Part shown: piece by piece, positions 1 through 64,000 of the stretch | Layout: every line of letters starts with the position of its first letter | Position numbering within the stretch: the stretch's first letter is position 1 | Origin: Malania oleifera | Taxonomy: Eukaryota > Streptophyta > Magnoliopsida > Santalales > Ximeniaceae | Length of the DNA: 64,000 bases | Assembly: GCF_029873635.1 (NCBI RefSeq) | Contig: NC_080422.1 | Coordinates: forward strand, 10,385,764 to 10,449,763 | Reading direction: 5' to 3' | Position numbers and translations under genes: made by a program | The notes under the pieces: generated by a model | The model's database searches: none | Told to the model about the DNA's origin: nothing | What the model saw: only the letters and a program-made list of their open reading frames with translations

Positions 1-977
1 TCGAGATCGGAAAGCTCGCCGGAGGTCAGATCGACATTTTTGGCAGCAACATAATCAAAAATATATTTTTGTTCCCACACTATACTAGTACAATGTGAGG
101 GTTATTAATTAAATTAATTGATGTACAAAATATTTGATTTAGATATTATAAGTATTTGGGTGATATCATTATTCTAAAGAATTAATGCTAAGAATACGAA
201 ACTTGACTAGTAAAGGAGAATCAGAAGTGTTTCCAAGAGGCCTAGCAAGGAAAGGTGGAATGGGGCCACCCTTTTTGTCGCTTTGCTTTTTATTATGGTA
301 TTATAACTATCGGGATAGTTCGTTCCGCTACAGATGATACCCGGATGGAGATGAGCATGCATATGAAGATTCACGATGGTTTAGACTAAGTCATAATGAT
401 CAAGAAATCATAAAAAAAGTATCGTTTAAAATTTACTATATGGTGTTTTTTAAAATTGTATTAAAAAAATTAAAATTTAGTACATGTGCCATTTATTTTT
501 TTGTGACTAATAGTGTGTATTCTCAAAGCTAGTGACGCTAAGTTTTTTTTTTCTTTAGTATATAAATGGACTTATTTATGTGATTTTACATAATTTCAAA
601 TTAATTAGTCAAAATATAAATAAAATTAAGAAGTTTTGTATGCTTAGTATTTGAGATGAAAAATAATTTTAAATTTCAAGAAATATGAGCGCATTTAAAA
701 ATCTCAGGACAGATGAGACCAAAAGTAAAAAATTTAAGAGAGGTTTTGCAATTTATTGTTTTTTAAAAAAATTTCACGGAAAAAGCTAAAAAGTAACTCT
801 TTTGATTATTGCCAAAACGGCGTCGGTCTATGCGGAGCCATTTGTTCGGCCTTTTTGCCCAACCCTTGTCCTCGTGACGCCTTCCCGTTTCCCTTTTCCC
901 GTTTCGAGCTCACCTCTCTGTGTCTCTCTGTACTTCGCCAAGAGCTCTGTCATGTGATCCCACGGTACAGTTGCCTC
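1..977. promoter_or_regulatory. Upstream region and 5' UTR of the WD40 gene; possible end of another gene at 1-54
   Basis: The first ~50 bases are much more GC-rich than what follows and read open in the + frame to a TAA at 52-54. They could be the last codons of an upstream gene, but 17 codons are too few to assign. Positions 55-760 are AT-rich with no coding signal. A TATA-like stretch lies near 558-568. Positions 850-977 are pyrimidine-rich (runs of CCCGTTTCCC and CTCTGTGTCTCT), as is common for plant 5' UTRs, and lead into the start codon at 978. The transcription start is not determined. Confidence 0.4.
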
Positions 978-3900
978 ATGAAGTGCCGATCCGTAGCCTG
1001 CGTCTGGTCTGCCTCACCTTTTCCTCATCGAGTCACCGCAACCGCCGTCCTCAGCCGCCCTCCAACTCTCTACACCGGCGGATCCGATGGCTCCATCATC
1101 TGGTGGACTCTCTCCGGCGACCCCTCCCACATGGTAATCCAATTATCCACTTTTTCTTGATAGCAACGCGTGGCTAGCCACTCGTTTGTTCGTTTTCCTG
1201 AGTTACAGTGCTGAATAGTTCTTTCAATTAATGATTTATTCCAACAATAAACCAAAAAAAATTAGTGCATGATGGAATTGGTGCTCGATTTCTTTAGTGT
1301 TTTATTAACGAAGTTCCTAACGTGACAGGAAATTAAACCAATGGCAATGTTGTGTGGCCATGCGGCGCCAATAGCCGATCTTGGTAATTGTTATCCCGTT
1401 GTTGTCTCCGGAGATGTTGTAGAAAATTCGAGTAACGTAGAAGTGAACTCTACCTTAGTCGACTCTGGTGCGCTGATAAGTGCATGTACTGATGGTGTGT
1501 TGTGTGTATGGAGCAGAGGCAGTGGGCATTGTCGGCGGAGAAGGAAATTGCCTCCTTGGGTGGGCAGTCCCTCTGTTGTTCGTACATTGCCATCGAAGCC
1601 AAGATATTTATGTATTGCGTGCTGTTTCGTTGATTCAGTCCATTCGCCTGAGCACCATTCTGCTGATCCTGCTGAAGGGTTTGAGGCTGAAGAGTATCAG
1701 CATAGAAAACCTCCCAAGTGCACTTTAATTATTGTTGACTCATACACACTTTCCATTGTGCAAACTGTTTTTAATGGGAATTTGTCAATTGGGCCATTGA
1801 AGTTCATGTCTGTAGTTTCTTCTGTTGAGGATAGGGAGAAGCAGTCTGCAATCATGGCCGATTCCTTTGGAAAGGTCCAACTGGTTCCGATTCTAAAGGA
1901 CTTCAACATGGATGGGGAAGGTGGGACTAGCTTGCATAAAAGTTCTTCTCTTCCGGAGACGAGCATTTGGGCAGATGGGTTGAGGGGGCGTGGAAAAATT
2001 GCATCAATTGCAAGCTGTGAGCAAATTTTTGCTCTTGTATATAAAACTTGCTGTGAATTTAGGCTAGTGGACAGTGGTACAATAATTGGCGAGATTTCTT
2101 TTACTGATAGTTGCCTTTTTTGTGAAGAAGGCTCTATTCAATCGCATGTTGTGGGGGGCATGTTTCTTGAAAGTGGTGATGCCGCGTCCAGTACCCAGGA
2201 TGCTAAACGGTTTGCCGTGTGGAATAACAGAGGTTCTGTGGTTGTGTATATACTATCCTATTTGAATGATATTTTTAAGTTTGAGCCTTTATTCGGAATC
2301 CCAGCTGTGTCTTGGCCCCTTGATGTCGAATTATCAATTTTTTTGGTTAACTTGAACTCCTTGCTTCTTCGTATTGTATCAATTTGCTTCCACATTGAAG
2401 AACCATTTTTGTGGAGTCCTCATGTCACAATCTGGTCGCTATGCCCGCAAGTTGATGACAATAGAAAATTGTGGCGACAGTGCAAAATGCTTGGAGAAGG
2501 TGGTTTTTTTGTTGACAGGGCTGTGACATCTACTTCTCTTTCCAAAATTGAGGGTCCCATGCATAATGTAGGCATGGAAACAACTAGCGGAGATATCAAT
2601 TTGGTTTCTGGACAAAGTTTTGTTCCAAGTTCAAAAAATGTAAATAATATATGGGAAGATAATGAAAATTCTGGTTTAATGCAAAAGGGGAGGATTGTGT
2701 CTTCATCGATGGTTATTTCTGAGTATATCCATACACCTTATGCCATTGTATATGGATTTTACAGTGGGGAAATAGAACTGGTACGATTTGATCAGTTTTT
2801 TCCTAGATTAGATTCTTCCAGTGGAAGTCCACGTCTTGAAATTGATTCGAATGAATCCATACAGTGTTTTTCTGGACATGTAGGTGCTGTACTATGTTTG
2901 GCAGCACATCAGATGGTGGGCATGTCCAAAGGATGGAGTTTCAATAAGGTGTTAATTTCAGGAAGCCTGGACTGCACGATTCGTATATGGGATCTTGATA
3001 CTAGCAACCTCATTTTAGTAATGCATCAACATGTTGCTCCAGTACGCCAAATAATCCTTCCTTCACCTCCAACAGAACGACCTTGGAATGATTGCTTTCT
3101 CTCTGTTGGAGAGGATTCATGTGTTGCTCTTGCTTCTCTCGAGACTTTGCGGGTGGAAAGAATGTTTCCTGGACACCCTAACTATCCTGCAAAAGTTGTG
3201 TGGGATGGTGCAAGAGGCTATATAGCTTGTCTCTGCCTGAATTATTCAGGAAACTCTGATGCTATTGATGTGCTATACATTTGGGACTTGAAAACAGGTG
3301 CTCGAGAGCGGATTCTTCGCGGCCCAGCTTCTCATTCAATGTTTGATCATTTCTGTAGAAGCATTACCATAAATTCCATAAGTGGCAGTGTATTAAGTGG
3401 AAATACTTCAGTTTCTTCATTACATCTTCCAATAATTGAAGATACAAGTTCAAAGAACACTGAAAAGCTGGTTACTTCGTTAAATATGGTCCCAAGCATA
3501 ACAAATATTACTGAGGCCAATGCGTCCCAAGCACATGCTAGTAAAGGAAACTCCTCAAAACCACTTGCAAGCAAACTGTCAATCCTGCAAGGCAACAATC
3601 ATCCTATAAAATGTTCTTGTCCTTTCCCTGGAATTGCTACTCTGAGTTTTGACCTTGCATCAGTGATGTCTTTTTTTCAGAAGCATGAGTCCATGGGAAC
3701 TAGTGGTTACAAACAAGAGAATACTCATGTGAAGGAGCAAAGCACTGGGACCTCGAGTCCCCACCATATGGCTATTGATGATGTTTCAGATTTACAGGGG
3801 ACCTTGGCTAGTGCAATAGAAGAGCATGACTGGGTGAGATCTCTTGAAGGATGCTTACTTCGATTTAGTTTATCCTTCTTGCACTTGTGGAATGTGGATT

Positions 3901-6900
3901 TTGAGCTTGATAAGTTGCTCATTACTGAAATGAAGTTAAAGAGGCCAGATAAATTTATTGTAGCTTCAGGTTTGCGAGGGGACAGTGGGTCTTTGACAGT
4001 GACATTTCCTGGTTTGGCTGCTACCCTTGAGGTATTTTGGATGAACTGTGTTGAATGTTGGGACTTTTCTGTTTGACTTCCTTCAATTTATTCTGAGATA
4101 CTGCTATTGATGTTTCAGCTTTGGAGATCATCATCAGAGTTCTGTGCCATGAGGTCACTAACAATGGTATCCCTTGCTCAGCGCATGATTAGTTTGTCAC
4201 AAACTAGTTCAGCAGCAAGCAGGTATTATAGTGTCTCCACCAAGAACTTACTGATAAAATCAGCTTACTTCCATTATGAAGGTCCTGAAATTTCATGTTG
4301 GCATCAATTTTTAATTTTTTTTTTATAAGGGGCAACTTTATTATTATTATTATTATTATTTCTACCAAACAGAGCAGAATGCCAAAACAGACCAGAGGGG
4401 CACAGCCTTTTGAAACCTGGGAGGAGAAGGCTATGAAAGGAAATGGCATACGAGCCCAAACCAAAATAGCAACACAAGGCAACCCAAACATACCCAAGCA
4501 AGAGGCTTTCACAACTCAGAACCATAGGCTACACTTGAGACAAAACTAAAAAGCCAATAGAATGGAAAACAAAAGCCAAAGCTTACAAAATCAGAAACAA
4601 AACAACCTGGCACCACAAGCAGCATCTTGCCATGAGCAACTAGTTCTCTGCCAAACATTTTGGCTCATAGAGTTTGATAATTGAATGGAGTTGGGGAACA
4701 CAAGTGAAATTCCTGGATATTTGTGACGACATTTTATTGGTTTTGAGGCCAAAACAACTTTGGTTCAGCACTAGTTCTCTGTAAAATGTTCTGATCCTTA
4801 GAGTTTGGTAATTGACTGGAGTTCGGGAACACAAATGAAATGCGCGGAAATTTCTGACACCATTTTGTTAGTTTTGATGCAAAAAAGCATTGGTTCTTTG
4901 TATTTGCAGCAAAGGTCTCTTTTTTCTTGTTGGAACAGCCTCCTCCTCTGTTGTGGCATCATCGACAAGTTCAAACATGTTTAATCTAAGAGAAAATACA
5001 CACTGGAAATCCTAGAATTGGAATACTAAACCTTCTTATTTCCTTTTCCACTATTGACCACACCAAGAAGAGCCAGTTTGCTGACTGTTAGATTGAGTTG
5101 ACGTGTTCTCACAAATAAAGATTGGTACGTTTTTAGGGACCCATTTACTTCGCAAACTTGTGCATTTACAACTAGAGTGGCCAAATGTTTTTTTGTTTTT
5201 TTGGGATATAAAAAGAAGCTATAGTAGATAGAATGAAGGGAAGATACAACATGCAGGAACAAGGAGTCCACCAAATAAAAACAAGAAAACCTCATAAGAA
5301 AAAGAAAAACAGAAAAAAAAAGAAAAAAAGAAAAACAAAAAAATACTAGTCAACCCTTTAACAAATAACACTACACAATGTTAACCAAGGAAACCCCTTT
5401 TCAACCCTTTTCCATCATAATTTACTGAGCTCTTCAATTTTTATAATTCCCTTTGTCTCTTCAACTTTCGACTTTTGCCACCATCCATGCGCTCTTCCTT
5501 TCCTGCAAAATCAGTCAACTTTTAAGCCCATTTTATCCAAAAGATCTTGTGCTTCTAAATCCTTCTTAGTAACCTCCTCCACAGGTGCAGGCAAAATTCC
5601 ATCCCTTCGCTACAAATTTTTAACCAGATCATCATTATCAAAGGTAGAAACTCCCTCAAGCCCTTGGATGGGCATAAGATAAAGCCCAATCTCTTCACAA
5701 GAATCCGAAACATACCCATTTTTTTCTCAAATCTCATCCAACAACAGACCCCCACCACACTCAATAATATCATCACTTTCTGAATCTGAGAAGTTCACCC
5801 CATTTCTTTCCCCCTTTTTCTTTACTGACTCCATAACTACGTCCAGCCTCCTCCTTATCATGCAAATCTTCCAAAATACTAAGCTCTCCTTTAGAATCTT
5901 TCTTTAATAACTTTGCCGCTGATCCACCAGATTTTTCTCTCATATCTTGAAACACCTTCCTCAATTCAGCACCCATACAAGCTGTCCTCCGATGAGAAAA
6001 AACCTTGTTTCCCTCAAATTTGTTATAATAGGTTGGCCAAATGTATTGTAATGGCTGCCAAGAAACCTTCACTTTAATTTCAATACCACTGTCATTACAC
6101 AAGTCTGATTATAAACCTTGTGCATTAAGAAGCAGGGTGGCCAGATAATTGTAATGGCTGCCAAGAAACCTGCCCTTTAATTTCAATAACACTATCATTT
6201 TCCAAGTTCAAATCTATGCAATCTAAACCTTGACACATGCCAAAGAATACACAAACACACTATGCTGATGTGACTTATAGCAGTTGTCACATCATCACGA
6301 CAATTAGGTCAACCAATGTCAATGGCAACATAGCTAAATCCTTTGGATGTCCAATATTGAAGAGGGACACTAAATAATTTTTCTTCAACACATTGACGGA
6401 TACTAGGGAGTTTGATTTTTGTTTATTTGAGGTGAGGCTGCCACAGTTTAAAGGCGGTCAATTTATCAGCAAAGAAGTAGAATCTGGAATGCAACACCTG
6501 ATATCTTACAGCTGCTTCTCCAAACTTGAAGATGTAAAACCCATTGTTAGTGGATCAAACATCCAATAAAGAGAATTTGTCCCCATAGGCAACGTGTGTT
6601 TATGAGGGAAGCAAGTAGGCTAAACATGTTTACAAATGCTAGTGAGTTTTACAATGATTGATAAACACTCACCTTCCTCTAAACTATTGTTATCCATTGA
6701 TTAACCAAATAATAAGGGAGCTTCACATCAAGTAAATGACCCAGAAGACACCCTTACCATTTCACCCACCTTTGAAACTTCTGTTGGTGACATAACAACC
6801 ACCTGCTCATTAGATGAATGCTTGATTAAATTTAAAGCTTGCTTATTGTCTTGTGTGTGTTTAAAGTGAGAACTCAAGTTCTACAAATTTAGAGGGTAAT

Positions 6901-9900
6901 CAAATTGAGAATTGTGCATATAACCTGGAAAAGCTGCTGATCCATTTTGCTACTTGGTCCAGATTTCCCTGGATGCAAACTTCTTAATTCTCTCCCTTCA
7001 AAACTGCCCACATTTAGATGTGAGCTGCCACAAGGGGTACTTGTGTAAACTAGAGGAAGCTTCAACAGATCCAAAATTTCCTTTCTACCAACAGGTTTAC
7101 CAATGCTATGGCAAGAAGGTCTGCTGACGGTGTTTACCCCTGACCGGAGCTGCGTGAGAGCCATGGCTATAGTGTGTGTGGACCATGTTTCATGCTCAAC
7201 TCAGTCAAATCTACTGTGATCGACACCTATCATGAGCTACAATATCCTTGGCTCAAACAGGAGCGACATGAGAGCGATTCTCCATCCTCAACTCGACTGA
7301 ATTTACCGTGGCTGCAGCACTAGCTTCATTACAGTCACTATAGAGTTGCAAACAAGATCAGGAAAAAGTTCTAGATTCTGGGGCTTTTATTCCTCTGTTT
7401 CCATCTCAAGCTTGGGTGAGCCTTGATGCTCATCATTGTAGGGTGCAAGGTGTGCAATAATCCTCTTCAGATGAACCCAGTTCCTCTCAAACAAACAATA
7501 GCTTTCTTCATCTGAACTCCTCAAATCTTCTTGTTCAGCAGAACTGTATTCACTGCTTCCCTACCAACATGAGAGATAAATAGTTGAAGCTTTGGTCGCT
7601 AAAAGCCTAAAACAACATAATTAAGGCTTAGGTTCACCCCCTCATGGCTAACGAAAGTAACTTTTAAAAAGGAACTAATAAAAAAGAGCTTATTCATGTT
7701 AGTGAAAAAATTGTTTGTCTTCCCGGTGAAAAAGGGAACAGTTAGAAAGAAAAAGCTAATCCTGAGTGTCCAGCAAAAATGCCTTGGGGACCAAAATGGA
7801 TGCCATTTAAAGAGATGTAAATATGTTCGAGTAATTTTGTAATATTAAAAAAAAAAAAAAAACTAGGGGCAACTGTGGAATAGAATAACCTGCTAGAAAA
7901 AAGCCACCTTTTATCTTTTAAAAACTTCAAATTTGTAACTTTTAAAAAACTCCCCATAAAAGCTAGAAGCAAGTTTTTTAAAAGTTGAAATGGTTGTTTA
8001 ACAGATGTGTTGCACCCAAATAGGGAAAGCTTACCGTCCAAAGCAATAGAGTTTGATCCCATCAGTTGAACTACATTTTCTTCTTCGTTCTCTTAGCCAA
8101 CTTGTACCTAGTTCCTTGTGTACTTGGAGGATTGGTTATTTACTTTCCTTAATATGTTTGAACTTTCCTTGTTGCTTTGAGATACTATGTTGAAAGATCT
8201 CTACTGCTGTTACTTTGGTCCTGTTTAACATGAAATTGATTCTTAAAATTTTGTGTAGGAAGTCTCTGGTACTTTGAAATTGAGCAATGCTAACAAAGTA
8301 CAAACTCCTTTATTATACTTTTTTCACCCTTTACTGCTGCGGCATTCTATAATGGGCTGTTGATTCCCTACAATGAGCAAACTTTTTAGAAAGAATGTCT
8401 GTGACATAACACATAAAGCATCGTGCAAGAGAGCATGAGTTGGGGTAAGAATTTAGAGTATAAATGGCTTTTTTCCTTGAAATTTTAAGGTGAAATTTCA
8501 TCAATTTTATTTAAAGTTTAAACTTTTGTCCTGATTCTCTACATTAGATATTTGTCTATCATAATGGCGATTACTCATGAATGAGGTTTAGTTAAGAATG
8601 TTGTTGTCATTGTCCGTCTCTCTCTTTTTTTTTTTTCTGACACTTTTGCATATACTACTGTGGTCTAGGCTTGTACAAGATATCATTGTCTTGTAACTTA
8701 CAGAATCATTAAGGTCAGAGCTGTTCTCTGCTTTTTCCCCAAAGAATTAAGTAATTGGATCCACATATTCTTTAAAACTTAGTAAGGTCACACAGTATTG
8801 TATTAAATATTAAATATATATGAAACATCTAGAACTATTATACAGAACAAGATTGTTATCATTTCATACAGATAATAGAGATTATGTGGCAATGACTTAT
8901 GGCGCCAGTTTATATGTATGTGTGTGTGTGTGTGTGTGTGTATTTCTGTTTGCTGTTTTAACACTGAATATTTTTCTCCTCCTATGTTACTGACTTGGTA
9001 TCTGAGGATATGAATTCTAAAATGATTATCATCCTTAAATGTTTCATTTTTAACATCCACTTGCAGTTTTGAGTTATTCTTTGGCTGAATCCTTATTGAA
9101 TATGTATTGTTTGCAGTGCTTTAGCAGCATTCTACACTCGTAATTTCGCTGAGAAAATTCCAGATATAAAGCCACCTTTACTCCAGGTTTGGTGTTCTAT
9201 TCTGATCATAAGTTTGTAATTGATATGGCTTTGAAAATTGGTATATTGGACCTAGTGTCAATATATTAGATTTTTTCTTTTTTTTCCTTTCAGAAGAGGT
9301 AGCTGGTTTTAAATTAGTCCCAACTAGTTCAGTAAAGAACATCTTGGGCTTTGGAAACCTTTTTTGATGCTTATTACAGAAGAGGTGGAGAATCTTACCT
9401 CTGTGATTGTTTTAAAAATGCCTTATGTTCTCTTCTCATTTTGATTGCCACTGCATAATGGCTTACTGCAATGAGTTACTTATGTACCTGAATGAAATAA
9501 TAAAGGTCAAGTTATGTTCCTTGCCTTGGGCATCTCTATCATGGAGATGTAGTATACATACAGACAAATTTTATTGGATCTTTCTCTGAGATATAGTATA
9601 CCAATATACATGCTTATCTCTCTCTGGGATATAGTATACCAATATGTATACATACATGTCTACTTTATGCAACGCATTCATTGGCTTTCCATTTTGTCTA
9701 AAAAGGACAATTATGAACAGCCAGTACCTCTGAATCAATTTTACAATGCAGCCTTTTAAAATAGAAACTTCTAAAACAGATTTTTTTTTTTTTTTTGATA
9801 AAAGTAGAGATTTTATTAAGAAAAAGAAGAAGTATAATAGGAAGCATAAAAAATCTTCCTTAAAAGATACAATAGAAAAAAAACCAAGAAATAAAACAGC

Positions 9901-12900
9901 AGCACCAGTCAATCATGCTGTAAATCCAAAAAAGAAAAACCTTTGAAACATTCTGCTGCAAAAGCCCATGAGAAGGCCATGTACTGAATCCTACCCAAAA
10001 GCATAATCAAAGACTTCCCTGTAAAAATACGACCTCTCTGCTCCAATCAAATCCTTAAAAAAACTGCAAAAGTTGCATACCTCCACAATGCACCTTCCAA
10101 AACCTGAAAAAAGAGATAGCCAACCAACAAATCCTCCACCAACTCCAAACACACCCAGCTCTCCTAATAAGCCAAAAAGATTCTTCCTCACCTTTAAGAA
10201 AAGGAGCAATGAAGGAGCAGGTGAGAAGCTGATTCTAAATTTTGAAAACTAAGAGAACTTGAAAGGCCTCCTACTCTGCAGCAGATTGTTATGGTTGACT
10301 CTATTAAGAGCAACCAACTAATAAAAGCGTTAATCTTAGAGGGGACTTTAGCCTTCCAAGTAGATCTAAAACAGAAACTAATAGGTAGAGGAGAAAAAAT
10401 TACTGTAATGTGAGTCTTAGGGCTATTACTGGATCTTTGAAATACCCCTAGGACAAGTATTGCAATTCCAAATGATTGCTATAGTACAATCTATATCTTT
10501 AGAGTAAAATGCTTGTTCAAAATTTTCCATCTTTAAAACCTGAAAGAAATTTAAGTATAGTCACATTATCATGTCTAATATAAGGTTTTAAGGTTTATGT
10601 TACCTGGAATGAGAATTAAAAAGGGGGATTAGTGCTGTCCATTTTAGATTTTTTTTTTTTTTTTTGATTTTTATCTTAATGTTTTTCCATTGTTTTCAAG
10701 AAACGGGGTCTTCCATCAGAAGTTTATGATCATCCACTGTTTTTATTTGGGCTAATTTGTTATATTATGATATCCACTTAATTGCTTTGAGGTTGGAATT
10801 TGAATACATTTGATACTGTTATTTTGGATTCTTATTTGGTTGTTGATTCTTTTATGTGCTTGATCATTTGATATATGCTTTACAGCTTTTGGTGAGTTTT
10901 TGGCAAGATAAAAGTGAACATGTACGTATGGCTGCACGCTCTTTATTCCATTGTGCTGCTTCACGGGCCATCCCACTTCCCCTGTGCAGTCAAAAAGCAT
11001 TTGACCATGCAAAATTTGTGAGCTTTAGACATGGAATGGAAGAAAATGAAAACAGAAGTAACAAAGAGGAAACATCCACAGCCATGATCGATTCTGACAG
11101 AATTCCAGAATCACGAATATCTCAGCTTGAGGAATCTAAAATACTTGCATGGCTAGAATCATATGAAGTACAAGACTGGATTTCATGTGTTGGGGGGACA
11201 AGCCAAGATGCAATGACATCTCATATCATTGTTGCTGCGGCATTGGCAATCTGGTACCCTAGCCTTGTGAAACCAGGTCTTTCCATATTGGCTGTTCATC
11301 CATTAGTCAAGTTGGTTATGGCCATGACTGAGAAATACAGTTCAACTGCAGCAGAACTTCTGGCAGAAGGCTTGGAGAGTACATGGAAGGCAGGCATTGG
11401 TCTTGAAATACCTCGTTTGATTGGTGATATATTCTTCCAAATAGAGTGTGTGAGTGGTGCATCTAACAACCTAGCTTCTCAAAAATCAGCTGCATCTGAC
11501 ACAATTCGGGAGACTTTGATTGGGATTCTTCTTCCAAGTTTGGGAATGGCTGATATACCAGGTTTTCTAAGTGTAATAGAAAGCCAAATTTGGTCGACCG
11601 CGTCTGATTCACCTGTTCATTTAGTATCGCTTATGACTCTTATCAGGGTTGTGCGTGGTTCTCCAAAAAGCTTGGCTCAGTACCTTGATAAGGTTTGTAG
11701 AGCAAATCCTTCCATGCCAACAGTTCTCCATTTTCATTTGCAAGGGAAAACATATATTAGATGCACTGCAAAACAATGAGAATTCTGAATTGACCTTATG
11801 GTAGACTCATCATCTCTCACACCATTCAACAATGCTGAAACACAGTATCGAAGGTCTTACAATTTATTTTATCTGGACTGGAGTATAATGTGTCTAGTTT
11901 AATCTTTGCTCATCAATTTAACAAATTCATATATCAGGTTTGACTATTAAATGTTGTGTCTTCATACTGAAAGACAATACATTGTACTGTGTTGGTATAC
12001 TTGATTGGATGCAGTTAGATTTATAATGGAAATTGATACTGTCATCAATCATGACAATAGCAAGATATGAATTAGACACATTTTTTAAGTTCTATATGCT
12101 TTTCCGTTCCACTGTTTTTTTTCATTCATGTTAGTTATATCTCATGTGCATTGTTGCTTTATATATTTTGATTAATTGAAACGTGATTTTTGGCTTCCAA
12201 ACTCTTGTTCTCAAAATGCTTGAAACATGACATGCTAAGGCATTGTTTTTATATATTTTGTTTAATTGAAACATTATTTTTGCCTTCCTAACTGTTCTCA
12301 AAATGCTTGAAATGTACCCCACATTTGTCATCAGATTTTCCTTTCTTTGGAATATTGAATTTTAATTTACTGAAGTTGAATTGATTAGTAGTTTCTTTTG
12401 TTTTGTTTTGTATTTTTGTTTTTTTTCCCGTTTGCTTTTTTAGGGTGGATGGAGAGGGAAAAAAAGTGCCGAAGAGATTTAATTTTCCCTTGGAGAGGCA
12501 CCAATTTGTGCATTCAATCTATTTTTAATATCCTTTTAAAATTCAAATCCTTAAAACCTGGTCACAAAGTTTTAAAAATAGATAGAGGAATCAGTCTAAT
12601 GAAGAATTCAATATTATATCTTTTTACAAACCATGTAAGTGAATTAGATATTTCTTTATTGGTACCTACAGATAGTTTTTATAAACCATGTAAGTGTATT
12701 AGATATTTCTTTATTGGTACCTACACATAGGAAGCTTTGTCCTGATTTGAGGGACATCCTGTGCATAGGATTTTTTATCTTGTCCTCCTTGTAATCTCTT
12801 TTCTACTATTCTTCAATTATGTTCTTTGTTTATCTAGAAAAACATAATTTCCATTTAGGCTATGTTTGGCTTGCTGAGACACGTACAAGAAAACTGTTAG

Positions 12901-15900
12901 GTAACTTAGATTTAATCTGTACTGAAGCAGAAGTTGCTTTCTGCTCTATTAAGGTCTTTTTTTTGTTGGCCAAGTGAGATGTTTTCCCTTGGGTGAAAAT
13001 TTTCTTCTGTTGATGGAACTACTGAAAAAATGTAGAAAGTGTTTTCCTAAACGTCATTTTCTCTGGAACAAATGGAGCCTCAATTTTGTGTCTTTTTCCT
13101 GGACATCCATCTTGGCATTCGAAATTAGCTGCTATTGGTTCAGCGTGCTAAGAATAGGATGCTGTTGCTGCTGTACCAGTTAAATGATATTTCTTATTTG
13201 CTCCTTTTTTTTCCTTGTTGCTTAATTCTCTTGCATGTAAAATTATTATTATTTATTGATTTCCTATTTTATTTTTTATGTACTCCCCCCCAAGCAATCT
13301 TGTAGTTGTTTCTGTTTCTTGGCTATCTGGATTTATTTGAGCTTGTCCTGCTTTCCAATGTGCATTGCTTTTGTCTTGCATGAATTATTTTTGCTGAATA
13401 ATTTGCTTTTGTGTCTTCCAGTGTCTTGGTCCTTGTCACTGGCCTCCCAGTTTTCTTCTAGCCTATGCCACTTTCTAATGTAAATTTCATTGATGAAGCA
13501 ATGTAGATCTAGTGTGTAGTAATTTGTATTTCTGCTAATCTGTTTTAGTTCACATTCATTATTTTAGAGCCAGGTTATTGGGGGTGCATCGGGTATTAAT
13601 TTCTCTGACATTTAACAGATTTACAGGTGGTAAACTTCATTTTACAAACTATGGACCCAGGCAACTCTGTCATGCGTAGAACTTGCCTTCAAAGTGCAAT
13701 GGCAGTGCTCAAGGAAGTAGTACGTGTATTCCCTATGGTGGCTTTGAATGATACTTCAACCCGTTTGGCTGTGGGAGATGCTATTGGGGAGAATAAAAAT
13801 GCTAGTATTCGAGTTTATGACATGCAAAGGTATTAAAAGATAATATGTTATTTCAAGAATTATAAAAAGGCTATCTTTTCTTTCTTTGGAGCCGGCGCTG
13901 GCAAAGACTTGGGGATTGGTTTGTTTCCAGTTTGGACAAAGTTTAACTATTATGCTTGATGCGTGTGCATGTACACACACACACACATACACACACACAC
14001 ACACACCTGGCATGAATCTTAAATGCTGTATCTATATTAAAGTGTTGTTTAGATCCAATTACCAAAATACTGTTTAAATTAAATGAATTATTGATATAAA
14101 CAACATTAATTGTGTTGAATGTTTGTTTACAGGAACAACATTTATTTAATTTCTATGAAATGAATTCTACGCATTACTTATTTTAAATGTTGTGTAGTTG
14201 TAAAATATTTTGTTTGTATTGGTGAGTGTTGACTGTTGAGAGGCTACCATGTGGCTAATAATGAAATAATGAAATGTGAAATGTATTTTTGTGGAATTTT
14301 TGACAGAACATCAAATCCTATATAGGATGTTCAAAATTATAAAAAATTCAAAATTTTCATTAAACTATTGTTTTTGAGAAGATAATTGGCCAGAGTTTCC
14401 TTGAATTCACCTCTTTCTTGCCCAATCTTGGTATGGGTGGAACCGTGGAAATTCAATGAATCTTCACAGCTTGACTTATTTATTTGGCTGGAACATTTTG
14501 CTATTATAATTAAACAAAAAAACAACCTCCCTGTAGGTGTAACAATAAATTTTAAATAAAGAACAAAATAAATAATGCATGTGCATCACATGCGCCTACA
14601 TTGCTGCTCATAGTAAAATATTTTTTAGGTGAACAGTGAAGAGAGTTTATTAAAGGGCATCAAGGGGATGCACCCAAATGCAATAAGGTAGTGTTTGGGA
14701 GCATGAATTTCGAACCTTAGATTTGGATTTGGATGGATTTGAACAAAACATAGCATAAAATTATACTGAATTTCTTTTAAATTCACACATCCAAATCCAA
14801 GTCCTGAAATCCTTCCTCCCAAACACTACTTAAAAGAACAACAAAAAAGTACAATGAACATCCCTCACTGTAGGGTGTCAAGAAAATCAACCATTACACT
14901 AATATCCTTCACAAACAGCCCACAGTATGCCAATTAGAAACCATAGTTATCCAACAGTCCTGACAACATAAAGGGGCGAAGCTGATCCTTCAAAAGCTCT
15001 CCTGTTTCTTTCCCTCTACTCCGACAAAAAAAATTGCAAGGGTGATGAAGGAAAGAGCCTTACTTACTGGAGTGGATACCTTTCCACACCCAAAGCTCAC
15101 CCTTAGTAGTCAACTCATTATACAACTATTATACCAATCTGTTAGGGTTGATAACTTGACATCAGATACTATTATTTATAAATGTGACGTGTATATTTTT
15201 TTAAATAACTGTCTGCATCCTTCTGTACTATCAGTACTTTTGTGGGTATACTATATTGTCATGTATTAGGGAAGCCCTTACGGGGTGTAACTGTGTAAAT
15301 TTATTAGTTGGAAGAACTGTAAAGGATGGTAGATTGATGATGTGTAAATTTATGGATTTTGTGGTCAGCACGATGGGTGTTCATCTCTTCTCTCTGAAGA
15401 ATGACTAAATGTTTGAGCCTTTTCTATATTCTTTCTGCATGCATTTCTTTGTTTTGGATAACTGAAGCAGTAATAATTGCTTAACTCCATGCTATCTTCT
15501 TGTTTTTCATTGTAGTGTAACAAAAATAAAGGTTTTGGATGCTAGTGGACCCCCCGGGCTTCCAAGTTTGATTGCAGGTGCTTCGGAAGCCGCGACAACC
15601 ACTGCAATTTCTTCTCTCAGCTTTTCACCAGATGGAGAGGTACAGTGAACCAGTGGGGAGAGCCCACATTGATTTTCATTTTTCTACCAGATCCTCATGC
15701 CAAAACCATGTCTTTTTCTAAAATGCGCATGCAGTTGATTAAAGTAGGAAACAAGTTGAGACTTGAGACTGGCAGACTCTGCTGAAGTGAAAAGCTGCTT
15801 GATAATTGGGTTGGATTTTGTTTGGGCTGTCTAACCTGATTGAACTGTGTTTGACGTAAGATTGTGATTTTGTTGGTAAAATAACATATTTTCTTCTCTT

Positions 15901-17739
15901 AAATTTTCACGACATTTCAGAGTCATTCAAATTCTAGCAATATTACTGAAGGGAAAAAAAGAAAAATGAAAAATGAAAAATGAAAAAAGAATAAAGAAAA
16001 AAACTTCTGATTGTATTAAGTAATCTAAGAGCTTATTTTGGAAGGCTGAGTGGGGAGGGGTGGTTTGAGTGATTTTTTAGTAATGTACAAAATGGAAGAA
16101 AGAGAAATTAAGGTTAGGATTTAATGTTTGGATCCCCTTAACTGTAGCAGTGGACCCATCCACAAGGGTAACTCAAGGTAAATTTTTAGACTACTGCAGG
16201 AAAAAAGTTAGTTACACCTGTCATATGGTCAGTGGCTGCAGAATTGATAACGCAAGGGTAGTGACAGAGACACCAGATGATATGCAGGCTGTGGGATTGC
16301 CTTTCCGAGCAAATGATGCAATATGATGAGATGGGATGTCTGATAACTGCCGGATCTTGAATAGTCCTTCTCTGAGACAGTTATGGTATGCTGTTCGTCA
16401 ATGGCCAAACAAGTGACTGATAAGGGAAACATACTTTTGGTATTTGTGGATCCCATCCCAACACACACACCAATCTTGACCACAGGAACAAATCAAAAGC
16501 ACACAAAAAAAATTATTTACTTTTGGGATTTATGGACTCTATCCCAAAGCTGACAAACAAGACTAACAATGAACAAGGCCAGCAGCCTGAACAATTGGAA
16601 CAGTCACAAATGAGTTACAAACAAACTTTCATGACATTGCCACATCCCTAAGAAACTCCACAAGAAACTAACACACAATCCTAGGTGCCTAATGGTAGCA
16701 AACAACCATTAATGAAGTGCCATGAGTGGGGAAAAGGTTGGATCTTTGAACAATAGACAGACTAACAGCTTGATATTGTTAAGTATGGAAGCATTTAAGG
16801 CATTTGGGAAGAAACCAGAGCAAGAACAGTGTTCAAAGACTTCTCATGGCCTGGCGCTTGGGGGTGCCTCAGGCGATGAAGTTTCACAGAATTATACAGC
16901 GGTGGGTAATGTGGCCATATATGGGGTCAGTTTTGCAAAATCTGAAGGGTTTCTTGAGATTCTAAAATGGCAGTGATGTCCAGGAATTTTCCAGAGACCG
17001 CTGTGTTTTCTGGAAATTCCTGGAGTTGTTTCTGGTCTTGGGTGGTGTGGATGATCCTCCTATGATGGTAGACATGCAGTAGGCATAGGATTTTAGGCAT
17101 CAGTTTGACGGTGGCTGTGACAATTAGGGTTTAGGTCTCAGAACCATGGTCTGATGACATGTTAAAATATTTTGGGTAAAATGGAAGACCTCATCACGAT
17201 GATAATTCTTTCCCTCTATTTGTAAGACATGCTGAATTCATAACAACGATCATATTACTTACACAGGCACCAACTCATGTTCTCTAAGCACAGCAATAAC
17301 ACAGCAGTAATACGAAATAACTAAAGTAACTAGTAACAGTTTTGAACCACCACAAATCCTATTTTGCTTGAATCCTGTTCCCACTGTTCACCAGCTTTCG
17401 ATTTTACTAAGCTCATCAGGGTGATACTGTGGGTACTGAAGGGAAGAAGATTTGTAAGCACATAGCCAGCTGGGTCAAACAAACTTTGGTTTCGACAGAA
17501 TCTTTGGTTATAGATTCTGGTCAGGTAATCCCTGGCCATCATATTTTGCAGTATTTAGAACAGAAATTGCATGAGTTGAATGAATTTTGTGGATTTTATG
17601 ATAAAGCTTGAGTAGTATGTATAATCCATCAGTCAGTTTGGTCTATATGAGGTGGTGAGTGCATATTGTGTATGGGTTGTGTTGCAGCCTTACTGGGGAT
17701 AGTTGGCGATTACTTCCTGCAATGTATTCTTGAGCTGGT

Positions 17740-17782
<43 letters not shown>

Positions 17783-18810
17783 TGCAAAATCGTTATTTTA
17801 TTTTGTTTACTGCTGATTTTAGTTAATGAAGTTCTCTCACTATCTATTTTCACTTCGATCTATTGGTCAGAACATGGAAGCTTGTTCATTGTTAGTTTTT
17901 AGAGCATTCTATGATGTGAATAGATGTGTGCATGTTTGTGTTTGTAATCACACATTGCATTGTTGTGCATTTTCTTGCTTATTATCATGTGCTTCCTGTA
18001 GTGGGTTGGTATATGATAAATTCCTGAATTGCAGGGACTAGTTGCCTTTTCTGAGCAGGGATTGATGATTAGATGGTGGTCGTTGGGATCTGTGTGGTGG
18101 GAGAAACTCAGTCGTAATCTTGTTCCTGTCCAATGCACCAAACTGATTTTTGTTCCACCCTGGGAGGGGTTTTCGCCTAATTCTTCTCGATCAAGCATAA
18201 TGGCAAGCGTGATGGGCCATGATAGACAGGCTCATTCTCAGGTAATTTTCCTTTTCAACAGTGGCATATTTTCATATGCATGAATTGAATGTATTTTGGA
18301 AGGCTAAAAGGGTCAGGGTTGATGCATTGAGAAAAGGCATGGCGGCGCAGATTTTTCATTTACGCTGCATTTGTGAGCATGAATTTCAGACTTTAGATTT
18401 GGATTTGGGTGGATTTGGACAATTTTCAATACAATTTTATATTGCATCTTATTCAAATCGAATACAAATCTAAATCTAAGGCCTCTCCAAACATAGGGTT
18501 AAGGTTAATGATTGCTCATGGCTTTTGCATTTTTCTGTTGAATATGACACTGCTTTACTCATTTGCATACCATTTGGTTGAATTACCTCCCAAATGCATT
18601 CATTCGATGAACTGTGAATGACTAAGCCTGCCATCTGAAGGATGACTTACGCCACTTCTTTATTTGTAGAACACAAGGGATTCAACCGATGAAGATAGTT
18701 TGAAACTCGTGATTCTTAATCTTGACCTCTCTTATCGGTTAGAGTGGCTTGGTGATCGGAAAGTGCTACTTACATGGCATGGTCATGAGTTGGGCACTTT
18801 TCAGTTGTAA
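978..18810 (+). CDS. WD40-repeat protein, WDR7 / Rabconnectin-3 beta-like (9 exons, 1504 aa)
   Basis: Exons: 978-1133, 1329-4031, 4119-4222, 9117-9186, 10886-11692, 13627-13829, 15516-15639, 18035-18241, 18670-18810. All introns are GT-AG and every junction keeps frame; the exon 3/4 and 6/7 junctions split an AG|T serine codon. Total 4515 nt including TAA. The N-terminus has WD-type blades (GGSDGSIIWW near residues 34-43, then a CTDGVLCVW blade). A second propeller spans about residues 560-725 (SGSLDCTIRIWDLD, VLYIWDLKTG). A helical middle with a W-Q-D-K-S-E-H motif follows, and the C-terminal blades contain SLSFSPDGE and MIRWWSLG (about 1380-1410). The architecture and wording match plant transducin/WD40 proteins related to animal WDR7 (Rabconnectin-3 beta), which partners DMXL/RAVE-type proteins in regulating the V-ATPase on endomembranes. 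That role is inferred from the family. The start at 978 was chosen because it opens exon 1 in frame with the first WD blade. Confidence 0.93.
4313..4620 (-). mobile_element. Candidate 5'-truncated LINE 3' end, antisense to the host gene
   Basis: On the + strand a T-run at 4315-4324 is followed by a TTTATTATT run. Read on the - strand this gives an AATAAA-type signal followed by a poly-A tail. The following 300 bases are purine-rich on the + strand and unlike the neighbouring intron. No protein domain is visible, so assignment to a LINE rather than another retroposed transcript is tentative. Confidence 0.35.
4636..4896. repeat. Two-unit tandem duplication, about 131 bp per unit
   Basis: Unit 1 (4636-4766) starts AGCAACTAGTTCTCTG and ends ACTTTGGTTC. 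Unit 2 (4767-4896) starts AGCACTAGTTCTCTG and ends GCATTGGTTC. Both carry GAGTTTGRTAATTGA and the block GGGAACACAARTGAAAT in the same order, with scattered substitutions. Confidence 0.85.
5530..7330 (-). pseudogene. Degraded LINE ORF1-like (DUF4283-type) sequence in intron 3
   Basis: Minus-strand frames contain short stretches in the style of the DUF4283/ORF1 protein of plant non-LTR retrotransposons: VPLQYWTSKGFSYVA near 6330-6370, the flanking CVEEKLF, and DLNLENDSVIEIKG near 6170-6220. A related copy of the last block recurs at about 6040-6090, so the region has an internal duplication. Frames are broken by many stops and shifts and no complete domain survives. It lies antisense to the WD40 gene. 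The identification is from motif style only. Confidence 0.5.
8920..8941. repeat. (TG)n microsatellite in intron 3
   Basis: About eleven TG dinucleotides, slightly interrupted at the 5' side. Confidence 0.9.
9187..10885 (+). other. Intron 4 of the WD40 gene
   Basis: A GT-AG intron between the exon ending CCTTTACTCCAG and the exon starting CTTTTGGTGAG. Its central part is a LINE 3' fragment on the opposite strand. The remainder is AT-rich and featureless apart from T-runs near 10650. Confidence 0.9.
9781..10410 (-). mobile_element. 5'-truncated LINE (L1-type) with zf-RVT remnant, antisense in intron 4
   Basis: The + strand T-run at 9781-9796 is the poly-A tail of a minus-strand element, with an AATAAA-type signal just inside it (CTTAATAAAATC on the - strand). 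Reading the - strand from about 10375 down to 10200 gives the hallmarks of the zf-RVT domain at the C-terminus of plant LINE reverse transcriptases: WKAKVPSKINAF, then LVALNRVN..LLQSRRP, then SASHLLLHCSF. These lie in shifted frames, so the copy is dead. Short C-terminal coding remnants continue to about 9990. Confidence 0.8.
11693..13626 (+). other. Intron 5 of the WD40 gene with two small tandem duplications
   Basis: No coding signal. One duplication lies at about 12165-12312, where the block AATTGAAAC...TTCTCAAAATGCTTGAAA occurs twice about 85 bp apart. A second lies at 12627-12731, where a 53-54 bp unit containing AAACCATGTAAGTG and TTCTTTATTGGTACCTACA is repeated. The rest is T-rich intron sequence. 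Confidence 0.85.
13830..15515 (+). other. Intron 6 of the WD40 gene
   Basis: Contains a CA microsatellite (about 13974-14006) and a complete small MITE (14687-14830). Around the MITE, 14640-15050 looks like the 3' part of another minus-strand retroposed element (TTTATTAAAGG near 14648 gives AATAAA on the - strand), but no protein motif supports this. Confidence 0.85.
14687..14830. mobile_element. Tourist-like MITE, 144 bp, TSD TAA
   Basis: The ends are inverted repeats: GGTAGTGTTTGGGAG on the left against AGTAGTGTTTGGGAG read from the right (1 mismatch in 15). Homology continues inward (ATTTGGATTTGGATG on both arms). It is flanked by TAA at 14684-14686 and 14831-14833. A 3-bp TWA duplication and non-coding core fit PIF/Harbinger-derived (Tourist-like) MITEs. 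Confidence 0.8.
15640..18034 (+). other. Intron 7 of the WD40 gene
   Basis: No coding content recognised. It includes a (TC)n microsatellite at 17743-17778 and A-rich simple sequence near 15955-16005. Positions 16200-17550 have more balanced composition and may be old repeat sequence, but I see no diagnostic ends or motifs. Confidence 0.8.
18363..18498. mobile_element. Second Tourist-like MITE, 136 bp, TSD TTA, in intron 8
   Basis: It is related to the element at 14687-14830: both share GAGCATGAATTTC near the left end and the ATTTGGATTTGG motif. The right arm reads CCCTATGTTTGGAGAG inverted, a degraded match to the left end. It is flanked by TTA at 18360-18362 and 18499-18501. It sits in the 428-bp intron 18242-18669. 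Confidence 0.65.
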
Positions 18811-19251
18811 CCATACATTTGTGCAGATCCTGATCTGGGCCAGCAATCTCAATCAGCTGGGACAAAAGATTAAATAGATACAATCATTCCCTTACAATGA
18901 GGCTTAGGTTGCCATTCCCAGCTTCCATATGTTTCCCCTCTTTTGGTTTTGTACTTATTATTATTATTATTATTATTTTTGGCATTTTTTATGTATTGTT
19001 TTGAAGAGAAAGTTGAGAAAGGAAAATGAAAGAAAAGGAAAAAGGAAAGGGGATGGGAAGGGGACCTGCTTGTTTACTAATGATGGGTCAGATCAATGTG
19101 CAAACTGCGGGAAATTATATTTTCATAGTGAGAATGCAAGGAAGAAAATTAGTGATTTTTTTTTTTTTTTTCGAAATTCGTATTCCCCGAGCGTTTAACA
19201 GTCTGTTGTGCTACTTCAAAAATGAAGGAATGAAGTATTTGACCTATATAC

Positions 19252-19320
<69 letters not shown>

Positions 19321-19487
19321 CTAAACTTGTGTTTATTTTCTTTGCATCTTATAAATACAATACAAGAGTCAATATTAGGAGGTAAACAAATAAACAAGTA
19401 TTGACACTAATGCAATATGTATATGCACACTTGGGATATCATGATCCTGGGCATATGAGTAGTGAGTAGTGTATGCAGAATGGGTCA
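18811..19487. other. Convergent intergenic region with (GA)n tract
   Basis: The spacer between the stop of the + strand WD40 gene and the stop of the - strand WRKY gene. It must hold both 3' UTRs. It contains an ATT microsatellite (about 18957-18976), a purine-rich stretch (19010-19060) and a long (GA)n run at 19259-19318. No reading frame is credible. Confidence 0.85.
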
Positions 19488-22400
19488 TCAGAATCTGGAG
19501 AGGAACTGTATTTGCTTGAGAAGGGGGCTTAAGCTCTCCATGAGCTGCTCACAGGGATGGTTGTGAATGCCTTCATACGTCGTCACCACGATGCTCGTTT
19601 CCTTCGAGAGCCTCTGGATTTGTTTCTTCACATTGCATGTGTGATGCGTGCATCGATAGTAGCTCCTTCATTTGTTCACCAATATTGTTGTTGTGATTAT
19701 GAGAAATAAAGTAATGAAAACATGATCGATTAGGGAAGATTATTGGGAAAAGAAATAATAACATTAAGATTGTGATGGATGAAAAAGAAAATCTAAGTCA
19801 AAAAAACATCAGGGGTTAATAGGTTTTATTTATATTCAGGTCCTTTTGTAGAAGGCGGATGCTAGGAGTAGTTGATGTAGTTTTCTTGTAGCCCTATAGT
19901 TCGAGTAGAATGCATTTCCTTTTTCCGTTCATTATTATATTTCAATTATATGCACCCCTTGATCCCTTATTCACTCTTTTCCATTTAACTGTGGGTCGGG
20001 TTGGATGGGTTGCACACCAAACTTGTAACTTAATCCATATATTTGGATTATTAGTATTATTAATCCACCAATCAATCTAAGCAGTTTTCGAAACCATTGT
20101 TCATGGTCAATTAGGATTGGATTAGAGTGGGTTGATTATGTTGAGGGGTAATTATTTGAGCAACCATGCCTGATACCAAATACTTCCCTACACTGGATCT
20201 GCCCGATTCAACTAAAAAATTTGGAGCTTGAAATTTGAATTGAACTCAATTAATCTTAAATGGTTGAACTCATACTGGGCTCGATTGATTATAATTCATA
20301 TTAAATGTATGCATAAGAGTATATAATAAAATATATGTATAAAATACATATTATATGAATTGTTTAATATAAAATTAATAAAATTATAAAAGCTCAATTA
20401 GACTCTCAAGTAGTATAATAAACTCAAACTTGATTTGTTTAGTCATTCAAGTAATTTGAATTCAACTCGAACTTGAATAGAGTCAGTTGATCAGTCGAGT
20501 TATAAATTAAGTCAAATTGGAGTAGCTTGCAGGTGATTTGATTCACTTACATCTCGGGACAAAGACATAAAAGAAGGGAAGAAACTTAACATGGAGACTA
20601 CTGTTTGATAAAACGAAAAAAAAAAAAAAAAAATTAATGAATGAAAAGAGATTGACTTGCCACTAAAATTGAGTGTTAACAACCATCCATTAACAATTGG
20701 TTGAGAATGAAGATGAGAAAATTATTTTTCCTATTTGATTGAAATTTTATGAATGAATTTACTTTTTTTTATTGGCCTGTGAAGGAAGACTAGACTTAAA
20801 AAGATATAGGGTAAATAATAAATAAATATTTTATTTTACATGCTATTTACAATTAGATTCCATTTCGATTAAGGATTATATGAGAAAAAAGAAGTGGAAA
20901 GAAAATGAGAAGGAAATTATTTTTCATTTTATTTTCTATTTTTCTCAAATACAGTTGCGAATGAAAATATATTTAAACATGAATAATAATTAAAAAAAAT
21001 TAAAGTGTAATGGCATCTAAACAAAAATGTAAATTGATATGCTGCATATTTTATTTTTTCTAATTAATTTTCTCAATTTTCAAAAATAAAAAAAAATTAC
21101 TTGATATTTTTCTTTTTTATCCTTCATGTTTCCAAGTTATAAGTAGACCTTAGGGACTGCTTGGTATTCTTATAAAAAATTATGGTAACGAAGACTAAAA
21201 ACTAGAAAATTGAACTAAAAAGTAAAAATTAGTTACTTGTTTGGCTTTCAAACAAAAAAAAAAAAAATTTATTTTTTCTTATTTGATTGAAAATTTATGA
21301 ATGAATCTACTTTTATTTATATGGCATGTGAAGGAAGAATAGACTAAAAAAAAATTATGGTAAATAATAAGTAAATATTTTATTTTACATGCTATTTACA
21401 CTTAGAATCCATTTGGATTAAGGATTTTGCGAGAGAAAAAGAAATGGGAAGAAAATAAGAAGGGAATTGTTTTTTGTTCTATTTTCTCTTTATCTAAAAT
21501 ATGATCGAGAATGAAAATATATTTAAACATGAATAATAATTAAGAAAAATTAAAGGTTAATGGCATGTAAACAAAAAATGTCAATTGATTTGCTATATAT
21601 TTTATATTATTTTTTCTAATTTTTCTCAATTTTCAAAGAAGAAAAGTAAATTCCTTGATATTTTTCTTTCCTAACTTTCATGTTTTCCAAATTCTAAATG
21701 GACATTTGGGGACCATGTAATGAAGACTGAAAACTAGAAATAGTAACTAAAAATGGAAAATTAGTAACTTGTTTGGCTTCCAAAACTCAAATAAAATACA
21801 ATAAAATAAAAGCGTAATTGAAATCATGCTCGTTAATATCCTTGAATCAAAGAACAATTAAAATATATGATTAAAATAAAAAAAATTAGAAAATATTATA
21901 AAAAAAATATAAATTAATTTATACTATTTTATTTACTTATTTATTATATTTTTAAACTCACTTTTAAATGCTCCAAGAACAATTCTATTATACACAAGAC
22001 TAGAAAAAATTAAAATGATTTTTTATATGAATTTTATTGTTTATTCAAGTTTTTAGAAATTTTATGAATATCTTTATTTTAATTATATTTTAAAATCACA
22101 TGGTCATTTATTTTAATTTTAATTAAAGTCTTGTATTGAATGAATGATTTAATCCACAAATATCAGCTCTAGATATTAAAATATTGTAGCAATGAATTGT
22201 TCCAATAACTAAAAATTATAAAATCTGCTTTTTAGTTTTTACAAAAATTGACAAAAGAAACAATAACCTAGCAAAACAAGCTAATGCATTTTCATAACTT
22301 GTTGATTTAATGTATTACAAAGAAAATCAAAAGAGAAAAAGTAAAAATTATGCCAAACAAACCCTTAATTTTTCTCTTAATTTTCAATCATATTCAAATA

Positions 22401-24406
22401 AATTTTCATTCTTCATAATATTAAATATAGAAAAAAAGCACACAATAAAAATTGATTCTAATTTTCATTTTTTTCCCGGTACAAAATCTTTGATTCAAAA
22501 TGGAGCTTACCCACAACCATTTGCAGGTCTTGAAATGTATGTAGCTACAAGCTAACATTGTGAGTATTCCACATTCTAAACATAAGCTAGCAAAAAAAAA
22601 TATTTTTAACTTTCAAATTTCATGTACAATAAAATTTAAAAATATCCATAAAATAAAATATATAAGAATTTTAAAAAAATAAAAATATTTTAAAAGTATT
22701 ACTATTTTTCAATTTTCATGTACAAAAAATTGTTCTTGTTGCTCTTAAATGTGAGTTCTGAAATATGATAATAATTATAATAGTGTATATTTTGTATATT
22801 AAAATAGTTTACATTTGTTTCATTCTTTTTTATTTTTTATTTTAATAATTTATTTTTATTCAAGGACAGGAAAGAGTATTTGTTAAACCAAGTTTTTGGT
22901 TTTGATTTTAAAATTATTAATCAAATAGGTGGTTTTTGAGTTTTAGTTTTAGCTTTTGGTTTTAAGTTTTTTTGTTTCTAGTTTTCATTTTCATAATTTT
23001 TACAATGATACCAAAAGATCCCTTAGCCGTGGAAAAGAATTTCATTTTTAGATTCCAAATAATTACAAAAAAAAAAAGAAAAATAAAAAATCTCATTTTT
23101 CACTTTTTTTAAAAATTACATAAAAAGCATAAATGTAGGAAATAATAAATTTTTTTCAATTTTATTATAAAAAGTTAAATTTAAAAATAAGGTGGCATTA
23201 TTTTAATTATTTAAAAATAAAAAAGACCATTTCTACAAGTAAATAGTGCTAATTTTTTTTTTTATTTTAAAATTTTATGCTAATTTCAAAACTTAAAAAT
23301 AAGCTAACTTTTTTTCATTTAAAAAAAAAAAATTATTTCTACAATTAAACAGACCCTTAATATACAAATTGTAGAAATTAACGAACCCTTCCAAAAGAGG
23401 AAATGAAATGAAAGAGGTTTGTCCACTAACCCACATGCTAACATATTTTTCTCCTCTTTCTTTTGATCAACAAAACAATAGAGGACAAAAGAAAGTATAC
23501 TTTTATCTTTCCCCTTCCCTCTTATAATTTTTCAAGAAATAAAATGGATTAAGATTTGAGAAGGAAATGCTGTGAAAAATTATAGGTTGAACATGTAAGA
23601 GTATATGTATATATATATATATATGATCAATTCTATTTCATCTCATAATTTCATTTTTATGGCAACAAGTAATAGTATCAAGGTGCTTGTAGTGACAAGG
23701 GAAATAGGCAAATAGCTGCAACCCCTAATGCTAGACTTTCTGAAACTAAATTAAATGAAATACATGTTAATGTAAACGTCTGCATGGATATATAATATAA
23801 TAGATATAAATATATATACCTGGGATGATCACTGTTCTTCACAGATTTCTGGCCATACTTCCTCCATTTGTAGCCATCGTCAAGAACATCATCATCACTC
23901 CTCGTGTGAAAGGCAATCCTGGGTGGAATGCCTTTCTTCGCCCTGCCACTTCTCAAACTTCTATCCTTATTACCAGCTGTTGCTGCAGTAGTAATACCTC
24001 CTCCTCCATTCATAACCTGACGATGATCATCTCCTAATTCCCCTTTATTATTATTATTATTATTATTACTATCCCCCGGTGCTGCTATTGGCGACACAGT
24101 CGGTGAGTCTGCTGGTGGCCTTTGGTCTCCATGCGAGGTGTTAATATTGGAGTAATTAATATTAGTTGCAGACAGGAGGCTAACCCAGTCAACCACCTCT
24201 CCTCCTGCATTAATGATTTGATCATCACCAGACTGGTCTTGCTGGGGTTGGTGCTGCAGAAGGGAAGACGAAGAAGAAGAGGATGAAGAAGGATGCATCA
24301 ATGGCGACTGAAACAAGTATGGAATATTAATGCATTGATGATGATGGTGATCATCAGCTGCAGCTGGGATTGAAGGTGGTGCTCGGAATAATATTTCTTC
24401 CTCCAT
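19488..24406 (-). CDS. WRKY transcription factor, group IIc (WRKY24/43/56-like), 254 aa
   Basis: Exon 1 is 24406-23820 and exon 2 is 19665-19488, with a GT-AG intron of 4154 bp between them. The intron splits an Arg codon (AG|G, residue 196) inside the WRKY domain, the conserved intron site of this family. The domain has WRKYGQK at residues 181-187 and a zinc finger C201-X4-C206-X23-H230-X-H232. PRIAFHTRS precedes it and the tail ends [11 protein letters not shown], as in the WRKY24/43/56 subgroup. The N-terminal half is low-complexity: His run, Ser9 run, Gln-rich and Asn7 runs. A basic patch (RSGRAKKG) may serve nuclear import. WRKY proteins bind W-boxes (TTGACY) in the nucleus, often in stress or development. 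The specific target process is not visible here. The two exons total 765 nt including TGA. Confidence 0.93.
20690..21790. repeat. Diverged tandem duplication, about 540 bp per unit
   Basis: Two head-to-tail copies, about 20690-21255 and 21256-21790. Shared blocks appear in the same order: TATTTGATTGAAA, GAATGAATYTACTTTT, TTTTACATGCTATTTACA, AATATATTTAAACATG, TTGATATTTTTCTTT, and a tail with AGTAACTTGTTTGGCTT-like text. Many indels and substitutions separate them, so the duplication is old. Confidence 0.8.
21153..23022. mobile_element. Candidate non-coding TIR element, 1.87 kb, TSD TTA
   Basis: The left end GGGACTGCTTGGTAT and the right end (inverted) GGGATCTTTTGGTAT match at 11 of 15 positions. 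Inward they remain similar for about 100 bp (AAAAATTATGG / AAAAATTATGA, then ACTAGAAA). TTA flanks both ends (21150-21152 and 23023-23025). There are no open frames of interest. Because the region is very AT-rich and overlaps the tandem duplication, the boundaries are tentative. Confidence 0.45.
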
Positions 24407-24745
24407 GGGGATGGGGGGTAACTTTGAATTCAGTACTAGCTACTTGGGCATATGTACAGGAGGAGTTCAATTAGTTCAAGACTAGGTGACTAATAATGCT
24501 TCAGAATTGATTGAATGAAAGATTTGCATTTGTGGGTGTCAAGGGTATATATATAAATATGGATGGAAGCTAGGTAGCTAGGTGAGAAGAGGTTGGACAC
24601 AGTCCCATGCACACAAGGGGAATTGAGAACTGAGAATTGAGAGAGCCCACCTACACTTCACCTACTTCTGTTCAACTGCCCCCTACTGCGGGGAGACTTA
24701 CGTGCGCACGTGCCCAAGCTTCACCGTTATCACCAAAGATATAGA

Positions 24746-24787
<42 letters not shown>

Positions 24788-25040
24788 GTGTCATATGCAT
24801 GTATATATATGATGTTTGTACGCAAGATATTAATGTTGGCCGTGGATATGTCGAGGATGAATTATTATTAATGTTGACTCTTGAGAAGATCACAAAAAGA
24901 CTAGTGAGCGAAAGCATGACGTGGGTAGGCGTGATTGGCTAGGTGAGGACTAGAAGTACATGCATGGCTTTGGATGTCTAGCACATTATATTGTTAAACG
25001 ACTATAGTCTATATACGCGTGCGTGCCAAGTCAAGTTTGA
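24407..25040 (-). promoter_or_regulatory. WRKY gene promoter and 5' UTR
   Basis: Read on the - strand, a TATA-rich box (ATATTTATATATATA, 24560-24546) lies 140 bp upstream of the ATG and is directly preceded by a TTGAC core (24542-24538). Further upstream are a CACGTG G-box (24707-24712), a (CT)n tract (24749-24782), a full W-box TTGACT on the + strand (24874-24879) and another W-box as AGTCAA at 25029-25034. W-boxes in a WRKY promoter are compatible with auto- or cross-regulation by WRKY factors, which is inference. Confidence 0.55.
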
Positions 25041-26355
25041 TATATAGGGGTCTGGAGTCTGGAAGAATGGATCAACTGCATGCGCTGCAATCTGCGGTTG
25101 GGTGGGTGGTTTAGAAAATAGTAATTCCTTTGCCTGAGGGGCAACTGATAGTTAATCCTTGTTTGGCTGTGCCTAAATTCACACAGCCTGCATGTCGCAA
25201 TCTATTGATTATTTAATTAATTACTTCTTTAATTTAATTAGAGTACGGGAATTGAACAGGTCGTTGCAAAGGCGATGCACGAAACATTTTATTTAAATTA
25301 AAATAACCATTAGGACTTGTGGTTTTTAGTTCCCGTGTGTACAAATTAACGCCGATTGTTCGTTTAATTATTTGTGGAAAATGATTCTTACTTTTAATCT
25401 TTACGAAAAATGTCATATTATTTTTTTAAAATTTTCTATATAAATATTGAAAAATTAGAAAACAAGGTAATAATTTTGTATTTTTTCCAAAAAAATAGAA
25501 ATAAAAAATAAAACTAATTTTCATGAATATATATATAAGGACAACCACACCTCATTGGACATCATGATGCGGTACCAAACCTAGGAAATGTTTAGCAGAC
25601 CCCACCTTTAATATCCCAATAAATCTTGAGTCTGATCTTAGAGGCAGCGAGCTCAAACCCTCAACCATGTGGTAGACAAGGTTCTCACCTTACCACCTGA
25701 GCAACCCCATGGGGGTTCACATGTGAACATATATTTGCCATAGCTTATCCAAAAATAATGCTGAAAAGGTGATTTTTAAATTTTATTGTTAACCGAGAAG
25801 CCCTTGCGTGAGTATAGGATTTTTTTGGTGAGATGAATTTAATTAGATTTAAAACTTTATGACATCAATACACAATTTTTAATTTTTTTCACATTCTATT
25901 ATAAAATTAGGTTGATCAGTTAGGTTTCATTCTTTGCATTGTAGATGATGACCTAGTTATCTTGGCGATGACTCACTTATTGTAAAATTTGAGAAATCTT
26001 CTTTTTAGAGGCAAATTAAGTGGAGACAAATGACTAAATATAAATATATGAATGATTATATTTATGTTTGGGGAGACGGGTTCTTGAAAGGGAAGAGACT
26101 TTGTCACACACTACTCACATAATGAATGCTCTGAAGAGGGCCTAGAGAGAAAAATTAGGCAATTACCAAGAAGTTCAAGTGAAAATCAATGATGGAAGGT
26201 GACGGTGGAGTCGTGGAGAAGAGAGAGAGCTTAATTACTTAAGTGCCAAAAAGATTTTACACGAAAAATGACTAGTTGGAGGTATTCATAAATTAAGTAG
26301 AGGCAAATGTGATGATTCGAAAATTTTACTACTTTTTTTTTTTATATGCATGAAA
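25041..26355. other. Intergenic region, no gene seen
   Basis: AT-rich sequence without credible coding frames. It contains the SINE candidate at 25553-25722 and, next to it, a 14-bp perfect palindrome GTTCACATGTGAAC at about 25725-25738. Confidence 0.7.
25553..25722 (-). mobile_element. Candidate tRNA-derived SINE
   Basis: On the - strand there is an A-box-like TTGCTCAGGTGG (25704-25693). About 34 bp further on is a B-box-like GGTTTGAGCTC (25659-25649). Order and spacing are those of an RNA polymerase III tRNA-type promoter. Downstream sequence is unrelated to a tRNA body and no acceptor-stem pairing is evident, so a SINE head is more likely than a tRNA gene. The 3' end and target duplications are not resolved. 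Confidence 0.45.
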
Positions 26356-27825
26356 CTCTGATACCATATGTATAAACCATTCGACCAGCAAGTGGGTTAC
26401 CGGGTACAAGTATCTATAAGTTATATTAAAATATAGTGGAAGCATAATATACATCTCATATACAATACATTCCACAGTACTATTACCATCATAATAAAAA
26501 AATATCTCTCTCCCAAAACCACCTATATAACCCAAGGTATATAAACATATCTATACACAGATAAAATAGCAGTGTCTCACCGGCACTAACTTCAATCCCC
26601 AAAACCACTAATCCTGCCTAGAGCTCTCTAAGCTCGTCTCTTTAAAAATTTCCTGAAATGTTAAAATCTTAAGGAGTGAGATACCTCCCACTAAGATGAA
26701 ATAAATTATTATCAGTGTGTGGCAACATCAATTTAAATGAATCAAAACACGTTCATTTAATAAATAATTTAATTGAGTAATCATGAAATCTATACTCATA
26801 TCCATATACATATATATACATTTACAACCATATATTTTCTTAAAAATATGCATGTGCTCAATATGATTTTCCTGGGTTCGAAACCCAACATGTTTGTAAA
26901 CGTAGTTTCATCATATTTGTAATGAGGAACCAACTTGAGTGGATATCCATATATCACCGTCATGTAATCACTCCACATGATTGGGTTGTGCAACCCAAAG
27001 GTGGGATTTAGTCATGGTTGGCCTATCAGGCTAAGTCAAAACAATTCTCGTTTGTAGTACAATTGGCCCACCGACCACAGCCTGGTCCGAACGCAGGGAC
27101 GGTTAACATCTCTCCGCAGACCCAATCGACTTCCAATACCAACACTCTCCCCGAGAAGTGTGGTTGCACTGACTCATTTCCTAACAATGGTATTGTGCTC
27201 GCAATTACATAACTGATCCATCATGGTTCTCATTTTCACAATTCCCACAGTGATCTCAATATCAAAAAGATCTTGTCTGTATAAATCACATTTCCCAGTA
27301 TCAAAATATCGTGTCTGTATTTTCAATAATTCCTATAAACCAGTATAAATCACATTCTGTCATAAAATATTCCCACATGTTAAATATAAAATCATATTTA
27401 ATCATTTCACAATATCTGCTAGTATAAATCCCATTTCATCATAAAATATTCCCATATGTTAAATATATGGTAACAAAACCAATACTCATGCCACACAAAT
27501 TTTAAGTAATATTTCATAAATTAGTAATTGCTCAGATAAATATATGATATTCCAAAACCAGTATTTTCAAATACCGGATATGTTAAAAAAAATCCTTTAC
27601 AATATTATCATTTTCTTATGCTTTAAATTAATCAACTGATTCCCAAAATGTCCGACATAATTTATTTCACTTACCTATTTCCTGGAGATATGCCTGCAGG
27701 GATTATTGAATGATGCCTGTGGCATTTGCACAAAACCTTGTATCCATATACCCTAATTTAATTAGCTCAATTCTCAGAATAATAACCATTTTAACACTCC
27801 CAAGCCCACACACTTTCAATAATTA
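26356..27825 (-). mobile_element. LTR fragment with primer-binding site (minus orientation)
   Basis: The - strand reads an LTR that ends ...GGTTTATACA at 26369. Two bases later comes TGGTATCAGAG (26366-26356), the usual primer-binding site for initiator tRNA-Met, so this is a 5' LTR plus the first internal bases; the internal region is then lost. The LTR body is homologous to the solo LTR at 40481-42585: both contain GTTC.GACCAGG.TGTGG, a GGGCCCATCGTAC-like block, and TCCCACCTT..G.TGCACAACCCA in order. The LTR start is missing, replaced near 27826 by a different LTR fragment. Confidence 0.7.
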
Positions 27826-28405
27826 ACTAAACTTGAAAAACATCTTCATTTCATGTGTGAGTGTATTTGAACTTCATATTGTACATCATTTTCTTTGTAG
27901 AGAAGCATTCGTTATTGTACAGAAAATATTTTATTTGAATCTTGTTGTATTCCTAACATATGATCAGAAGAGGGAAACTAGTCCTGTGAATGGTCCTGGA
28001 TTGACTTTGACCTGGTTAGGAAATTAAGGTGCACCATTTTGGTAAGGTGTTGTAATCGGTGTCGTTCCACCCGTGAAGTGAGCTTTAGTGGAATCTTTAT
28101 GCTTGTGAGCCAAGGCGGGGACATAGGTAGTATTAGTCGAACCCCGATAACATTTCTTGTGTTGGATTTTAATTTGCTCAATTTATTTTCTGCACTTGAA
28201 AGTTTATGTTTTTAATATTGTGAATGATTGAGAAATACTAAGTCAACTTAAATTGTTTAAACATTTGCTCAATTATTTACCAGTGTGATTGGGATTGCAT
28301 AGACAGACCTTAGGTTGTGTAATACTACTGATTTGGATAAACTTAGGAATAAATTTCTAAATACCCAATTCACCCCCCTCTTGGGAATACACCAATTCCA
28401 ACAAT
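27826..28405 (+). mobile_element. Truncated SIRE-like (Copia) LTR 3' part
   Basis: It ends with ACCCAATTCACCCCCCTCTT followed by GGGAATACACCAATTCCAACA, matching in opposite orientation the ends of the LTRs at 46623 and 49717. It shares the inner block GTGGAATC...GGCGGGGACATAGG...TCGAACC with them. Only about 580 of the expected ~2050 bp are present. No PBS follows, so it is a 3' or solo LTR remnant. Confidence 0.65.
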
Positions 28406-31149
28406 AACTGCTCATTTAATATTAAAATGACATGATAAACATGGTTAGACCAGAAATATCTACAAACCATTGTAGTTTAAATATTGTATAAGACCCGTAA
28501 AAGATTGGACTTCGAAGCATATGACTTATGATAGCTAAGAGTAGATTTGAGTATGATTTCAGTTTAACTAGTTAGCATGTATTTCAACCATGCAATGCCC
28601 TTATTAAGAAAATTTTATAAACAATAAAAGCTTTAAAATCTTCAAACTTCATGACAAGAATTAAATTTAGAAAATTAGAAGTAGCATATGTCATGAGAAA
28701 AAAAAATCTCCTTTTTGAGTATTATCATTAATTGTAAGAGACTGATACCAAAACTTGCTGAAAAAGAAACTTTAACATAAAGGGTCAAGCAAACCTACAT
28801 TTTTCTGGTGATCATTTAAGCATATTTCAAATCATGTTTTAACCAGAAAAAATCAACCATATAGATAAAAAAAAATTAAAATTTTAATGCACGATCTTAT
28901 GGCAACTAGGATTACTGTGGGCAACAAAAAATTAACGCGTTAAATAAAACATGCCACAATAATTTGCTAAACTAGGCTAAAGTGTGGGTGAGTGTGAAAA
29001 GATAGAAATTTAATTTCAAAAGCCCCCCCTATTGATTTGAAAACGAGCTTAGCTTCAAATAAATTTTATGGGACACACATGCACTAGAAAGTTTAAAGTC
29101 AAGTCCAACAAGGTGTTGATATGCCCCTAAGAACAATCCATATCAATTAAATTCAATAAAAACAGAATATGACGTTCAAGGTGCTCAAAGCAACCTTAGG
29201 ACTCAAAAATAAAAAAAATGATATGCATGTAAGTCCATAGGGTTTAATTTTTCCAAAATCATAGAATTTGTATAATTTAGATTATTTTAGAAAAAAATTA
29301 GACAACATGCTGTTTGTAAATAGAACATTTCCCATAAAGACATGCATCAAGACCTGGTTGTTTACAGCAAGCAGTTCACACTATTCTGCATCATGCAAAT
29401 GCCATTCAAATTAAGCATGCAACAACCTAAAAGTATCTACCAGCATGCAATACACAAGATACTGCATTAGCCATGCAGTTGGCATTCAGTTCAAGCATGC
29501 AATCCAGTACATTCAATAACAGTTCAGAATAGCCCAAGGCAGTTCATGCTCTAAGATAATAACCATCCATCATAGAAATTTAATCATTTAGAATATTATG
29601 GATAGTAAGCTGCAGTGCTATTCTTATAAAGGCATGTAGGCATAAAGAAGGTAAGATCATGAGAGCATTTAATTTATATAGCTTTGAAAGAAAAAATGCC
29701 CCCTCTCAGTTATGCACTATCATCATCATACGCCTTATTCTCCTTTTCATTCTTCAAATTCTTCGGCGAGTGTCCTAAATTTTCAATGATTAAAACTTAG
29801 CTTTTAATGCTTAGGCTAAGAGGACCAAAAAGTCCTAACCAATGTCCCTTTGGTGAAGTAAGCCAATTATCCAGCATGTGACGGGGACAAGGTCGAATGA
29901 CTTTCCATTTTAGCTACTTGTGCATAGGTTTCTTTGAACTAAATTGAAACCTAGTGCAATCATCTTAGCCATTCAACACATTCAAAAGCTCTAATTGATT
30001 TGATGTTAATTTGAGAGATTATGAAGAGAGATTGGATAAATACTCTTAAAAGTTAAATCACTATTGAGTTTAGAAGAGTATTTAGGAGAAACAGGACAAT
30101 ATTTAAAATATTTTTGTGCTGGTGAATATGACCTAATTTTTTGGCAATGAGCATTTAGAAGTATATGAATGATTTTGAACAATGCTCTTTGGTGATTTCT
30201 AATTTGCCACGATTGGAAAGTATCTTTTAAATATGATCACTATTTTGAGCAAGGATACGAGCTTATGAAAAGATGAATCTTTACCGAATATGATCGTGGT
30301 ATGGTAAAGAGTTCCTATGGAAGAGAAAACTTTTGCATTAATCATAATTAGAAAATTTTGCATTTTAAGCACGGAGAGAGAATCTTAATTTAACTAGATG
30401 AAAACTTGATTCCCTTAGTGGATGCCTCTAATTTGATTGCGAAAGGATGTCTTTTAATACACACTAATAGATTTAGGCATTTTTGATAATTAGTGCTTAT
30501 GACTTGAGTGATGACTAAATATTGATAAAAAAAAATGAGTTTAGGATTAAAAGATATATAGTATAAGTTTGATTTCCTAAAACTCAATTTTGTGTGATGG
30601 ACAAAGTGTGCTTAACTTAAGATATTCATATTTAAGCAAGAGTTAAGCATTAAAAATCATTTATCAAGTAAAAATGTCTTTGTCCATTTGGAAGTGGATT
30701 TTACATAAGCATGCTTCTATGATATTATTCAAGATATGATGATTTATGTTATTCATCTTGAAAATAATAAGGTTCTCAAAATTATAACTAATTATGCCCT
30801 TAACCTTTACTTTGAACATTTCAGAGGAATGATATGAATAATGTGGAGACTGACGTCCCATTCAAGCAGATTATCTCATTTCTTTTCAGTTCAACATTAG
30901 CATGCTATAGCCAATATTTTCATATTTTAACCAATCATTATGATATATACGTTATGTGATCAGATTAGATATATTACTTGAATTTTCATATTGACTTGAT
31001 TTTCTAAGATTCTTAGTATAACAATAATGCATATACTAAGGTTTGACATTTTAAGCACACACCACTTCTTAAGCCTTTAGTCATCACTACCCCTTTAGCT
31101 AAACCTAAGATCTAAGGAAGAATTAAACATTTATGTAATTCCTATTGGA
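28406..31149. other. Unresolved repeat-like intergenic sequence
   Basis: AT-rich with no credible ORF. Positions 29030-29800 have composition unlike the flanks and may belong to an unidentified element. Any downstream part of the minus-strand Copia element whose gag ends near 31150 should lie here, but I cannot recognise protease, integrase or reverse transcriptase. Confidence 0.5.
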
Positions 31150-32234
31150 ATCCATTCTTCATTCGGTTCAAAGGGATTTGCTATCTTGACTACCCATATC
31201 GTTTTCCTATATTTGCCTCTGGCACCTCAAAATGAACAAGTATATCAAAGGTGCCATTTTCTTTCACAATATGAACATGCTTTGTTTTCATGTGAAATAA
31301 TTTTCTTATTAAACCTATTTTTACTTGATGAGGCATAAGAATGGCCATGAGATTTAAAAGCTGATGTTAAACCCTTTTTGAAAGAATTATTTCTTTTAAC
31401 TCCTAAGGGTTTATTTGAACTACTATTTTCACTTTTAGTCTTGGATATTATTCCAGATTGATCTTCCATTTTTCTCTCCAAGTAGGTAATTTTCAATATC
31501 TTCTCAATATTTTTCTTTTCTAGAATAACATGATATTCTTTTAACTCTATTAAATGTTTTGCCAACTTTTTATTTTCATTTTTCAAAAATGTTTTCTTCT
31601 TAGACATCTCAACTAGAATTTTATATATTTTAAATGAAGTTTTTTCTAGTTCTTCATACGAAGGCATGCTTTCATTATTGAATCCATCACATGATTCATC
31701 ATAAAGTTTATCACAATAATTATTACATGAATCATTGCATGAATTATCAACTAAATTATTACTAGAGACAACAGATGATTCAACACATTATATAACACAG
31801 GATTCAACACAGGAATCATCAAATGCATCATTAATTGAGGTAGATTGGAAAGCATATACCTTTTTATCGATTAAAGCAACTAGGTCATGATTTACCACTT
31901 CCAATCATTTGAGCTTAAAGCATTCAGGGTAGTGGCCTCCTTCTCTTTGGCTTCTCCATATTTCTTTTCTAGCTCTTCCAAGATTTCCCTTGTGCATTTA
32001 CATGCCATGATTTCAAGAAAAATATTAGAATCTAAAGCAAGATATAAAATATCCATGGCATTTTAATTTTCTTGCATCAAACAAATATCATGCTTATTTA
32101 ATTCATTTTCAAGTTTGGGAATTTTGAAATCATTAACAATTTTCATAGGTACAAAATTCCCTTGAACAATCACTCGCCAGACCCTCCAATCCATAGATTT
32201 TATAAAAACGCTCATCTTTTGTTTCTAATAGGTG
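31150..32234 (-). pseudogene. Copia (SIRE-like) gag, main part, split by a nested element
   Basis: Minus-strand translation shows a Copia gag (UBN2-type) body: IKSMDWRVWRVI, then NAMDILYLALDSN, then EILEELEKKYGEAKEKE. A lysine-rich coiled segment (31667-31245) and a degenerate zinc knuckle (CSYCERKWHL) follow. In-frame stops occur, including one where the family has Trp just after the junction and one before NAMDIL. The 5' part of this gag lies at 46492-46568, beyond the 14.25 kb Tat element. The reading frame resumes across that element once one copy of the 5-bp target duplication is removed. Confidence 0.8.
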
Positions 32235-32290
32235 TGTAGACACCCTATTTTTGCCCAGGCCAAATAAGATTATTATTATTATGATTACTA

Positions 32291-32339
<49 letters not shown>

Positions 32340-33274
32340 TTTACTGTTATTATTTTTATTGTTATTATTATTAATTCTATTATCATTATTATTAATATTA
32401 TCATTATTTTTAATTATTATTATTATTATTATTAGGGTTTGGGGAGAAACGTTTATAAGGTTGGGGGGGGGGGGGGGGTGGCGCTTTCAACATCTCTCTG
32501 AATCCTCTCCACACAGCAGCCCCCCTCTCCATCACTCTCTGTCTCTCTCCATTCTCCACTCTCTCTGCACACTAACACAACCCATCTCCCTCTCTCCCGT
32601 TTCACCTCATCTCTTCCATCTTGCTCCCTCATTCTCCATTGTCTTCACCTGGCTAGCAGCACATCCGACCACCACCCGACACCATCGTTTTCTTCCAGCC
32701 GATCTCCCCGAGCACCACTCTAGTTGCTGCGACACGCCCAGCATAGCCCCTCTGCGCCACAGACCAGCTTCAGGCTCCTTCTGCAACTGCGGGCCACCCG
32801 AGACTAGGACGGAACACCACGAGCAGCCCTTCTTCAGAAGCAACCCCTTTGCTGCTCTTCCTCCCTACCAGCTGTTGTCGGTGCCCTGCCGCCGCTGCCA
32901 GCTCTCTGCTGCCATGAGTCTCCCTCGCTGCTGCTGTCAAGGAATTCCTCTCGGCTGCTTCTTACCAGCAACAACACCCCACGTGCAGCCCCTATCTGCT
33001 GCAACTCTGAACCAGCCACCCATGGTTGCTGCCACCCACAGCCATCCTCCACAGCTGCTCCAGCCACCATCAACTTTCGGCCAGCCACCACATTGCTGCC
33101 AGATACACACCCGAAACTACGCTCACTGCTAGCTTTGGCAACTCACCACTTCACAGTCATCCTCCTCCCGTATCCGACCACCCCCTCGTAAGTTCCCTGT
33201 ATTTGTGTCCACACACGCACACACATGCACCCCCAGCAAACATGCACACACACACGCACCCCAGCAAGCATGCA

Positions 33275-33309
<35 letters not shown>

Positions 33310-34101
33310 AGCACACACATACTGACCTTCTTATTATTTTATTATTATTAAGTTTTATTTTAAATTGCAATACTTGTTTTAGGTACACACATGGTTATAT
33401 TTGATTGTAGTCATTATAAGATACTAATTGATTTATCATTATGGTTGCAGGATTTTTGTTGAGGATTATTTCAATGTTTAAAGGTTAAATTACATTAGTT
33501 GTACATATTAAATATTTGATATTTTGTGGTTTGTATTTTGATACTTGATCTTAATGTTTAGGTTTGTTGTTATTGTTGTATCATTGTGGAATTTTTAATA
33601 TTGTTACATTTGTTCTAAAAAATTTTAATCTCCAAGTTCATACTTTTGGTGTTGGCATTAATTGGTTCGTGTTTATAGTTTAGGATTTTCCCATCGCTTG
33701 TATATTATTATTAGTCATATTATTATTATGCTGATTGTATACCATTATTAGTAATATTACTATATTGATTAGATGTTATTATTAATATTATATTGATTAT
33801 ATTAGTATTATTATAACATCGATCTTATTAGTATTAGTATTCTGTTGCTTGCATATTATTATTAGTATTATCGTTATAGGTATTGTGTTAGTATTAAACT
33901 TATACCATTTGTACATGATTATTGGTAATATTAGTACATTAGTCGCATATGGTTATTATATGAATTGTATTAGTATTAGTATTATATTATTTGCACATTA
34001 TTATTGGTAATATTATTACATTGTTTGTGCATTATTATTAGAAATATAAGTATATTATTTGTACATTATTATTAATAATAATTGAAATATTATTGTAATT
34101 G

Positions 34102-34146
<45 letters not shown>

Positions 34147-34677
34147 TATTTTAAAGTATACGTATATTCGATTGTGTTATTAGCCTCTTATTATTTTAGT
34201 ATTATTATATTTTTGTTATTAAGTATTTTCAATTTTATCCCTATGATTGTGATAAAAAGGGTACAAGCTTTTTAAACTTCATGTACCTCAGTTCCGAGGG
34301 AATATATATAGTTTTGTATAATTTGTTTGTTTGTTTATTTATTTATTTATTTATTTTACATGTGTATTTGTAAATTACAAAAAGGGTGTAATTTTAAAGA
34401 TTTTTCTAAAATTTACTTAGGGATAATTTCATAATTAATTAGGTACCACTCGTAAGAATGGGCGCGTAGGGGGTGCTCGTACCTTCCCCTCGCGTAACCG
34501 AACACCTGATCCTAACTTTGGTAACGCAGACCCATTCGACCCTTAATTGGGTAGTAATTAAGTATTCTAATCATACTAAAAGGTTAGTGGTGACTTCAAT
34601 ATTTTTTTTTCCTGAAAATATAAAATAATTTTTATTTCATCGACCCCGAGGCACACGCGCTCCGGGACGTCGCGAAA
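32235..34677 (+). repeat. 5' LTR of the Tat-type element (2443 bp)
   Basis: Order: TGTAGACACC start, ATT repeats (32267-32440), TTAGGGTTTGGGG, TATA-like TTTATAAG (32452-32459), a run of 16 G (32463-32478), a GC-rich Pro/Ser-coding-like block to 33187 ending at GTAAGT (33188-33193), a CA repeat (33274-33306), an ATT-rich stretch, then the conserved U5-like end from about 34440 (GTAAGAATGGGCGCGTAGG, CACACGCGCTCCGGGACGT). Confidence 0.85.
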
Positions 34678-34680
34678 GCT

Positions 34681-34698
34681 TGGCGACTCTATTAGGGA
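34681..34698 (+). other. Primer-binding site (tRNA-Arg type)
   Basis: TGGCGACTCTATTAGGGA, three bases after the LTR end. It is a mutated version of TGGCGACTCCGCTGGGGA at 58626, which matches the reverse complement of the 3' end of plant tRNA-Arg (CCCCAGNGGAGTCGCCA). Confidence 0.75.
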
Positions 34699-34759
34699 CA
34701 TTAGAGAGTTGAGCCAGTAATTAATGGGAAGTTATCCTGAGTTTAAATTTAATAAATCT

Positions 34760-35400
34760 TTTAGTTGCTCCTCATTTTGTGAATATTAATTGTAAATATT
34801 TTATTTCTAAATTCTTTTAAATAAGCATAGTAATTGCAAATATTTTATTTCCAAATCTTTTTTAATTGCAAATATTTTCTTTCCAAATTTTTTTAGATAA
34901 GAATATTAATTGTAAATATTTTATTTCCAAAAATTTTTAAATAAGTATAATAATTGCAAATATTTTATTTCCAAATTTTTTAGATAAGCATATTAATTGC
35001 AAATATTTTCTTTCCAAATTTTTTAGATCAACAAATTTTAATTGCAAATATTTTGTTTCCAAATTTTTTATTGCAAATATTTTGTTTCCAAATTTTATTA
35101 ATTGCAAATATTTTGTTTTCAAATTTTTTAAATAAAGCATTCTATTGGTACATATTTTGTTTCTAAATTTTAACTGCAAATATTTTGTTTCCAAATTTTT
35201 AGAATAAAAGTGTTAATTGTAAATATCTTGTTTCCATATTTTGAATAGACATGTGATTGATTGTAAACATTTTATTTCCTTTGTTGTTTGAATAAACATG
35301 TGATTAATTGTAAATATTTTGATACCTTTGTTATTGAATAAACATGTGATTACTTGTGAATATCTTGTTTGAATAAACATGTAATAAAGGTAGGAGTAGA
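34760..35400 (+). repeat. Leader repeats, 30-50 bp units
   Basis: At least twelve diverged copies of TTGCAAATATTTTGTTTCCA(AA) with variable TTTTTTAAATAA spacers. A similar but shorter series follows the PBS of the second Tat element (58720-59040), so it is an ancestral feature of the 5' untranslated leader. Confidence 0.8.
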
Positions 35401-38400
35401 GGGATTAGACTAAAGTTATAAATTCACACACTTTCGTGCGCCTTCTACCCGGGCTTTACTTGCTAAGATTAGAAAGAAGTATAATATCGTTTGTCCCCAC
35501 GTGGCAGGGCTTGTGGGGACCCGTGAACCACTCCACTTAGTTTAAATTTTGTTCAAACCCCTTTTGGGCGAGGATGAAGGTTAGATTGAGAACCTTTTTT
35601 TCAATAGGGGTTAAAGCCTACCCACACATATACTTGTCTATAGTTTTCCCTAACTAGGATAGAGCCATGAAAAAACCCCATAAAATAGGGGTATCTACCT
35701 TGGGTTGGGATAAGATCCTCATCCTTGTCCATGTGACTTAATCCGTGTCTGTTGTATATATGTTTTGTGTTGTGTTATACATCTTGCATCCATTTTAGAC
35801 ATGCATACTACTTAGCCATCATTCGGGAAAAGCCCAATAATGAGACCATGACCCATCCTTTAAAAAATAAATAAATAAAACACTTGGATCGGTTCAATCC
35901 TTTTCAAATAACTCAGACCCAATTCTTTTTAAAAAAAAATTTAGGCCCGACCTTTTTCTAAACAAAAACCTGGCCTAGGCCTGATTTTGAAAAACGGTCA
36001 AACCCATATTTCAAAAGGGGGCTTCGACCCTATTATTCAAAAATCTAGGCCAACATTTTTAAAGTAATCCAAGCCCAACTCTCTTTAAACTCGGGTCTCG
36101 ACCTATCAGAAAATAGTTTGAAGCCCATATTTTGAAACATCCGAGGTCCAAGTGCACATCAAAGTTCACAAGCCTGCGTTGAACCAACCCAATAGGTTGA
36201 CTCGCCTGAGTTAATCTCAAACCCAGATCATAACCTAATCCTTCGTAGGATCTAAGGTATATGGACCATCATCAAGGAAAGAAATGGTTGAAGGAGGAAT
36301 TGAATTGAATCAGTGGTCCATCAATGGTCAACTTAATCATGAAATCTTTCATTAGTGGGATTTTTCCAGAATTCTGGCAATGTGTTTATCTAGGTAGCAT
36401 TGCATTCATGCACTTCATGCACTTCACGCATAGCCATGCACGATAGGCTGCATACATGTTTATATCACTATTTGCATGTATTTTTGTACTAGTTACACCT
36501 ATGCATAAACATCTATTGCATAACATAATCATGCATTTCATGCTCAATTCAATAACCATGTATGCATAGTCATCTCCAATAATCCGGTAATCACATCCCA
36601 ATTTTTTTGTAAAATTAGTGTGTTGAGGTGGCAAAGTTAAAGATTCGGGATTCTATCATTGAGCGGAATAAAAATGATCTCTCTATTTTAGGCGAAAGGT
36701 TAGAATCATGAGAACCCATTTCCAGATCACAGTTGAAATGTCACAAATGCCATTGGGTTGAATGATTGATTGGTATTCAACTTCATAAGTGAACTCACGT
36801 GATACAAAAATGATGTGTTTGATCACCTAAGGGTGACAACAAGAGGAATGCATCCATACTTTTCATTTAAATCATTTTGAAATTGAATGAAATAAGAATG
36901 TCTTTCAGTCTCATCTTATCCTATCCTCCTTGGATCATCACATTGTGCCAAGTTTAGCCTATTTTTGCTTGCATTTTGTGTAAGTGACATAGGAAATGGT
37001 TTTATCAGTACAAAGGACTTGGAGCCATTAGTTAGTTTTGGGAGTCTACTCAGTGCGGAAAAAAAGAAAAAGAAAAAGGAAAAGCCTCCAAGTCGAAGTT
37101 TAGTAAGGACCCCACTTCAAGATGTTGTCAAGGAGTCATATTGGGTGAGGATTTCAAAATGATGAAGAGTTATAGGCCGTATTATGCATTTGTTGGATGA
37201 AATCGATGAACAAAGTCTTTTGCCTTTGTTTTCTAAATTAGGATTGGTGTCTTAAGAGTATAATGATTATATTTTGATCAAATGAGGGGTGACTATCTTT
37301 GGTCAACCATTTAAACCAGTTTTTTTTTCTTAAAAGTCAGTTCACCAGAAATTTAACCTGGGTTTGGGTTCCCTAGCGTTTGGCAACTCATTTGAGACAA
37401 TAATCATTACCAAAAATATGACAGACCATTTTTCTGCTACCCAAAAGAAAGTCAAAAAAATAAAATAAAATAAAAAATCCCTTGCAAGCCCTTTTTGAGT
37501 TTGAACGATTCAATTCTTAATTAACTCATCAAAGGATCACACCCCACACTAGGGCAGTTTTAAAAAAATTAATCCCAAATGAAATTCAAATGAAAATGAA
37601 ATTAAGATTTTTTCATAAAAGGAAAAGCAAAAGTTGCAGTAAAAGAAGAAGAAGGAGATGAAAAAACGAAAAAAAAGAAAAAAATAAAGAGAAAGAAGAA
37701 GAAAGAAAAATAAGTGACATGATTTATATGTGATATTTGACTAGCGAATACTTGTGATGAGATTGATAAATTTTGAACCTTATTTAAATTTTTCTTTCTT
37801 TAACCCATACACTTAGCCTACATTACGGTCCAAATGAAAGTCCTGACCAGATTGGTATACGTTGTTGTCTCAAATGATTTTTTAGACTCAATGTTGAGTT
37901 TGAACTACGTAATGACCTAATCCTGCAAAGGTACGTAGGCAATTTGTTCAAATGACAAGTTCGGTCAATACTTTGCGAATACTGCACCACAAACTGGGGC
38001 ATAAATTTTTATTATGGGATGAGATTTTTGAGCCTTAGTTTCCTTGTTCTTGGTGAAACCTAAATCCTAAGCCTACATTTCGTTCCGTGTCTTAAAGTCC
38101 ACCCTGAGATTGTAATATTGATCAGTCTACTTAATAAGACACTAGTTATAATTCAAGACAGGGAGTTTGAAATAAGCTTGAAATAAGTAAGAAATAATCT
38201 TTAAGTGGTGATACAGTGGACGAGTTATGGTTAGGAGGCTGATATAAATTTTTAAAAAAAGAACATAAAAAAAAAAACAAAAACAAAGGGAAGGTTTGCC
38301 CATTGATATGATTCTTTAAGCCAGCAGCAAAGTTACATCAGTGTCAAAGTATTGGTAAAATTATTTCCTGTTAAATAAGCACAGAAAGTCCAGCAAAAAT

Positions 38401-39494
38401 ATGAAAGTTTGCGCATTCCATTCACATCTTTAATGAGATTGAGTTATCTAATTGCATATTTATTTATTTAAATTTCAAATTGATTCTAAAACATTAAGGA
38501 TGCAATCCAAAGAAAAACCTGGTGGAGAAAATGTAAGATGAGTAGGTTCAGCTACAAATGCATCTACTGGGGCAGGTGTCATGCCGAGTTTCTGAGGAAC
38601 ATATTCAGGGACATCTATGTTAGATAGGAATTCGAAAATATAGCCAAAAACAGAATTTATTTTGTTATGGGCTCATTGGGAAATTGGCGCATCATCATGT
38701 GTTATATATATATAAAAAAAATACCTTCTTACTCTTCCAAAGCTTGAAAAGAAGACGGATAGTCGAAGAGTTTTGGAATGACTAGTAGGCTTCTTGTAGA
38801 GAAGGTCCTCGTTGGGGACGTACGACGCAGGTAAAATCAGTTACGGAGTAACCTAGCTGGGGCAAATGTCATAACAAGTTTCACGCGAGCTGATTCAGAG
38901 ATTTGCTTATTTAAGAGGAATTCAACAACATAACAGTAAGCAGTTACAGATACATTTAACTTGGGCAAATTTCAAGTTGAGTTTTAGTGGAACCCATTAA
39001 AACACCTTCTTATCATATTGGAATATGAAAATAGGGCCAAAATCAGTTATAGATCCATTCAACTGGGGCAGATTTTGTGATTGAGTTTCATTTGAGTCAA
39101 GTCGACCACTTCTATTGAGAAAATAGAGTCAAGATCAGTTATAAATCCATTCAGTTGGGGTAGGTTTCGGGTTGAGTTTCAGGGGAACCAATTCAGAGAC
39201 AACATGGCCAAGATCAGAGATTGAGTTGTTGATTACAGGCGCATTGGAAAAACGAAGTTCATGCATCATCATGCATTGCACAAAAAAAAAAAAAAATGCA
39301 TACATATCCCCGTGTTCTGGTATCATATCAAACAACATGCATGCACCCTTGCATTCTAGCATCACCGATAACAAAATTCATGCATCATATAACATCATTT
39401 AGTCATACTCATCTTGCCGTACATCTCTTTTCATTATTCTCCAAGCAACCTTTGTTTCACTAATGTTTGAATACTGGGGCAAATGGCCCAAGTC
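35401..39494 (+). other. Non-coding internal region of the Tat-type element
   Basis: 35400-36650 parallels 59040-60560 of the second Tat element (for example CATGCATACTACTTAGCCA and the GACTCGCCTGAGTT / GACTAGCCTGGGTC blocks). 37200-39240 parallels 62340-63960. Between them, 36660-37170 has no counterpart and replaces gag-pol. In 38500-39240 there are diverged repeats around CATTCAACTGGGGCAGATTT and GGGTTGAGTTTCAGGGGAACC, about 100-150 bp apart. No protein domain is visible. Confidence 0.7.
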
Positions 39495-40480
39495 TAAGTC
39501 AAGTCATTCTCATGTGTTTCGGTGCTCAGGTTGTCAAAACCAGTGCAAGTCATTCTCTTGTACTTCAGCGCGCAGGTTCTCAAACCTGGTGCAAGTAATT
39601 ATTGTGTGCTTTGGTACTTGGGTTCTCAAACCCAGTGCAAGTCATTCTCGTGTACTTCGGTGCTCAGGTTCTCAAACCTAGTGCAAGTCATTATTCATGT
39701 GCTTCGGTGCTTGGGTTCTCACACCTAGTGCAAGTCATTCTCGTGTGCTTCGGCGCTCGGGTTCTCAAACCCAGTGCAAGTCATTCTCGTGTACTTCGGC
39801 ACTTAGGTTCTCAAACCTGGTGCAAGTCATTATTGTGTGCTTTGGTACTTGGGTTCTTAAACCTAGTGCAAGTCATTCTCATGTACTTTGGTACTTGGGT
39901 TCTCAAACCTAGTGCAAGTCATTCTCGTGTACTTCGACGCTCAGGTCCTCAAACCTGGTGCAAGTCAAATTTCATGTGCTTTGGTGCTTGGGTTCTCACA
40001 ACTAGTGTAACTCATTATCGTGTGCTTCGGTGCCTGAGTTCTCAAACCCAGTGCAAGTTATTCTCGTGTACTTCGGCGCTTAGGGTTCTCAAACCTGGTG
40101 CAAGTCATTATTGTGTGCTTTGGTGCTTGGGTTCTCAAACCCAGTGCAAGTCATTCTCATGTACTTCAGCGCTCAAGTTCTTAATCCTGCTGCAAGTCAT
40201 TATTCATGTACTTCGGCACTCAGGTTCTCAAACCTGGTGCAAGTCATTATTGTGTGCTTCGGCACTAGGGTTCTCAAACCCGGTGGAAGTCATTCTCATG
40301 TACTTCGGTGCTCGGGTTCTCACACCCGGTGCAAGTCATCATCATATACTTCGGCATTCAGGTTCTCAAACCTTGTGCAAGTCATCATCATATACTTCGG
40401 CACTCGGGTTCTTAAACCCTGTGCAAGTCATCACCATATACTTCGGCACTCGGTTTCTCAAACCCAGTGCAAGCCATATT
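39495..40480 (+). repeat. 46-bp tandem array, left part (21 units)
   Basis: The unit is typically CTTCGGCGCTCGGGTTCTCA followed by AACCCAGTGCAAGTCATTCTCGTGTA, with period 46-47. Each has a stem-loop core such as CAGGTT-CTCA-AACCTG, TGGGTT-CTCA-AACCCA or CGGGTT-CTCA-AACCCG. Units differ at several positions; the rightmost five carry CATCATCATATACTTCGGCA-like text that is also dominant in the right part of the array. Confidence 0.95.
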
Positions 40481-41205
40481 TGTAATGACTCGAAGAATGA
40501 TGACATTTAAATAATAAAAAGAGAGGAAAATGGAAATAGAAAAGAGGGCGGCAGCAGTTCGCGTTCGTCAATGACATGGAATTTTGGGCTCATCGACGAG
40601 GGTGTACTTCGTCGATAAGAAGATATTGAGAAGCTATTTTTTAAGCTCTAAATTTCGTTGACGAGGAATAGTATTCGTCGGTGAATTTCCTTCTTGACCT
40701 CGTCGATGAGGTGACATGGCTCGTTGACAAAGGCCAGTGTATAAATAGCCCTAAACGCGATTTTTCAGCTGATTTTCGCGCAAAAACCCTTTCCTCTCTA
40801 TCCTCTTTGGTTTTCATCCCTTCTTTCTAAGTTTCTAGGCCAGATTTATACCAGTTCGACGATTTGAAGCCACCACGACAATCCTGGGGAAGTTCTCTGC
40901 ATATCTGCTGAAGTGGATCGTTAGTGGGGCTAGTTTGAATTCATCCCTGATTCAAGATAAGACTATTTATTTAGAATTTGGTCTTCTCATAGTTAGAGGA
41001 AATGTTATTCACGGAAAAATACTGAAGTTTGGTTCTGGGAGTTGCCATTTTCAGGGTGTTGAACGAGGAACCGTACGAGAGCAGGACCAGTGAATTTTAG
41101 AGGGGATTTCTTTTCAATTATCAGGCAAGGGAATAAATTAAAACAATCATTTTCCATGCGAATTATTTTTATTTATCAGCAAATTAATTTTCAGGAAGCA
41201 TGTAT

Positions 41206-41236
<31 letters not shown>

Positions 41237-42585
41237 GAGTAGATTGGTAAAAATGCATATTTAGGAAAATACTGCTATTATGTTGAAATGTATACATATT
41301 ATGAAATGCCAGAAAATATGATTTTAGAATAGTATGGTTTTATTCAGCATTGTGTGGCATGAATATTATTTTATATGGAAAGTATTATGTTATGGCAATT
41401 TTACGAATAAGGTATGTTTTCAGAGATTATAAAATAATGTAGTATATTATGATTTTAAAATACATATTAAATGAATTATTTATTCAGAATGATAAGTATG
41501 AAATGTTCGGCACAAGGCTATCATTGATAGCCGGCGCAAGGTGTGTATTATGTATGATTTCAGCGCAAGGCCATATTTATGAATGTTTAGAGCAAGGCCG
41601 CGGATATAAAAGAATTCGGCGCAAGGCTGTATGTATGTATGTATGTTATTATAGAAAATGTTATCAATCTATTTATGTTAGACAAGTATATTATCATGTA
41701 TTATATGTTATCAGAACCCGGATGATAGGTCAGTTCAGTTTCAGGAGCACAGTATTGTAGCTATACAGATCAGATTACTATGTTCAGACTTGTACTAACC
41801 GCCCTTGCAAGTAGAGGGGGTGGGAGGTGGATAGTCGATGTAACTTTTAGTGTAGAGTTGTAGACGTCCACTTGGCTGTTCAGACCAGGGTGTGGCGGGC
41901 CCATCGTACTTACAGACATTTCTGACTCGGCAGTGGTCCGCCAGCCATTGTCGAGTCCCACCTTCGAGCTGCACAACCCATCATGGGGGGTAATACATGA
42001 CATCAACTAACTATACATCTTGGGTAAATTAGAGTATTATCAGTTATATCAGACATTTCATGATCATGGTGGCTTATTAGAAATTATAAGAGTATATGAT
42101 TATTCAGTATGTTGTGATGAATATTTCTAGCATATGAAATGTATTGTATATGTATAATAGTACTAAATATTCATGTTGCCACACAACTGTATTTAGTTTA
42201 TTTTTCCTTACTGAGAAGTGTCTCCCTCCAAACTTAAATAATTTTCAAGGAACCCAGAAAGATCGATGGATAGAGGCCGCCATTGAGATAGGTTGATACT
42301 ATCCCGCTAGGAGGGTAAGTTTTGATCTAGGGACAGGAAATTTATGTAGTGGGTTCCTAGATATGTATATATTTTTTATATTTTAGGAGATTGTATATGA
42401 ACACAGTATTTTGGAATGTAGTTGACTCTGGTATTATGTATTTTATGATTATGAGAATGTGATTTACATTTACTACTGCTTAGGTTTCCGTTGTGTATGA
42501 CAGGTGTGCGTCCTTGTTACCTACGGGTTCGGGTTGACTGTATTATGTGTGTTTAATTACATGGAAAGTTAAGTAGGTCGTTACA
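40481..42585 (+). mobile_element. Solo LTR, 2105 bp, TSD ATATT
   Basis: It starts TGTAATGACTCG and ends GGTCGTTACA, flanked by ATATT at 40476-40480 and 42586-42590. It contains a promoter-like TATAAATA at about 40741-40748, preceded by a cluster of GTCGACGAG-like motifs (40565-40730). A series GGCGCAAGG (41515-41640), an AT repeat (41212-41237) and the GACCAGGGTGTGGCGGGCCC block (about 41882) follow. It is homologous to the LTR fragment at 26369-27825. No internal sequence remains, so unequal LTR recombination is the likely origin. Confidence 0.92.
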
Positions 42586-42590
42586 ATATT

Positions 42591-43005
42591 CATGTGCTTC
42601 GACGCTCGGGTTATCAAACCCGGTGCAAGTCATTCTCATATACTTCGGCTCGAGTTCTCAAACCCAGTGCAAGCCATATTCATGTGCTTCGGCGCTCAGG
42701 TTATCAAACTCGGTGAAAGTCATTCTCATATACTTCGGCTCAGGTTCTCAAACCCAGTGCAAGTCATCATCATATACTTCGGCACTCGGGTTCTCAAACC
42801 CGGTGCAAGTCATCATCATATATTTTGGCACTCGGGTTCCCAAACCCGGTGCAAGTCATCATCATATACTTCGGCACTCGGGTTCTCAAACCCGGTGCAA
42901 GTCATCATCATATACCTCGGCATTTGGATTTCTCACACCCAGTGCAAGTTGTCATTATATACTTCGGCATGTGGGTTCTCAAACCTGATGCAAGTCATCC
43001 TCTTC
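42591..43005 (+). repeat. 46-bp tandem array, right part (9 units)
   Basis: This continues the array beyond the solo LTR. Most units here have the perfect stem CGGGTT-CTCA-AACCCG and CATCATCATATACTTCGGCA-like linkers. Positions 43006-43258 are a unique stretch leading to the purine tract before the 3' LTR. Confidence 0.95.
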
Positions 43006-43271
43006 AGTTCCTATTGACCATTTCAAAAATATCAGTTGGATTACCTCGTTCATTCAAGAAGTCATCTTCCAAACAATTACGCTAAACATTCCTAGATTGC
43101 CTTGTTATCCGTGATTGGTAGAAGCAAACAGTACCTGATTGAAAAGCCCTAGGCAATTGTGTAACCTGACTAAAATAGGTGTCTTTTGTCTTTATAAGCT
43201 TGTTGCCAAAGGTAACGTAGAAGAACTCTTACTGTTACCTTGAAGCAACAAAACTTATAAAGAGGGACAAT

Positions 43272-43305
43272 TATAGACACCCTATTTTTATTTGGGCCAA
43301 ATAAG

Positions 43306-43355
<50 letters not shown>

Positions 43356-46300
43356 TTTACTGTTATTATTTTTATTGTTATTATTATTATTATCATTATT
43401 ATTAATATTATCATTATTATTAAATATTATTATTATTATTATCATCATCATCATTATCATCATCATTAGGGTTTGGGGAGAAATGTTTAAAAGGGGCCCG
43501 CGGGGAGGGGGGGGGGGGGGGGGGGTGGTGGGGTGGGCAACACACAGAAACGCAGCCGTGGGGGTAGTAGGGGGAGGCAAAAAACCCTAAAAAAGAAGAA
43601 AAAAAAATTAAATGGCGATTTCATCTCTTTGAATCCTCTCCACAAACAGCAGCGCCCCAGCCGCCCCCACACCCACAAGCACCCCCAGTCACCATCAGCA
43701 AGCCCCTCCTCATCATCACTCTCTGTCTCTCTCCATTCTACTCTCTTCTCCATCACTCTCTGCTCTTCTCACTCCTCTCTTGCTCTCTGGGCCCACTAGC
43801 AAGGCTAACACAAAAACCCATCCCCTCCCGCTCTCCCTTTCACCCGTTTCACCTCATCTCTTCCATCTTGCTCCCTCATTCTCTCCATGTCTTCACCTGG
43901 TCTAGCAGCACATCCGACCACCACCACCCGACAAAAACCATGGTTTTCTTCCTTCTTTCTCCAGCCGATCGGCCCCGAAGCAACCCACTCTAGTTGCTGG
44001 CGACACACGCCAGCTAATAAGCCCCTCTTCGCCACAGACCAGCTCCATCAGGGTTCCTTCTGCAACAAACTGGCCGTTCTGCCACCCGGGACCTGGACAA
44101 AAAAAAACCCACAAGCAAGAGGAGAATATCCCTTCTCCTGAAGCACCCCCCTGCTCTTTTGCTACTCTCACCTTCCTCCCTCCCCCACTGTTGTCGGTGC
44201 CCTGCCGCCGCTGCTAGCCCTCTGCTTGCTGGCCGTAGTCTCTTTCCTCGCTATGAAACTAAAGCTAAACTCTACCTCCCTCGCTACTGCTGTCAAGGAA
44301 CTCCTCTCGGTTGCTTCTTACCAGCACCAACACCCCCCACGAGCATCGCCTTCTATTATGCTGTAACTCGGAACCAGCCACCCACAGTGTTGCCACCCAT
44401 CAAAACCATCCCTCCTCCACAGATGCTCCAGCAAACACATCAACTTTTTCGGTCGTTTCGGTCGTTCTGCCAGCCACCACATTGCTGTGTTGCCTGGCCA
44501 GATACACAAAAAACACCTAACCTCTCGAATACTACGCTCACTAGCTAGCTTTGGCAACTCACCACTCTCCTGTCATTCCTCCTCCGTATCCGAACCACCC
44601 TCCCTCGCCACGCTGTCATCCCTCCTCTCCCGTAGTCCACCACCCACCATACTCCTCCTCCGTATGGCCCGACCAACCATCCTATCCGCCTCCCGTATCC
44701 GACACCCCCTCGTAGTTCCTGTATTTGTGTCCACAAACACGCACACACACCTTGCACCCCCAGCAAACATGCACACACGACATCGCAAACCCCAGCAAGC
44801 ATGCATACACACACACACACACACTATAAGGCAATACCACACATCACAACAAGAACTATCCAACATTACTGATTCCAAGCACTCCTAACACACACCCTCA
44901 GCCTCCTCCTCACCATACCTGTGGCCTTTCGACTCCTTAAAGCTCCTAATACTTCCCTTCTTTTTTTACATTTCTTATTATTAAGTTTTTCCCCTTGCCC
45001 TCCTTAATTGTTTTCGGTTACTCACCCTCCAACTACCCATACTCCCCATGGTTCTCTATTGATTGTAGTCCATTATAAGATAATAATTGATTAATCATTA
45101 TGGTTCGCAGCAAGAGCAAAGCAGGATTTTTGTTGTTGAGGATTATTTCAATGTTAATAATTAATAAAAAGGTCAAATGTACATTAGTTTGTACATATTC
45201 AATATTTGATATTTTGTTTGTGGTTTGTATTTTGATACTTGATCTTCATGTTTAGGTTCTTGGTTGTTATTGTTGTACACAAATCAAATCGTGGAATTTT
45301 TAATATTTGTACATTTGTTCTAAAAAATTTTTTAATCTCCAAGTTCATATTTTTGGTGTTGCCATTAATTGATTCGGGTGTTTATAGTTTAAGTAGAGAA
45401 GTTTAGGATTTTCCCCATCATTTGTAGTATATTATTTCTTCATATTATTATTGCGACGCTGAGTGTATACCATTATTAATATATTACAAATATTGATATA
45501 GTGTTATTTTACTATAGTATATTGATTAAGTAGTATTTTATCATATCGATCTAACTTCGTATTAGATGATTTTGATTAGATTAGTATTAGTATCATATCG
45601 ATCTTATTTCAGTATTAGCATGCTATCTGTGAGCCTAAATTCGATTAGTATTATCGTTATAGGTTTGTGTTAGCCATTAAGTTATACCAGTGTGGACATG
45701 ATTATTGATCATGAGAATATTATGTAGAATCACTTAATGCGTAGTCGCATATGGGTTATTATATGGATTGGTATTAGTATTAGTATATATGATGTGCATC
45801 ATTATAATGGTCAATATTATCACATGTTTGTGCATTTTATTAGAAAAGTCTAAGGTATAATATTGTACTAGTATAATATATTAACATATTATTGTCATGG
45901 TCATTACGTACCCTCATCATCATCAGTATTATTAGTGATTCTTATTATTACTAATATTGCTTATTTAAAGATATCGTATATTGGATGTGTAATTAGCTTG
46001 TTATTATTTTAGAATTATTATATTTTTGTATTAAGTATTATTCGATTTTCCCTATGATTGCAATAAAAAGGGTACAGCTTTTTAAACATTTCACGTACAG
46101 TTCTGAGAGCAAAATATAATATAAACGACATTTTGTATAATTGTTGATTTATGGTTTTGTTTACTGTGTGTATCGTGTAAATTTACAAAATGGAGTAATT
46201 TTAAAAACTTTTTAAATTTACTTAGGGATAATTTCATAATTAATTAGGTATCGTTCGTAAGAACGGGCGCGTAGGAGGTGCTCGTACCTTCCCCTAGCGT

Positions 46301-46486
46301 AACCAAACTTCTCAATCCCAACTTTGGTAATGCAGACTCATTTTACCCTTAATTGGGTAGTAATTAAGTGTTCTAATCACACTAAAATGTTAGTGGCGAT
46401 TTCAATAATCCTGTTTTTTCCTGAAAATATAAAATGATTTTTATTTTGCCGACCCCGAGGCACACGCGCTATGGGACATCGCGACA
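43272..46486 (+). repeat. 3' LTR of the Tat-type element (3215 bp)
   Basis: It is preceded by a purine-rich tract AAAGAGGGA (43259-43267), the likely polypurine tract. It starts TATAGACACC and ends CATCGCGACA. Component order is as in the 5' LTR: ATT array, poly-G (about 43508-43525), GC-rich block, CA repeat, U5-like end. It is 770 bp longer than the 5' LTR, with very many small indels between 43500 and 46200, while the terminal 280 bp are nearly collinear with the 5' LTR. Confidence 0.85.
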
Positions 46487-46491
46487 AGGTG

Positions 46492-46606
46492 TAATCCACG
46501 CCACTAAACAATGGAGACTTGGTAAATGATTGACCCTCACAAAATAGGGATACACCAATGTGAGCCATTGGGATCTTTAACAAACACGTTTAAGCTTTTT
46601 GCAATG
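46492..46606 (-). pseudogene. Start of the Copia (SIRE-like) gag and leader
   Basis: A minus-strand frame from the Met at 46568 reads MAHIGVSLFCEGQSFTKSP and then an FSGVDY-type motif, the N-terminus typical of SIRE/Tork gag. It ends at the Tat insertion site and resumes at 32234. The short leader between it and the PBS is unusually compact. Confidence 0.75.
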
Positions 46607-46612
46607 AGTATC

Positions 46613-46620
46613 TGATACCA
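46613..46620 (-). other. Primer-binding site of the Copia element
   Basis: The - strand reads TGGTATCA(GATAC) two bases after the LTR end, the initiator tRNA-Met PBS used by Copia elements. It fixes the orientation: the LTR at 46623-48693 is the 5' LTR of a minus-strand element. Confidence 0.85.
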
Positions 46621-46622
46621 AG

Positions 46623-48693
46623 TGTGACGATTGGTGTATTCCCAAGAGGGGGAGGGGGTGAATTGGGTATTTAAAAATCTTAGGTCACTTAAGTCCTAAT
46701 TTTAAAATCACATCCAGTATTTTACAAGGCTAGGGTTTTATAAGCAATTCTCAAATCCCCTAAATATTAACGTATGCAAATATTTAAAATAAATACAATA
46801 ATCACAACAATTTAAATATAAGCATACAAGTACTGAAAATAAAAAGAGAAGAGAAGAGAAAGTGCAAACACAATATTTTTTACAAGGTTCGAATGTACTC
46901 GCCTACGTCCTCGCCTTAAGCTAACCTGCTTGAGGATTCCACTATCCTGCTTACCTAACCGGGCAGAGCAAAGCCTTTTACAGATCTCCTTATAGGGCGA
47001 AGTCCCCCTCTTTAGGTGATATCACATGCCTAGCACACTCCTTACAGGATGGAGCCCTCCTCTTCAGGTGATACCCCACGCCTGACACACGGTTCACTAC
47101 CCAAACCATAGGGATACAAATAAGATGAAAAAATAATTTTCGTACAAATAAATGCATCTTAAGATAAGCTGAGATGTACAAATGAAATTCTATTATCCAC
47201 TCTCAAATGATATGAAATAGAGCTCAATAGAGTAAGTGTATATTTTCTCTCTCAAAAATATTTTTGAAATAATGAGAGTATATAATCTATATGAAAATAT
47301 GTATGATAGAAACTCCAAAGATTCAACCCCAATATAAATTTTCTCCAAAAATATTTTTCAATAACTGAGTAGGAGAACCTAAGGTTTTGCCCTCAAAATG
47401 ATTTTTGCAAAATAAGATTTATCTATGAAAGCACAAATATAAAGAGGCTTTTCAAGCATAGTATATATATAATATGTGCTCAAGCCTTTAAAAAATGACC
47501 CAAAAAGATTTTCTCCCAAAAAGAGTTTTCAAAATGAGAAGTGGGAGAATCTTGATCTTTGAAATATTAAATGAGTAGAAAGACTTTCAAGCAATATATA
47601 TGAATTAAGTATAAGCTCAAGTCTTTCAAGGAACTCTATAAAAATTTTCTCCACAAAAAAAATTTCAAAATAAAGTATGTAGGATAAGTGTATCTTTGAT
47701 CTCTAGAAATGGGTATAAAATAAGTGTAAGAATCAAAGAATAATGAAATGTATTTTCAAAGAATTTCTCTAACATTTTCAAAAAGGTTTGACCAGGTATT
47801 TATAGGCAAATTGAGAATATAGCCGTTTTATATCCGTTGCCCATTAAAATAATATTTTATTTTTGAAAAATGTGACCGTTGCAGCTTAAAAATGTTGCAA
47901 CTTGAGAGGGTCGGTCGACTGGCCTAAGGCGATTTTTCAAATCCCTGAGGTACGGTCGATTGGACGGCAGACCGGATCGTCCTTCGAATGAAGGCTAGTC
48001 GACTGGGTTCATAGCCTTTCATTAGGTCGGTCAGCTAGGCACATACAAGCTTGGCCAAATAAACTGGTTGGTCAACTGGGCATCATAAGGTTTAAGGAGA
48101 CTGATCAGCTGAGGCTATTCAATACTGGCCAAATTGACTGGCCGATCAACTGGGCATATAAGGCCTTTAAGGGGCCGGTCGACTGGGCCTTTATTAACAT
48201 GAATTTTTTGGTCATATGGACTGGGCAGTCGACTGGGGCTCTCAGGTCGTTTGGTATTTCCAGTAGACTGGGTTGTAGAGGCCGGTCTACTGGGCTTTTT
48301 GAAAAGATGATTTTTAGCCCACTTTTGACTCAAAAACATTTCAAAGACCTTTGTATGATTTTATCTTTTTATGAAAAAGGTTTTGCATGAAAGAATAGGT
48401 TCCCTAAGGTCTTTCTACGGTCATGTTTGAGCTTTAGATCATGTCATGTAAGGCATACATTTACAATACAAATATAAACTAAATGCATTACAAATAGACC
48501 CATGTCTTCCTTTGTTACTCTTCAAATTTTCATGGAATATGCCAAGTTGTAGGTGCTTTAAGTCCCTTCTTGGCTTCCATTTCTCCTTTACCTTATGCGT
48601 GCTGAATTGTAAACCTGTTCAAGTACTAAATACACACATAATATACAAGTGGTTTATCATAATCAAAACGGAACCGGACTCAAAAAATCAACA
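46623..48693 (-). repeat. 5' LTR of the SIRE-like Copia element (about 2070 bp)
   Basis: Read on the - strand it begins TGTTGATTTTTTGAGTCCGG and ends ...CACCAATCGTCACA. It is homologous end to end to the LTR at 49717-51756. It contains about eleven copies of a GGTCGACTGGGC-like motif between 47909 and 48295, upstream (in LTR orientation) of the region expected to hold the promoter. The outer flank is AGACA; the matching 3' LTR is not found in the window. Confidence 0.75.
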
Positions 48694-49716
48694 AGACATT
48701 TTATTAAGTGAGCACGTGCCCAAGTCATAAGGTACAAGGAAATATGGGGAAGTGCTGAAATATAAGGAAATGCTGAGATATAGAGAAATACAATACAATA
48801 CAGGGAAATACCATACAATACAGGGAATTGTAGAGAAATATAGTAAATACAAAGGAAATATAGGGGAAATAAAAATCAAATCAAAATCTTCAATTGGCGC
48901 TTGCTGGAGTATTTTGAAGCATCCTCGGGGGCCATGTTCACCAAATTGAAAAGAAAAGTGAGTGAATAAAAAATGGTTAAATGAAAAATCAAAAGAAATT
49001 AAACATGTGCGCAAAAGTTACCTCGGTGGACAATTAATTTGGAAACAACCTCCTCATGAATATTGCAAAAATCAGACAAAATTTGAAATGTTCTCTCCTC
49101 AAACTCGCTGCTAGAATCTCCATTGATTGGAGAATCAGTCCAATCACAAGAATTGGGGAACGAATCACTATTGGAAGGAAAGCCAACAATTGATTGCTGC
49201 GGGGAAGGAAAGAAGGAAGAAAAAGACTGACTTGACCTTGCCTAAGCTGACCTAACCAACCCTATAAATGCGGGAGTCTCGCACAGAGTAAAGGAAACAC
49301 ATTGGGGCGAAGGAGAGAAAGAGTGCATACTGAGAGCAAGGAGGACGGATGAAGGCCGAGATAAAGAAGTTCCTGAAGAAGTCTTAAAATAGTAGCAACC
49401 CTACAAGGCTCTCAAAAGTTGGAGCAAACCCTCAAGAGGCACACCCACTGGTGCCGGACTACCCCATCTGAAGAAGGCACTTCGTAGTGCCTCCATTCAG
49501 AACTCAGGAGCCACCCCCTAGATGGATAGCCTAAACTGAGACTTAACTGACTCACAACTAGGATAAGAAGACCGGAGGAGAGGAAGACCAAAGGTAAACT
49601 AAAGGCTTTTCCTTTAGTTTTACAAGCTAATATGTTGAACTGTGTATGAGATTCTGTTTCAAATCCGATTTTTGGGTTCAAACCCCACTGAACACGACAT
49701 TGACTAAACCCTGAAC
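48694..49716. other. Repeat debris with a promoter-like TATA box
   Basis: It includes a short AATACAATACAGGG repeat (48790-48830) and a CTATAAATGCGGG box (about 49262) followed by purine-rich sequence. The text at 49670-49716 continues directly at 51757 once the LTR between is removed, so both flanks are one older element, probably Tat-like. No ORF is supported. Confidence 0.45.
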
Positions 49717-51756
49717 TGTTAGCTTTGGCATATTCTCAAGAGGAAAAGAGGGGGGGGGGGTGAATTGGGTGTTTAAAAATTACTTCCTAGGTTAAACTAG
49801 ATCAGTAGTATTATGCAATGTAGGGTCTGTCTATCCAATAATAAATCCAATATTTCACAATAAAACATACACGTGCACTAAATATAAATTGCAGAAATAT
49901 AAACAATGCACACACGATATGTTATTGGGGTTCAACCAATATTTCCTACATCCCTTCCTCTAGCTTGCAAGCCTGAGGATTCCACTAATGCTCACTTAAC
50001 GGGTGCAGTGGCACCTGTTACAACCAGGTCAATTCACGGGGCTGACCTCAACCAACACGCCTTAATAGGATGGCGCACCTAACTTTCCTAACCGGGTCTA
50101 AGCCAGTCCAGGACTATTCAATAGGGCTAGTCTCCCTCTTCAGGCCCATTCCTGAAATACAACAAATATGAATTTACATACATGGAAATGTGCTTCTCAA
50201 CTAAGCAGGTATGTACTATAATACGCACAATAATATCATTCCACACCAAACATGTAAGAACTGTAAGCTCAGTGGTGTATATGTGTATCTTTGTGTAAGC
50301 AACACTCAACAGGATGTGATCACTATAATGTTCAAGAGTATTCTAAACAAGCTATATCTTTGAAACAAGTTAATATCAAATCTCAATGTTCAATCAAAGT
50401 TTCAAAGATGCTTAATCAAATATTCAAACTAACTCAAAATATTTTCCTTCAATGTAATGAGCTCAAGAGTAGTTTGAAAAATATTATAGCTTGTAGAAAA
50501 TGTTTTTGCACAACAAAATCAAAGTTAAGGGAATCTTGCAACAACTATGCAAAGACCCCTAAGCTTGCTAGTCTATCCCAACAAAGATTTATAATATGAA
50601 ATCAGTGGGATAAAACTTAGCTAAACTCCTTAAAAATTATATCAATAATCAATCAAACAAGTGGGAGTTTTAGCACTATCTAGCAATTACAATCACACTC
50701 ACTAAGCTCTTGCAATACCAAGATGTATCAAAGGAATGAGTATTTGAGGGTATTTGAACAAAGTAGGATTTTTGGAGTAGAGAGGATTCTTAGCTAATGA
50801 TTTTTGCTAATTAATTGATAATCCTAAAAAATGAGCCTATATTTATAGGCTAGGTAAAAATTATAACCGTTTGGGACCTTCAGGGTATTATTAGAAAAGT
50901 TCCAAAATACTTAAGCACTACTAATCCATATTAACTCAATTTTACTTCGGTTAAAATAATTCTAACTCGACAAGGTTCGGGTGGCTAAACCAAAGTTCGG
51001 TCACCTGAATAGACATATTTTTAAAAATTCCTTAAAACAGTTCGACAGCCCGAGTGTAGGTTCGGTAGCCAGAAAAAAAGTCAGAAACATTTGTTCATAG
51101 GTTCAGGTGCTCGGTCCTAGGTTCGGTAGCCCGAACGTATGTGTTCGGTCGCCCGGGGCCTATTTTGAACTAAATTCCTCAGTTGCCCGAGTTGGTGATG
51201 GGCCCCTTTCAGAGGGTTCGGGCACTCGGGAGCTAAGTCAACTATTGACTTTTCAATAGTTCGGGCGTCCGAGGAGTTTTAAACTCCTGGGGTTTGGTCG
51301 CCCGAGCTCTCTCAAATTTCCCTATATTATTCAATTTTATTCATTTTTAACACTCCTCAATTTTGTATGATATATGTACATGAGTGTTGGGACCTTGAGT
51401 CATACTAGGGTCTTACTGAGAACACCGAAAAAATCTGGCATCGGTCGACCAAATCCCTAAGGTCTTTCTATGGTCTGTGTAGGTACCTAAAGTCCAACTA
51501 GGGTCTTTGAGCTTGTAGTTCCTACATGCATGATATGCATTAAATATTATAGACATTTTTCCTATTTACTATTACAGACCCGAATTGAATGATAATATAA
51601 ATTACAACATCAACTAATCTTCAGGGTCTTCAGGCTTCAAGCTTTCATGTGCCATCAGTGTATCTGCTAATATAAACGTGCACATGAACTAGATAGCCAT
51701 TAAATACATGAGTATTTGTCATTATTAAAACCGGGATACGACCTATTGGGTCAATA
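49717..51756 (-). mobile_element. Second SIRE-like LTR, probably solo (2040 bp)
   Basis: The + strand begins TGTTAGCTTTGGCATATTCT and includes GGGGGGGGTGAATTGGGTG, as in the LTR at 46623. The other end is TATTGGGTCAATA. Flanks are TGAAC (49712-49716) and AGAAC (51757-51761), a 4-of-5 target duplication. No PBS or internal sequence adjoins it. It carries about ten TTCGGTCGCCCGAA-like motifs at 50960-51306, where the related LTR has a different motif. Confidence 0.7.
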
Positions 51757-52480
51757 AGAACCAAACCCCACTAAACCCAACACTAAACCAAACCGCAACC
51801 AAGTCCCAAATGAACCCTGTACCAAACTGAACCCAAACCAGATCCCATTGAACCTGGCGCTGAACTAAACCTGAACCGAGCCTAGGCTTTAAAACTCCCA
51901 AAGCCCATCTGTCTTAAAAAGAAACCAAGCCCATTTGTTTTAAAAAGAAACCTGAGGCCCATCTGTTTTAAAGAAACCCAAGCCCAATTTTTTTTCAAAA
52001 AGAAACCATAGCCCATTTGTTTTAAAAAGAAACCCAAGGCCCATCTATTTTAAAAAGAAACCCAAGCCCATTTGTTTTAAAAAGAAACCAAGCCCATTTG
52101 TTTTAAAAAGAGACCCGAGGCCCATTTTAAAAAGAAACCCGAAGCTCTTTCATTTTCAAAAGAACCCAAAGTCCACCTATTTTAAAAGAACCCAGGACCA
52201 CACTTGTTTTAAGAGAACTCGAGCCCAAGATCATTTTAACAGAACCTGAGCCCACAAACCCAAGCCCATAAACATCTATACCAAGCCCAGGTTTTATACC
52301 CAAGCCCCAACACATGTTAGAAAATAAAACTAGGCCCACTCGGGGCACATCTGAGCCTACACGACCCATGGGTTGACTCGCGCAAGTCAACCCAGAAGAA
52401 CTCAATAGGCTAGGATTTGGACGAGTCAACTTGTCCCTCAACCTTAACACATGAACTTGGGAAACCCTAGAATCAACCGA
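51757..52480 (+). mobile_element. Tat-like internal fragment with short tandem repeats
   Basis: Between 51890 and 52220 a unit of about 26-30 bp, AAGCCCATTTGTTTTAAAAA plus GAAACC, repeats about ten times. At 52370-52420 the text CCATGGGTTGACTCGC..GTCAACCC parallels 36190 and 60090 in the two Tat elements, and the AAGCCCA/TTTTAAA style parallels 59520-60030. It is thus a remnant of a third Tat-type internal region. Confidence 0.6.
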
Positions 52481-53730
52481 ACAACAATGTTCGAAACAAC
52501 ACTCAATCCACATGCAGCAAGAAAGACAAAGCACACACATATTCATACATAGCAACAACAAGTCTCAGAAAAAAGTGAGAGAGAAGATACTAGGAAATTT
52601 ACCTTCATATCATTGAAAACCCATTGCGCAACCAGGCTAGTTAGATAGTAGTTAGGGAAGGTCGCTTAGCGGTTCTAGCAACTGAGCAATAGTGGTTGTG
52701 TAAGCAATCGAGTGACATAATCGCTTTGAGAAATTGCCCCAACTTTTGTGCCTCTCATTTGAGAAATTTCCCAACTTTTTTCTATTGTCGCCTCATGATG
52801 GACGGCATAATAAAAAGACCAAGAATATTCCAAGTATGGATTGCTTAAGAAAGGAAGGGCATAACAATTTTGGGTCTACTAAAGTTGAGGTTGTGATTTA
52901 TGAAGACTCATTTTAAAATGTTATAATTAAATGGAGTAGTTGTGGGGGGCATTGTTTGTGTCATTTCTATGCACTTCCTATGATATGGTAGTTGTTGCCT
53001 AGCTATGAAAATAGCCTAAACACATAGTAAACAAAGGTGAATAACTTGCCTTGACATTGGCATAAGAACTGCAATGACACGTTGCCTAGGCGAATTATAT
53101 GACAAGTGTTTCTTGAACATATTGTAATCGCCTATGTGAGGCAAATCATTCATCACCAAGCCATCTAAGGAATTCTAGGGAAGATAGTCCATTCATCCAA
53201 AAGTTTTCTACTAACCATGCAAGGCGAATTATAATTTCCAACCTAGGTCGATGTCATGTAGTCATCTAGTGAATGCCACCCAATTATCTGTGACAAAGCA
53301 AGCAATCATTAGCATAGAGTCAACTATAATAATTAGACTATTAATGCTTAGGAATGGTCCCAATATATGACTATGCCTTTAAATGCTTTGAATTTGTACT
53401 CGTAACCATTGCTATGTTTTGACCACAATTTGGAAAATTTATAACTCTAAGTTTGACTTGGGGAGGGTATAAATATTTTATTAATTTTAACTATAATGAA
53501 CCTTCAACATATTCAACTCAATTCACATAATATGACAAACAACTACCAGTTTGGCCTTTACGACACTTTATCCCTCTATTTCTATCTCTTAGTGTCTCTA
53601 CTTCCCTAACTTTATTCCTTTCTCTACCATTCTCCTTATCTCTTCTAATCTAATCCTAGTTACCTCTCTTATTTTATTTTTCTTTTCTACGATTTCTACG
53701 ACTTTTATGACTCTTTCATTATCCCTATCT
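52481..53730. other. Intergenic, nothing recognised
   Basis: AT-rich, no supported reading frame and no clear repeat ends. Some CTAGGCGAAT/GCCTAGG-like short motifs (53040-53240) are scattered without periodicity. Confidence 0.6.
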
Positions 53731-53960
53731 TTTTTTTTTTTTCGAACAAAATTGAAAAACTTTATTGATATGCCCTCACTTTTGGCGGAAAAATACTGTG
53801 GTTACAAGACAAGCAATTGGGAGATTACAAATAATGAAATTAAAACCCTCCCAAAAACAACACTAACAACCAATCAAACCAAGACAACAAATCCAAACAG
53901 TGCTAACTAAGAAACAAGTCTAAACAGGCCTAGATAAAATAAAAAAAAAACTTTAAACAA
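53731..53960 (-). mobile_element. 5'-truncated LINE 3' end
   Basis: A T-run (53730-53742) is followed by AACTTTATTGATATGCCCTC and ACTTTTGGCGGAAAAATAC. The same text recurs at 54533-54600 next to another T-run. On the - strand this is an AATAAAG signal plus poly-A tail. Confidence 0.7.
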
Positions 53961-54522
53961 ATATAAATCCACCAAACACATCAATAATAAGTCCATTCCC
54001 AGTCAATCCACCATCTTCCCCTCTCAAACACATCATCACTTCAAAATGTGTTTGATTTTTTTTATCAAACAATGTGACATAAGCGTAAAAATAAAATAAG
54101 ATATATTACACTTGACATAGGACTCGTGCTCATACTAATTTGTTAGTTGAATTACCTAAACAAAATTAATAAAATAAAAACTCATTAATCATTATGACAT
54201 ATATCTATATATAACTACAATTTATTCAATCAAATCATTGAGTTGGAATTAACCCAAAGTTCTTAGTTTAAACAAAAGCATATATAGCTTTTGGAAAGAA
54301 ACAAATTTGAAATGAGTGAGAGTGAAAATAAATAGTTAATATATGAGAGAAAAGAAATTATGTGAATGATTACTTTATTATTGATTTGAAGCTCAAAACT
54401 CGAACCTTAAGGACATGAAATGAAAAATGGGTTTGCTTCATAGGCGGAGCTACATACATCTTAGTGTGGCCAATTTTCCCCACTAAGATTTAAAAGTTCT
54501 CTTTAACTTGTATATACATGCA
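53961..54522. other. Intergenic, nothing recognised
   Basis: AT-rich sequence between two LINE 3' ends. No ORF or structured repeat. Confidence 0.6.
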
Positions 54523-55344
54523 TTTTTTTTTAACTAAAGGAGGGCGGAACCTCCATTTATTTATTGATATACTCTCACTTTTGGTGGAGAAATACCATGG
54601 TTACGAGACAAGCATTGGGAGGTTACAGATAGAAAAAATTAAAGGCATCCTAAAAAACAACACCAACATCCAATCAAAATAGGACTACAAATCCAAATAA
54701 AGCTAATTAAGAAATATACTAACCAATAAAACACCCCACGCATTAAACCAAAAAAAAAAAAAAAAAAACTTATACCAATACTAAAAGGAAACCAACTAAA
54801 TATACATCATATAAGCTGTACCCATCTTATCCAGTTTATACAAACCTTTGATTACTCTAGGAAGTTGACTACTATTTTTAAACAAATTATTTCTCCCCAT
54901 AGCACCTCGTCGAGCCAAAGCATCTGCCACTTTATTCCCTTGTCTATACAAATGATTTATAGAAAAGTCTACTTTCTCCAATAAACCAATAAGCTGCTCC
55001 CAAAAATACAACAAATACCACAAGGAGCATTTACTAGATCTTATCCAATTTACTACAATATTCGAATCACATTTAATGCCAATACTGTAATGACCCAAGT
55101 ATTTGCAAAACTTTATTTCTTCCATCACTGTTTTCAATTCCGCTTCATTATTTGAACAAGTACCAAAATATTTTGAAAAACCAAAAATAAAAGAATATGT
55201 AGAATCTCTAAGGATGCCACCACCACCCACTGACCCTGGGTTCCCTAAGATGCTCCCATCCAAATTTAGTTTCAACCTCCCTTGCCTCGGTTTTAGCCAT
55301 CTCACATGTTGCATAGTTTTATTCCTTTTATTCACAATTTGCAC
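54523..55344 (-). mobile_element. LINE 3' part with an intact-looking RNase H domain
   Basis: The poly-A tail (as T-run 54523-54533) and shared 3' end text mark the element end. On the - strand a frame open from 55344 to 54796 encodes an RVT_3/RNase H-like domain: KLNLDGSILGNPGSVGGGG, then SNNEAEL, then KCDSNIVVNW, then HLYRQGNKVADALA. All four acidic positions expected in such domains (D-E-D-D) are present. Plant L1-type LINEs often end in this domain; a fragment of a host RNase H-like gene is a less likely alternative. The frame is cut off on its N-terminal side by the Tat LTR that starts at 55345. Confidence 0.75.
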
Positions 55345-55641
55345 TGTAGACACCTTATTTTTGTCCTAGCCAAATAAAACACTAGGTCCCCTCTTATTAT
55401 TATTATTGTTATTTTATTATTACTATTATTATTATTTTATCTATTCTTATTATTGTTATTATTATTATTTTCCTATATTATTAGTACTTTGCTATTATTT
55501 TTCTTGTATTTTTATTTTCATTATTATCATTATTTTTCATTTTCATTATTATTACTAGCACCTTTATTATCTTTATTTTCTTTTTACTTTACTATAATTA
55601 TTTTTTTTTATTTTTTCATTTATTTTATTGTTTGTAATATA

Positions 55642-55706
<65 letters not shown>

Positions 55707-56171
55707 TGTTTATTATTATTTATTATTATTATTTAATATTGTTATTATTATTATTATTATTGTTTTCCTATATTATTATTTATACTTTATTATTATTATT
55801 ATTAGTGCTTATTATTATTATTATTATTATCGTTATTATTATTTTTTTCATTAGTATTATTACTTATTTTTATTTCTATTTTATTATTATTATTTATTAT
55901 TTTCATTATTATTTTTAATTTTTATAATCATTATTATTAGTATTTTTTTTATTACTATTATTTTATTATTATTATTATTATTATTATTTTTCATTAGTAT
56001 TATTATTATTACTTTTATTTGTATTTCTATTTATATTGTTTATTATTATTTATTATTTAACATTATTTTTAATATTAGTATTTTTACCTTTATTATTACT
56101 ATTATTATTGTTATTATTATTTATTTATCTTTGTTATTACTATTATTATTATCTTATTATTATCATTTACC

Positions 56172-56221
<50 letters not shown>

Positions 56222-58622
56222 TCCTTATAACCATAATAGTAGTATATATTATTTCCAAAAAAGAAAAATACCAAAAACTGAAAAAGGAATTTTTTTTTAG
56301 GGTTTGTTTTTCAAATTTTTTTTATAAGAAGAGGGGGAAGGCGCACAGCGAAGAGAGGCCAAAAGAAGAAACCCTGCGCCCTCTCAAAGCTCAGCCGCAC
56401 ACAGCTGTTCCGGTCACAACACAGCCGGAAACCAAAACAAAAAAAAAAAAAAAACCTTACCCTTCTTTTCTCGCAGGCTACTTCTTCTTGTTCTTGTTGC
56501 CTCTTCGCCCCACTCCACCTCCGGCCATCCATCCTCTTCTCAGCAAACATCACCGCCGCCTTCGCCACAGTCACAACCGAGGCCACCATTCCAGCCCTCT
56601 GCTGCCAATCCGACAACCCCATCCTCTTCCCGGAGAGCACGACCCACTCCTCTCATCTCCATCTCACCGGCGAACCATCCTCCTCCTCTCCAGAACCTCC
56701 AGCAACAGCCGAGCACCATCCCAGTCTTCTTCGGCAACTCCTCCTCCAGCAACTCTCCGGCAACCACCCTGCCCCTCACGGCCACTCTACAAACAGCTGC
56801 AGACGACACACAGGCAGCAGCGAGCTCCGTGCGAAGCCCCCAGTCACGCTCTCTCTCCGGCAAGTCACCATCACTAGCCCGGCCATCCCTCACTCCCAGC
56901 TGCTGCACCACTCCGGCCAACTATCTTCTCCAGACTCCTGCAACCATTCCAGCCTCCACGGCTAGCGGCAACAACAGTCAGGAACGGCAAACAGCAACCA
57001 CCGGCAACATGCGCGAACTCCGGCCACCTGCTTCCTCTCCGTCAGCCCATGGTAAGTATCTGGTAAATCTCCTGCTGCTCCCGACCAGTCACTCGCGCAC
57101 ACACACACACACATACAGTATATAATTATATCTATATGTATATTGGTTTTATTTTAATTATTAAAGTCTAAGTTTTTTTTTCTCTTTTCCTTTTCTTTTA
57201 TTTGCATGTGTGTATATTAGTATAATATTTGCTGTAGCTTTTAATTAATATTTGCATATAGGCTATGTATATATATGTATATTAATTTGTTGTAATATTT
57301 AGTTAATATTTATATCCAGGCTGTGTATATATGTATATTAATATATAATTTGTTGTAATATTTAGGTAATATTTATATCTATGCTATGTATGTGTGCATA
57401 TTAATAAATTGTTTGTTGTAGCATTTAATTAATAGTTGTATCTATGTATATTATCTTGTGGTATGTTATTTATGTATTGTGTATTTAGGGTTTAAATTAT
57501 TACGTGTTGTATTTAGGGTTTTAATGGTATATTTAGGGTTTTGTTCATCATATGCTTTATTTAGGGTTCGATTGGTCTCTCATATTGTCATGATATATTA
57601 ATGGTAAGGTTTTAAAATTATTTCCATAATTATTGTCACGTGTTTTATTTGTTAACTCTAGGGTTTAAATTGCTTTCCATAATATTACTTGTGTAATAGT
57701 TTCCATTATTGTATATATTGCATGTGTATTATAGGGTTTAATTTGTTTCCATATTGTTATTGTACATTAATTGTAAGGCTCTAATTATTTCCAACCTATT
57801 ATTATTATTATACATATTGCCTAATATATTTAGGGTTTTTGCATATATTTGTTAAGATATATTATCATATTGTATAGTTATTAAAATTATGATATATATG
57901 TATTATTAGTCTAGTAGTATTATTATGTTATAATATTAATATTTACGTGTTATGATTAAAGTGGTATTATAATATTGTATTGGTATTTATGTGTTATTAA
58001 TATTATGAGATATATGTGTGTTATTATTATAGTAGTATTATTATTATAGGTAATGTATTATCATTATAATATATTAAGGGTATTATTTTCACATATTTCT
58101 GGAATTTTCAACTATATCCTATGTTTATATTTTGTATTGCGATATCCATTATTTCTAGTATTTTGGTATTATTTTAATAAGTATTTTTGCGTATATTTAT
58201 CCCTATGATCTAATTGCAAGGGGTATAAGCCTTCGGGCCTCACGTACCCTAAGCTCTGAGGGATTATATATATATATGTTATCTTTATTTATTTATTTAT
58301 TTTTCACATTTATTTATAAATTCATAAAATAGGAGTAATTTGAAGAATTATTAGATTAACTTAGGGATAATTTCAAATTAATTAGGTACCGTTCGTAAGA
58401 ACGGGCACGTAGGGGGTGCTCGTACCTTCCCCTCGCGTAACCGAACTTCCGACCCCAACTCTGGTAATGTAGACCGATTCTACCCCTAACGGGGTAGTGA
58501 TCATGTGTTCTAACCGCACTAAAGGTTAGTGGCGACTCCTACACCATGTTTTTCCATGAAAATATTAAATTGATTTTTAATTTCGCCGCCCGGGGCACAC
58601 GCGCTCCCGGGACGTCGCGACA
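55345..58622 (+). repeat. 5' LTR of the second Tat element (3278 bp)
   Basis: It starts TGTAGACACCTT and ends GACGTCGCGACA. It includes a very long ATT-rich region (55395-56221), TTTAGGGTTTG, a TATA-like TTTATAAG (56321-56328), a GC-rich block (56330-57051) ending at GTAAGT (57052-57057), a CA repeat (57096-57113), seven TTTAGGGTTT-like motifs (57484-57840) and the conserved end from about 58380. Confidence 0.88.
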
Positions 58623-58625
58623 GCT

Positions 58626-58643
58626 TGGCGACTCCGCTGGGGA
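58626..58643 (+). other. Primer-binding site, tRNA-Arg type
   Basis: TGGCGACTCCGCTGGGGA begins three bases after the LTR. It is complementary to the 3' end of plant tRNA-Arg including CCA, as known for Ogre/Tat elements. Confidence 0.82.
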
Positions 58644-60604
58644 CATTAGAGAGTCGAGCCATTAATTAATTAGAAATTATCCTAAGTTCAAATTTAATAA
58701 AACTTTTAATTACTCCTTATTTTGTGAATATTGTAATTTGTAAATAATCTTGATTAATTGAAAATATTTTACTTCCATAATTTGTAAATAACTAAAATTA
58801 GTTAAAAATATTTTGTTTCCTAATTTTGTGAATATTAATTGTAGATATATTGTTTCCAAATATTTTGAATAGAGCACATTAATTGTAAGATATTTTGAAT
58901 AAGTAGATATTTTGTATATTAATCGTAAATATTTTGTTTCCTTATTCTTTTGTTTCCAAATTTTTTGTGAATAAACATATTAATTGCATATATTGTGAAT
59001 ATATATATATTAATGGTAGGTATCTTGTTCCCATATTGTTTATAGCATGTGAATAAATGTGGGGATAGTGGGATTAAATTAAAATTTGAATTCACACACT
59101 TTCACGCTCTATACCCGAGCTTTCCTTACTAGGACTAGATAGGAGTGTAATAGCGTCAGTCCCTTCGTGGCAGAGCTTGATGGGACCCGCGAACCACTCC
59201 ACTCAGTACGGGTTTTATCCGGACCCCAATGGGGGAGGATGAAATTCCAAACTGGGAACCTTTTATCAATAGGGTTAGAGCCTACCCACACATACTTGTC
59301 TATAATCTTCTCTAACTAGGATAGAGCCATGAAGAACCCTATATATACATACCTACCCTGGGTTGGGACATCCTTATCCCCATACCGTCTATTATATATA
59401 TGTTGTGAGATACCTTGTATTATACCATGCATGCCGCATCCATTTTAGACTTACATACTACTTAGCCAGTATTTTGAAAAAGCCCAATAATGAGACCATG
59501 GCACATCCTTTCAAAAATGAAGCACTTGGCCCAAGCATTTTAAAATATGGGTCGGCCCAACCCTTTTCAAATAACTCGGGCCCAATTCTTTAAAAGCAAA
59601 CTTGGGCCCGACCTTTTTCTAAGCAAAAACTTGGCCCATGCCTTATTCTCAAAAATGGTCAAACCCAGATTTCAAAAGAGGACTTCAACCCCATTGCCTA
59701 AAAATTTGGGCCAATATTTTTTCAAGTAATCCAAGCCCAATTCCTTTTCAACTAGGGCCTCAGCCCATCATGAAATATGGGTCGACCCAATCCTTTTCAA
59801 ATAAATCGGGCCCAATTCTTTAAAAACAAACATAGGACCAACATTTTCCTAAGTGAAAACTTGGCCCAGACATGATCTCCAAAGAGGGTCAAACCCAGAT
59901 TTCCAAAAATGGGCTTCAGCCCTATCACCTAAAAATTCGGGCCAACATTTTTTTGAGTAATCCAAGCCCAATTCCTTTTCAACTAGGACCTTAACCCATC
60001 ATGAAATAGTTCGAAGCCCATATTTTAAAATACTTGAGGCCCAAGTGCACACTAAAGTCCATAAGTCCACATTGAATGAATCCGATGGGTTGACTAGCCT
60101 GGGTCAACCCCAACCTCAGAACATAATTTGACCCTTTATAGAATCTGAGGTACATGGACCATTATCAAGGAAATGAATGGGTAAGGGAGAAATTGAATTG
60201 AAATCGTGACCCATCAATGGTCATGTTAATCTTGACCCGTTTCATTAGTGGGATTTTTTCTAAAATTCTAGCTAAGTAGTAATTTAGGACATCATATTCA
60301 TGCATTTCATTTCATACATAGTCATGCACGATAGGCTGCATGCACGTTTATATCATTATTTGTATGTATAAGTGCACTAGTTGCATCCATGCATAAACAC
60401 CCATTGCATAACCTTATTGTGCATTCCATGCTCAATTTCATTACTATACATGCATAGTCATCTCCACTGAGTCAGTAATCATATCCCAATTTCCTGTAAA
60501 ACCAGTGTGCCAAGGTGGTGAAATCGAGATTTGAAATTCTAAAAGCAGGCGAAACAGAATGGTTTCTGCACATCCTTTTAAGTTATTGACAAAGGGTTAG
60601 ACTC

Positions 60605-62025
60605 ATGCGGAAGGATCTAGAAGGTCAGATGTGCTCTCCCGCACCAATTCCTAAAGATGTCCATCAAGGTATGCGAAAAATTAAGAATCAGATGGAGGAG
60701 GTAGCCCCCTCGTGGAGCCAAACTACACGACTTCCAAAGCAGGCAGTTGAAAACAAGCCTTTGTTCCAACCATGGTTGATGGAGTCGCTAGCTGGTCTAG
60801 GCTTAAGCCTACACACATTTGTCCTATCAACCCAGGATATGAAACCTCAACTGGAGAGAGATGTCCAAGATCCGCCCTTCATCAATCCTAAGATTCAAGA
60901 AGGGGGAATAGCTAAAGAAATGGGCAAAGAGCAGATACCTAATGAAGAAATGGATCATAAGAATGGAGTCTGGGAAGAACAGCTGCAAGCTATGCAAAAG
61001 GCAAACATGTCTGGTTCATCGGATGCTTTCAATCCTTGTCTAATGTCAAATTCGATCTTACCCCAAAATCTCAAAGTCCCAAATTTTGCAAAGTTTAGTG
61101 GGTCTGAGTGTCCACTAGCTCACTTGGGACTGTATTTACAGAAGATGGCCGCATATTGTGATAATGATGATCTGCTCATCCATTGTTTCCAAAGTAGTTT
61201 AACAGGGGAAGCTCTAGAATGGTGTCACCAGTAAAAGTACATACATGGAGAGATTTAGCTCGCGCTTTTATGACTCAATATCGCCAGGAGGCAGTTCTAA
61301 TTTCAAAGAGTAGGGAGGAGAAGACGAGCGATTGCTCTTATCAAAAGAGGGAGATGACAGCCCAGAGTTGCCCTATGATAGGAAAAGGGAAACTAGTTTA
61401 CCCATATCCATGTGTTGCCCATTTCCCTAAAAGGAGCCCCAAGAATAGTCCCAATCGGGTAGTCATCCAAGAGCAAATTGAAGATGCAATCAATATGGGG
61501 AAAGCAAAGTGCTCGGAGTCAGAACGAAGCCTTGTTAAATGGGTTGATAGAAAGAAAAGTAAGAAAGCCCAAATGACGCAAGAGCAATGTTGTCAGACAG
61601 TCTCGCACATCGAATCTAAAAGCAACCTCGTTTTTAGACACCATGATGATCAGACTGTACATGCAAGCACAAGGCCTTTGGTCATGCCCGCCCATGTTCA
61701 AACACAAGATAGAGGTGTCCAGAGGAAAGTCAGAAAGATAGACCGTATCCCGATGACCTACGCAGAATTATTTCCACAATTGGTTGAAAGACATCTAGTT
61801 GCGCCTACGCCTGGAGCGTTGGTAGAGTTCCCTTACCCAAGATGGTACAACCCAAATGCTCACTGTGAGTATCATGCTAAGGCAATAGGCCATTCAATTG
61901 AAAAATGCTGGGCCTTTAAGCAAAAAGTACAATCATTGAGAGAGGCTGGTTGGTTAACCTTCGATGTCAAGCAACCAAGGGTCCAGGGGAATCCTTTTCC
62001 CAAACACGAGGAAGGAAGTGGTTAA
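60605..62025 (+). pseudogene. Tat-type gag, frameshifted
   Basis: Frame 1 (60605-61234) contains the gag core NLKVPNFAKFSGSECP, then HLGLYLQKMAAYCDND and SSLTGEALEWC. The frame then shifts: HTWRDLARAFMTQYR, which normally follows in the same protein, is in the frame that runs to 62025. After that the sequence jumps to a region with RIPMTYAELFPQLVE and WYNPNAHCEYHAKAIGHSIE, ending in WAFKQKVQSLREAGW, a Cys/His motif conserved near the C-terminus of Tat/Ogre gag. Relative to usual family length, a piece between the two blocks seems lost. The role would be capsid and RNA packaging; this copy is broken. Confidence 0.8.
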
Positions 62026-63504
62026 CATATCAGAGAGGTTCCCAAATCAACGGTTTCGGTTGTTATCCATAGAGGCTAAAGTGTTGGAGTACTGAACTTT
62101 TTGACTATCTAATCCTTTTCGGTTGATATTCTTTTGTTTTCCCCATTGTTATTTGCATTTTGTGATCCGTGGACGCCTGTGTCTCGGAAGATTTTCTATA
62201 TTCAATAAAATGAATTATGCATCTTACTTGCATCATGAGTCCAGTTGCCAAATATTGTTTGCTTATGTTTCATGCGGGAATAGGGAAAGTAATATTGCTA
62301 GCGTTCATGAGCTAGAAAGAGATATTAAAGGATGAAACAATCATTGCATTCAGAGGTTATGAAGAAGTTTTTTTTTTACTTTCCAAGGAGTTCAACAAGG
62401 TGGCTGCACTGTTTTGATAAATTAATCACTCATGTTTTGATCAAATGATGGATGGCCCTCTTTGGCTGACCAGTTATCCCTAAAAGAACCCAAATAATGA
62501 TTTACCATTTGTTAACCAAATTGAGCCTAAATGTTAAACCAGCTTTTTCCTAAAAGTCAGATCACCAAAAAGCTAACCTGGGTTTGGGTCCCTTAAGCGT
62601 TTGGCAAATCATTTGAGACAATAGTCATTACCAAAAGGATGGCAGGCCATTATTCTGCTACCCAAAAGAAAGTCAAAGAAGAAATCCCTTGACAACCCTT
62701 TTGAGCCCGAAAAATTCATTCCTTGATTAACCTGTTGAAGGATCACACCCCACACTGGGGCAGTTTTTAAAAGACTGGTTCCAATTGAAGTTCAAATGAA
62801 AATGAGGTCAAGTTTCCTTTATAAAAGGAAAAGTGAAAGTTGCAGTAAAAGAAGAAGATTAAAAGAGAAAGGAAAAAAGAAAAACAGGAGGAAAAAGAAA
62901 GAAAATAAGGGACTTGCTACATATGTGATCTTTGACCAAATTACCCTTGATGAAATTGATGATTTCGAGCCTTATGTAACTCCTTTCTTCTTCAACCCAC
63001 ATCCTTAGCCTACATTACGGTCCAACTGAAAGTCCTGACCAGATTGGTATACATTGTTGTCTTAAATGATTTGTCAGACTCAATATTGAGTCTGAACTAC
63101 ATAATGACCTGATCCTGAAAAGGTACGTAGGCAGCTTGTTTAAAATAACAAGTTCGGTCAACATCCTGCAAAAGCGCCTCAACTCGAACCAGGGGCATAA
63201 AGCATTATTTGGGGTGGTATTTTTGAGCCTTAGTTTTCCTTTTATTCTGAAATCCTACATCCCTAAGCCTACGTTTCGTCCCGAGTCTTAAAGACCATCT
63301 TGAGATCAAAGCATGAGTTGATGAAACAGGGGCAGTTGAAGAGAATGACAGTCATCTAGGCTGGGAAACCAACGTTACATAACTTTTGAATACTGGTATG
63401 AACTTTTCCTATGATAGCATTGAAACATGGTAAAACATTTATTTTGTGCATATGGCTTTTGATTTAGCAAATTGATGTCATAGTTGCATAATCATTTCTC
63501 GTTC

Positions 63505-63538
<34 letters not shown>

Positions 63539-64000
63539 AACCCTTCTTATTCTTTAGAGCATTAAAAGAGGATAGATAGTCAAAAAGTTTCAGAATCACC
63601 AGAGGTTTCTATAAAGAAGATCCTAGTGGAGAAAAAACAGTCAAATTGGGGCAAATGTTATGTCAAGTTCAAAAGGAATCCAACAATAGAGTCAAGATCA
63701 TTGGCAGATGAATTTAACTGGGGCAAATTTCGAGTTTAGTCTCAGCACGTCCCATTCAAGCACCTTCTTATCAGATTGGAATATGAAATCAGAGTCAAGA
63801 TCATCTGTAGGCCCATTCAACTAGGGGCAGATTTTGTGATTTTCATTTAAGCTGAGTCAATCACTTTCATGACCGGATAAATAAAGAAGATTAAGCCAAG
63901 ATCAGTTATAGATCCATTCAAATATGGCAAGTTTCATGTGGAGACCAAAGATGAGGTCATTGATCATGAGCGCATTGGGAGAAAAGATTCGTGCATTGTC
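62026..64000 (+). other. 3' non-coding region of the second Tat element
   Basis: It parallels the first element: CACACCCCACACTGGGGCAG at 62740 against 37540, GTCCTGACCAGATTGGTATAC at 63030 against 37835, and the CAACTGGGGCAAATTT-like blocks at 63640-63960. It includes an A-run of about 30 (63508-63537). No protease, reverse transcriptase, RNase H or integrase motif. Confidence 0.7.

What the first reader, a model, noticed from the sequence alone, without database searches (positions are those of the whole stretch)
39495..43005. 46-bp tandem array of stem-loop units with matched stem changes
Seen directly: 30 units in two blocks (21 + 9), period 46-47. Each carries an inverted repeat around a CTCA loop. 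At least three different stems are paired correctly (CAGGTT/AACCTG, TGGGTT/AACCCA, CGGGTT/AACCCG), that is, changes on one arm are often met on the other. Several units break the pattern. Established: the 3' untranslated region of Tat/Ogre elements is known to be hypervariable and a source of satellite repeats. Inference: the hairpins may be maintained at the RNA or DNA level, or the palindrome may promote array growth.
Basis: partly seen in the sequence, partly recalled or inferred. Interest (0 to 1): 0.75.

Follow-up and report, generated by a model that had tools for sequence, protein, structure and literature searches.

The report
Old minisatellite inside a gene-less retrotransposon
A plant-type retrotransposon that has lost its genes carries, just before its 3' end, a 46-base tandem repeat whose unit can fold into a good hairpin, but the matching stem changes look like inherited repeat subtypes at mutable CpG sites and not like a maintained structure, so the find is largely ordinary.

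Summary
The array is real: 30 units of about 46 bp (21+9), 39500-43002, one array split by a 2.1-kb solo LTR (40481-42585, ATATT duplicated). It lies about 270 bp before the 3' LTR of a gene-less LTR retrotransposon (32235-46486, AGGTG duplicated, LTR K2P 0.215). The covariation does not show maintenance: the three stems are CG/TG/CA states of one CpG per arm. In 808 core units of 38 arrays only the two CpG pairs covary in the pairing direction; the excess falls from z 7.8 to 1.5 and from 3.8 to -0.5 when linked subtype markers are held constant (power falls too). The other eight scored pairs show none, and stem columns vary as much as the rest. Related gag-bearing elements carry a related 66-bp array at the same site, with a weaker hairpin, and four arrays switch from 66/68 to 46 bp. 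This is the known hypervariable 3' tandem-repeat region of Tat (Ogre/Retand) elements. A coding relative has gag-protease and RT-RH-second RNase H-INT; the window element has no genes, so its clade is inferred.

The parts
32235..46486 (+). Host LTR retrotransposon without coding genes
   Evidence: LTR pair, AGGTG at 32230-32234 and 46487-46491; longest stop-to-stop frame before the array 91 codons
32235..34677 (+). 5' LTR
   Evidence: BLAST pieces against the 3' LTR, 68.6-81.5% identity; end by alignment with the 3' LTR end
34680..34700 (+). Probable primer binding site (TTGGCGACTC...)
   Evidence: Position right after the 5' LTR; the tRNA match is recalled, not tested
39500..40480 (+). 46-bp array, block 1: 21 units plus the first 11 bases of the split unit
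40481..42585 (.). Solo LTR of another element inserted in the array
   Evidence: TGTAATGACT...GTCGTTACA with ATATT at 40476-40480 and 42586-42590
42586..43002 (+). 46-bp array, block 2: rest of the split unit, 8 units, and a 12-base partial unit
43003..43271 (+). Segment between array and 3' LTR, ending in a purine-rich tract
   Evidence: Similar DNA follows 29 of 30 other arrays; tract read
43272..46486 (+). 3' LTR (begins TA instead of TG)

Best explanation
This is the 3' hypervariable tandem-repeat region of an old, gene-less LTR retrotransposon related to Tat (Ogre/Retand) elements. Shown: the array sits at a fixed site before the 3' LTR in copy after copy; copy number, unit length (46 against 66/68 bp) and unit subtype vary between copies; differences between units are mostly transitions; each stem arm has one CpG position found mainly as CG, TG or CA. 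Inferred: the array grows and shrinks by slippage, unequal exchange or template switching during DNA replication or reverse transcription, often in blocks of several units, so that a few unit subtypes, some with complementary CpG states, are copied together. That copying plus CpG decay gives the look of compensated stems. The hairpin is most likely an accident of the founding unit without a role of its own.
For: Fixed site: similar pre-LTR DNA follows 29 of 30 other arrays within about 20 bases and reaches the LTR start in 27 of 30; the upstream match ends exactly at 39499 in 14 of 30. Ten elements chosen by hand from the 40 hits to the pre-LTR DNA (none beside an array listed before) carry 46-bp units, 10 of 10. 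Unit turnover: 66-bp arrays at the same site in 29 of 30 loci of the gag family, L060 only at 70%; 66/68-bp units run into 46-bp units in L075, L084, L085, L086 (4 of 12 loci). Subtypes: three-unit period; the strongest column associations are outside the stem. CpG: arm 1 is CG, TG or CA in 736 of 808 core units, arm 2 in 659 of 808; 3807 of 4736 differences are transitions. Association of 28-41 falls from z 7.8 to 1.5 and of 27-42 from 3.8 to -0.5 as linked markers are held constant. Stem heterozygosity 0.163 and 0.178, rest 0.149.
Against: Pairs 28-41 and 27-42 do covary in the pairing direction in 808 core units (z 8.0 and 3.7); CA/TG is 55 against 19.6 expected and CG/TG 21 against 52.0. 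With six markers held constant 28-41 is still reached by only 5 of 400 shuffles, with twelve by 28 of 400, while the units usable fall from 806 to 337, so part of the loss is power. Arm swaps in the 726 units outside the window are less stable in 200 of 200 trials, by about 0.3 kcal/mol, and by 0.2 on the other strand. The homologous segment of the 66-bp unit keeps an 8-bp hairpin although its sequence has changed, stable beyond 964 of 1000 shuffles. The loop is the least variable part (0.092).
Confidence: 0.83

Rival explanations
1. The hairpin is kept by selection as an RNA element of the retrotransposon transcript (packaging, dimerisation, export or 3' processing).
For: Units fold better than shuffles; a weaker hairpin is kept in the 66-bp unit with a paired change at one position; 28-41 and 27-42 covary; the + strand folds more stably than the - strand (-9.38 against -7.61).
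Against: The swap effect is also present on the - strand. Eight of ten scored stem pairs show no pairing excess; 29-40 is 0.794 against 0.794. Only 111 of 808 units have all six inner pairs. Stems are as variable as the rest. CG/TG, a G-U pair that RNA would tolerate, is depleted. No Rfam match in 32200-46600.
Confidence: 0.06
2. DNA template switching between the arms (quasi-palindrome correction) keeps the arms matched without selection.
For: Association is present on both strands and favours full complementarity over G-U. The mechanism is published for RNA genes (PMC8794818, abstract).
Against: Correction should act on the whole stem, but 29-40, 30-39 and 25-43 show no pairing excess in core units. 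Double changes between sister units are within the background: 28-41 odds ratio 1.83 (7 of 42 background pairs as high) and 1.39 (32 of 72). With edge units kept, 25-43 (2.87 and 3.75) and 23-45 (3.02, same array) did exceed the background 95% value; 25-43 is 0.63 and 0.89 once edges are dropped.
Confidence: 0.07
3. The array codes for a repeated peptide (302-aa frame, 39602-40510).
For: Long open + frames also occur in other arrays, for example 392 of 392 codons in L026 and 351 of 351 in L008.
Against: 46 is not a multiple of three, so each unit is read in three frames and the unit merely lacks stops; in 8 of 30 other arrays the longest + frame is under 100 codons. The only Pfam hit is far below its cut-off (16.2 against 35 bits). 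A published survey excludes such frames for this reason (PMC6317226, passages).
Confidence: 0.02

Closest known systems
3' hypervariable tandem repeats of Tat-lineage LTR retrotransposons (Ogre, Retand)
   Same: Tandem arrays between coding region and 3' LTR, varying in unit and copy number between families (PMC7004042, Discussion section and passages; PMC11963269, abstract and sections 11 part 1 and 12). Macas et al. 2009 is known to me only through these citations.
   Different: The window element has no genes; its LTRs (2.4 and 3.2 kb) exceed the 315-1194 bp given for Retand clusters. The words hairpin, inverted repeat and secondary structure do not occur in those two papers, palindrom only in reference titles of one. 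No array outside an element was found here, in capped searches.
Gmr9/GmOgre minisatellites of soybean
   Same: Minisatellites between coding region and LTR of an Ogre-type element (PMC3305785, abstract).
   Different: Five interleaved families there; one family with 46- and 66/68-bp forms here. No mention of hairpin or inverted repeat in that text. Sequences not compared.
TRAYC-like satellites of Silene latifolia
   Same: An imperfect palindrome is what otherwise different repeat families share (PMC3212565, passages).
   Different: 165- and 200-bp monomers with a 73-bp palindrome; sequences not compared.

Membership tests
LTR retrotransposon | Two LTRs and a target-site duplication | tested here: met
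   32235-34677 and 43272-46486, AGGTG on both sides
LTR retrotransposon | Own gag and pol genes (autonomous) | tested here: not met
   No frame above 91 codons between 5' LTR and array
Tat lineage (Ogre/Retand) | Second RNase H (aRH) between RH and INT | tested here: inconclusive
   Absent from the gene-less window element; present as RVT_3 between RNase H and integrase in coding relative L087 (criterion from PMC6317226 passages). The link is gag of the second element, 41% identical to L087 gag
Tat lineage (Ogre/Retand) | Tandem repeats between coding region and 3' LTR | tested here: met
Retand | Antisense TRP28 frame before the 3' LTR | not tested
   No antisense frame above 91 codons before the array, but no search for the domain was made; feature from PMC11963269
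Ogre | gag-protease and RT-INT frames separated by an intron-like gap | tested here: not met
   In L087 the two frames overlap (958-4260 and 4205-7849, stop to stop); not testable in the window element
Satellite DNA | Long arrays independent of the element | tested here: inconclusive
   60 other places grouped by hand from two searches that scored 40 candidates each, of 793 and 782; the longest, about 88 units (L076), is still followed by pre-LTR DNA
Structured RNA element | Compensatory changes beyond ancestry | tested here: not met
   residual excess told in the Against line

The most novel reading that the evidence does not exclude
Fold-back template switching at this palindrome both rewrites the CpG-bearing part of the stem from one arm to the other (excess of CA/TG, depletion of CG/TG) and changes unit length (a 46-bp-type unit to 66 bp by a partial internal duplication of about 21 bp), so the hairpin would drive the hypervariability of the 3' region of these elements.
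Probability: 0.07. Interest if true: 0.55.

Novelty: new member of a known kind. Interest (0 to 1): 0.2.

Why it matters
It shows how apparent compensatory changes can arise in a tandem repeat without a selected structure: one CpG position per palindrome arm with three common states, copied in multi-unit blocks. Tests of covariation in satellite hairpins should hold unit subtype constant and drop edge units. The family, with 46-bp, 66-bp and composite arrays at one fixed site, is also a handy natural series for studying how 3' arrays of Tat-type elements change unit length.

Tried and rejected
Maintained hairpin: tested by arm swaps, offset partners, mutual information of all column pairs, sister units and stratified shuffles; not supported. 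An early signal at 25-43 and 30-39 (25-43 also in 46) vanished when the first two and last three units of each array were dropped. Searches used minus-strand loci that had not been turned; their figures for other arrays are void and were redone; the window table stands. A first hand pattern found only 20 of the 30 window units and was replaced by wrap-around alignment. Coding reading rejected. No Rfam match in 32200-46600 at gathering score, no tRNA in the window by ARAGORN with the bacterial code. Pfam on the gag frames of the second element gave nothing above cut-off; their identity rests on L087. Paper searches: seven papers were opened in part (outlines, passages or sections); none of the passages seen describes a hairpin in such arrays, but most listed papers were not opened.

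Full report
What is there. TRF finds period 46 at 39500-40477 (21.2 copies) and 42590-42999 (9.0 copies), and in block 1 a higher-scoring 139-bp period of three units. Wrap-around alignment gives 30 full or nearly full units. The 2.1 kb between the blocks begins TGTAATGACT, ends GTCGTTACA and has ATATT on both sides, so a solo LTR landed in one array. The array lies in an LTR retrotransposon, 32235-46486, with AGGTG on both outer sides; the part of the LTRs aligned differs by K2P 0.215 over 1271 sites, about 8 to 15 million years with substitution rates that I recall. No frame above 91 codons is left between the 5' LTR and the array.

The hairpin. A unit can fold as a 10-bp stem with one bulged base and a CTCA loop; which base is bulged depends on position 42 (G pairs with C27, A pairs with T26). 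The segment has a mean energy of -9.50 kcal/mol in the window, mean z -2.46 against dinucleotide shuffles; z is below -2 in 18 of 30 window units and 90 of 150 sampled units of other arrays. The palindrome is more than chance.

The covariation in the window. The stems CAGGTT, TGGGTT and CGGGTT differ at one CpG position: CA, TG, CG. The other arm shows the same three states. At both positions 13 of 30 units are matched. Swapped arms are as stable or more in 7 of 200 trials, and the next unit's arm pairs as well as the own. The structure counter gives 18 of 500 shuffles for pairing and 3 of 500 for the covariation score; 15 of the 16 double changes are at the two CpG pairs. RNAalifold predicts no consensus structure.

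More arrays. Thirty further arrays, turned to one strand, give 796 rows with the window. In the 726 units outside the window the own arms are more stable than swapped arms by about 0.3 kcal/mol on the + strand and 0.2 on the - strand, in 200 of 200 trials each. Among 1035 column pairs ranked by mutual information the ten stem pairs stand at 73, 81, 111, 314, 440, 550, 620, 645, 704 and 857; at equal column distance, 30-39 and 25-43 exceeded all others (36 and 27) and 28-41 all but 3 of 32. Then 12 loci were added, the first two and last three units of each array dropped, and arrays with fewer than eight such units left out (5 of 43): 38 arrays, 808 units. Now 30-39 and 25-43 show no excess; only 28-41 (WC 0.713 against 0.617) and 27-42 (0.418 against 0.366) do, both CpG positions. 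Stem pairs as a group do not exceed 893 other pairs (p = 0.23) and stem columns vary as much as the rest, 0.163 and 0.178 against 0.149; the loop is lowest, 0.092.

Subtypes. Shuffling inside strata of array and linked marker columns lowers z of 28-41 from 7.8 to 5.4, 4.6, 4.7, 2.1 and 1.5, and of 27-42 from 3.8 to 2.6, 2.0, 2.1, 0.0 and -0.5; usable units fall from 806 to 337 and 336, so power falls too. At the last two steps 5 and 28 of 400 shuffles reach the observed 28-41 value. Double changes between nearest sister units are within the background in core units, though with edge units kept 25-43, and 23-45 within arrays, were above it. I read this as inherited subtypes plus transition-rich decay (3807 of 4736 differences), with a small unexplained remainder at 28-41.

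Family context. Similar pre-LTR DNA follows 29 of 30 other arrays, and 10 of 10 elements picked from the hits to that DNA have 46-bp units. A second, related element starts near 55345 and has two overlapping frames with gag (60590-61231, 61198-62022). In its family 18 of 143 scored matches show an uninterrupted 478-codon frame. Before the 3' LTR, L042, L043 and L044 carry a 66-bp array and no 46-bp unit; so do 29 of 30 loci of a further search, with 3.6 to 22 copies in the 1.5 kb examined, one of them (L060) only at 70% and with 4 units of 46 bp; the thirtieth, L069, has 4 units by alignment. L045 is the same element as L044. The 66-bp unit resembles the 46-bp unit with about 21 further bases like its own first part. 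Four of 12 loci (L075, L084, L085, L086) have 66/68-bp units on the 5' side and 46-bp units on the 3' side.

Does the 66-bp unit fold? In 92-nt stretches no better than shuffles (mean z +0.74 and +0.16 on the two strands), against -2.1 and -2.6 for the 46-bp blocks; neighbouring 38-bp and 25/49-bp arrays of the same element lie at -1.55/-2.92 and -1.08/-1.58, non-repeat DNA at -0.38/+0.19. But its segment homologous to the stem still forms an 8-bp hairpin of -6.5 kcal/mol, reached by 36 of 1000 shuffles, which speaks somewhat for retention. In 376 units its stem columns are not more conserved than the rest (0.026 against 0.025).

Classification. L087, a coding relative, has a gag-protease frame and an overlapping RT-RNase H-RVT_3-integrase frame; gag of the second element is 41% identical to it. 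A second RNase H between RH and INT marks Ogre and Retand (PMC6317226, passages). The window element has no genes, so Tat kinship is inferred through its LTR and internal similarity to the second element. Tandem repeats at this site, and satellites growing from them, are known (PMC7004042, PMC11963269). Template switching as a source of matched stems is known too (PMC8794818, abstract).

Verdict. Array and hairpin are real; the covariation is not upheld as evidence of a maintained structure; this is a further family of a known kind.

Noticed in passing
window 55345-64000, L042: A second, related LTR element with a gag frame continues past the window end; its family has many similar copies and a 66-bp array in the place of the 46-bp one.
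   Followed up: partly
L075, L084, L085, L086: Composite arrays: 66/68-bp units on the 5' side run into 46-bp units on the 3' side.
   Followed up: partly
L076:1263-5311: Longest array seen, about 88 units with 139- and 231-bp higher-order periods.
   Followed up: no
7 of 30 loci: L002, L003, L004, L007, L008, L026, L034: A subfamily in which the DNA after the array matches the window only from 43105 on, not from 43003.
   Followed up: no
window 39602-40510: 302-aa open frame through the array, a result of the near absence of stops in the unit; similar in many other arrays.
   Followed up: yes
window 1341-4076 and 23678-24406 (minus): Likely host genes: a 911-aa frame with WD40 repeats and a 242-aa frame with a partial WRKY domain.
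   Followed up: no
window 20718-21261 and 21265-21796: A direct repeat of about 0.55 kb, 80% identical, side by side.
   Followed up: no
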